Origin: Phycisphaerae bacterium
Lineage (GTDB): Bacteria; Planctomycetota; Phycisphaerae; Sedimentisphaerales; Anaerobacaceae
Length of the DNA stretch: 39,620 nt
Assembly (NCBI GenBank): GCA_030619925.1
Contig: JAUXAL010000036.1
Location: forward strand, 1 to 39,620
Reading direction: 5' to 3'
The position numbers and the translations under genes were made by a program. Positions 1-39,620 of the stretch are shown here, one piece after another. The notes under the pieces were generated by a model, which was not told the origin of the DNA, ran no database searches, and saw nothing but the letters and a program-made list of their open reading frames with translations. Numbering within the stretch: the stretch's first letter is position 1; each line of letters opens with the position of its first letter.

Positions 1-424
1 GATTACACGGATTTCTGAGCCTCCCTCCTGCGCCCTCTTCTATGACGATTATACCAAATCCCAACAGTTTTGTTAAGGATCAAAGCCGCTCTGTTTATTG
101 TGTGTGGGCCCTTGATCTCAGGATCGAGGCAAAAAAGTTCCAAAATCTGCGCAAGATCGACCGGCGGCTTGGAACGACTCCCAAGTTTGCGTATTTCTTT
201 ACCTGACGACAACTCTGACTTTTCTTGAAAAAACCTTAAAAAACCTTGAGACTTTGTGCTGATTTTGTTATTATAAGTGATATGAGGAGCTCACGCAGAG
301 TCGTTGATGGTCCGTCTTAGGAGTGGGTGGGGAAAATAAGGATCGCTCGGTAAAGGAAGTAGGGATGCAGACCCGGCTTTATCATGTCAATGGACTCAGT
401 ATATGAGTACGAACATGAAAGCCA

Positions 425-556
425 TTCAGCAATCCCTTTGAACAGTTGATCAGGAGAACAGGAGACCGCAGGTTGGCACAATCATTACCTGTTCGCCTGT
501 TCTGTTATTCAACTGTTCTAACCCGCCTGTTCACCTGTTCTACTGCTCACCTGCTC
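425..556. repeat. Degenerate CTGTTC / GAACAG repeat array
   Basis: Two GAACAG units (near 437 and 454) are followed from about 488 by a run of cctgttc, gcctgttctg, caactgttc, gcctgttc, acctgttc and variant units such as acctgctctg. Left and right parts are mutually inverted, so the region can fold. It lies just downstream of the tRNA-Pro gene, which is read leftward. No function is evident. It is one of several unrelated short-unit arrays between genes in this window. Confidence 0.6.
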
Positions 557-559
557 TGT

Positions 560-578
560 TTTTGAGCTTTGCTCAAAA
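560..578 (-). terminator. Hairpin abutting the tRNA-Pro 3' end
   Basis: A perfect 8-bp inverted repeat, TTTTGAGC / GCTCAAAA with a 3-nt loop, begins immediately after the tRNA discriminator base when read on the minus strand. No clear U-tract follows, so it may act as a weak terminator or a 3'-processing barrier. Its position and perfect pairing are visible; the role is inferred. Confidence 0.4.
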
Positions 579-653
579 TCGGGGAGACAGGATTTGAACC
601 TGCGACCTCTGCGTCCCGAACGCAGCGCTCTGGCCAAACTGAGCTACTCCCCG
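579..653 (-). tRNA. tRNA-Pro (anticodon CGG)
   Basis: The minus strand folds as a cloverleaf. The acceptor stem CGGGGAG pairs with CTCCCCG, and the discriminator is A. The D arm begins TAGCTCAG. The anticodon stem is CTGCG/CGCAG around loop TTCGGGA, giving anticodon CGG, which reads the proline codon CCG. The T arm contains GGTTCAAATCC. The 3' CCA is not encoded, because TTTTGAG follows, so it must be added by the CCA-adding enzyme. The anticodon arm closely resembles E. coli proK. Confidence 0.96.
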
Positions 654-660
654 GTGACAC

Positions 661-745
661 GAAGTGCCTAAAGTTTGAAGTGCCTAAAATGCCTAAAGTT
701 ATGGGTTATTTTCCCACTTTAGACACTTTAGTTCACTTTAGCTCA
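661..745. repeat. Inverted GTGCCTAAAGT repeat cluster
   Basis: Units GTGCCTAAAGT, GTGCCTAAAAT and GCCTAAAGTT are followed by the near-complements ACTTTAGACACTTTAG and CACTTTAGCTC, so the 85-bp stretch can fold into an imperfect hairpin. It lies between the 3' end of priA and the 5' end of tRNA-Pro, both on the minus strand, where it could act as a terminator-like structure for priA. The role is inferred. Confidence 0.5.
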
Positions 746-777
746 TAACTATAGCACATCCTCTGCCGAATTGCAAC

Positions 778-3159
778 CTACAATAAATTAACAGGGTCTA
801 TATCTATAACAACCTTGACGGTCGGCCGAGCCCGCCATCGGCGGGCCCGCAAGCTGGCAAACAACTGCTGTACAGTTCTTGCCTCCGGAGCCTGAATAAT
901 TATCTGCATCCTGTGAAAACGCTGTATTCGACTTATCACTGCCGGCATCGGCCCACGAACCGTCGCTTTTAGCCCTTCCCGCTCGATAATCAAATCTATT
1001 ATTTGACGCATCTGCCTGCTCGCAGCGTCAAGTTTATCAAAACTCCTGTCTCGCATAACGATAACTGCCAATCGCCAAAATGGTGGCAAATTGCAGGCCT
1101 TGCGATGCCTTAATTCCTCTTTGACAAAGCCGTCAAAGTCTCCGCTAAGAGCAAACTGTATGGCTGGCTGATCCGGCAGAAATGTTTGAACGAAAACCAT
1201 ACCTTTTTTCACCGAGCGCCCCGCTCGACCGGCCACTTGAGAAATCAATTGAAAGGTTCGCTCATTCGCTCTAAAATCCGGCAGATAAAGGCACGTATCA
1301 GCACTGATAATGCCGACCAGCGTTACATTCGGAAAATGCAATCCTTTAGCCAGCATTTGCGTACCGGCCAATATATCGATTCGACCTTCGCTAAAATCTC
1401 TTAGAAGCCGGTAATAGTCTCTGCTTGCCATAGAATCGCTGTCAACCCTCGACACACGGGCCTGGGGAAACTTTTTGGCCAGCTCCTCTTCGAGCCGTTG
1501 CGAGCCAAGCCCTATCATTGCCATACCCTTACCGCACAATGGGCATTTTTCAGGCACAAGTGTCTGCGCCAGACAATAATGACATACCGCATAACCATAA
1601 TTTATGTGTTTCCCTGTAACCGTCCGCATTCGGTCAGTGCTGAGGGCTTTTGATTTGTGAAAGGTCAGCGTTACATCACAGTTACGGCAGTGCAGCGTAT
1701 GCTTGCAGGATGGACAAAACACAAAATTACTGTAGCCGCGCCTATTCAAAAGCAAAATCGCCTGCTCCTTTTTTGCGATGGTTTCCTTTAGCCGTTCGCC
1801 TAACGGCTCACTTATCAAACTGATACCCTTTTGCGTTACCGGCTGCTGTCGCAAATCGACGAGCTTCATCTCAGGCATGGGCAAGCTCATCACCCTTTCG
1901 GGCAGACGCACCAGGCTAAAATGCTTTTTAGCCTGGCAATTAGACAGCATTTCTAATGACGGCGTAGCACTGCCCAAAATACAGTGCGCATCTGCCAACT
2001 GCGCTCGTTTTACCGCCACGTCTCTGCCGTTATATCGAGGCGCCGTATCTTGCTTGTAGCTTGGCTCATGCTCCTCGTCAACAACGATAAGGCCCAGCCT
2101 CGACACCGGCGCAAAAACCGCTGAGCGAGCACCGATAACTACGTCGGCTTCACCAGCTTTTATTTTTTGCCATTGTACATTTCGCTGAGCAGCGGTTAAG
2201 CCTGAATGCATTACAGCTATTTTCTTAAACCTTTCATTAAATCGTTGAACGGTCTGCGCCGTAAGGGCAATTTCAGGGAGCAGCACAATAGCGCTGGCGT
2301 CTTTTTGCAAAACCGCCTCGATAGCCCTCATGTAAAGCTCAGTTTTGCCGCTATCGGTCACACCATGCAAAAGCGTAACACCAAATTTACCTGAATTTAC
2401 CTCATCTTCTATATGAGCCAGCGCCTTTCGCTGATGCTCGTTGAGTACTATCCTTTCTGTTTTTATTGACATGCCCTTTGGAATAGCTGGCAAAGATTTT
2501 AAGATTGTCCTCTCGGCTATTTTAATAATCCTTTTTTCCGCTAATTTCTTGATAGGCTCCTTTGTACAGCCGATTGCTTCCAAAACCCCCTGCAGCTCTA
2601 AAGCATTTTCCGAATTCAAAGCCCCCCTACCGTGCAGATATTTAACGATTTGCTTTTGCTTCTTGCCCCTCAATTGCTCGAGGACCTCGTCAACACCTTC
2701 AGCAAGATAAACATACTTTTGCCTTCTAACGCCGGCCCCTCTCTTCACCGCCCCCGGCACCATCGCCGCCAAAATCTGGCCGAGCGGACAAACATAATAA
2801 CCGCTAATCCACCGCGCCAATTCCATAAGCTGGGAATCTAACAATGGCTCCTTATCCATCAACTTGAAAACCTTTTTTAGCTTACGCCCTCTACCACGTG
2901 CAGTGAAAGATTGGTCAGGCGGAATATCTGCTTCGACACAAAACCCAGCTTCGAGCTTGTCTTTTCTCCCGAACGGCACCTCGACTCTCCGCCCCGCTTC
3001 AATCGGCCAAAGCTCATCGGGTACTGCGTAGTCGAACTCCGCATCCGCCGCCGACTCAAACGCCACGCGAATAATATGACTACAGCCCCCCTGTTTGTCA
3101 TTTCCGTGCAAGCGGGAATTCACGTCTGCAAATAAACTGTCTGTTTTGTATCTACTCAT
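778..3159 (-). CDS. priA: Primosomal protein N' (PriA), replication restart helicase
   Basis: PriA recognises stalled or collapsed forks and reloads the replicative helicase. The 793-residue length is slightly above the E. coli form. The N-terminal 3'-end-binding domain starts near residue 29 after a short extra leader. The helicase core has Walker A GVTDSGKT (266-273) and the Walker B box DEEH (361-364), followed later by GSATPS. Four CxxC pairs between about 485 and 550 (FCPSC, HCRNC, VCHYC, KCPLC) are the zinc-binding insertion typical of PriA. The usual fourth Walker A residue is G; here it is D, which still fits GxxxxGK[ST]. The ATG lies close after the lhgO stop, without a strong Shine-Dalgarno sequence, suggesting co-transcription with lhgO. 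Confidence 0.95.
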   Translation of the reverse strand: MSRYKTDSLFADVNSRLHGNDKQGGCSHIIRVAFESAADAEFDYAVPDELWPIEAGRRVEVPFGRKDKLEAGFCVEADIPPDQSFTARGRGRKLKKVFKLMDKEPLLDSQLMELARWISGYYVCPLGQILAAMVPGAVKRGAGVRRQKYVYLAEGVDEVLEQLRGKKQKQIVKYLHGRGALNSENALELQGVLEAIGCTKEPIKKLAEKRIIKIAERTILKSLPAIPKGMSIKTERIVLNEHQRKALAHIEDEVNSGKFGVTLLHGVTDSGKTELYMRAIEAVLQKDASAIVLLPEIALTAQTVQRFNERFKKIAVMHSGLTAAQRNVQWQKIKAGEADVVIGARSAVFAPVSRLGLIVVDEEHEPSYKQDTAPRYNGRDVAVKRAQLADAHCILGSATPSLEMLSNCQAKKHFSLVRLPERVMSLPMPEMKLVDLRQQPVTQKGISLISEPLGERLKETIAKKEQAILLLNRRGYSNFVFCPSCKHTLHCRNCDVTLTFHKSKALSTDRMRTVTGKHINYGYAVCHYCLAQTLVPEKCPLCGKGMAMIGLGSQRLEEELAKKFPQARVSRVDSDSMASRDYYRLLRDFSEGRIDILAGTQMLAKGLHFPNVTLVGIISADTCLYLPDFRANERTFQLISQVAGRAGRSVKKGMVFVQTFLPDQPAIQFALSGDFDGFVKEELRHRKACNLPPFWRLAVIVMRDRSFDKLDAASRQMRQIIDLIIEREGLKATVRGPMPAVISRIQRFHRMQIIIQAPEARTVQQLFASLRARRWRARPTVKVVIDIDPVNLL

Positions 3160-3188
3160 TTATTAACCGAGACAGTCCAATTTGAGGT

Positions 3189-4415
3189 CTAATCTTTGAG
3201 CTTAAAGTATTCCGTAGCTATTTGGTTTACATAATCGCCGATGGCCAGCGCCGCAGTAGCGGCCGGCGAGGGCGCATTCAAAACGTGAATAGACCTTCCC
3301 TGCCTCTTTATTCTGAAATCGTCAATCAGCTCGCCGTTCGGCCCAAGTGCCTGGGCCCGGACACCCGCCTTGCCGGGCTTTACATCATCGGCGATAAGCG
3401 AAGGAATAAGTCTTTGCAATTGCCGAAGGAATAGTTTCTTGGAAAACGCCCGTGTGTATTCGCCCAGGCCATATCTGCAATTCTTGAGAAACATTTTCCA
3501 GGTCCCCGGGTAAGACAGCGCGTCCCAGCAATCTCTAAAGCTAAAGTCGGTTTTGCCATAACCTTCCCTCTTGAATGAGAAGACCGCGTTTGGGCCGCAT
3601 TCGACTGAACCGTCAACCATCCGTGTAAAATGAACGCCTAAAAACGGAAAGGCCGGGTCCGGAACAGGATATATCAGGCCCTTGACTTTTTCTTTCGCCT
3701 CGTCTGTCAGCTCATAATAATCTCCACGGAAAGGGACTATTTTCATCTCAGGCTCAACCCCATTGGCTTTCGCTACCCTGTCGCACTGAAGTCCCGCACA
3801 GTTGATAATATATCTCGCATCTAACGTCCCTTGATTTGTCACAACTCTTGTAAAAAAATCGTGTTTGTCAAAACCTGATACCTTATGAGAAGTCAGAACC
3901 TTATTAGCTTCTCGGTTTGCCTCTATCAACTCGGCTAATTTCTTTGCAACTTCGGTGAAGTCAATAATCCCCGTGCAGGGCACTCGTATACCTGCGATGC
4001 CGTGACAGAATGGCTCAATTTTCTTGATTTCGTCCGGCCCAATCTTTTCAACACCTTCAATTTCGTTCTCCAAACCATTGCGGAAAATCTTTTCGAGGTT
4101 AGCTAATTCTTTTTCCTGCGTTGCAACAATTATTTTCCCGCAAATCTCATAAGGAATATTATGCTCTTTGGCAAAAGCTACAAGCTCCTTTCGTCCTTTA
4201 GCACAGGTCTTGGCTTTATTTGAGCCGGGCTTATAGTACAGCCCCGAATGAATAACGCCCGAATTATGGCCGGTCTGATGAGCCGCTAACTCCTCTTCTT
4301 TTTCTAATACGGCAATGTGAATATCGGGATGGCCCAACGCAATCTTATAGGCCGACGCCAAACCGACAATCCCACCACCTATCACAACAATATCAAAATC
4401 AACCTCTTGTCTCAT
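3189..4415 (-). CDS. lhgO: L-2-hydroxyglutarate oxidase (LhgO), FAD-dependent
   Basis: This enzyme oxidises L-2-hydroxyglutarate to 2-oxoglutarate, passing electrons to FAD and then usually to the quinone pool. The N-terminal Rossmann motif GGGIVG follows DFDIVVI, and HQTGHNSGVIHSGLYY is the family signature around the flavin; both are characteristic of the LhgO/DadA-type FAD oxidases. I prefer the ATG at 4415, because it places the FAD motif close to the N-terminus as in known members. A TTG at 4430 would add five residues. Neither start has a clear ribosome site. Downstream is priA and upstream is pruA on the same strand, so the gene may take part in glutamate / 2-oxoglutarate metabolism together with pruA. 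That link is inferred. Confidence 0.9.
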   Translation of the reverse strand: MRQEVDFDIVVIGGGIVGLASAYKIALGHPDIHIAVLEKEEELAAHQTGHNSGVIHSGLYYKPGSNKAKTCAKGRKELVAFAKEHNIPYEICGKIIVATQEKELANLEKIFRNGLENEIEGVEKIGPDEIKKIEPFCHGIAGIRVPCTGIIDFTEVAKKLAELIEANREANKVLTSHKVSGFDKHDFFTRVVTNQGTLDARYIINCAGLQCDRVAKANGVEPEMKIVPFRGDYYELTDEAKEKVKGLIYPVPDPAFPFLGVHFTRMVDGSVECGPNAVFSFKREGYGKTDFSFRDCWDALSYPGTWKMFLKNCRYGLGEYTRAFSKKLFLRQLQRLIPSLIADDVKPGKAGVRAQALGPNGELIDDFRIKRQGRSIHVLNAPSPAATAALAIGDYVNQIATEYFKLKD

Positions 4416-4555
4416 TAACCCAAATCCCAAATCAAACTTTCAGCTCATACAATAACCAACACCTGCGACCCCGTCAATCCAGAACCACATTCTACTCGAA
4501 ATGAGAAATTTGGTGAAATCCAAGAAATGCAGGTTTGGACCCGAACAAAGGCAAT

Positions 4556-4593
4556 GCCGAAGGCGCAAAGAGCACTTGCTCAGCACCTTCGGC
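4556..4593. repeat. Long hairpin in the pruA-lhgO gap
   Basis: GCCGAAGGCGC pairs with GCACCTTCGGC (one G-U), and an inner GAGCA/TGCTC stem extends it, giving an almost continuous hairpin in the gap after pruA. Neither strand has a clear T-run after it, so it is not a textbook terminator; attenuation or mRNA 3'-end protection are options. Nothing else is evident in the 4416-4630 gap. Confidence 0.45.
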
Positions 4594-4630
4594 TCTAAGA
4601 TTCTTCACGGTCGTGCTATTGTCGCGGCAG

Positions 4631-6262
4631 TTATTCGGCTTCCATATACGGATAACGGAAGTTCCTCGCCGGCAGGAACGTTTCCTTGATAGCACGCGGC
4701 GAGACCCATCGTTCCAGGTTAAGCCAGCTGCCGGCCTTGTCGTTCGTGCCTGATGCCCGTGAGCCGCCGAACGGCTGTTGTGCCACGACCGCTCCCGTGG
4801 GCTTGTCGTTGACATAAAAATTACCCGCCGCGTGACGCAGCGTGTTCATCGCCTTAACTATCGCGCCGCGGTCCAGAGCAAATATCGCCCCGGTCAGCGC
4901 ATACGGCGATGTCTGGTCGCACAGTTCAAGCGTCTGATCATATTCACGTTCCGGATAAACATATACCGTCAACACCGGCCCGAAGACCTCTTCGACCATC
5001 AGCTTGGACTTCGGCTCTTTACTTATCACAACGGTCGGCTCAATGAAGTATCCCTTCGAGTCGTCGCATCCGCCGCCTATGATAATTTCCATATCGGGCG
5101 AATTCTTCGCGTATTCAATATATTCGCTGATGGTATCGAAGGCCTTTTTATCGATAATCGCACACATAAAGTTCTCAAAGTCGGTCACATCGCCCATCTT
5201 AATATCCTCTATCTCACTTAATAGCCGCTCTTTGACCTGCGGCCAGGTCGAATCAGGAATGTATGCCCGCGAAGCCGCCGAGCACTTCTGACCCTGATAT
5301 TCGTATGCCCCCCGCACCAGGGCCGCCACGAGAGCCTCAGTATCGGCACTGGCGTGCGCAAATATAAAGTCCTTTCCACCCGTTTCACCGACGATTCGAG
5401 GATATGAGACGTATTTGCGAATGTCTTTGCCCACCGTTAGCCAAATCGTTGAAAACACGTATGTGCTTCCGGTAAAGTGAATACCACCGAGCCTGACATC
5501 ATTTAGTGCCGGCGGCGCGACTACCGGCCCGGGACCAGGCACCATATTGATAACTCCCGGCGGCATACCGGCTTCTTCAAGGACTTTCATTATAAAGTAC
5601 GCCGGCAGTACCGCCGCCGATGCCGGCTTCCAAACCACCGTGTTACCCATCAGCGCCGGTGCCGTCGGAAGGTTACCTGCGATTGACGTAAAATTGAACG
5701 GTGTCAAAGCTAAAACAAACCCATCCAGCGGGCGGTGCTCCATATAGTTCAGCACCCCGGCTGTGGACATCGGCTGGTCCCCGTACACTTCCTCCATAAA
5801 ATGGGGGTTGAACCGCCAGAAATCTATCAGCTCGCACGCAGCGTCGACTTCCGCCTGGTGCGGTGTTTTGCTCATATTGAGCATGGTAGCGGCATTGATT
5901 TTCTGGCGGTATTTGCCCGCCAGCAGTTCCGCCGCCTTGAGCAGTACTACCGCCCTGGATTCCCAGGGCATCTCGCCCCAGCCCTTCTTAGCTTTTTCAG
6001 CCGCATCAACAGCCTTAATCGCGAATTCCGGGTCGGCCTGGTGATACTTGCCAAGCAGGTGCTGGTGATCGTGCGGACAGCGGATATCCGCAAGTTTGCC
6101 GTTACGCACTTCCTCGCCACCGATTATCATCGGCACTTCTACCTGTTCACCTAACATCTCTTTCAGCTTGGCACCCAATTCAGCACGTTCGGGACTGCCT
6201 GGCGTATACTGCAAACATGGTTCATTGACTGGCTGGGGAATGTGAAAAATACCGTTAAACAT
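4631..6262 (-). CDS. pruA: L-glutamate gamma-semialdehyde (P5C) dehydrogenase
   Basis: The enzyme catalyses the second step of proline degradation, oxidising glutamate-gamma-semialdehyde (hydrolysed P5C) to glutamate with NAD+. At 543 residues it matches the stand-alone, ALDH4A1-like type rather than the PutA fusion. Visible motifs are the aldehyde dehydrogenase glutamate region GETGGKDFIFAHA, the catalytic cysteine in YQGQKCSAASRAY, and the C-terminal QPFGGSRASGTNDKAG. The ATG at 6262 has a good upstream AAGGAGAG. No proline dehydrogenase lies in the window, so its partner must be elsewhere. The next gene downstream is lhgO, another feeder of the glutamate / 2-oxoglutarate pool. Confidence 0.95.
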   Translation of the reverse strand: MFNGIFHIPQPVNEPCLQYTPGSPERAELGAKLKEMLGEQVEVPMIIGGEEVRNGKLADIRCPHDHQHLLGKYHQADPEFAIKAVDAAEKAKKGWGEMPWESRAVVLLKAAELLAGKYRQKINAATMLNMSKTPHQAEVDAACELIDFWRFNPHFMEEVYGDQPMSTAGVLNYMEHRPLDGFVLALTPFNFTSIAGNLPTAPALMGNTVVWKPASAAVLPAYFIMKVLEEAGMPPGVINMVPGPGPVVAPPALNDVRLGGIHFTGSTYVFSTIWLTVGKDIRKYVSYPRIVGETGGKDFIFAHASADTEALVAALVRGAYEYQGQKCSAASRAYIPDSTWPQVKERLLSEIEDIKMGDVTDFENFMCAIIDKKAFDTISEYIEYAKNSPDMEIIIGGGCDDSKGYFIEPTVVISKEPKSKLMVEEVFGPVLTVYVYPEREYDQTLELCDQTSPYALTGAIFALDRGAIVKAMNTLRHAAGNFYVNDKPTGAVVAQQPFGGSRASGTNDKAGSWLNLERWVSPRAIKETFLPARNFRYPYMEAE

Positions 6263-6430
6263 TTTTCTCTCCTTATAATAAGCATTTCAAATCTTGACTG
6301 TCGTCAGACAAGTTTCACAACAGACGAAAAGCTGCATTTTCCCGCATTGCTCTCAAAAAGTCAACCGCTCCCCAATCTTTTTTACTTTTGCCTTCCATTG
6401 TCTCCCGTGCTTATCCCGCGCCCCTCATCC

Positions 6431-6456
6431 GTCCTCTGTCCTCTGTCCTCTGTCTT
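6431..6456. repeat. CTCTGTC tandem repeat (dispersed family, copy 1)
   Basis: CTCTGTC occurs three times in direct tandem, preceded by a GTC. It sits in the 283-bp gap (6263-6545) between the divergent pruA and M14 genes, which otherwise holds AT-rich sequence with no gene. The same unit recurs at 7367-7392 and, inverted, at 19508-19545 inside the start of lipA. Origin and function are unknown. Confidence 0.65.
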
Positions 6457-6545
6457 TTTTCTTGAAGCGCAGCAAGAAAAGCGGATAATCCTGACGTATC
6501 GGCACTTTGTTGCGAAACAAGGTTCCACGGAAAGGAATACCTGAT

Positions 6546-7328
6546 ATGAGCAGGAAATGGTCCCTTAGCTCGACGGCTTGTGCTCTCTTTGTCGTCCTGG
6601 TCTTTGCCGGCTGCCACAAACCCGTAAGCTACCCGGAGATAATCGCCGCGCCGCACCCCTTGACAGATACGCTTCCGGCGCAGCACCGTATTCTCGGCAA
6701 ATCCATCGAGAATCGGCTGATTGAATGCCTCACCCTCGGCTATGGTCGAGACGTAACCTTCATCCTGGCAGCCATCCACGGTAACGAGCCGGCGGGCACA
6801 CCGCTTCTCCGACACCTGGCAGAATATCTCCCGCGACACCCGCAACTGCTGGCAGGACGCACCGTCGTGCTTCTACCCGTGGCCAATCCCGACGGAATGG
6901 CCCGAAACAGTCGTGACAACGCCCGCGGTGTGGACCTGAACAGGAATTTTGCAACAGCCAACCGTCTTGATAACAAAAACTCCGGAACCGCCCCACTTTC
7001 CGAGCCCGAGGCCCGCGCCATTGAGTCGGTTATCTGGAAGTATAAGCCCAATCGCATTGTCAGCATTCACCAGCCGTTGGCCTGCATCGACTACGACGGC
7101 CCCGGCCTGATTCTGGCCATCCGAATGGCCCAATATTGTGACCTGCCCATAAAAAAGCTGGGCGCAAAGCCCGGCTCGCTCGGCTCATACGCAGGACTCG
7201 AACTGGGAATCCCTATCATAACATTCGAACTATTACCCGGCGACACAGCACTTAGTGCAGAACGCCTGTGGCGGCAATACGGAAAAGCACTCATCGCCGT
7301 TATCGTCTACCCGGACGCGGTCAAATAA
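6546..7328 (+). CDS. M14-family zinc carboxypeptidase lipoprotein (murein peptide amidase-like)
   Basis: The protein is a predicted exported lipoprotein: a hydrophobic segment ends in the lipobox FAGC (Cys23). The zinc and substrate residues of M14 peptidases are all present: H78 and E81 in HGNEPAG, the arginine in NARG, N-R in GVDLNRNF (130-135), third zinc ligand H175 in SIHQPLACID, and a late TFELLPG that can supply the catalytic glutamate. The DLNRNF and H-x-P-L-A-C-I-D pattern is closest to MpaA, which cleaves the gamma-D-glutamyl-diaminopimelate bond of murein peptides. A role in peptidoglycan peptide turnover is therefore likely, though unlike E. coli MpaA this protein is exported. The ATG at 6546 has GGAAAGGA at the right distance. 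Confidence 0.82.
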   Translation: MSRKWSLSSTACALFVVLVFAGCHKPVSYPEIIAAPHPLTDTLPAQHRILGKSIENRLIECLTLGYGRDVTFILAAIHGNEPAGTPLLRHLAEYLPRHPQLLAGRTVVLLPVANPDGMARNSRDNARGVDLNRNFATANRLDNKNSGTAPLSEPEARAIESVIWKYKPNRIVSIHQPLACIDYDGPGLILAIRMAQYCDLPIKKLGAKPGSLGSYAGLELGIPIITFELLPGDTALSAERLWRQYGKALIAVIVYPDAVK

Positions 7329-7331
7329 ATC

Positions 7332-7488
7332 AGATTGACAGAAGTCAAAATTCAGAAGTCAGAGTTTGTCCTCTGTCCTCTGTCTTCTGTCCACTACCAG
7401 CTTACATCCTAATTTTCTCGTGAAATTTGTGCAATCATTGGTTAAAATCAGTGTAATCTGTGGTTAAATCTGTGGAATCTGTGGTTAC
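7332..7488. repeat. Dispersed short repeats ahead of uvrB
   Basis: Three repeat types lie end to end: gacagaagtcaaaattcagaagtcagag units (7338-7366), a CTCTGTC array (7367-7392), and from about 7420 an AATCTGTGGTTA-type array (unit roughly 12 bp: cagtgtaatctgtgg, ttaaatctgtgg, aatctgtggtta). The last runs up to two bases before the uvrB ATG, so it forms the uvrB 5' leader, and no Shine-Dalgarno sequence is present. Related copies occur at 1-16 (inverted) and 18739-18790. Confidence 0.65.
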
Positions 7489-7490
7489 AA

Positions 7491-9554
7491 ATGGCAAAAT
7501 TCAAATTAAACAACGAGTTTAAGCCTGCCGGTGACCAGCCGGAAGCTATAAGCCGGCTTGTAGATGGGCTGCACGCAGGGAAAAAGTTCCAGACGCTAAT
7601 GGGCGTTACCGGCAGCGGCAAAACATTCACAATGGCCAACGTCATAGCTCAACACAACGTGCCGGTTCTCGTTATATCCCACAACAAAACCTTAGCTGCT
7701 CAGCTCTATGAGGAATTCAAAGAGTTGTTTCCGGATAACGCCGTTGAATACTTCGTCAGCTATTACGATTATTACCAGCCCGAAGCGTACATCCCCCAGC
7801 GGGACATATACATAGAAAAAGACGCCTCGAAAAACAACGACCTTGACCGGCTCCGTCTTTCAACCACTACCAGTCTCTCAACAAGAGATGATTGTATTAT
7901 TGTTGCATCTGTTTCCTGTATTTTCGGGCTCGGCTCACCTGAGGATTATAAGGCCAGCGTCGTGGCCATTCGCACCGGCGACCATCTGAACAGAAACGAC
8001 CTGCTCGGCGGATTGGCCGACATCCAGTACACCAGAAATGATATCGACTTCCAGAGGGGAACATTCAGGGTCCGCGGCGATGTGGTCGAGCTGCATCCTT
8101 CTTACGAATCTTTTGCTGTCCGCATTGAATTTTTCGGTGATGAAATAGAAAAGATAAGTTATATAAATCCCATATCCGCGGAAATCCTCGCCGTTGAAGA
8201 ACAGGTCTTTATATATCCAGCTCAACATTACATTATGCCTGCTGACAAAATCGGTTCCGCAGTAGAGAACATAAAGGCGGAGCTAAAACAGCGGCTGGCT
8301 GAGCTGCGAGGCCAAGGCAAACTACTGGAGGCTCAACGGCTGCAAGCTCGAACGATGTATGATATCGAAATGATGCAGGAAGTCGGCTACTGCAGCGGGA
8401 TTGAGAATTATGCCAGACACTTAGCGGGCCTGCCACCTGGTGCCAGACCTTATACACTGATTGACTTTTTCCCCAAAGATTTCCTGCTATTTATCGACGA
8501 ATCCCATGCTACTATTCCGCAACTGCGGGCGATGTGGGCCGGCGACAGGAGCAGAAAAGAGGTCCTGGTTGAACACGGCTTCAGATTGCCGAGCGCACTA
8601 GATAACAGGCCTTTGCGCTTTGAGGAATTTCAGGAAAACTGGGCCAAAGCCATTTTTGTCTCTGCTACGCCTGGGCCGTTCGAGCTGGAGAGATGTGATA
8701 ACGAGGTTGTCGAACAAATCATCAGGCCGACCGGACTTATAGACCCTGAAATCTTCGTATATCCGGCTGGCAATCAAATTCCGCATCTCTTGGGCGAGAT
8801 TGAAAAGCGGGTCAAAGTAGAGGAACGAACGCTCGTTACAACGCTGACAAAAAGAATGGCCGAAGACCTGGCCGGTTTCATTACAAAAAAAGGTATTAGA
8901 TGCCGTTATCTGCACAGTGAAATCGATACTCTCGAAAGAATTGAGATTCTGCGGGATTTACGCAAAGGCGATTTTGACGTGCTGGTGGGAATAAACCTGT
9001 TGCGGGAAGGCCTGGATTTGCCCGAAGTTTCAGCCGTTGCAATCCTTGATGCCGACAAGGAAGGATTCCTGCGGAGTCAGACCTCGCTGATACAAACAAT
9101 CGGCAGAACCGCACGACACATCAATGCCACCGTCTTTTTATACGCCGATACAGTTACACCTTCGATGCAAAAAGCTATTGACGAAACAAACAGACGCCGT
9201 AAAATTCAGGTAAAATACAACAAAGAGCACGATATTACGCCCGAGACGATAAAAAAGGAAATCCGCAAAAGTCTAACCGAGCAGATAAAAGCAAGGCAGA
9301 CCGCCCGTCAGGCGGTTCGCTTTGCAACCGGCGAATATGAAAAGGTCGAGCTGGCCTCTCAGATTGAGAAGGAAATGCTTGAAGCCGCCCAGAGCCTTGA
9401 CTTCGAGCGGGCCGCTTTTCTGCGCGACCAATTGCAAGAACTGAAAGATTTGCCGGAATTGGTCCTTGTAAACTCAAGAAAAAAGAAAAGGGACTTTTTA
9501 GCCACAAAAAAACACAAAAAGTATAAGAAAAAGACTTCCTCGTCGAGAAATTAA
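7491..9554 (+). CDS. uvrB: Excinuclease ABC subunit B
   Basis: UvrB is the damage-verifying helicase of nucleotide excision repair, working with UvrA and UvrC. The protein (687 residues) has Walker A GVTGSGKT (38-45), the Tyr-rich beta-hairpin region [12 protein letters not shown] that inserts between DNA strands, the DESH Walker B box, SATPGPFE, the motif VI segment IGRTARH, and a C-terminal UVR domain (around 622-657) that binds UvrC. After the UVR domain comes an unusual tail of about 25 residues made mostly of K, R and S. Its coding DNA (ttttagccacaaaaaaacac) looks like repeat-derived sequence. The leader has no ribosome site; the ATG follows the repeat array directly. nadC follows closely. 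Confidence 0.97.
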
Positions 9555-9573
9555 GAACAAAAGGAAAAAGAAA

Positions 9574-10446
9574 ATGAAAAAACTCAACATAGCAAAAGTG
9601 CGACCCTTGATTCGATTGGCAATCGAAGAAGACCTTGGACGAGGCGATGTGACAAGTGCGCTTTTATTCGAAGATGATACTATCGCCAAGGCAAACATAG
9701 TCTCCCGGGAGGAAATAGTCGTATGCGGAATGGATGTCGCCAAAGAAATTCTAAGACGCTACGACAAAAGACTCAAGTTAAAAGTCCACGTCAACGATGG
9801 CCAGCCGGCTCATGTCGGACGCAAAATTGCTGCAATACAAGGCCCTTTGGGCCCTATGCTCACCGCCGAGCGGGTTATGCTCAATTTCCTGCAAAGACTT
9901 AGCGGGATAGCTACGACGACCCGCAAATTTGTCTGGGCAGTCCAGGGCACCAAGGCAAAAATCTACGATACGAGAAAAACAATGCCGGGCTGGAGAATCC
10001 TCGAAAAGTACGCAGTCCGGTGCGGCGGGGGACACAATCACCGCCTCGGACTATATGATGGCATCTTGATTAAGGATAACCATCTGGCGCAGCTTGGCAG
10101 AAACTTCCAGCCGAAACTAAAAAGAATCGTCTCTAAGGCGAAAAAGGTAAAAGGCATCAAATTCGTCGCCGTAGAAGTTGACCACGTCGACCACCAGCTC
10201 AACCACGTCTTAAGAATCCCCGGCATCGATATTGTCCTGCTCGACAATATGGGCCAGTGGCAGCTAAAGCACGCCGTGGAGATGCGAAACGAAATGTGCG
10301 GCACAAACAAAAAACCGTTACTCGAAGCCTCAGGAAATATAACCTTAAACAACGTTTCAGCTATTGCCCAGTGTGGCATCGATAGAATCGCCGTAGGTGC
10401 AATCACTCATTCAGCCGCAGCCGCTGACATCGGACTCGACAGGTAA
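9574..10446 (+). CDS. nadC: Nicotinate-nucleotide pyrophosphorylase (quinolinate phosphoribosyltransferase)
   Basis: NadC converts quinolinate and PRPP to nicotinate mononucleotide, CO2 and pyrophosphate in de novo NAD synthesis. The 290-residue protein shows the family motifs EEDLGRGDVTS near the N-terminus, ERVMLNFLQRLSGIAT, the substrate-binding DTRKTMPGWRILEKYAV and GGGHNHRLGL, KDNHL, and the late EVDH and LLDNM segments. The ATG is preceded by an AAAGGAAAAAG leader, 19 bases after uvrB, and birA starts four bases after its stop. The three genes probably form one transcript. No nadA or nadB lies in the window. Confidence 0.96.
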   Translation: MKKLNIAKVRPLIRLAIEEDLGRGDVTSALLFEDDTIAKANIVSREEIVVCGMDVAKEILRRYDKRLKLKVHVNDGQPAHVGRKIAAIQGPLGPMLTAERVMLNFLQRLSGIATTTRKFVWAVQGTKAKIYDTRKTMPGWRILEKYAVRCGGGHNHRLGLYDGILIKDNHLAQLGRNFQPKLKRIVSKAKKVKGIKFVAVEVDHVDHQLNHVLRIPGIDIVLLDNMGQWQLKHAVEMRNEMCGTNKKPLLEASGNITLNNVSAIAQCGIDRIAVGAITHSAAAADIGLDR

Positions 10447-10449
10447 CTT

Positions 10450-11247
10450 ATGGCTTGCCCAACAACCGACCTGCTGGACCCTGACAAAATAAAGGCGAAT
10501 CTGAAAACCAAACGCATCGGCAGAAAAATCCTCGTCTATAACCGTACCTCAAGCACGAACGACATTGCTCACCGATACGCAAAAAATAAAAAAAATGACG
10601 GCCTGGCAATCTTCGCCGAAGAGCAAACCGCAGGCAGAGGCAGAGCCGGCAGCAAATGGCACAGCAGCCGCTCAGACAGCATTCTTTGCTCAATTGTTTT
10701 AACTGATTGCAAATGTAACGCCGAGCTGCTCTCACTCGCCTGCGCCGTAGCAGTCGCCGAAGCGATTGGCAAACCGGCCAAAGGCGAAGCAAAAATCAAA
10801 TGGCCAAACGATATAATACTGAACGGCAAAAAGGTGGCCGGAATCTTGCTCGAATCAAAAACCGATAATAGCGGCAATACTTACGTTATTGGCGTAGGAA
10901 TAAACTGTCACCAAAAAAAGGATTCCTTCCCGCCTGAATTACAACCGATCGCAACAAGTATCGACATCGAGAGTCACTCAGTTGTCGATCGCATCTCGCT
11001 GGCAAAAAGGTTGCTCACCTCAATAGACCACTGGCTCGAAGCAGTACAAGAAACAAGCGAAAAAGTAACAGACCGGTGGCGTAGCCTGAGCGTTCAGTTA
11101 GGCCACAGAGTGAAGCTCATCTATAACGGCCAGGAATTTACCGGCAATTGCATTGGAATAGACCCCGAAAAAGGCCTAATCCTACAATTAGATACCGGCG
11201 GCGTAAGAATGTTCGACGCAATACATACCACTATCATCAAACAATGA
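10450..11247 (+). CDS. birA: Biotin-[acetyl-CoA carboxylase] ligase, ligase-only type
   Basis: The protein activates biotin as biotinyl-AMP and transfers it to the carrier lysine of biotin-dependent carboxylases. Key motifs are TSSTND near residue 35, the biotinyl-AMP loop GRGRAGSKW (the GRGRxGRxW motif with S for R), KWPNDIILNGKKVAGILLE with the catalytic KWPND, and a small C-terminal SH3-like domain. At 265 residues it lacks the N-terminal winged helix of E. coli BirA, so it probably does not act as a biotin-operon repressor. The gene starts four bases after the nadC stop, suggesting translational coupling. Confidence 0.94.
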   Translation: MACPTTDLLDPDKIKANLKTKRIGRKILVYNRTSSTNDIAHRYAKNKKNDGLAIFAEEQTAGRGRAGSKWHSSRSDSILCSIVLTDCKCNAELLSLACAVAVAEAIGKPAKGEAKIKWPNDIILNGKKVAGILLESKTDNSGNTYVIGVGINCHQKKDSFPPELQPIATSIDIESHSVVDRISLAKRLLTSIDHWLEAVQETSEKVTDRWRSLSVQLGHRVKLIYNGQEFTGNCIGIDPEKGLILQLDTGGVRMFDAIHTTIIKQ

Positions 11248-11420
11248 CATACCCCATTCGCAAACGTTATAGAGCATCTTTGTGTTCCGCCGCAAGGCGT
11301 CCTTTGGAGATCCTGCTCGATCTGCCAAAAAAACCAAACCTTAAGTTTCGTTTCCCCCGCCTTTCTGCTATATTATTGTCTGAACATATACTCAGTTTAC
11401 AAACGGAAAAAACGATACTT

Positions 11421-13127
11421 ATGGCAAGAACCAGATTGAGCAAGTGGTCACCTGGAATATGCCTGGCTTTAGTTGTGTGTTCGCTTACGGCCTGTTCATT
11501 GAAGCAGGACCGTATCAGCAGACTGAAAGAGCCTCGGGATTATCTCAAGGCCAGCGAAGAAGACATGCGCTGGTGGCGCGAGATGAAATTCGGCCTGTTC
11601 ATCCACTGGGGCCCGGTGAGCCTAAAAGGCACGGAGATCGGCTGGTCCCGCGGAGGCGAACGGCGTGGCCGTAGCGGGACAGGTTCCATTCCCGTTGAGA
11701 TTTACGACAACCTCTACAAGCAGTTTGACCCCATCAAGTTCGATGCCGACCAGTGGGTGCAGATCGCCAAGGACGCCGGCATGAAGTACCTTGTGTTCAC
11801 GTCAAAACATCACGACGGCTTCTCGATGTTCGACAGCAAGCTGACAAATTACAAGATCACTAATTCACCGTTCAAGCGGGACGTCGTCAAGGAGCTGGCC
11901 GACGCCTGCCACAAAGCCGGATTGAAACTCGGCTACTACTACTCACCCGTCGACTGGTATCATCCCGACTATCGCACCGAGAACCACGCTCGCTACATTG
12001 AGTTTCTCCACGGCCAACTTCGTGAGATTTGCACCAACTACGGTAAGATCGATATCATCTGGTTCGACGGCCTGGGCGGTACCGCGAAGGACTGGGACTC
12101 GGAAAACCTCTTCAGGATGATTCGCCGGCTCCAGCCCCACGTCATTATCAACAACCGCGCGGGCCTTCCAGGCGACCACGACACACCCGAACAGAGAATC
12201 GGCAGATTTCAGACCGACCGAGCATGGGAAACTTGCATGACAATCTGCCGCCAATGGGCATGGAAGCCAAATGACCAGCTCAAATCGCTCGAGCAGTGTA
12301 TCCACACCCTCGTGCGGGCCGTCGGCGGTGATGGAAATCTGCTGTTCAATGTTGGCCCTATGCCCGATGGCCAAATCGAGCCGCGGCAGGTCGCTCGGCT
12401 CAACGAAATGGGCCAATGGCTCAAAAAATATGGCCGAAGCATCTACGCAACTCGCGGCGGACCATTCAAAAGCGGCCCCTGGGGCGCCAGTACACACAAG
12501 GCCAACACCATTTACGTCCACATCCTCGATTGGCCCGACGAGCGCCTCACGCTGCCGCCGATACCCAAAAAGATTATCGCAAGCTCGGTGCTGACCGGCG
12601 GGGCCGCCACCGTCAAACAGACCGAAGAGTCCGTCGAGATTTCCGTCCCGAAGGGCCACCGTCACCAGCTTGATACTATAATTGTGCTGAAGCTCGACGG
12701 CCCCGCGAACGAGATCACTGCCCGCGCCCTGCTGTCTGGTTCGCTGACAACGACAAGGAAGGTCAAAGCCTCGAACGTATTCAAAAACATGGCCCAGCAC
12801 GGCCCGGTCAAAGCCGTGGACGACGACCCGGCCACACGTTGGGCTACCGACTACGGCACCAAGCAGGCCTGGCTCCAGATCGACCTGGGAAGAACGATGA
12901 CCTTCAACCGGGCCAGGATAAGTGAGGCTTACGACCGCGTGCGGGAATTTGAGCTGCAATACAAGGATGGCGACCAATGGCGAACCTTCGTCTGGGGCAC
13001 CAAAATCGGCCTCGACTTTTCGAAGCAGTTTGAGCCCGTAACCGCTCGCCAGGTTCGGCTGAACATCCTCAATGCCGCCGAAGGCCCAAGCATTTGGGAG
13101 TTTCAGCTTTTCGCACAGAAGGAGTAA
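11421..13127 (+). CDS. Exported GH29 alpha-L-fucosidase with C-terminal F5/8C domain
   Basis: The enzyme is expected to remove alpha-L-fucose from glycans outside the cytoplasm. A signal peptide ends in a lipobox LTAC (Cys25). The GH29 domain shows FGLFIHWG (57-64), YLVFTSKHHDGF (123-134) and GYYYSPVDW (171-179), and the nucleophile is Asp216 in IIWFDGLGG. After a beta-sandwich linker, the last 130 residues form a discoidin / F5/8C (CBM32-like) domain with AVDDDPATRWATD and WLQIDLG. I choose the ATG at 11421 because it gives a clean lipoprotein signal; the open frame extends 91 codons upstream into birA without one. Two sulfatases follow on the same strand, pointing to a sulfated fucan or a fucosylated glycosaminoglycan-like substrate. 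Confidence 0.92.
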   Translation: MARTRLSKWSPGICLALVVCSLTACSLKQDRISRLKEPRDYLKASEEDMRWWREMKFGLFIHWGPVSLKGTEIGWSRGGERRGRSGTGSIPVEIYDNLYKQFDPIKFDADQWVQIAKDAGMKYLVFTSKHHDGFSMFDSKLTNYKITNSPFKRDVVKELADACHKAGLKLGYYYSPVDWYHPDYRTENHARYIEFLHGQLREICTNYGKIDIIWFDGLGGTAKDWDSENLFRMIRRLQPHVIINNRAGLPGDHDTPEQRIGRFQTDRAWETCMTICRQWAWKPNDQLKSLEQCIHTLVRAVGGDGNLLFNVGPMPDGQIEPRQVARLNEMGQWLKKYGRSIYATRGGPFKSGPWGASTHKANTIYVHILDWPDERLTLPPIPKKIIASSVLTGGAATVKQTEESVEISVPKGHRHQLDTIIVLKLDGPANEITARALLSGSLTTTRKVKASNVFKNMAQHGPVKAVDDDPATRWATDYGTKQAWLQIDLGRTMTFNRARISEAYDRVREFELQYKDGDQWRTFVWGTKIGLDFSKQFEPVTARQVRLNILNAAEGPSIWEFQLFAQKE

Positions 13128-13177
13128 CCAAGCCATCGTTTGCTTTATTTGAACCCGTGTTTTGAAGGGAGAATTTT

Positions 13178-14593
13178 ATGAATCGACGTGACTTTCTGAA
13201 AGCTTTGGGATTCGGGGTAACATCGCTGGCCGTGCCGGGGTGTGTTACCGGCTTTGAGCAGCTAACAGCAGCTTCTCAAGTACATAAAAAACCCAATTTC
13301 GTTTTCATTCTCATCGACGATATGGGCTGGACAGATGTAGCCTGCTATGGCAGTCGGTTTCACGAGACGCCCAATATTGACCGATTGGCCAGGCAAGGGA
13401 TGCGCTTCACCGATGCTTACGCGGCCTGTCCCGTCTGTTCTCCAACCCGCGCAAGTATTCTCGCCGGCCAGTACCCGGCACGGGTAGGTATCACAGATTT
13501 TATTCCGGGTCATCAGCGGCCCTGGGAAAAACTCAAGGTACCACAAAATCGTCTGCAGTTGCCACTTGAAGCGATTACTATTCCCGAAGCCCTTAAAGAA
13601 CATGGCTACACCACAGCCCATATTGGAAAGTGGCACCTTGGAGGACAGGCCTATTTCCCGGAACATCAGGGCTTCGATATGGCCATTCAAAGAGGCACTA
13701 ACCGCAATGACAAACAGGTTACCAGTTTCACCGACAGCGCTATCGACTTCATCCGGGCAAACTCAGACAAGCCGTTCTTTCTCCATTTGTCGCACCACAG
13801 CGTGCACATCCGGCTGGAAGCACCTCAGGAGCTAATCGACAAATACGAAAACAAACCCAAGCCGACAACCGGCGTTAATAACCCGACCTACGCAGCTATG
13901 GTTGAGCACTTAGATAACAGTATCGGTCGTATTATCGAAAAGCTCGACGAGCTGAACCTCGCTCATCGCACCGTTGTCGTCTTCTTCTCAGATAACGGCG
14001 GGTTGTATCAAGCCTACGGCGGTTACCGTGGTAAGAGGCAGATTGTTTCAACTAACGAACCTCTTCGCGGTGAAAAAGGAACACTTTACGAAGGTGGAAT
14101 CCGTGAGCCGCTGATTGTTCGCTGGCCCGGCGTAGTCAAGCCGGGAACCACCTGCAGCGCACCTGTCTCCAGCGTCGATTTCTATCCGACCTTTTTGGAG
14201 ATTGTCGGAGCCAAGGTCGACCCGGCCCACGTGCTCGACGGCGAAAGCATTCTGCCCTTGCTCAGGCAGACCGGTACGCTCGAACGCGACGCGATATACT
14301 GGCACTACCCGCACTATCATCACTCAACACCTGCCGGTGCAATCCGACAGGGCTACTGGAAGCTAATCGAGTTCTTTGAGGATGGCCGACTTGAGCTTTA
14401 TAATCTCAAACGCGATATCGCCGAGAAGCATAATCTCGCAACAAAGATGCCGCAAAAGGCGGCCCAGCTGCAGCGGAAGCTCGCCGTGTGGCGCAAATCG
14501 GTCGGCGCCAAGATGCCCACACCGAACCCGGACTTCGACCCGGCAAGGGCGCACGAATGGGGCCGTCGACAGCAAAAGAAACCCGGCAAATAA
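13178..14593 (+). CDS. Tat-exported type I sulfatase (CSPTR active site)
   Basis: This is a formylglycine-dependent sulfatase of the arylsulfatase A / alkaline-phosphatase superfamily, hydrolysing sulfate esters, probably on a polysaccharide. The N-terminus has the twin-arginine motif RRDFLK and a hydrophobic stretch ending in VPGC, so the protein may be Tat-exported and lipidated. Metal ligands Asp47-Asp48 lie in ILIDDMG. The catalytic motif CSPTR (87-91) needs Cys-to-formylglycine conversion by a maturase not present here. GKWHLGG and FFSDNGG supply further active-site residues. Length (471) is typical. A GGGAGA ribosome site precedes the ATG. It sits 50 bases after the fucosidase. Confidence 0.93.
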   Translation: MNRRDFLKALGFGVTSLAVPGCVTGFEQLTAASQVHKKPNFVFILIDDMGWTDVACYGSRFHETPNIDRLARQGMRFTDAYAACPVCSPTRASILAGQYPARVGITDFIPGHQRPWEKLKVPQNRLQLPLEAITIPEALKEHGYTTAHIGKWHLGGQAYFPEHQGFDMAIQRGTNRNDKQVTSFTDSAIDFIRANSDKPFFLHLSHHSVHIRLEAPQELIDKYENKPKPTTGVNNPTYAAMVEHLDNSIGRIIEKLDELNLAHRTVVVFFSDNGGLYQAYGGYRGKRQIVSTNEPLRGEKGTLYEGGIREPLIVRWPGVVKPGTTCSAPVSSVDFYPTFLEIVGAKVDPAHVLDGESILPLLRQTGTLERDAIYWHYPHYHHSTPAGAIRQGYWKLIEFFEDGRLELYNLKRDIAEKHNLATKMPQKAAQLQRKLAVWRKSVGAKMPTPNPDFDPARAHEWGRRQQKKPGK

Positions 14594-14687
14594 TTTCGTG
14601 AAGTTATGACTATGACGGCCAAATCTTGTAATAATCACTAAAATAAAGACAAATGTTAGCAGCCACACGTTTTAAAGGCCAAATATC

Positions 14688-16307
14688 ATGAAAAAAGACT
14701 GTATCGGAAGAAGGGAATTCTTACAGACTGCAGGAATCGGAGTCTCTTCGGTCCTACTGGGCCGGAAGGTTGCCGGTGCGCAACGTTCGGGGCCAAAGCC
14801 GTCCAGGCCGCGAAGCTCGTCCACGGCAAGGCCATCGAGGTCAGGTTTATCGTCACGCCCTAGTAACAAGCCTAACGTTCTCATTATTATGACGGACCAG
14901 CACCGAGCAGACCTTATGACATGCGCCGGCAGAGACCTGGTTCCCACGCCCAATATCGACCGCATTGCCTCGCGCGGCGTCCGGTTCACTAATGCCTATT
15001 GCCCATATCCCGTCTGCGTTGCCTCACGGATGGCTTTGCTGACCGGACTCTACGCACACAGTACCGGTGCAATCACGAACAAGAACCAGCTTGACTGGCG
15101 CTACCGCACGATGGCTAACCATTTCGCCGAAAATGGCTATCTGACCGCTCTGACAGGTAAAATGCACTTTGGAGACGCCCACAATCACGGCTTCAAGTAT
15201 TATATGTCGATCAACGACTGGCTGATGTACCTCGGCCCGAAGGTACAGCACTACGCCAACGAGATTGCCAACCATCCGCTCGGTCCGAAGTTTTTCGACA
15301 CTGTGGACGACGGCGGTGCCGGCCTGCCTGATATAGACGGGCTGTGGCCCAAAGGCAGCCCATGGGTTGGTAACGTCGAGCGTTGGAACTTTGACAGTAT
15401 GGCCTCGCAGCTCGAACCCGAAGACCACCTGGACATGTTCTTAGCTCGCCAGACGGCGAAGTTCATAACCAGATACCACCGGCAGCCGTTTTTTCTGGTC
15501 GTCAGTTTCATGAAACCACATTCTCCATTCTACCCGCCGAGGCAATGGGCGGAAAAATATCCCGTCAGTAAGATGAAACTTCCGGATGTTGGCGACATCT
15601 CCAAATATCCTCGGCACATCCAGCGGCGCATTCAAAATACAAAAAAGCTGGGGGAAAAACGCCAGCGGGCACACCGCGCCGGTTACCTGGGCAGCCTCGC
15701 ATTTGTCGACACGTGCATCGGCTATGTCTACAACGCGCTCGAGAAAGAAGGTCTGACCGATAACACCATCGTAGTGTACACTTCTGACCACGGAGAGATG
15801 GACGGCGACCATGGCCTCTACCAGAAGTTCTGTTTATTCGAGCCGGCCGTTCGAGTACCGTTAATTGTGAGCTACCCGAACCATCTTGGGCAGAACAAGG
15901 TAACCGGTGCGCTGACTGAGTACTTTGGCCTCTACCCAACGCTGGCCGAACTGACCGGTATCGAATCACCCAAAAAGACGACACTGCTCGATATAGCCGG
16001 GGCACCGGCCCGTATGGACGCTGCCAGCTTTGCCGACGTATTGCGCAACCCGGATATGAAGGGGCCAGACGCAGCGTTCAGTGAATTCAATTTAAGGTCC
16101 CGAACCTGTGAGTATATGATTCGCACTCGGCGTTATAAGTATATCTTCAATCACGGCTCAACCCATGAGTTGTACGACCACGAAGCCGACCCGGGCGAAT
16201 TCGTCAACCGTATCAACGACCCGGCTCTTAAAAAAGTCCGAGACGAGTTGTGTGAACAGCTCTTTGCGTGGTACAATCCCGAGAAGAATCCCTACCGTCC
16301 GACATAA
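14688..16307 (+). CDS. Tat-exported type I sulfatase (CVASR active site) with basic Ser/Arg/Pro linker
   Basis: A second, divergent sulfatase. The Tat motif GRREFLQ is followed by a hydrophobic segment ending near AGAQ. Then comes a strange linker of about 27 residues (33-60) composed almost only of S, R, P, K, G and A. The enzyme domain begins NVLIIMTDQH. The formylglycine motif is C110-V-A-S-R, the C-x-A-x-R variant accepted by anaerobic-type maturases. GKMHFG and VVYTSDHGEMDGDHG carry the other metal-site residues, which resemble the choline-sulfatase/iduronate-sulfatase branch. Read one base later, the linker DNA encodes a hydrophobic, codon-biased peptide ending at a TAG, so the linker may come from an old frameshift. 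The substrate is unknown. Confidence 0.9.
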   Translation: MKKDCIGRREFLQTAGIGVSSVLLGRKVAGAQRSGPKPSRPRSSSTARPSRSGLSSRPSNKPNVLIIMTDQHRADLMTCAGRDLVPTPNIDRIASRGVRFTNAYCPYPVCVASRMALLTGLYAHSTGAITNKNQLDWRYRTMANHFAENGYLTALTGKMHFGDAHNHGFKYYMSINDWLMYLGPKVQHYANEIANHPLGPKFFDTVDDGGAGLPDIDGLWPKGSPWVGNVERWNFDSMASQLEPEDHLDMFLARQTAKFITRYHRQPFFLVVSFMKPHSPFYPPRQWAEKYPVSKMKLPDVGDISKYPRHIQRRIQNTKKLGEKRQRAHRAGYLGSLAFVDTCIGYVYNALEKEGLTDNTIVVYTSDHGEMDGDHGLYQKFCLFEPAVRVPLIVSYPNHLGQNKVTGALTEYFGLYPTLAELTGIESPKKTTLLDIAGAPARMDAASFADVLRNPDMKGPDAAFSEFNLRSRTCEYMIRTRRYKYIFNHGSTHELYDHEADPGEFVNRINDPALKKVRDELCEQLFAWYNPEKNPYRPT

Positions 16308-16366
16308 GCTTTCGACATATATGCCTCACGGAAAACTCAGGGCAGATATAAAAAGGAGCTCAAATT

Positions 16367-17752
16367 ATGGCAGAAAGTTTTGATGTTGTAGTAATCGGCA
16401 GCGGCCCGGGCGGTTACGCCGCCGCTATCAGATGTGCACAAAGAGGTGCTTCGGTAGCAGTTGTCGAAAAGGACTTCATTGGCGGGGCGTGTTTGAACTG
16501 TGGATGTATCCCGTCTAAGACGCTGCTTGCCTCGGCCCACACATTGCTGTTGATAAAACACGCAGCGATGATGGGCGTTGACGTCGCCTCAGCTACTCCT
16601 AACTGGCCGAAAATCCAGACAAGAAAGGACGCCATAGTGGCCGGCTTTCGAAAAGGCCTGACAGGATCAATTCAGAGCCATAAGGTAGAAATACTCCAGG
16701 GCCGAGCTGTCGTCACCGCGCCAAATCAAATCAAACTTGAGACCGATAGCTCACCGACGGAAATTCAGGCCGGTAAAATAATCCTGGCAACCGGCTCACA
16801 GCCGAGCCAAATTCCGGCAATTCCGTTTGATGGCCAAACCGTTATCAGTAGTAAAGAGGCCCTGGGCCTGCAGCAAATGCCAAAATCGATGGTAATCATA
16901 GGCGGCGGTGTAATCGGCTGCGAAATGGCCTGCGTATATGCCGCCGTAGGAACAAAGGTAATTATTGTAGAAGCGCTCACGCGACTTATTCCAATGGAGG
17001 ACCAATGGGTCAGCCGACTTATGGAACGTGAATTCAAAAAACTCGGCATCGATTCGCACACCGGCCAGAAAGTAACTTCAGTCGATAAAACGGCTGCGCC
17101 GGCAAAAGTAGTCCTTGAGAACGGCCAAACAATCGAGGCGGAAAAAATACTGGTCTCTGTAGGTCGAAAGCCGGTTGTCGATAAAGAAACCATCGAGGCC
17201 CTGAATTTACAGATGGCCGATTCTGCCATTGCAGTCAACGACAAAATGGAAACTAACGTCCCGGGCATCTACGCCATTGGTGATGCTGTGGGGACAACTT
17301 ATTTAGCCCACGGCGCCTTTGCCGAGGCCGAAGTCGCAGCGGTCAACGTCACAGGAGGCAATGAAAAAATGGCCGACTACTCGCTCATACCACGTGCCGT
17401 CTATACGTTCCCCGAAATTGCGTCCGTCGGCAAAACCGAAGAAGCCTGCAAAAACCAGGGACTCGACATCTCCGTCGGAAGGTCGTTCTTCAAAGCCAAC
17501 GGCCGAAGCGTAGCGCACAATGAAACCGTCGGCGAGATAAGGGTTGTAAGGGACAACTCGACCAATAAGATTATAGGCGTTACAATGGCTGGTGCTATGG
17601 TAACCGAGCTGATAGGCGCAGCCAGAGCACTTATAGGCAGCACTGAGAAAATTACCGGGATAAGCTTCCCGCATCCGACTGTTTCGGAGGTGCTCAAAGA
17701 AGCTGCCGAAGATGCCTTTGGCCTGAGCTTACACAATCCACCAAAGGCATAA
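16367..17752 (+). CDS. lpdA: Dihydrolipoyl dehydrogenase (E3)
   Basis: E3 reoxidises dihydrolipoamide on 2-oxoacid dehydrogenases and the glycine cleavage H protein, reducing NAD+. The protein (461 residues) has the FAD motif GSGPGGYAAA (11-20), the redox disulfide in CLNCGC (Cys42/Cys47, with an additional Cys45 not usual at that place), an NAD-binding GGGVIGCEMA, the second FAD contact GIYAIGDAVG, and the C-terminal base pair in FPHPTVSE. AAAAAGGAGC gives a clear ribosome site before the ATG. No E1 or E2 genes are in the window, but lipB and lipA lie a short distance downstream on the same strand, so this is a lipoate-function cluster. Confidence 0.95.
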   Translation: MAESFDVVVIGSGPGGYAAAIRCAQRGASVAVVEKDFIGGACLNCGCIPSKTLLASAHTLLLIKHAAMMGVDVASATPNWPKIQTRKDAIVAGFRKGLTGSIQSHKVEILQGRAVVTAPNQIKLETDSSPTEIQAGKIILATGSQPSQIPAIPFDGQTVISSKEALGLQQMPKSMVIIGGGVIGCEMACVYAAVGTKVIIVEALTRLIPMEDQWVSRLMEREFKKLGIDSHTGQKVTSVDKTAAPAKVVLENGQTIEAEKILVSVGRKPVVDKETIEALNLQMADSAIAVNDKMETNVPGIYAIGDAVGTTYLAHGAFAEAEVAAVNVTGGNEKMADYSLIPRAVYTFPEIASVGKTEEACKNQGLDISVGRSFFKANGRSVAHNETVGEIRVVRDNSTNKIIGVTMAGAMVTELIGAARALIGSTEKITGISFPHPTVSEVLKEAAEDAFGLSLHNPPKA

Positions 17753-17859
17753 GAGAAAAAAAACAAAAAGAAATAAGCTGCAACCGTTCCTTGGTCGGTG
17801 CCTGGCTTCGCTCGGAGAACACGCAGAATAAGTCGATTTAGAGTTTAGCTCACAAATCA

Positions 17860-17886
17860 AGGGCTGGTCTGTCCAGCCCTTTTATT
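17860..17886 (+). terminator. Rho-independent terminator after lpdA
   Basis: AGGGCTGG pairs with CCAGCCCT around a 5-nt loop and is followed by TTTATTT. It lies 107 bases after the lpdA stop and before the oppositely oriented toxin-antitoxin pair, so it should end the lpdA transcript. Between 17753 and 17859 I see nothing else. Confidence 0.85.
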
Positions 17887-17946
17887 TGCCCGCGAAACAA
17901 AACGCGGATTTCACCGGTGAAGCTAATCCTGCGGCGCCATGCACAA

Positions 17947-18294
17947 TCATTGTTGTTCCAGATCGTTCAGGACATCTTCTATCAGCGGTTCAAGCTGGGG
18001 AATACGCACTTTGACAGTTTCCCAGACTATTTCCATATCAACGCCGAAATAAAAGTGTATCAGTTTATCCCGCATACCTGCCATATCCGACCAAGGAATC
18101 TCTGGATATTTTCTACTCACTGATGCAGGCAGTTGTTTGGTTGCCTCACCTGCGACTTCCAACTCCCTTACAACGGCACTTACGGTCTTTTTATCAGTTA
18201 TAAACTTTTCATAAGACATTCTTCCAACAAAACCCCGTGCATTACGGAAGGATTGAAGAATATCTCTCAAATAAACGCGGCAGTCGCGTTTCAT
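17947..18294 (-). CDS. hepT: HepT-like ribonuclease toxin (DUF86)
   Basis: This is a HEPN-domain toxin of the MntA/HepT (type VII) toxin-antitoxin system, thought to cleave RNA. The 115-residue, all-helical protein has the signature R-x4-H-x-Y: Arg75, His80, Tyr82 in RDKLIHFY. In studied systems the antitoxin nucleotidyltransferase AMPylates this tyrosine to silence the toxin, and Tyr82 is kept here. Its ATG overlaps the mntA stop as ATGA, so translation is coupled. It sits inverted between lpdA and lipB. After the stop, a perfect palindrome TTCACCGGTGAA (17910-17921) and a CCGCG/CGCGG hairpin follow. Confidence 0.92.
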   Translation of the reverse strand: MKRDCRVYLRDILQSFRNARGFVGRMSYEKFITDKKTVSAVVRELEVAGEATKQLPASVSRKYPEIPWSDMAGMRDKLIHFYFGVDMEIVWETVKVRIPQLEPLIEDVLNDLEQQ

Positions 18295-18611
18295 ATATAA
18301 ATAACCTCATTTAGTATCGTGTCTCTAAATTCCGGTCTCAGCGCTTTTATGGAAACCAGATCGATTTTAGCTCCCGTCTGATCTCTCAGATATCTTTCCA
18401 TCGCAACAAAGTCCAGCAAGTCCACGCGTCCGGAAAATTCCACCAAGACATCGACGTCACTACGCCTGTGTGCCTGGCCCCTGACATATGATCCGAAAAT
18501 CCCAAGACGTTTGACCTTGAATCTGTGGTTGAGCATCGGCTTGAGCTTTTTCAGGTTCTCTTCCAGGGAACCGAGACTACCTTTACCTGAAGTTTTTACC
18601 TTACTACTCAC
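18291..18611 (-). CDS. mntA: MntA-like minimal nucleotidyltransferase antitoxin
   Basis: The antitoxin partner of HepT. The minimal nucleotidyltransferase motif is complete: G40-S41, ten residues, D52-V-D54, plus a later acidic residue in KIDLVS. It is expected to transfer AMP to the HepT tyrosine. The start is GTG at 18611, with AAGGA nine bases before it; an upstream ATG in the same leader reads into a stop after three codons. The first 30 residues are a basic, Ser/Lys-rich extension. A good sigma70-type promoter lies 70-98 bases upstream. Antitoxin-first order with ATGA coupling to hepT matches the family. Confidence 0.92.
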   Translation of the reverse strand: MSSKVKTSGKGSLGSLEENLKKLKPMLNHRFKVKRLGIFGSYVRGQAHRRSDVDVLVEFSGRVDLLDFVAMERYLRDQTGAKIDLVSIKALRPEFRDTILNEVIYI

Positions 18612-18680
18612 TTTTTCATATCCTTAAAACCGGTTGGTAAGGAGACAGCCATCTCTTTTTCGTAAATCATCTAAGAATAT

Positions 18681-18709
18681 ATTATACTGAAAGACGGTAG
18701 AAGAGTAAA
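18681..18709 (-). promoter_or_regulatory. Promoter of the mntA-hepT operon
   Basis: On the minus strand, TTTACT (-35, 4 of 6 consensus) and a perfect TATAAT (-10) are separated by 17 bases. The predicted start near 18674 gives a leader of about 63 bases. An AACCGGTT palindrome (18628-18635) lies in that leader and could be an operator; its ACCGGT core recurs in the palindrome after hepT. The operator role is speculative. Confidence 0.65.
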
Positions 18710-18738
18710 GCGCTCTTTTGTTTATCTGTAAAATAAAG

Positions 18739-18790
18739 CCGTGCAATCTGCGCAATCCGCGGCTAAAATTGAATCTGTGAAAACTGTGGC
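18739..18790 (+). repeat. AATCTGYG-type dispersed repeat forming the lipB start
   Basis: The stretch reads as imperfect units gtgcaatctgcg, caatccgcggct, aaaattgaatctgtg, aaaactgtgg, the same family as 7420-7488. All candidate start codons of lipB (GTG at 18741, 18777 and 18786) are inside it, so repeat DNA provides the first residues of LipB. Confidence 0.6.
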
Positions 18791-19505
18791 CGAAAAAACA
18801 AAAAACTGTCTATTACGGATTCGCGATTGCGGACTTGCCGAGTATCGAGAGGTCTTGCAACTACAGCACCAACTGCGCGAAAAAAGGCGTAAGGGCAAAA
18901 TTCCAAATACCGTCTTAATCGCCGAGCACCCTGCTGTTATCACCCTCGGCGCCCGGCAAAGTGCCAACAAACTGCGGGCCAGCCGAGAAGATTTGGCACA
19001 ACGACATATCGACGTAGTCGATATCCGCAGAGGTGGCGGCACAACGGCCCACAATCCAAGCCAGCTGGTCTTTTATCCAATTTTACATTTGCAGGATTTG
19101 GGCCTTGGAATCAGCGAATATATCAGGCAGCTCGAAGCGATAGGCGCTGAACTCCTTGAACAATTAGGCGTCTACAGCTACAAAGGCCTGTCCTTGAGCG
19201 ACGAAAAAGAGATTCTTCGCTGCGCTCATAATGACAAAAGAGGAGCGAAGGAACGAAAAGGGTTTCCCGGCTTATGGGTCGGTCCGAGAAAGATTGCTTC
19301 TATTGGCGTACGCGTGTCAAAATTCGTAACCTATCACGGTATGGCAATAAACATTCAAAACGACCTGAGTATCTTCGATTTCATAGTACCCTGCGGCCTC
19401 GATGACATAGAAATGACATCGGTGCTGAAAGAAACCGGCAAACGCCACTCAATGAGTCAGGTAAAAGAAAGATTATCTCAACTACTTATAAGGCATTTCT
19501 CGTGA
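18741..19505 (+). CDS. lipB: Octanoyltransferase LipB with an internal repeat-derived insertion
   Basis: LipB moves octanoate from acyl carrier protein to lipoyl-domain lysines, the first step of lipoate synthesis. Motifs are HPAVITLGAR, RRGGGTTAHNPSQLVFYP (family RGGxxTxHGPGQ), WVGPRKIASIGV with the catalytic lysine, VTYHG, and IVPCGL with the catalytic Cys218. Between the lobe ending QLGVYSY and GLWVGPRK, where other LipB proteins have only a few residues, there is an insertion of about 22 residues (150-173) containing EILRCAHNDK, which is the translation of a dispersed intergenic repeat. Homology begins only near residue 24 (LLRIRDCG). I keep the longest GTG start; 18777 and 18786 are alternatives. 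Its stop overlaps the lipA GTG. Confidence 0.9.
   Translation: MQSAQSAAKIESVKTVAEKTKNCLLRIRDCGLAEYREVLQLQHQLREKRRKGKIPNTVLIAEHPAVITLGARQSANKLRASREDLAQRHIDVVDIRRGGGTTAHNPSQLVFYPILHLQDLGLGISEYIRQLEAIGAELLEQLGVYSYKGLSLSDEKEILRCAHNDKRGAKERKGFPGLWVGPRKIASIGVRVSKFVTYHGMAINIQNDLSIFDFIVPCGLDDIEMTSVLKETGKRHSMSQVKERLSQLLIRHFS
19209..19260 (+). repeat. EILRCAQNDK-type repeat inserted in lipB
   Basis: GATTCTTCGCTGCGCTCATA followed by ATGACAAAAGAGGAGCG matches a family of short repeats that I recall from many bacterial intergenic regions (gattcttcgcttcgctcagaatgac). Here it lies in frame inside lipB and is translated. The family identification is from memory, not a search. Confidence 0.55.
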
Positions 19506-20416
19506 AGCAGACAACAGAGGACAGACGACAGAAGACAGACGACAGAGCCCCGAGCGTGAGCGAGGGACGAAAACTACCATCGTGGCTGCGCAGGCCTTTA
19601 CCAGCCGATGAGGCTTTCCGCCATACCCAGCAGGTTCTAAGCTCTCTGGGCCTGGAAACTATATGCAGTAACGCAAACTGTCCAAATCGGGGCGAATGCT
19701 GGGCCAGAGGTACGGCAACAGTCTTGATTTTGGGTAACGTCTGTACGCGAAATTGCAGATTCTGTTCGCTAACGTGCGGCAAACCCGCGCCGCCGGACCT
19801 GACCGAGCCTGCCCGAATAGCCGAGATGGCAAAACAAATGCGACTGAAATACCTGGTCATTACCAGTGTCAACCGCGATGATTTATCGGACGGCGGCGCT
19901 GGCCATTTTCGCGATTGCGTTAACAAAGTGAGGCAGCAGTGCCCGGATATGAAATTTGAAATACTAACACCTGACTTCCGTCACTGCCAGGCTCAGGCCC
20001 TAAAAATTCTGCGCCCATGTTTACCTTTCGTATTCGCTCACAATGTCGAAACCGTACCCGCTCTGTACCCGACTGCCAGAGCCGGCGGAAACTACCAACG
20101 GTCTTTGAATTTGCTCAAAATAACCAAAAAAAACTACAATAATGTTCAGACTAAATCATCAATTATGCTCGGATTGGGAGAAACCGACGCCCAGGTCGAG
20201 CAGGTCCTAAAAGATCTGCGAAAGGTAGGCTGCGATAGAATTACTATCGGCCAATATCTAAAACCATCAAAAAATTCACTCGAGGTTGTCGAATACGTAA
20301 CCCCTGCCAAATTCGATTGGTGGAAGCAAAAAGCAATGGAATTGGGATTCTCCTGGATTACCTCTTCGCCGTTCACTCGCAGCTCATATTTCGCAGAACA
20401 GCAGAACACCTTATAG
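19502..20416 (+). CDS. lipA: Lipoyl synthase (radical SAM)
   Basis: LipA inserts two sulfurs into the octanoyl group to make lipoyl cofactors. The auxiliary 4Fe-4S cluster cysteines are C55, C60 and C66 in CSNANCPNRGEC, and the radical SAM cluster is C81-C85-C88 in CTRNCRFC. The C-terminal RSSY motif (293-296) gives the serine ligand of the auxiliary cluster. Normal LipA homology starts around residue 24 (KLPSWLRRPLP). The first 20 residues (TTEDRRQKTDDRAPS and so on) are encoded by a GACAGAG-type repeat and look unstructured. The GTG start overlaps the lipB TGA. The last 35 bases of the gene resemble blocks found before the downstream pilin genes. Confidence 0.94.
   Translation: MKQTTEDRRQKTDDRAPSVSEGRKLPSWLRRPLPADEAFRHTQQVLSSLGLETICSNANCPNRGECWARGTATVLILGNVCTRNCRFCSLTCGKPAPPDLTEPARIAEMAKQMRLKYLVITSVNRDDLSDGGAGHFRDCVNKVRQQCPDMKFEILTPDFRHCQAQALKILRPCLPFVFAHNVETVPALYPTARAGGNYQRSLNLLKITKKNYNNVQTKSSIMLGLGETDAQVEQVLKDLRKVGCDRITIGQYLKPSKNSLEVVEYVTPAKFDWWKQKAMELGFSWITSSPFTRSSYFAEQQNTL
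19508..19545 (+). repeat. GACAGAG repeat encoding the LipA N-terminus (copy 3, inverted)
   Basis: Units acagagg, acagacg, acagaag, acagacg, acagagc form an imperfect 7-8-base tandem array, the reverse complement of the CTCTGTC arrays at 6431-6456 and 7367-7392. Unlike those, this copy lies within coding sequence, just after the lipA GTG. Confidence 0.65.
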
Positions 20417-20498
20417 TGAAACTTCAGCCGCTCAAATCATTGTTATCGGACATCAGAAACAATCGGCACATTTTTCAGCACTATTTGGTTCAGCTATT

Positions 20499-20527
20499 TT
20501 GCCTCCATGCCAAACCAATCTTATACT
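20499..20527 (+). promoter_or_regulatory. Promoter of pilin paralogue 1
   Basis: TTGCCT and TATACT are separated by exactly 17 bases, followed by TTAATTAGG. The same arrangement precedes all four paralogues. A TTATCGGACAT element begins 56 bases before the -35 (20443). The predicted leader is about 52 bases and ends in GTGGGGAG before the ATG. Confidence 0.7.
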
Positions 20528-20584
20528 TTAATTAGGAGTTACCAAAATTTTGTTTCGGTAAAAACTTTTTCTGTGGGGAGAAAA

Positions 20585-22018
20585 ATGACACCTATAAAGA
20601 AATTAGCTTATCTTAAGCAGAGATTAATTCATCTTAAGTCCCCGGGCGCTGTGCTTATCATATCTATGATATTTGTACTTATATTTTCCGCCCTGGCTGT
20701 CTCGATGGCCACCTTGTCCAGTACTAATGTCCAACTTGCTTCAAATCAGCACAAGGTCGGCTGTGCACTCGCGAGCGCCGAATCCGGCTTGGAAGTAATG
20801 CGATACTGGCTTAGCCGCGTCATAATACCAAGCTCGACATCATCAAGTAACTATTTCAGCACAATAGACAGTGCTCTCCACAATGACCTGGCTACCAACA
20901 GCATTTCGAATGTGTACACTGTCTGTGACGGCTCAATCATAACCATTCCAAGCGTTACACTGGGTTCGTCACAAGAGCAAAGTTTTCACGCAGTGATAAC
21001 GCCGCTGCCAACAGCGCTTGACCCCAGTGTAATCCACGTAGATGTCACCGGAGTGTACGGCTCAGTAACGAGGACAATAAGCGTAGATTACGTATTTGGA
21101 CCAAGACCAGATACGGTTTTTGACTATGGTGTAGCAACTAAAGGGTCCTTATCATTATCCGGCAATGCAGAAATTGAAGGCCCAAATAACGTCGCCGTTG
21201 ACTCAGACGTCTATATCGCAAGTGAAAGCAGCCTTTCGGCCCTGAAGATGACAGGGAACTCGAGAATAGGCGGCTCTGTCAAAATTGGCAATCCCAATGC
21301 CACCGCTGATTTAGGATCACGAGCTTCAATAGGTGGTGAGACTGGTGAGGCGGCTCTAAACAATGTCTTTATTGGTGCGGACCAGCCGGAGTTCCCTACT
21401 CCCGACCCCGGTTATTTCGAACAGTATGTCCAAAATGTTTTTGATCCCGCAACTGATACCACCACCGACCTGACACTCGAAAATATTAGAATCCCACCCG
21501 ACACCGACCCCACTTTTTCGGGCAATATCACGTTAAACGGCATTATTTACATCGAAACACCTAATGTAGTAACATTTTCAGGAGGTACGACAATAACCGG
21601 AATTATCGTCGGCAACGGCGATGATGCAGATAATTCCGGAACAAATCAGATCCTATTCAGAGGTAGCGTGGACAGCTCACCGGTTAGTGCCCTGCCTGAT
21701 GAGTCACAATTCGCTGGTATTAAGGATGAAACCGGAACATTTATCGTGGCTCCGGGCTTTTCTTTGTCATTTGGCGGCAATTTCAACGCACTTACGCTTA
21801 CTGGCGCCATAGCCGGTAACGGAATCGAATTTTTCGGCAACGCCGGCGGAACAATCAACGGCTCGATAATCGATTATTCTTCTGACGGAACAATGAACGT
21901 GACCGGCAACAGCGATGTTTATTTCAATCCGTCCGGTACAACCGAGATACCCGCAGGATTCCTGCCGAGCATAGGATTGCAGTATGATCCTGACTCCTAC
22001 GTGGAAACCATGCAGTAA
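20585..22018 (+). CDS. PilX-like pseudopilin with long repeat-rich C-terminus, paralogue 1
   Basis: A basic leader of 21 residues ends in Gly, followed by AVLIISMIFVLIFSALAVSM, which fits a type IV prepilin-peptidase site and N-terminal pilin helix. ALASAESGLEVMRYW is the PilX_N / GspK-like signature; Glu5 is absent, as in that group. Residues from about 180 onward carry G-N-x, T-G-N and I-x-G repeats suggesting a beta-helix or stacked beta-solenoid, including SIGGETG and GNAGGTINGSIIDY. It probably assembles as a minor or tip subunit of a type IV pilus or secretion pseudopilus; no assembly ATPase or secretin is in the window. The leader has a 21-bp duplication (ATCTTAAG at 20610 and 20631) absent from the other copies. 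The ATG at 20585 has GTGGGGAG; a longer frame from 20507 would include the promoter. Confidence 0.82.
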   Translation: MTPIKKLAYLKQRLIHLKSPGAVLIISMIFVLIFSALAVSMATLSSTNVQLASNQHKVGCALASAESGLEVMRYWLSRVIIPSSTSSSNYFSTIDSALHNDLATNSISNVYTVCDGSIITIPSVTLGSSQEQSFHAVITPLPTALDPSVIHVDVTGVYGSVTRTISVDYVFGPRPDTVFDYGVATKGSLSLSGNAEIEGPNNVAVDSDVYIASESSLSALKMTGNSRIGGSVKIGNPNATADLGSRASIGGETGEAALNNVFIGADQPEFPTPDPGYFEQYVQNVFDPATDTTTDLTLENIRIPPDTDPTFSGNITLNGIIYIETPNVVTFSGGTTITGIIVGNGDDADNSGTNQILFRGSVDSSPVSALPDESQFAGIKDETGTFIVAPGFSLSFGGNFNALTLTGAIAGNGIEFFGNAGGTINGSIIDYSSDGTMNVTGNSDVYFNPSGTTEIPAGFLPSIGLQYDPDSYVETMQ

Positions 22019-22158
22019 TATTTATTCGTTATCCACCGCATTATGAGCCGCAGCTCATATTTCTCAGAGACTATCAGGTGAACCCTCGGGTTGTTCTTAT
22101 CGGACATCAGAAACATTCGGCACATTTTAGCTCAGCTATTTTGCTTTATTCAGCTATT

Positions 22159-22187
22159 TTGCCCTTATGTCAAATATGGCTTATACT
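22159..22187 (+). promoter_or_regulatory. Promoter of pilin paralogue 2
   Basis: TTGCCC, 17 bases, TATACT. TTATCGGACATCAGAAAC (22097-22114) lies 62 bases before the -35 and is identical to the element at 20443-20460. Upstream, CGCAGCTCATATTTC (22050-22064) matches the 3' end of lipA. An ATGAGC/GCTCAT hairpin (22043-22058) could terminate paralogue 1. Confidence 0.7.
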
Positions 22188-22250
22188 TTAATTGGCATAG
22201 TCTCGCGTTTTGAGATAGTTTCTATGTGGGCTTTTTACGGTGAGGGGAGA

Positions 22251-23648
22251 ATGAAGCCCGTAAAAAAAATAGTCTACCGGAAGCACCGGGGCGCCGTACT
22301 TATCATATCTATGATATTTATACTTATATTCTCTGCGCTGGGTGTCTCGATGGCTACCCTCTCCGGCACTAATGTCCAACTTGCTTCAAATCAGCAGCAG
22401 GTCAATCGTGCCCTTTCAGCTACGGAGTCCGGGCTTAACGTGGTACGTTATTACCTCTCAAACGTGACAATATCCGGCTCAGTTTCGCCCTCGAGCAGAC
22501 TCCAGACCGTTGCTGCTGCCCTCCAGAGTAATCTGGCCGACGCGGGTATAACAAATATTGTTGCTAATTATGATCCGGCAACCGCAACCTTAACTATCTC
22601 AGACGTAACACTGAATTCACAAACCAGCCAATTGTTTGGTGCGGTTATCAGTCAGACTGACTCAAATTCTCTGCAGGTGGATATAACCGGCAGCAGCCGA
22701 CGGTTCAGCAGAACAATAAGGACAAACTTCGATTTTTCTTCAAGTGCCAGCGGTGTTTTTGATTTTGGAGTCGCGACCAGAGGGCCTTTGAGCTTAACAG
22801 GAAATGCAAGAATTCAAGGACTCAATAGTACCGACGAAGCGAAGGTTTATATTGAAAGCCCTGGCGAGCTTCTGGCTTTGAGTATGATAGGTAACTCTCA
22901 AATAGAGGGTAACGTCAGTGTTGTCAACTCTACTGCTTTTGCCACAGTAGCTGGTAACAGCTCGATTGGTGGAGAAACCGGCCAGGATGCGATCGATAAT
23001 CACGTTTCTTTCGGTGTTGATTCTGTGGAACTACCCACTCCTGACACCAGCATTTTTGCGAGCTATGCGACAAATATTGTGGATGCTTCTACCGATACCC
23101 ACGGCAATCAAACATTTGAGAATATCAGAATCGTAGCTGGAGCTAACCCCACTTTCTCCGGCAACATAACAATCAATGGTGTAATTTTCATTGAATCGCC
23201 AAACACAGTTGCGTTCACGGGAAATACCACGATAACAGGCCTTATCGTTGCCGATGGGGACCTCGACTCGCCAATCAGTTCCGACCAAATTCAATTTGGA
23301 GGTAATTTGACCAGTCACTCCGTTTCGCAGTTGCCCGGCGATCCTGTTTTCGATGGTCTTCGAGACCAGACGGGCACTTTCATTTTGGCCCCCGGGTTTC
23401 GATGCTCTTTCACAGGTAACTTCAACACTGTGAACGGCGCAATTGCTGCCAGCGGAGTAAGTTTTACCGGCAATGCAAACGGCACAATTACAAACTCAGT
23501 AATTAACTACTCTGAAGAGCCTATGAGTCTTACCGGTAATGCCAGATTACGTTTCGACCGCAGCGCCAGCGTTGATAACCCCAGCGGCTTTAGCAGTAAC
23601 CAGGTTCTGGAATTTCTGCCCAGCAGCTATTCGGAACTGCCTCCGTAA
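22251..23648 (+). CDS. PilX-like pseudopilin with long repeat-rich C-terminus, paralogue 2
   Basis: 465 residues. A 14-residue basic leader (MKPVKKIVYRKHRG) precedes the hydrophobic helix AVLIISMIFILIFSALGVSM. The PilX_N region reads ALSATESGLNVVRYY. Residues 80-180 are the most divergent among the copies. Then FDFGVATRGPLSLTGNARIQG opens the repeat-rich part, with SIGGETGQDAIDNHV, NPTFSGNITINGVIFIESPN, TGTFILAPGF and ANGTITNSVINYS, all shared with its neighbours. Likely an exported minor pseudopilin; the partner machinery is not present. The ATG at 22251 follows GGTGAGGGGAG. The gap to paralogue 1 is 232 bases and carries its own promoter. Confidence 0.82.
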   Translation: MKPVKKIVYRKHRGAVLIISMIFILIFSALGVSMATLSGTNVQLASNQQQVNRALSATESGLNVVRYYLSNVTISGSVSPSSRLQTVAAALQSNLADAGITNIVANYDPATATLTISDVTLNSQTSQLFGAVISQTDSNSLQVDITGSSRRFSRTIRTNFDFSSSASGVFDFGVATRGPLSLTGNARIQGLNSTDEAKVYIESPGELLALSMIGNSQIEGNVSVVNSTAFATVAGNSSIGGETGQDAIDNHVSFGVDSVELPTPDTSIFASYATNIVDASTDTHGNQTFENIRIVAGANPTFSGNITINGVIFIESPNTVAFTGNTTITGLIVADGDLDSPISSDQIQFGGNLTSHSVSQLPGDPVFDGLRDQTGTFILAPGFRCSFTGNFNTVNGAIAASGVSFTGNANGTITNSVINYSEEPMSLTGNARLRFDRSASVDNPSGFSSNQVLEFLPSSYSELPP

Positions 23649-23791
23649 TACTTGTATTTCAATCAATATTACGTCCTATATCTCACAGAGTCAGAAAGTA
23701 CCTTATAGCCGTATGTAAACCATAGCAACTTATTTTTATCGGACATTAAAAGTCAATCGCTGCACGTTTGATATCACTTAGCTCTAATTTC

Positions 23792-23820
23792 TTGTCTCCA
23801 CACCGGGCATTTCTTATATT
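23792..23820 (+). promoter_or_regulatory. Promoter of pilin paralogue 3
   Basis: TTGTCT, 17 bases, TATATT, with TTATCGGACATTAAAAGTC beginning at 23736, 56 bases before the -35. The region from the paralogue 2 stop to here aligns by eye with the region ahead of paralogue 4. In the leader, CGCCGC and GCGGTG can pair and would mask the G-rich ribosome site. Confidence 0.7.
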
Positions 23821-23883
23821 TTAATTGGAACATGGAAGTTGCTAAAACGCCGCCTGAGGACTTTTGCGGTGGGGGGGGAAAAA

Positions 23884-25272
23884 ATGAAGCTCTTAGAAAG
23901 AATAGTCTACGTGAAGCGCCAGGGCGCTGTGCTTATCATATCTATGATATTTATACTCATATTTTCCGCCTTGGCTGTCTCGATGGCTACCCTTTCTGGC
24001 ACTAATGTCCAACTTGCTTCAAATCAGCACAAGGTCAACTGTGCGCTCGCCAGCGCCGAATCCGGTCTGCAAGTAATGCGATACTGGCTGAGCCGGGTCA
24101 CAATGCCAAGTTCGACACAACCATCTGACTATCTCAGCACAATAATCGATACTCTGCAAAATGATCTGGCTGCCAACAGCATTTCGAATATCACGGTAAA
24201 TCTTGACGGCTCAATTCAGCCAGTAACGCTGGACTCGGGAAGTCAACAAATATTCGATGGGGGAATTTTAATCGACTCCAATGACCCCAACATCTTGCAG
24301 GTTTATACCACAGGCAGGAGCGGTCAGATAACGCGAACAATAAGAGTGAATTATAATATCGAACCCTACAGACATCCTATTTTTGATTATGGAATCGCAA
24401 CCAAAGGCCCTCTGCATATACAGGGCAATGTCGATGTCAACGGGCTCAACGAAAGCGCTGAAGCTGACATTTACATCGAGAGTGAGTACGACCTCAACGC
24501 CCTGTCCATGACGGGCAACGCTTCAATAGCAGGCGACGTCAGCATCGTTAATCCTGACGCTATAGTGGGTGTCAGCAGTTCCAGCTCAATAGGTGGCGAA
24601 ACCGGCCAGGACGCGATCGATAACCATGTTACCATCGGTGTCCCCTCTACTGATTTCCCTATCCCGAATCCCGCCGCTTTCGAGCATTACATCGAAAACA
24701 TCTTTGACCCCAACACCGACACCACCAAAAACATAACGCTCGAAAATATTAGAATCCCCGCCGGCACTAATCCTCATTTTACCTCCAACGTAATCCTGAG
24801 GGGAATCGTGTTTATCGAGTCCCCCAACGTCGTTAAATTCAACGCCGGCACCGAGATCACCGGCATCATTATTGGCGACGGTAACCTGGATTTCCCCTCC
24901 GAAGAAAATCAGCTCATATTCCGGGGACATGTACAGAGTCGCAGTGTCTCAGAGCTACCCGACGAAGAAAGGTTTAGCGGCATCAAGCAGGAAACAGGGA
25001 CGTTCATATTAGCCCCTGGATTTAGCGCCTCCTTCGGTGGCAGCTTCGGGACCATCAACGGCGTTATCGCCGCCAGCGCTATAGAATTCTTTGGAAATGC
25101 CGGCGGCACCATCAACGGCTCAGTAATAAACTACGCCGACACCCCTATGACCCTGCGTGGCAACTCCAATCTGGTCTTCAATCACTCCGCATTAGCGGAG
25201 CACCCGGCCGGCTTCGAGACCACTAAAGTACTTGAGTTTCAACCCAGTACCTACTCAGAACTGCCTCTGTAA
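23884..25272 (+). CDS. PilX-like pseudopilin with long repeat-rich C-terminus, paralogue 3
   Basis: 462 residues. Leader MKLLERIVYVKRQG, then AVLIISMIFILIFSALAVSM and ALASAESGLQVMRYW. About 122 nucleotides (24097-24218, encoding the region after WLSR) are almost identical to paralogue 4, with two differences by eye, while the flanking C-terminal half is much more divergent; this suggests recent duplication or gene conversion. The C-terminal part contains SIGGETGQDAIDNHV and GNAGGTINGSVINYA. The ATG at 23884 is preceded by an exceptional G-run (GGTGGGGGGGG), which could vary in length. Probable surface or periplasmic pilus component. Confidence 0.82.
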   Translation: MKLLERIVYVKRQGAVLIISMIFILIFSALAVSMATLSGTNVQLASNQHKVNCALASAESGLQVMRYWLSRVTMPSSTQPSDYLSTIIDTLQNDLAANSISNITVNLDGSIQPVTLDSGSQQIFDGGILIDSNDPNILQVYTTGRSGQITRTIRVNYNIEPYRHPIFDYGIATKGPLHIQGNVDVNGLNESAEADIYIESEYDLNALSMTGNASIAGDVSIVNPDAIVGVSSSSSIGGETGQDAIDNHVTIGVPSTDFPIPNPAAFEHYIENIFDPNTDTTKNITLENIRIPAGTNPHFTSNVILRGIVFIESPNVVKFNAGTEITGIIIGDGNLDFPSEENQLIFRGHVQSRSVSELPDEERFSGIKQETGTFILAPGFSASFGGSFGTINGVIAASAIEFFGNAGGTINGSVINYADTPMTLRGNSNLVFNHSALAEHPAGFETTKVLEFQPSTYSELPL

Positions 25273-25418
25273 TCTTTGTATTTCAACCATTATTGCGTCT
25301 CAAAGCTCGCAGATTCAGAAAGTACCTTATGGCCGTATCTAAAAACCATAGAAGCTTATTTTTATCAGACATTGAAAAGTCAATTGTTGCACTTTTGATG
25401 TTATTTAGCCTTAATTTT

Positions 25419-25447
25419 TTGGCTCCACACCGTGCATTTATTATACT
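25419..25447 (+). promoter_or_regulatory. Promoter of pilin paralogue 4
   Basis: TTGGCT, 17 bases, TATACT, with the TTATC(A)GACATTGAAAAGTC element starting at 25362. The leader contains GTTGCTAAAACGC as in paralogue 3, plus a GCCC/GGGC hairpin just before the ribosome site GGTGGGGG. Confidence 0.7.
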
Positions 25448-25510
25448 TTAATTAGCAGATAGAAGTTGCTAAAACGCTGCCCGAGTGGGGCTTTTATGGT
25501 GGGGGAAAAA

Positions 25511-26890
25511 ATGAAGCTCCTAAAAAAAATAGTCTACCTGAAGCACCAGGGCGCTGTGCTTCTCATATCTATGATATTTGTACTTATATTTTCCGCCCTG
25601 GCTGTCTCAATAGCCGTCCTGTCCGGCACAAATGTCCAACTTGCTTCAAATCAGCACAAGGTCGACCGTGCCCTCGCCAGCGCCGAATCCGGTCTGGAAG
25701 TAACGCGATTTTGGCTGAGCCGTGTCACAATGCCAAGTTCGACACAACCATCTGACTATCTCAGCACAATAATCGATACTCTGCAAAATGATCTGGCTGC
25801 CAACGGCATTTCGAATATCACGGTAAATTTTGACGGCTCAATTCAACCTGTGACCCTGGACTCCACAACTGGACGAACCTTCAACGGGCAAAGTTTAATC
25901 GACCCCAATGACCCCAACACTTTGCAGGTTTACACCACAGGCGACAGCGGTCAGATTACACGCACAATAAAAGTTTGTTATGACATTGAACCCTATGAAT
26001 ATCCTATTTTCGATTTCGGCCTGGCAATAAAGGGGCCGCTGAATTTTAACGGCAATCCGACCCTCAACGGTGTAAATGCCGACAGTGAAGCCGATATTTT
26101 TATTGAAAGCCAAAATGACAATCTCGCACTGCTCGTCACCGGTAACACAAACTTTGACGGCGATATCACCATCTCCAACACAAACGCTAATGTTGACCTC
26201 CAAGGTGACGTGTTAATAGGCGGCGACAGCGGCCAGGCAGCCATAGACAATCACGTCTTTATAGGCGCTGACCCTATAGAATTTCCTCTCCCTGACACAG
26301 AGCGTTTTCTGCAATATGCAACAGGTGATATCATTAAACGTTCCACTGACACATCAAGTAGTATGACGTTAACCAATGCAACAATAAAGGCCGGAACCAA
26401 CCCCGTTTTCGAGGGCAATGTCATAATAGAGGGAGTTCTGTTCATCCAACCACCCAACACCGTTACATTTAACAGCAATGTTGACGTTAAGGGCCTGATA
26501 GTTGGTAATGGCGATGTGGATAATCCTGGGACAAACAACATATCCTTCCTTGGTAATTTTGAGACCAACCCGTACCCTCCAGGGGCCGAGTTTGACGCGA
26601 TTCGCTCCGAAACCGGTTCTTCAATACTTGCTCCGGGCTTCGCTGTCTCCTTCGAGGGCAATTTCTCTGCTCTGGGCGGTGTTATGGCTGTAAGTGGCGC
26701 AAACTTTTCCGGCAACGTAAATGCGACGATTGAAGGAACGATTATTAATTACTCTGAAAACCCAACAACAATACAGGGCAACGCCACATTGAATTTTGAC
26801 CGATCAGACGATATTAAGACCCCTGCAGGTTTTGATCTGCTCCGTGTATTAATATTTGATTCGTCCTCTTACGAGGAGCTTGTGCTCTAA
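25511..26890 (+). CDS. PilX-like pseudopilin with long repeat-rich C-terminus, paralogue 4
   Basis: 459 residues. Leader MKLLKKIVYLKHQG, helix AVLLISMIFVLIFSALAVSI, PilX_N region ALASAESGLEVTRFW. It shares its N-terminal 120 residues with paralogue 3 almost exactly, but its C-terminal half is the most divergent of the four: IGGDSGQAAIDNHV replaces IGGETGQ..., and the loop after TGNT differs. The final Y-x-E-L motif is kept in paralogues 2-4. Its 3' flank no longer resembles the other intergenic blocks, so it is the right end of the array. The ATG at 25511 follows GGTGGGGGAAAAA. Confidence 0.82.
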   Translation: MKLLKKIVYLKHQGAVLLISMIFVLIFSALAVSIAVLSGTNVQLASNQHKVDRALASAESGLEVTRFWLSRVTMPSSTQPSDYLSTIIDTLQNDLAANGISNITVNFDGSIQPVTLDSTTGRTFNGQSLIDPNDPNTLQVYTTGDSGQITRTIKVCYDIEPYEYPIFDFGLAIKGPLNFNGNPTLNGVNADSEADIFIESQNDNLALLVTGNTNFDGDITISNTNANVDLQGDVLIGGDSGQAAIDNHVFIGADPIEFPLPDTERFLQYATGDIIKRSTDTSSSMTLTNATIKAGTNPVFEGNVIIEGVLFIQPPNTVTFNSNVDVKGLIVGNGDVDNPGTNNISFLGNFETNPYPPGAEFDAIRSETGSSILAPGFAVSFEGNFSALGGVMAVSGANFSGNVNATIEGTIINYSENPTTIQGNATLNFDRSDDIKTPAGFDLLRVLIFDSSSYEELVL

Positions 26891-26943
26891 TTTTTGCCAG
26901 CAACGTAGATTACACACTCGGGACACTGAATTTTGTAACCTGA

Positions 26944-26985
26944 CCCGCCAACGGCGGGTTTGATCCTGAGCCGGCGCTGCCGGCT
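26944..26985. terminator. Paired hairpins between pilin array and tsaE
   Basis: CCCGCC/GGCGGG around AAC (26944-26958) is followed by TTT on the plus strand, and AGCCGGC/GCCGGCT around GCT (26969-26985) abuts the tsaE stop on the minus strand. Convergent genes meet here, so the pair probably serves as a bidirectional terminator. The T-run is short. Confidence 0.6.
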
Positions 26986-27438
26986 TCACAATGCTATGTA
27001 TTCGGGTGTATTTTCGATGTGTATTTTCCTTTTAGTTTCGCCGGCGTGAAAAAGTTCTATCCAAATATAATCTATCCGCTGAAGAGCCGACTCGATTTTA
27101 TCCGCCCACTCAATCAAAACCACCGACCGCGGGTAACAGAAATCGTCAAAGCCTAACATCTCAAACTCACCCACAGAATTTAGCCGATAAGCATCTACAT
27201 GGTAAATATCCAGCCGCCCTGCATACTCATTAACTATCACGAACGTGGGACTATTAATGTGCCTGTGGTCCTCGGCCCCCGCACCGGCTGCAATCCCTTT
27301 AATCAGATGCGTTTTGCCGCTGCCCAACGGCCCACAAATACCTATAACTTCACCACCTTTTAATTGTGAGCCGATCCTTTGACCAAGCTCTATGGTTTCC
27401 TCCGGCGAATTCGAAATAGTATTAAAATCTGTGCGCAC
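26986..27438 (-). CDS. tsaE: tRNA threonylcarbamoyladenosine biosynthesis protein TsaE
   Basis: TsaE is the ATPase that, with TsaD and TsaB, completes t6A modification at position 37 of ANN-reading tRNAs. At 150 residues it is normal size. Walker A is GPLGSGKT (36-43); NSPTFVIVNEY, IYHVDAYRL and VVLIEWADKI are family motifs. The start is GTG at 27438 with no obvious ribosome site. It is 34 bases downstream of the lyase gene and probably shares its transcript. Confidence 0.95.
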   Translation of the reverse strand: MRTDFNTISNSPEETIELGQRIGSQLKGGEVIGICGPLGSGKTHLIKGIAAGAGAEDHRHINSPTFVIVNEYAGRLDIYHVDAYRLNSVGEFEMLGFDDFCYPRSVVLIEWADKIESALQRIDYIWIELFHAGETKRKIHIENTPEYIAL

Positions 27439-27472
27439 TGGTCAATAATCAGTAATCAATTACATCAGACGG

Positions 27473-29182
27473 TCATTTCCCCAATTGAGCCGGATAGTAA
27501 TAACCCATCGTCTGAGCGACGACTCCCAACCGGTATTGATGGTCCTGCATAAGACAGACACGCCGGTCGGAAGCGGCAATGGTGGTGGTGTAAATGCGAA
27601 GTTCTCCCTTTAAGCTGGTAATCACCTCTTCCCGATGGTCACCCAGACAATCAACCACTGCGATGACTCGGCCTTCAATCAGCTGCATCGCTTCGGCGCC
27701 CCAATCGCGAATCCCCCTGGAGACGACCACTTCTTTTTGTGCGTCCGCATCCCACCAAACCGGACGCGGGCTTAAGGTTCCTTTTTTCCGAAACTCTATC
27801 AGCCGGCCCTTCGCGCTATAAAGCCAACGCTCTTGATAATCTCTTTCGCCGCTATACACCTCCATACCAGGCCAGTCCGCGAGGATGTACCCAACCATTC
27901 CCTGAGCGTGAATATGGCGGGTAGGTTTCTTGTGGGCCCAGAGTTTGCGACCGCTCCTGGCGCCCACCACGCATATCCCGTCGGTTTCCTGGCGCCTCTC
28001 GAAACCATAAAAAACCTCCAGGCCACGATTGTCCGGGTCAATATCGGCAACGTAACAAACATCCGGATGTCCCATCTCCAGCGTCCAAAGACCTTTGCCG
28101 TTATCGTCCAGCACCGCCGCGCCGATAACCAGCTCATCCTTACCATCCTGGTCCACGTCGGCTGTAACCAACCCGTGAGACCCCTGCCCCCGGTAGTTTC
28201 TCGGCTCCTGCGGCGCTTCCCAGTACCAGATTTGATTGAAATCTTTATCCAGCGCCTGCGTCTTGATAAGGTTGTAGGTACCTCGCTGCATAATCAGCGA
28301 TGGCGTCCGGCCGTCAAGATATGCCACCGTAAGAAAATTGCGGCAGTAACGATTGTAATCAGAAAACCCGTCCCGACTCAGCCATGCCGTTTCAGCCACA
28401 ACTTCGCCGGTTTGCCCATCAATCTTGACCAGATATTCGGGACCGGTTTGGACAAGCCCCTTTTCGTCCCGAGGGTCTCCAACGCCGGCCTTGCAATAGA
28501 CCTCGGCTCTGCCATTGGCATCGACGTCATAGACAATCCACGGCGAATACCAGATACCCGCCTCGATGGACCAGCCCATATCGTACCGCCACATCATCGT
28601 GCCATCCAGACGATAGGCTTCGAGTTTGTAAGTCGTGGTGCTGGGTTTCCAATAGCCCGGCTTCTGGTAAGGGTCGCTGTTAAAATTGGGTTGCTTGATG
28701 ATAAACTCATAAGCACCGTCACCGTCCAGGTCGCTGATACCCACCTTCTGAAAATCATAATCCCCTTTCAGCGGAATACTGATATAAGACTTGGCCCTGC
28801 CGGTCAACGTAATCGCGACTTCCCCCAACCGTTCGGATCTCCTCGACCTATTCTTACTGTATTTATACAGTTCATAAATATAGGTTTTTCCGCCGGCACC
28901 CTTTTCGAGACTTTTATCCACAAAGTTGGTCAGTCTGTACGGCCTGCCCTTTGTCAAAAGCGCAGATTGATTGGTGCCAGCTTCAGAACTGCGCCTGGTT
29001 ATTAGAAAAGCGACATCTTCGGTGTCAGCATCAAGCAGACGCCAGCCAAGAAAGACTGAGCCGTCCTCACGCTCAAGGGCCACCAATCCACGGTCCAGAT
29101 TTTCCACTCCTGATACTGGAATAGACAAAGCAAAAAGTAAAAGAAACTCAATCATCCCGGCAAACAACAATCGACATCTCAT
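27473..29182 (-). CDS. Exported rhamnogalacturonan lyase, PL11 family
   Basis: Cleaves the rhamnogalacturonan I backbone of pectin by beta-elimination. A signal peptide covers about the first 25 residues (hydrophobic IEFLLLFALSIPVSG). The mature protein starts ENLDRGLVALEREDG, matching the N-terminal fibronectin-like domain of YesW-type PL11 enzymes (ENLDRGLVAV). The eight-bladed propeller follows, with calcium-binding loops DLDGDGAYEF, DVDANGRAEV and DVDQDGKDEL. Length 569 is a little short of the roughly 600 of characterised enzymes. AAAGGAG lies ten bases before the ATG and the gene begins 16 bases after the thiL stop, so it is probably co-transcribed with argH and thiL. No other pectin genes are adjacent. 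Confidence 0.9.
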   Translation of the reverse strand: MRCRLLFAGMIEFLLLFALSIPVSGVENLDRGLVALEREDGSVFLGWRLLDADTEDVAFLITRRSSEAGTNQSALLTKGRPYRLTNFVDKSLEKGAGGKTYIYELYKYSKNRSRRSERLGEVAITLTGRAKSYISIPLKGDYDFQKVGISDLDGDGAYEFIIKQPNFNSDPYQKPGYWKPSTTTYKLEAYRLDGTMMWRYDMGWSIEAGIWYSPWIVYDVDANGRAEVYCKAGVGDPRDEKGLVQTGPEYLVKIDGQTGEVVAETAWLSRDGFSDYNRYCRNFLTVAYLDGRTPSLIMQRGTYNLIKTQALDKDFNQIWYWEAPQEPRNYRGQGSHGLVTADVDQDGKDELVIGAAVLDDNGKGLWTLEMGHPDVCYVADIDPDNRGLEVFYGFERRQETDGICVVGARSGRKLWAHKKPTRHIHAQGMVGYILADWPGMEVYSGERDYQERWLYSAKGRLIEFRKKGTLSPRPVWWDADAQKEVVVSRGIRDWGAEAMQLIEGRVIAVVDCLGDHREEVITSLKGELRIYTTTIAASDRRVCLMQDHQYRLGVVAQTMGYYYPAQLGK

Positions 29183-29198
29183 AATTCATTTTCTCCTT

Positions 29199-30116
29199 TC
29201 AGTCTGAAAAGTGATCGTAGCCTCCTGACTCCAGATCGGTAATTCGGCCATCAGACATCTTTATCTGCATCCTCTTTGTGTCGGTAATTTCACCGATTTG
29301 CGTGATGGGTATCGGCCCATCCCAATCATTCAATAACTTTTCGCACTGCCCTTGCGAAAGGGTAAAAAGCAGCTCAAAATCTTCGCCGTCGTTCAGTGCC
29401 GAGTTTAATGGCTCTTTGCTTGTCCGTGCCTCATCTGATATTGGAATCTGCTCTGCGTTTATAATAGCTCCCACCTGGCTTTGCCGGCAGATTCGGTTCA
29501 AATCGCTGCTGAGTCCATCGCTTACATCAATCATTGAATTTACGGCTGCCTTCTGGGCGATTTTTATCGCCTCTTTGACTCTCGGCTCAAACGCCAAATG
29601 TTTTCCACAACCTGCCCCGCCCAGCGAGCCTGTCACGCAGATACTGTCACCAATCTTCGCACCTGACCTCTTTACGGGTTCATTGCCCGCCTGCTTACTG
29701 AGCATCGCTACACTTATTGCAAACGGGCCCTCTTCCCAACTGGTAATGTCGCCGCCCACAAGTGCACAGCCGAACTTTTCGCCTGCACTAACAATCCCCG
29801 AATGAAGCAGCTTCAATTCTTCCTCGCCGAATCCTTTTGGCAGCGCAACAGATACAACCGCTGCAACAGGCATTGTCGCCATTGCCGCACAATCACTAAG
29901 GCTGACCGCCATAGCTTTATATCCGGCCTGCCTTAAAGTTGCTTGTCTAAGATCAAAGTGCACTCCATCCAGCAGCATATCTGTAGTGACAAAAACCGAC
30001 TCGGCCTCCAGGCGTACCTGGGCCATGTCGTCACCAATACCGATGGGAAAATCTGCCGCAGATAAATTGCTGTGACGGGCAAACCAGGCAGTGATTTCGT
30101 CTTCCCTCGCGCTCAT
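29199..30116 (-). CDS. thiL: Thiamine-monophosphate kinase
   Basis: ThiL phosphorylates thiamine monophosphate to the active cofactor thiamine diphosphate. The 305-residue protein shows GIGDDMA near the N-terminus, [32 protein letters not shown] and [10 protein letters not shown], all typical of the PurM-like ThiL fold. I choose the ATG at 30116, because it overlaps the argH TGA as ATGA and gives the normal N-terminus; a TTG at 30140 would add eight residues. Translational coupling to argH is likely. Confidence 0.94.
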
Positions 30117-31501
30117 CGCTGCTCTAACTGTTCGCTCCAATATGCAATTTGCCTTTTTGCCTGCTTTGGTCCGGCTGAGCCCTCGGTAACGTACTTGTCT
30201 GCAACACTTGCTGCACCAAGATTTCCATACACATCTGCTTCAACCGCGCCACAATGCTGCTTAAACTCGTCCAAACAAAGTTCACTTAACTTCCTGTTGT
30301 CCTTCTCACAGTATGCAACCAAAGACCCAACAATACCGTGCGCCTCGCGGAAAGCGACACCTTTTCCAACCAGATACTCAGCCAAAGCGGTAGCATCCAA
30401 AAATCCTTCCTCCAGACCAGCCAAAATATTTTTGGTGTTGAACTTTGTATGCGAAACGATCGCTCGCGTCATATCCAAACAGGCCTCAACCGTGCTGCCG
30501 GCAGCGAAAATGTGGACCTTGTCCTCCTGCATATCGCGATTATAGCTTGACGGTTGACCTTTTAGAATCGTCAGCATAGCTACCAACGAACCATAAACGC
30601 GGCCGGTCTTTGCACGAATCAGCTCCAGGATGTCGGGATTGCGCTTCTGCGGCATCATACTCGATGATGTGCAATAGGCATCATCAATCCGCACAAAGGC
30701 GAATTCACTGGACGAATAGATTATCCAGTCCTCAGCTAATCGGGACAGATGCGTCGCAATAACAGCGCAGTCGAAAATAAATTCCGCACAAAAATCCCTG
30801 TCGCTGACCGCGTCAATACTGTTATAGCTTATATCCGAAAAACCCAATTGCTTTGCCGTGCTTTTTCTATCCAACGGCAGTGTAGAGCCGGCCACCGCCC
30901 CGCTGCCCAACGGCGAAATATTGAGCAATTCTCTACAGTTTTTCAGCCGGATAAAGTCACGCTCAAACTGCTCCACAAAGCTTAATATGTAAGAAGCGAC
31001 AACTATCGGCTGAGCCCGCTGAAGGTGCGTATAGCCCGGCATAATATCTTCAGCGTACTTGCTCGCCAATTTAACAAACGCCTTTTGAAGCAGTGTTATC
31101 TTGGCCTGCAGAATCTCTATCTCATCCCGCATCCAAAGTCGAACGTCGGCCGCCACCTGGTCGTTGCGGCTTCTGCCGGTATGAAGTTTTTTGCCCGCCT
31201 CACCAATCTTCGCTATCAGGGCCGCCTCGATTGCCATATGAATATCTTCACACTTCTTTTCGAATTTGAACCGCCCTTCTGCGATTTCCTCACTGATTTC
31301 GATAAGGCCTTCTTTAATCTGTTTGAATTCGTCCTTGGTAATCAGCTTTTGTTCAGACAACATCTGCGCATGAGCAATTGAGCCGACAATATCATATTTG
31401 TAAAGACGCCTGTCCACAGACAGCGACTCCACAAAATCAATCGTAAGCTCATCCGGCTCACCGGCTAATCGCTTTTCCCAGCTCTTTTCTGGCTCGGCCA
31501 T
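30113..31501 (-). CDS. argH: Argininosuccinate lyase
   Basis: ArgH splits argininosuccinate to arginine and fumarate, the last step of arginine synthesis. At 462 residues it matches the family (E. coli 457). The conserved signature is [11 protein letters not shown], with [12 protein letters not shown] and HLQRAQP earlier. The ATG at 31501 is chosen because a strong promoter lies 37-65 bases upstream, within what would be coding sequence for the longer frame starting at 31570, and a GGAGC site is present. It is the first gene of the argH-thiL-lyase-tsaE run. Confidence 0.96.
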
Positions 31502-31537
31502 TTTACCTGCTCCAAAAATAAAATCCTTTTCCTGCAA

Positions 31538-31566
31538 ATCATACGCCCTACCGTACACTATGTCAA
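31538..31566 (-). promoter_or_regulatory. Strong sigma70-type promoter of the argH operon
   Basis: On the minus strand, a perfect TTGACA (-35) and TATGAT (-10, 5 of 6) are 17 bases apart. The predicted start near 31531 gives a leader of about 30 bases. This fixes the start of argH at 31501. Confidence 0.8.
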
Positions 31567-31714
31567 GCATACTTGCTTGCGACCTTCATTATTCGATATT
31601 CCTCCAAGTCATTCTGAGCCAAGTCAGGCAAAAGCGTTTTTCTTTTCCTGGTGTCGCTCCGGAATCTAAATCCGGAATCACCAATTGAAAAGTCTCTCTC
31701 CGCTCATCTCAGAC

Positions 31715-31743
31715 TTGCAATCAATCCCCAAATCCATTATCCT
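31715..31743 (+). promoter_or_regulatory. Possible promoter of nagA giving a near-leaderless mRNA
   Basis: TTGCAA and TATCCT (each 4 of 6) are 17 bases apart. Transcription would start around 31750, only about six bases before the nagA ATG at 31756, which has no Shine-Dalgarno sequence. Weak hexamers make this tentative. Confidence 0.35.
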
Positions 31744-31755
31744 GTCACAACCAAT

Positions 31756-32913
31756 ATGTCACAAGAACTTCTTATAACCAACTGCAGATTATTTGACGCT
31801 CCGGCTGATAAACAGACCATCTCTATTCTCATCGAAAACGGCACCATCGCTCAAATCAGCCAAACCGGTTCATCCGCCGGCTGCGACAATACTCTCGACG
31901 CGCAGGGCCGATTAATCGCCCCGGGCTTCATCGACGTCCATATTCAGGGCGCAGGCGGCGCCGACATACTCGATGCAAGCACCGAAGCCCTGAAAGCCAT
32001 ATCACAAACCTGTGCATGTTTTGGAACCACCAGCTTCCTCGCCACTACCGTATTCAAACCAAATCAGAAAAATCAGCACCTCACTCTCGCCGCCGAACAT
32101 GTTGGCCGTAACCTCGGCGGCGCCAATCTGCTCGGCATTCATCTTGAAGGGCCGTTTATCTCACCGCAAAAAAAAGGAATGATATTGCCTAAATGTATAT
32201 GCCCACCGTCTTTACAACTTCTCGATGAAATCCGGGATATAACGAACGGCCATCTCAAAATAATGACAATCGCACCCGAACTACCCGGCAGCCTGCGAAT
32301 AATTCAACGCCTCGCGGATTCTAACATCGTCGCTTCTTTCGGCCACTCCAGCGCCACCTACGAACAAACTCTCGCCGGCTTCAACGCCGGCATCTCGCAC
32401 GTAACGCACCTGTTCAATGCAATGCCCCCACTCCACCATCGCGCACCCGGCCCGCTGGTCGCCATCTTTCAGACAAAACACATAACCGCCCAGCTCATCA
32501 CTGACGGCGTCCACATACATCCATCTGTTCTGAGATTCGCCTTTGAAACGCTCGGCCCAAATCGCATCATACCAATCACTGACGGCATGCAAGCGCTTGG
32601 CCTTGCCGACGGTAAATTCATCTACAACGGCGTCGAATACGAGTCTAAAGAAGGAACTGCAAGATACAAAGACGGCACTCTGATAGGCACCGCTCTGGGC
32701 CTGAGTCAACTGCTCCAAAAACTCATGACCTTTACAGATTGTCCCCTTGATCTCGCAATCAAGACTGTTACTCGAAACCCTGCCGGACTGTTGGGGCTTG
32801 AAGAGAAGAAAGGCACCATCGCATCTGGAAAAGACGCTGACCTGATTCTGCTCGACCACGACCGCTCAGTCCACACCACCATCGTCGCCGGCAATATTGT
32901 ATTCCAGAAATGA
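31756..32913 (+). CDS. nagA: N-acetylglucosamine-6-phosphate deacetylase
   Basis: NagA deacetylates GlcNAc-6-phosphate to glucosamine-6-phosphate, used in amino-sugar catabolism and cell-wall recycling. The 385-residue protein has the metal-dependent hydrolase features PGFIDVHIQGAGG, HLEGPFISPQKKG, FGHSSATYEQ, HLFNAMPPLHHRAPG, DGVHIHP and the catalytic aspartate in ITDGMQALG. The ATG at 31756 gives the standard N-terminus (LLITNCRLFD); a longer frame from 31651 adds unrelated residues. No nagB or transporter is adjacent. Confidence 0.95.
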   Translation: MSQELLITNCRLFDAPADKQTISILIENGTIAQISQTGSSAGCDNTLDAQGRLIAPGFIDVHIQGAGGADILDASTEALKAISQTCACFGTTSFLATTVFKPNQKNQHLTLAAEHVGRNLGGANLLGIHLEGPFISPQKKGMILPKCICPPSLQLLDEIRDITNGHLKIMTIAPELPGSLRIIQRLADSNIVASFGHSSATYEQTLAGFNAGISHVTHLFNAMPPLHHRAPGPLVAIFQTKHITAQLITDGVHIHPSVLRFAFETLGPNRIIPITDGMQALGLADGKFIYNGVEYESKEGTARYKDGTLIGTALGLSQLLQKLMTFTDCPLDLAIKTVTRNPAGLLGLEEKKGTIASGKDADLILLDHDRSVHTTIVAGNIVFQK

Positions 32914-33414
32914 AGCCATTTAACATAGCGTTACAGATAACTTAGAAAGTCAGAGCAAATTGGACTAACTGGAAAGAAAAATGGGAGAGTCTCCATAGAC
33001 TCTCCCTATGTCTATGTGGCCCTTTCCTTTTTTCTTTTTAGCCCTTGCTTACTATGCCCGCATTTCGCTCTGACTTGTGTCCGATGTCCTATAAGATGAG
33101 CAATGTAAGTTCAAGCTAACATGGCCATATTGGTCATTCTTCAGGGCCACCTATTTTCGAATCCAATACTATCCATCGGCAGAGCTTGTTCCAAATCTTG
33201 AATTTTTCTGAACATCCCCCAGTCTCCCTCGCCGCCTCACTTGACCTTTGCCTCTTCAACATTCGATATTCTCATCTCCCACCCCAAAAACAGTTTGAAT
33301 CAGAACCGGCCGAACTGTAAGATTATGCCTATCTACAAAAGAGATTGTTAGCGACAAAATCGGGAATCGTCGTGACATTCTTGTTTTTGCTCATCAGTAA
33401 ATGAGGAAGCTGAA
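32914..33414. other. Non-coding 500-bp region after nagA
   Basis: Apart from the hairpin at 32983-33006 I see no gene, RNA or promoter that I can support. An AACATTCGATATTCTC stretch at about 33257 shares TTCGATATTC with the argH-nagA gap (about 31592), another possible short dispersed sequence. Confidence 0.4.
32983..33006 (+). terminator. Hairpin downstream of nagA
   Basis: A perfect 10-bp stem GGGAGAGTCT / AGACTCTCCC with a 4-base loop lies 70 bases after the nagA stop. A T/C-rich tract (ctttccttttttctttttag) comes about 18 bases later, so termination is plausible though not canonical. Confidence 0.6.
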
Positions 33415-34059
33415 ATGACTGTGAAAGTGCTTGGCATCTCAGCCGGCCCAAGGGTCAAGGGTAACAGTGATTTGCTTTTGCTACAGGCTCTCGCCGGCGC
33501 CGAATCCGCAGGCGCACACGTTGAATATATCCGTCTGTCCGATTACAAGATCGCACCATGTATTGAGTGTAACCTCTGCCACACAACAGGCTGGTGCGAG
33601 GTTCAAGATGATTATCAACAGCTTTTAGCAAAGATGCTTGATGCCGGTCGTTTGATTTTCGCTACGCCGATATTTTTTATGGCTGTTTGCGCCCAGGCAA
33701 AGACCCTTATTGACCGCGGTCAGTGTCTTTGGGCACGAAAGTATGTGCTCAAGAAAGAGCTTATCACCTCCGAACGCGACCGCCGGGCAATGGTAATCGC
33801 CGTAGGCGGCTCGAAAAGCACAAAGATGTTTGAGAGCCTCCGATCAACAATGAAGTCTTATTTTGATTCGCTCCAGATGCACTATGTGTCCAATTTGTTT
33901 ATCAACAAGGTTAATGCCCTCGGCGAAATCGAAAAACATCCTTCAGCGCTCAAGGAAGCCTTCCGCCTCGGCAAAGAGTTAACAACCGCCGACACACTCC
34001 CGCCCAAAAAGCCAATTGACATTGAGTTAACCCGCCATACGTCTGGCGGGTTAACCTAA
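33415..34059 (+). CDS. Iron-sulfur flavoprotein-like NAD(P)H/FMN reductase
   Basis: A flavodoxin-fold protein of the NADPH-dependent FMN reductase family. The N-terminal VKVLGISAGPRVKGNSDLLL is the FMN-phosphate loop. C-I-E-C-N-L-C followed by a later Cys (CHTTGWC context, residues about 49-60) resembles the compact cluster motif of iron-sulfur flavoproteins such as archaeal Isf, so a 4Fe-4S cluster is likely. ATPIFFMAVCAQAKTLIDR is the second conserved part. The physiological partner is unknown. AGGAAG precedes the ATG. The last residues, LTRHTSGGLT, are encoded by an inverted repeat that spans the stop. Confidence 0.85.
   Translation: MTVKVLGISAGPRVKGNSDLLLLQALAGAESAGAHVEYIRLSDYKIAPCIECNLCHTTGWCEVQDDYQQLLAKMLDAGRLIFATPIFFMAVCAQAKTLIDRGQCLWARKYVLKKELITSERDRRAMVIAVGGSKSTKMFESLRSTMKSYFDSLQMHYVSNLFINKVNALGEIEKHPSALKEAFRLGKELTTADTLPPKKPIDIELTRHTSGGLT
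34026..34055 (+). repeat. 12-bp perfect inverted repeat at the flavoprotein stop codon
   Basis: GTTAACCCGCCA and TGGCGGGTTAAC flank a 6-base loop and lie within the last codons of the reductase gene. The CCCGCC...GGCGGG core resembles the hairpin at 26944-26958. There is no T-run, so it may be a mobile palindromic repeat that acts as a 3'-end structure. Confidence 0.7.
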
Positions 34060-34161
34060 ACGCACATGCCGCTCTTCCGGTGAGGAACACGGCAACAAAG
34101 CAATTTCAACTGAACAATCGTAAATTGTAAATTAGTATCGCATCCCCGCCCAGGCTATTGC

Positions 34162-34455
34162 CTACTCGTCTTTACTCTCGGCCTTGGCTCTCTTTATAAC
34201 AAAGAAATAAGCTATCGCCCCTAAAAAATAAAACGAAAGTGACAGCATAATCGCAGCAGCCCATATCAGCTTGTCATACTCGCCTTCTTTTGTAAGTGGG
34301 TGATAGAACTCCGACACCGGCCGTTTCAAACAGTCAATAAGCATAACCAAAGAAAATATCACCCCCGCGATTGCTAATACACCCAGCAGCCCCTCAATCC
34401 CGAAGATTGGCTTTATCGGCCAGAACGGAAACCTACACATTCTCCACATAATCAT
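34162..34455 (-). CDS. Small two-helix membrane protein (PLDc_N-like)
   Basis: 97 residues with two hydrophobic helices (about 21-42 and 66-87): GLLGVLAIAGVIFSLVMLID and LIWAAAIMLSLSFYFLGAIA, then a basic VIKRAKAESKDE tail. The second helix starting YDKLIWAAAI and ending YFFVIKR resembles the phospholipase-D nuclease N-terminal (PLDc_N) family of unknown function. I start at the ATG at 34455, because GGAGG lies eight bases before it; the open frame reaches a TTG that overlaps this ribosome site and is not a plausible start. It is convergent with the reductase gene. Confidence 0.75.
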   Translation of the reverse strand: MIMWRMCRFPFWPIKPIFGIEGLLGVLAIAGVIFSLVMLIDCLKRPVSEFYHPLTKEGEYDKLIWAAAIMLSLSFYFLGAIAYFFVIKRAKAESKDE

Positions 34456-34584
34456 GACATATACCTCCAAAAAAGTTCATAATCTCGGCCAATACTATAA
34501 CCACAACTGCAATTACTGTCAAATTTCTTTTCCAGCAAAGCCTGTACCAGCGTCGGCGGGTGGCGGCAACCTCAAAATATTTAG

Positions 34585-34613
34585 CCCCTCAATTTTATTG
34601 AGGGGTTTCTTTT
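34585..34613 (+). terminator. Orphan intrinsic terminator
   Basis: CCCCTCAA / TTGAGGGG with a 5-base loop is followed by TTTCTTTT on the plus strand. No plus-strand gene ends just before it; the nearest, the reductase gene, stops over 500 bases upstream, with an oppositely oriented gene between. It may end read-through or an unannotated short RNA from 34471-34584. Confidence 0.8.
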
Positions 34614-34663
34614 CCTCCAAAATCTATTTGGCGGTCACCTTTCTTTGGGCCGCGTATATCTTG

Positions 34664-34692
34664 TTGTTCGCATCATTTTCCTGTGATATAAT
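34664..34692 (+). promoter_or_regulatory. Promoter directly abutting the DUF2284 gene
   Basis: TTGTTC (-35) and a perfect TATAAT (-10) are 17 bases apart. Transcription would begin about 34698-34700, eight to ten bases before the ATG at 34708, so the mRNA would be almost leaderless. This rules out the GTG at 34693 as a start. Confidence 0.7.
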
Positions 34693-34707
34693 GTGACCCA
34701 CAACGGT

Positions 34708-35232
34708 ATGAAAAAAGATGCACAAACAGACAAGAAACATTTCACCGACCTGGCCATAAAGCTCGGAGCCGAGCACACCGCAGTTTTTAAAATAGACGAT
34801 ATTGTTTTCGATCCGCGTACTATATTAAAGTGCATGTTCGGCTGTAGTGACTGGGGCAAAGGAAACACGTGCCCGTCAAGGCCCGGCTCATTAAAACCAT
34901 GGGAATATCAAAAAATATTTGAGAGATATTCCTGGGGAATTATTATTCATTCTACGAGTAAAAAGGTTTCGCAGGACGTTTCCTTTGCCATCGAAAGAGA
35001 GGCTTTCTTAAAAGACTACTATTTTGCTTTTTCATTGAGCGACTGCACGCTCTGCAGCGAATGCGCAGGACGTCGGGGCGCCGAATGTGTCAATCCCAAG
35101 AAGGCCCGACCCGCCTTACAAAGTGTAGGAATTGACGTCTTCAAAACAGTGCATCGGCTCGGCCTGCCGTTGAAAACTCTTCAGAGTGAGGATGAAGAAC
35201 AAAACTGGTACTCGGCCGTTTTTATCGAGTAA
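34708..35232 (+). CDS. DUF2284 predicted metal-binding protein
   Basis: 174 residues with many cysteines: KCMFGCSDWGKGNTCPSRPG around residues 38-57, and SDCTLCSECAGRRGAECVNP at about 110-130. This is the pattern of the DUF2284 family (predicted metal-binding; biochemical role not established). The second motif resembles an Fe-S cluster site. Homologues are often near redox or corrinoid genes, but here the neighbours give no clue. The start at 34708 is chosen from the abutting promoter; the nearest alternative is a GTG at 34693. There is no Shine-Dalgarno sequence. Confidence 0.85.
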   Translation: MKKDAQTDKKHFTDLAIKLGAEHTAVFKIDDIVFDPRTILKCMFGCSDWGKGNTCPSRPGSLKPWEYQKIFERYSWGIIIHSTSKKVSQDVSFAIEREAFLKDYYFAFSLSDCTLCSECAGRRGAECVNPKKARPALQSVGIDVFKTVHRLGLPLKTLQSEDEEQNWYSAVFIE

Positions 35233-35488
35233 ACCTTTCGCCTTTCGGTTCACACCGTCAGAAGAAGTCGTAAGCGACAACTGCTACACCATTAATGCAC
35301 GCTTCTAACGGGCCTTTTCCCAATACGCGATACGACCCCGTCTATAAACCTTATCGGGAGGCTCCGGTTTCACAGTTTATCTCAAAGGCCTTTAGCCTCA
35401 TATCAACACTGCTTACGGCTGCGGCCACATTTATTCATCAAGCCTCGAATCCGCTCGTTCGCCATAATCCACGCCACCTTCATATATA
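35233..35488. other. Non-coding gap between convergent genes
   Basis: About 256 bases between the DUF2284 gene and the end of the large secreted protein gene. I see no gene, clear terminator or repeat. Confidence 0.3.
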
Positions 35489-38400
35489 TCAGAACGGCTT
35501 GTCAAAAGGCTTAGTCCTGCCTGCAAGCCACGCAATCTCATCTTGTGTCAACGCACGGTCGTAAATGCGGACATCGTCAATCAGTCCCATGAAGAATCTG
35601 TCGTTGCTTACGGGACGGCTGCCAATCCTGACATCCTGGTCAGCGGCCAGATTAAACGCATCCGGGTCTTCACTGGGTCTCGTGTCATCTATCCCGTCGA
35701 CGTAAAGTATCACATCCGGATATGAGATCGTGGCGTTCTCTTGTACCGTCACCGCGACGTAGTGCCAACCACCGTCGTTCACATTGCTATCGGCTTGAAG
35801 ATTACCGCCGGAAACCTCCATACGCAGCCTGCCATCGTTAACTCGAAAGCCGAATCTTTGACCGTCAACATTGGGACCCCAGCCTACGATTGTGCCGGTT
35901 ACGGTGCTGGTCGTATTGATCCAGGCAGTCACAGTAACAGCGTTCGGGCCGAGAATGCCTTTGTAGCCGGTTATCTCCACAAAGTTGTTGAAACCATCAA
36001 AGCTAATAGCCTGGCCGACCTTGCCTGCTACAAAAGCCGGAGCGCCCATTGCAGCTCCGTGCAGGCCGTTGCCGGAGCTGTCGTTGGTAGTGCCTTCAAA
36101 TTCATAGTGCGCTACCAGATTACCCGGGCCGGGATCTACTGGTGTGGCCAATTGACGGTTATAAGGATACAACCTGATATCGTCAAAGAAAACCACACCT
36201 GAACCGCTGGGCGTCATACTCGCCTCGTCGCCAAAGCCAATACTAAACTTGGTGACATTCTGCAGGTCTATCCCAAGCGACGCAAGGTCAATATTCCACG
36301 GCTGCCATGGTTTTCGTGTTAAGTTATCGGCATCACCATCATATGTCACCTTCGAGCCGTTGATCTTCACATACATCTGCTCAGCAGCATTATTCGGATC
36401 GCCGGAGAACCACAGAGACAACGTGTTAACACCATGCTTGGTCCAATCTTGCGGCGGGCTCAGCGTCAGCTCTGCCTCTGAATACCTTGCCGTGCCGGAG
36501 TTATCGTAGAACAGCGGTATCGACTGCTTACCGCCGTGAACGATAGTCTGCTCGGCAAAAGGAGCATCAGCGTAACCGACGAGAGAACCGTTTGCAGGCT
36601 GCTCGTATCCGTCTATCCACGTGTTAAATATCCTGTTGCTCTCGGGGTCATCGGGGTCAAGGTTGTTGTAGCTCTCAAAATCGTCCACGACAAGAAACTC
36701 GTGTGTCGTAAAGTTCCAGAGAGCCCCTTCCAATGTTGTGGGGGTCTCGGCCATATTGACTTCGTTAATCTTCCAGTAGTAAGTCTGGCCTAAATCGAGG
36801 GACAAGGGACCATAACTGGCCTCGGTCGCGGTAGTAACAGGGGTATTACCGTCTATCACAGCTTGCTCATCGGTGCTAAGGTACACATCGTGCTCGGCTG
36901 CCTCTCTGCCTGCTTTCCAACTGAGGGTCACATCCACGTCGCCATCTGTCGCTCCGGAATCAGGGCTGGGCTCTCTTGCACGCACAGGTATATGGAAGAA
37001 GCGGACCTCACTGAGACCAAATTGAGGCAGAAAGCCTCCCCAGTTGCTGTTAGCCGTGAGCCTGACGTATTTTGCTGCTACACCATCGAAATCAACAGTG
37101 GTATTGTGTGCATAGTCGGCCGTACCAGGGGCCCGGGCAAACTCGTGATTAGTTCCCAATGTCGCGTAGTCGGCGCCGTCGACCGAATACTCAATGGAAA
37201 CATCTTTGAACCCGAAACCTATCACTGGCTCCAAACTCTGATTCGAGTTCCATACCCACAGCTCATGGAGCTTATAGACCCCGTCGAACTCATATTCGAT
37301 CCAGCTCGGCTGCGGCCCCGTAGTACTGCTCAGCCACATATTCATCTCTCCTGTCAAGTGCAGGTCGTCAGCATCCAGTCCCGAGCCGTTCACCGTATTT
37401 TCAGAGCCCATATTTGCCTGCTGTACGCTGGAAGCTGTGGCGGTTATATTCCCGATGGCATACCCAATTGGCTCGGTCGTAAACTGCCAGACCTCGCCTT
37501 GGTCCCAGCCGACGGTGCTGTTGGCTTCATCGACCCGCCAGTAGTAAGCCGTGCCGAAATCGAGGCGTTGGGGCGGAGCATAGCTGTTGGCATCCTGAGC
37601 GACGCCGCTAATGCCGTCGTTGACGTCGTTGAAGTTCTCACTGAAGTAAAATTTGTGCCCATTGATTGCGGGCACATATTCTCTCGGCGTCCAGCTAATG
37701 ACCACATCCCGTGGTACATCTGTTGCTTCATCAGCAGGGTATGGGTTGGAGGCCGTTTCCTCAACCAGCCCGGTAGCTACAACCGTAGTTGTAAGTCCAT
37801 CATACGTTACCAACACGGTCCCTTCCCCACCGCCTGCGAGAATTATGCCGTCGCTGACAAGAGTCTGGATAAGTGAGACCTGATTACCAGCTAAGGTCAG
37901 CGTGCCATCGCCGGAGATGTCTATTAAGGCGAAGCTCGGTACGTTGTCGCCTGCAAACACGGTTATGCCGGGATCGCCGGCCAAGTCAATAGTTCCGCCA
38001 CTCAGATAAACCTTACTGGAAGCATCGTCCCTAAAGGCCAGTTGCAGTTCAGCATCTGAGTGCAGATAACCACCGCTCATATAGATAGTAGCGTCACCAT
38101 GTCGCCCGTGTTCTATGCGCTGAGTCACGTTGATTGTTGTCGTGTTGCCGCTGATATAAAGTATTCCTACTGCCCCGCTGCCATTTGATGACTTACGCCC
38201 GACTTGTAGCTCTTCGTTTACATTCAGTGTTGCCCCGCCGGTTACCGTCAGTTCACCAGACTCGGAAGCGTTGTTTCCAATACGGAGTCGTTCAGTATTG
38301 GCAGTGCCTCCATCAATGATCGGCCAGGTGAGCGAGGTAACCGATGTTACGAAGGTTCTCTCACTGTTGGTAGGCACTCCGCCAGTCCAGTTTGCTGGGT

Positions 38401-38515
38401 CGTACCAGTCGCTACTCACTGCGCCAGTCCAGTCCGTGGCTCTGACGACCGTAACATTGCCGACTAAACCAAGAACAATAATAAGAGGTGTCAAGGAAAT
38501 CAGTTTCTTACACAT
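35489..38515 (-). CDS. Large modular secreted protein (FN3-like, F5/8C, LamG domains)
   Basis: 1008 residues. A signal peptide (about 1-26) is followed by an N-terminal beta-rich region with SSDWYDPANWTGGVPT and GELTVTGGATLNV, as in many planctomycete surface proteins. Next come an FN3-like domain ending AYYWRVDEANS, a discoidin/F5/8C domain starting ITATASSVQQANMGSENTV, a second FN3-like domain ending YYWKINEVN, a jelly-roll-like module starting FLVVDDFESYNN and ending FFDDIRLYPY, and a C-terminal LamG/concanavalin-like domain (LVAHYEFEGTTNDSSGNGLHG to LIDDVRIYDRALTQDEIAWLAGRT). No catalytic domain is visible, so it probably binds glycans or a surface. AGGAG lies seven bases before the ATG. 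A good promoter lies about 170 bases upstream. Confidence 0.88.
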   Translation of the reverse strand: MCKKLISLTPLIIVLGLVGNVTVVRATDWTGAVSSDWYDPANWTGGVPTNSERTFVTSVTSLTWPIIDGGTANTERLRIGNNASESGELTVTGGATLNVNEELQVGRKSSNGSGAVGILYISGNTTTINVTQRIEHGRHGDATIYMSGGYLHSDAELQLAFRDDASSKVYLSGGTIDLAGDPGITVFAGDNVPSFALIDISGDGTLTLAGNQVSLIQTLVSDGIILAGGGEGTVLVTYDGLTTTVVATGLVEETASNPYPADEATDVPRDVVISWTPREYVPAINGHKFYFSENFNDVNDGISGVAQDANSYAPPQRLDFGTAYYWRVDEANSTVGWDQGEVWQFTTEPIGYAIGNITATASSVQQANMGSENTVNGSGLDADDLHLTGEMNMWLSSTTGPQPSWIEYEFDGVYKLHELWVWNSNQSLEPVIGFGFKDVSIEYSVDGADYATLGTNHEFARAPGTADYAHNTTVDFDGVAAKYVRLTANSNWGGFLPQFGLSEVRFFHIPVRAREPSPDSGATDGDVDVTLSWKAGREAAEHDVYLSTDEQAVIDGNTPVTTATEASYGPLSLDLGQTYYWKINEVNMAETPTTLEGALWNFTTHEFLVVDDFESYNNLDPDDPESNRIFNTWIDGYEQPANGSLVGYADAPFAEQTIVHGGKQSIPLFYDNSGTARYSEAELTLSPPQDWTKHGVNTLSLWFSGDPNNAAEQMYVKINGSKVTYDGDADNLTRKPWQPWNIDLASLGIDLQNVTKFSIGFGDEASMTPSGSGVVFFDDIRLYPYNRQLATPVDPGPGNLVAHYEFEGTTNDSSGNGLHGAAMGAPAFVAGKVGQAISFDGFNNFVEITGYKGILGPNAVTVTAWINTTSTVTGTIVGWGPNVDGQRFGFRVNDGRLRMEVSGGNLQADSNVNDGGWHYVAVTVQENATISYPDVILYVDGIDDTRPSEDPDAFNLAADQDVRIGSRPVSNDRFFMGLIDDVRIYDRALTQDEIAWLAGRTKPFDKPF

Positions 38516-38683
38516 AATAGTTCTCCTTCAAACAAAACGACCGATAAAAACTTCCACCTTTAGCAAATTTCGCATTTGCCCAGGACAATTTTTTACAATT
38601 TGACACTGCCTCCTTCTCTCAAAAGCTCAATACGAGCTGTTGATTGAAATGTAAAAAATGGGCACAAACTTCACCGATTCTAT

Positions 38684-38713
38684 TTATACCAGATTAGCCA
38701 CCTTTCAGTCAAG
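38684..38713 (-). promoter_or_regulatory. Promoter of the large secreted protein gene
   Basis: On the minus strand, TTGACT and TATAAA are 18 bases apart. Transcription near 38677 would give a leader of about 160 bases. The ATTATGCA octamer occurs twice in direct tandem just upstream (about 38732-38747). Confidence 0.55.
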
Positions 38714-38739
38714 GAAAATCTCTGGACGAGATTATGCAA

Positions 38740-38877
38740 TTATGCATGCCTTTTCGGTAAGATTGTGCAAAAATGCGGAGCTTGTTTACGAAAACAAAAC
38801 CAGTTCGCACTGCCATCGGCGGTGAGACTCACAGCCGTGTCCAATGCCTCAGACAGGCAGTCGGAGGGATGTGGAGG
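38740..38877 (-). pseudogene. Decayed third repeat unit after the stop of the adjacent repeat protein
   Basis: Reading on, in the same frame, past the TAA that ends the next gene gives a short Pro-rich linker (PPHPSDC), then LSEALDTAVSLTADGSANWF, which clearly matches LSEALDTALIFTVGGLVADDWF of the previous repeat, then unrelated residues to another stop at 38740. The rest of this repeat unit is missing. It is best read as a broken tail of the repeat protein. Confidence 0.75.
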
Positions 38878-39620
38878 TTAAGGGGTAATCCACTCGACCT
38901 TGTCCACCCACCCGCAGTCGCTACCAGACTCATCGGTCTCATCCTTCGCGTATTGCCATTCCAATGTATGCAAACCCGAAGTGCTGATAGTGTACGTCTT
39001 CTGTTGCCAGTCCACCGAACCGCTGATCCGGTCCTGCAGTGAGCCGTCAATGTAAAAATTCAGGTGGTCATAGCCGAGCTCAGACGATACCTTCCAGTAA
39101 AACTTGACCGTTCCTGGCCCGCTCACCGTCGTCTGCATCCACATGTCCTCCTCATCAAGGGCAGGCCCGCTCTGTGCCGCATCTCCGTCGTAGTAGGACG
39201 TCGTGGTCTGATCAAACCAGTCGTCCGCGACAAGGCCGCCCACGGTGAAAATCAAAGCCGTGTCCAACGCCTCGGACAGGAACTCGGGCAAAGGTAGAGG
39301 CGTAGGGATAGGGGTAGACGTAGGCACCCACTCCACCTTGTCCACCCAGCCGCAGTCGCTACCAAAGTCCACGTTCCCGTCCTTCACGTATCGCCATTCC
39401 AACGGGTGCGAACCCGACTCAAAGATCGTGTACGTCTTCTGTTGCCAGTTCACCGAACCGCTGATCCGGTTCCGCATCCAGCCGTCAATGTAAAACTCCA
39501 GGAAGTCATAGTCGCTCTCAGACGATACCTTCCAGTAGAACTTCACCGTTCCGCTCCCCTCCACCGTCGTCTGCATCCACGAGTCCTGACTGTGTGAGAT
39601 ATCGCCGCTCTGCGCCGCCT
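38878..39620 (-). CDS. Secreted tandem-repeat beta-sandwich protein, partial (5' end beyond window)
   Basis: The reading frame continues through the right edge (AAQSGDISHSQDSWMQTTV), so this is the C-terminal part of a larger gene. It holds at least two copies of a module about 146 residues apart: MQTTV.GxGTVKFYWKVSS, FYIDG, RISGSV.WQQKTYTI, LEW and SDCGWVDKVEW. The first is followed by a TP-rich linker (PTSTPIPTPLPLPEF). This module is widespread in secreted proteins of Planctomycetota and Verrucomicrobiota, probably binding carbohydrate or mediating contact; no enzyme is visible. The DNA of the two copies is very similar, suggesting recent duplication. A decayed third copy follows the stop. 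Confidence 0.85.
   Translation of the reverse strand, partial: AAQSGDISHSQDSWMQTTVEGSGTVKFYWKVSSESDYDFLEFYIDGWMRNRISGSVNWQQKTYTIFESGSHPLEWRYVKDGNVDFGSDCGWVDKVEWVPTSTPIPTPLPLPEFLSEALDTALIFTVGGLVADDWFDQTTTSYYDGDAAQSGPALDEEDMWMQTTVSGPGTVKFYWKVSSELGYDHLNFYIDGSLQDRISGSVDWQQKTYTISTSGLHTLEWQYAKDETDESGSDCGWVDKVEWITP

Follow-up and report, generated by a model that had tools for sequence, protein, structure and literature searches.

Type 4 filaments owe what they grip to tip proteins that are few in number, and the exchange of one tip for another is poorly known. The closest described system is ComZ of Thermus thermophilus (PDB 6qvi), in which a beta-solenoid of the ice-binding-protein type precedes the last strand of a GspK-like pilin module. 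ComZ has been argued to sit at the filament tip and is reported to have been shown to bind DNA (PMC6561018). PilB and PilC of Streptococcus sanguinis also carry a functional module on a small pilin module, and two papers tentatively place these modules at the tip, where they would serve adhesion (PMC8179133, PMC9934059).

Here we describe four tandem genes in a 39,620-nucleotide stretch of DNA (the window), from a bacterium that is probably a planctomycete, whose predicted products have the ComZ architecture, as well as the PilX_N helix and the missing Glu5 of the PilX/GspK (K) subunits of type 4 filaments. They differ from ComZ in sequence (only 12-15% identity), in their strongly acidic solenoids and in gene context: comZ adjoins its partner gene pilA2, whereas the array genes come after lipA and number four. 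PilB of S. sanguinis, by contrast, carries a vWA module and PilC one that is Ig-like plus lectin, and their genes share an operon with that of PilA. Where the K subunit has a small or alpha-helical extra domain, the array proteins have a large beta-solenoid. The tapirins of Caldicellulosiruptor (PDB 4wa0, 6n2b, 6n2c) align with roughly half of the solenoid region, but only copy 1 of the four scores with the NCBIfam tapirin profile, at 15.3 bits where the cut-off is 600.

We think it probable that the array encodes four modular tip pilins of the ComZ type, serving as alternative ligand-binding filament tips. It brings candidate alternative tips together in one compact, natural set that has dedicated promoter-like sites, solenoids of two old classes and what looks like a chimera. 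If this reading is right, the ComZ architecture, solved in Thermus, extends to another phylum, and the effect of tip swapping on filament function becomes testable.

Four Intact Genes in Tandem after lipA

The genes and the sites ahead of them are as follows.

19502..20416, + strand: lipA, upstream neighbour, conserved in many relatives
20443..20453, + strand: conserved upstream element TTATCGGACAT, copy 1
20499..20527, + strand: promoter-like TTG..-N17-TATACT, copy 1
20585..22018, + strand: copy 1, 477 aa; PilX_N helix, pilin module, class B beta-solenoid
22049..22068, + strand: relic of the lipA 3' end ahead of copy 2, 19/20 bases matching
22097..22107, + strand: conserved upstream element TTATCGGACAT, copy 2
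22159..22187, + strand: promoter-like TTG..-N17-TATACT, copy 2
22251..23648, + strand: copy 2, 465 aa; class B beta-solenoid; longest solenoid-tree branch of the four
23736..23746, + strand: conserved upstream element TTATCGGACAT, copy 3
23792..23820, + strand: promoter-like TTG..-N17-TATATT, copy 3
23884..25272, + strand: copy 3, 462 aa; apparent chimera of class A-type pilin module and class B beta-solenoid
25362..25372, + strand: conserved upstream element, variant TTATCAGACAT, copy 4
25419..25447, + strand: promoter-like TTG..-N17-TATACT, copy 4
25511..26890, + strand: copy 4, 459 aa; class A beta-solenoid

The original prediction had proposed four full-length paralogues with a period near 1.63 kb, and the reading frames bear this out: they stand head to tail, contain no internal stops, start 1666, 1633 and 1627 bases apart and are separated by gaps of 232, 235 and 238 bases. 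Protein identity to copy 1 is 49% for copy 2, 57% for copy 3 and 48% for copy 4. This identity, the intact frames and the conserved upstream sites rule out a chance repeat as the origin of the array.

An element with the consensus TTATCRGACAT (TATCGGAC) precedes each copy, and a G-rich stretch lies ahead of all four start codons. The sigma-70-like scan that marked the promoter-like sites returned 14 sites including the array's four, where shuffles expect 10.1 (sd 3.4), so that the scan by itself proves little. However, the promoter-like site is conserved together with the TATCGGAC element ahead of relatives' genes. It is this conservation, rather than the scan, that lends sequence-level support to the earlier claim of a separate promoter for every copy, and each array gene likely has its own.

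The relic ahead of copy 2 was probably left by tandem duplication, and the same process, acting on the lipA-adjacent gene, appears to account for at least part of the array's growth. Candidate relics ahead of copies 3 and 4 were equalled by 5 and 11 of 2000 shuffles; because these weak scores are near that of a control stretch upstream of lipB (14 of 2000), we claim a relic for copy 2 only. A perfect lipA relic occurs at one other locus (L081), and none was found in six gaps of four other arrays (two at L071, two at L073, of which one is merely 23 bases long, and one each at L075 and L076). A look for similar arrays beside lipA, as had been suggested, found lipA adjoining upstream in many relatives. 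Other scanned neighbours in relatives were rejected as partners, being housekeeping or unrelated: Lon, carbamoyl-phosphate synthase, dihydropteroate synthase, transglutaminase, a fucose-pathway enzyme and two NosD-like proteins.

Predicted Pilin Modules with a ComZ-Type Order

All four window proteins match PilX_N (Pfam) above its gathering score (32.2-34.6 bits vs 25.5), and all 22 proteins of a family alignment (A3) match it at E up to 0.5, the best at 2.2e-9. Among 53 family proteins, 52 have a type III leader that ends in Gly with hydrophobic residues next, and none has Glu at mature position 5, which capping (K/X) pilins equally lack. The prepilin-type leader and PilX_N helix first read from the sequence were thus confirmed in the family; membership of DUF7305, suggested at the same time, was not, since neither the four proteins (E up to 1) nor the 22 of A3 (E up to 0.5) gave a match. 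The four also gave no Pfam match to the DUF3494 ice-binding family at E up to 1.

AlphaFold models were made for copies 3 and 4 (mean pLDDT 88.1 and 86.1). Both predict a pilin module with a prepilin-type N-terminal helix (residues 9-69 and 13-69, respectively), pilin strands at 110-162 and, ahead of a last long strand, a solenoid of the ice-binding-protein type.

24376..25203, + strand: beta-solenoid of copy 3, about residues 165-440, ahead of last strand 447-460 (model)
25997..26821, + strand: beta-solenoid of copy 4, about residues 163-437, ahead of last strand 444-457 (model)

We have good confidence in this predicted fold and in the order of its elements. With the copy 3 model, ComZ was the sole strong Foldseek match (E 2.5e-8), and it aligns through the C-terminus of both models, so that pilin module, solenoid and long C-terminal strand are predicted to follow one another as in ComZ. 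The predicted solenoid fold is also that of DUF3494 ice-binding proteins (8-16% identity), although a common fold is no evidence of ice binding. Self-comparison for internal sequence repeats in the solenoid gave no significant match. The window solenoids have a net charge of -20 to -28 and a pI of 4.1-4.3; across the 53 family proteins the mean charge is -28 (range -40 to -4).

These features suggest how the proteins might work. Prepilin peptidase would cut each precursor after the Gly of its type III leader, and the long N-terminal helix would insert the protein into a type 4 filament. Having a bulky domain and no Glu5, the protein would cap the filament and display its solenoid of about 275 residues, which would bind an extracellular target (a surface, a glycan or DNA, for example). 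Because only one cap (or one cap complex) fits on a filament and the promoters are separate, the four paralogues would most likely be alternative tips, on filaments assembled by machines encoded elsewhere. We infer tip position and ligand binding, like promoter activity, leader cleavage and alternative use, from sequence and models.

The location of the machinery is consistent with this. As originally noted, no pilus ATPase, secretin or prepilin peptidase lies nearby, none being found among 20 other window ORFs scanned with Pfam (of 61 of at least 100 aa); the same 20 contain no match to a pilin family that could supply a PilA2-type partner. Matches to pilus machinery families sit on other contigs of the genome, with a pilus machine cluster, including a short pilin (L097:12591-13004), on one of them. 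The genome-wide search gave several matches for T2SSE and secretin and one, marginal and partial, for prepilin peptidase; PilY1 had no match, and its control likewise matched in no genome. The idea of tip subunits that display a large domain, have promoters of their own and serve a machine whose genes lie elsewhere fits the predicted pilin fold, the absent Glu5, the ComZ-like order, the promoter-like sites and the off-contig cluster. Whether used alternatively or in combination, as first suggested, such subunits would also have diversified distal parts, and these are found only in part, as described below.

The contig with the prepilin peptidase match also carries a ComEC-family match (172 bits). 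Together with the predicted architecture, the same as that of the DNA-binding ComZ, this would suit DNA receptors of a competence pilus, in which the solenoid and pilin module would capture DNA at the filament tip so that it can be taken up. The acidity of the window solenoids points the other way, but weakly, because ComZ itself is described as having no obvious positive patches (PMC6561018); four copies and two classes also seem excessive for a DNA receptor. We regard this role as unlikely.

Two Solenoid Classes among Relatives

From 111 ORFs of 440-520 aa we obtained 78 family members, or 53 once duplicates were removed, of which 33 were hand-picked for a smaller set of trees. The nearest named records of the lineage are metagenome-assembled genomes, mostly Sedimentisphaerales, Phycisphaerae or Planctomycetota. 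The tree divides the solenoids into two classes, A and B, with 100/100 support, and by this evidence the classes are ancient. Within the window, copies 1-3 carry class B solenoids and copy 4 a class A solenoid.

Distal parts are better conserved in relatives than residues 61-165: mean identity is 63.4% vs 42.9% among the 32 class B proteins from other genomes and 60.5% vs 51.9% in 18 class A proteins, and only the helix (14-60) is conserved to a degree similar to the distal part (62-64%). A family rule of a hypervariable adhesin on a constant N-terminus was rejected on these grounds. The window's three class B solenoids, however, are by sequence comparison unusually divergent from one another (52.5% vs 63.4%), so that the diversified distal parts originally proposed are borne out only in part. 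The variation also claimed for residues 80-180 is seen in copies 1 and 2, whereas identity between copies 3 and 4 reaches 95% across alignment columns 81-120.

The age of the classes raises another explanation, that A and B are two subunits of one tip complex, comparable to GspK with GspI and GspJ or ComZ with PilA2, and that the extra B copies are spares. We tallied the classes by hand, assigning each place to the profile with more bits and including fragments: class A matched in 29 genomes, class B in 57 and both in 20, for a total of 66 that agrees with the automated count, with the A match a fragment in one of the 20 (77 positions, in G002) and the B match in another. Of the 29 genomes with class A, 20 thus also have class B, and A and B genes are adjacent at four loci (L071, L074, L075 and L076). 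Against this, class B stands alone in 37 of the 66 genomes and class A in 9, although many assemblies are incomplete, and all 53 proteins lack Glu5, when two such subunits per tip would be unusual. A two-subunit tip therefore seems distinctly improbable.

Still less probable is a role as GspK-like pseudopilins in a type II secretion system, where the proteins would recognise the enzymes to be secreted. The T2SSE and secretin matches would fit this role, and there is weak similarity to NCBIfam T2SS_GspK (E 0.007-0.041), but the window proteins score 13.4-16.0 bits, far under the cut-off of 130, and the GspK extra domain is described as alpha-helical (PMC8179133), whereas that of the array is predicted to be a beta-solenoid. 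Finally, copies 1 and 2 have long solenoid-tree branches (0.52 and 0.61 vs a median of 0.19), as redundant or decaying duplicates beside a single working copy might, but we find this the least credible explanation, since all four genes are intact, contrary to the decay named beforehand as a counter-sign, each has its promoter-like site and G-rich stretch, and the distal parts look as under purifying selection (pairwise dN 0.40-0.53; dS 2.9 in one pair and saturated beyond computing in the other five).

Exchange between Copies and an Apparent Chimera

Copies 3 and 4 have near-identical N-terminal parts, which lie in the following tract.

23620..24397, + strand: exchange tract of copy 3 with copy 4 (about 25244-26024), promoter region and pilin module

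Identity per 60-base block is 70-100% inside the tract vs 30-63% outside, and no shuffle of 5000 reached such a tract. Silent-site identity between the two copies is 78% in the N part vs 32% in the distal part; copy 1 shows a smaller excess with both. These patterns indicate that the near-identical N-terminal parts stem from recent exchange, not from constraint alone. Copy 3 looks like a natural chimera, in which recombination would have joined the promoter and pilin module of class A to a solenoid of class B. This reading rests on the silent sites, the tract test and a 99/96 branch, because tests on the N-terminal tree fail to reject holding class A together (p 0.131, 53 rows) or the copy 4 group together (p 0.056, 33 rows).

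N-terminal homogenisation found no support as a general habit of arrays: among nine, a marked excess occurs only in the window and at L075 (50% vs 20% distal at silent sites, from small counts), and elsewhere the class B-class B arrays show the opposite trend in protein identity. Nevertheless, two loci of one other genome (L053 and L079, both G083) have class B-solenoid genes with class A-type pilin modules. It is possible, though we put it forward tentatively, that recombination reassorts the promoter-plus-pilin module with ligand-binding solenoids, so that the lineage both keeps and remakes a set of alternative tips. The promoter-plus-pilin module would then set which filament is capped and when, the solenoid would set what is gripped, and copy 3, L053 and L079 would be products of reassortment.

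In the remaining exchange tests, shuffles did as well as the real sequences in 284, 767 and 4988 of 5000 cases for three pairs of copies, and seldom did so for short segments in two other pairs, at codons 64-78 between copies 1 and 3 (21 of 5000) and at codons 11-19 between copies 2 and 4 (5 of 5000).

The pilin genes and their spread beside lipA

The original prediction described four full-length paralogues, and this is borne out: all four are real, intact genes whose products pass the PilX_N gathering score.

20585-22018, + strand: copy 1, intact, 477 residues
22251-23648, + strand: copy 2, intact, 465 residues
23884-25272, + strand: copy 3, intact, 462 residues
25511-26890, + strand: copy 4, intact, 459 residues

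Successive copies are spaced by 1666, 1633 and 1627 bases. In the whole assembly (4.02 Mb, 141 contigs, 92.8% complete), a search with copy 2 recovered the four array copies and one short weak match, and the PilX_N model recovered the same four and one match below its cut-off. Among the matches listed for 90 family genomes, the longest other tandem run, in G043, has three copies, and G083 has two plus a piece at a contig end; contig breaks may mask runs longer than three in these relatives.

lipA, the gene upstream of copy 1, lies upstream on the same strand at a minimum of 21 of 41 distinct loci. Of the 20 loci at which it was not seen, 5 extend less than 700 bases upstream; a few duplicate loci are shortened and conceal a lipA that is visible in longer copies. 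Upstream of copy 2 is a 20-base piece that matches the end of lipA at 19 positions (0 of 2000 shuffles scored as high). At locus L081, in another genome, the second gene copy follows 45 bases that reproduce the lipA end perfectly; these belong to a duplicated unit with 92% identity over 1673 alignment columns. These relics imply that the set grew, at least partly, by tandem duplication from a lipA-adjacent gene. Four other array loci carried no lipA relic in the six of their gaps that were compared.

Two solenoid classes and an apparently chimeric third copy

A tree of the distal beta-solenoids of 53 proteins separates class A (18, including copy 4) from class B (35, including copies 1-3) with support of 100/100. 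By a hand count with fragments included, the class profiles found either class in 66 of 90 genomes: A in 29, B in 57 and both in 20. At E up to 1e-10, the class B profile matched 6 of 392 drawn phylum genomes, the array's own among them, and all six belong to the same order.

The pilin module, which lies behind the PilX_N helix, groups copy 3 with the other class. In the pilin-module tree, one branch (99/96) separates the 18 class A proteins, together with copy 3 and the proteins of L053 and L079, from the 32 remaining class B proteins. Mean identity of copy 3 to proteins of other genomes is 56% for class A and 42% for class B over residues 61-165, and 42% and 57%, respectively, over the solenoid. 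Copies 3 and 4 are alike at 52 of 64 fourfold sites within alignment columns 1-160 and at 24 of 70 beyond (Fisher p 3.8e-8), and a permutation test located a segment of exchange, codon columns 62-163, which 0 of 5000 shuffles reached. Per-block identity of the two copies is 70-100% within about 23620-24397 and 30-63% outside; the tract therefore comprises the promoter region and the pilin module and stops close to where the solenoid begins. A solenoid tree constrained to unite copies 3 and 4 was rejected (p 5.4e-26, 33 rows). Two results speak against the chimera: a pilin-module tree constrained to keep class A in one group was not rejected (p 0.131), and N-terminal homogenisation as a general feature was not found across the other arrays compared. 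Judging by the tree, it was probably the class A part that passed onto copy 3.

Copies 1 and 2 of G043 are 81% identical over 223 bases at their distal ends (L071:4071-4293 and 5658-5880), and their N-terminal parts differ more than these ends do. Here the other module may have been exchanged.

Promoter-like sites

TTG-N17-TATAYT precedes every copy, with its 3' end about 57-63 bases from the start codon, and TTATCRGACAT lies 142-154 bases upstream of the start codon in all four. The genome has three instances of the pattern TTATCGGACAT-N3-AA, all within the array; the copy 4 element is a one-base variant, and the reversed control had no match anywhere in the genome. In relatives, TATCGGAC is present in 10 and TATACTTT in 18 of 49 upstream stretches, which are not independent because they are related to one another; in base-shuffled stretches, the commonest 8-mer reached 4. 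Both sites fall in register in an alignment of 11 upstream regions, and the layout is common to relatives. These candidate sites support the view that every gene has a promoter of its own.

Proposed tip position and function

None of the 53 proteins has Glu at mature position 5 (Glu5). In tip complexes, the cap is a subunit without Glu5 (PMC10191384, PMC9934059); modular pilins are considered likely to be tip-located, with the filament body also allowed (PMC8179133). One protein of the genome's pilus cluster, 137 residues long, begins like a pilin and has neither Glu5 nor a solenoid; its neighbours are PilM-PilN, PilO and a secretin, and genes for T2SSE and T2SSF are close by. It has no Pfam match at E up to 0.01 and is a weak relative of the array proteins (E 4.4e-4, 36% over 59 residues). 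The proteins of the array may be elaborated forms of a subunit like this one.

The same cluster contains five small ORFs of 128-131 aa (L097:8425-10583), the first four spaced by 434-435 bases; both of those scanned are single-domain response regulators. On one contig of the genome (L098, C75:26000-33000), a marginal prepilin peptidase match lies about 2 kb from a ComEC match.

The array is best read as a set of alternative ligand-binding tips. The main rival is DNA binding, as in ComZ, the solenoid-bearing tip pilin of Thermus thermophilus; a ComEC match in the genome fits this, but the solenoids are very acidic. In Xylella, paralogous minor pilins have mostly opposing roles (PMC9956873). The searches made of open-licence literature yielded no earlier description of the four-gene array and nothing joining PilX, Planctomycetes and type IV pili. 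For solenoid pilins, ComZ was the top match there; ComZ with Planctomycetes gave, among the matches listed, only unrelated microbiome work and S. sanguinis PilB, and for gene conversion among tandem minor pilin paralogues the one match was on another subject. Tapirin (unaccented spelling) with cellulose and type IV pili found no open-licence literature; the name is frequently printed with an accent.

Neighbouring genes and longer relatives

Three further features lie near the array.

13178-16307, + strand: two sulfatases, upstream of the array
17947-18611, - strand: HepT-like ribonuclease (PF01934, E 3.7e-27) adjoining a nucleotidyltransferase-domain protein (PF01909)
27473-29182, - strand: family 11 rhamnogalacturonan lyase, downstream of the array

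The sulfatases and the lyase are polysaccharide-degrading genes close to the array. The HepT-MntA-type pair sits between lpd and lipB, and its DNA is about 86% identical in L023 and L024.

Relatives also encode longer proteins, often beside array-type genes: those at L020:6182-7816, L037:6690-8318 and L021:7286-8923 have about 540-550 aa, and lengths among the relatives' matches reach about 690 aa. PilX_N was confirmed in those of L020 and L037. Their likeness to the array proteins lies mainly in the N-terminal 190 residues; in some, a weak similarity (about 26%) continues past this part. The array's own genome showed no full copy. Finally, a NosD/beta-helix protein (L021:5194-6570; Pfam assignment for L021 only) has homologues in L022, L025 and L026, and where a relative's class B gene is not next to lipA, this protein is encoded close to it.
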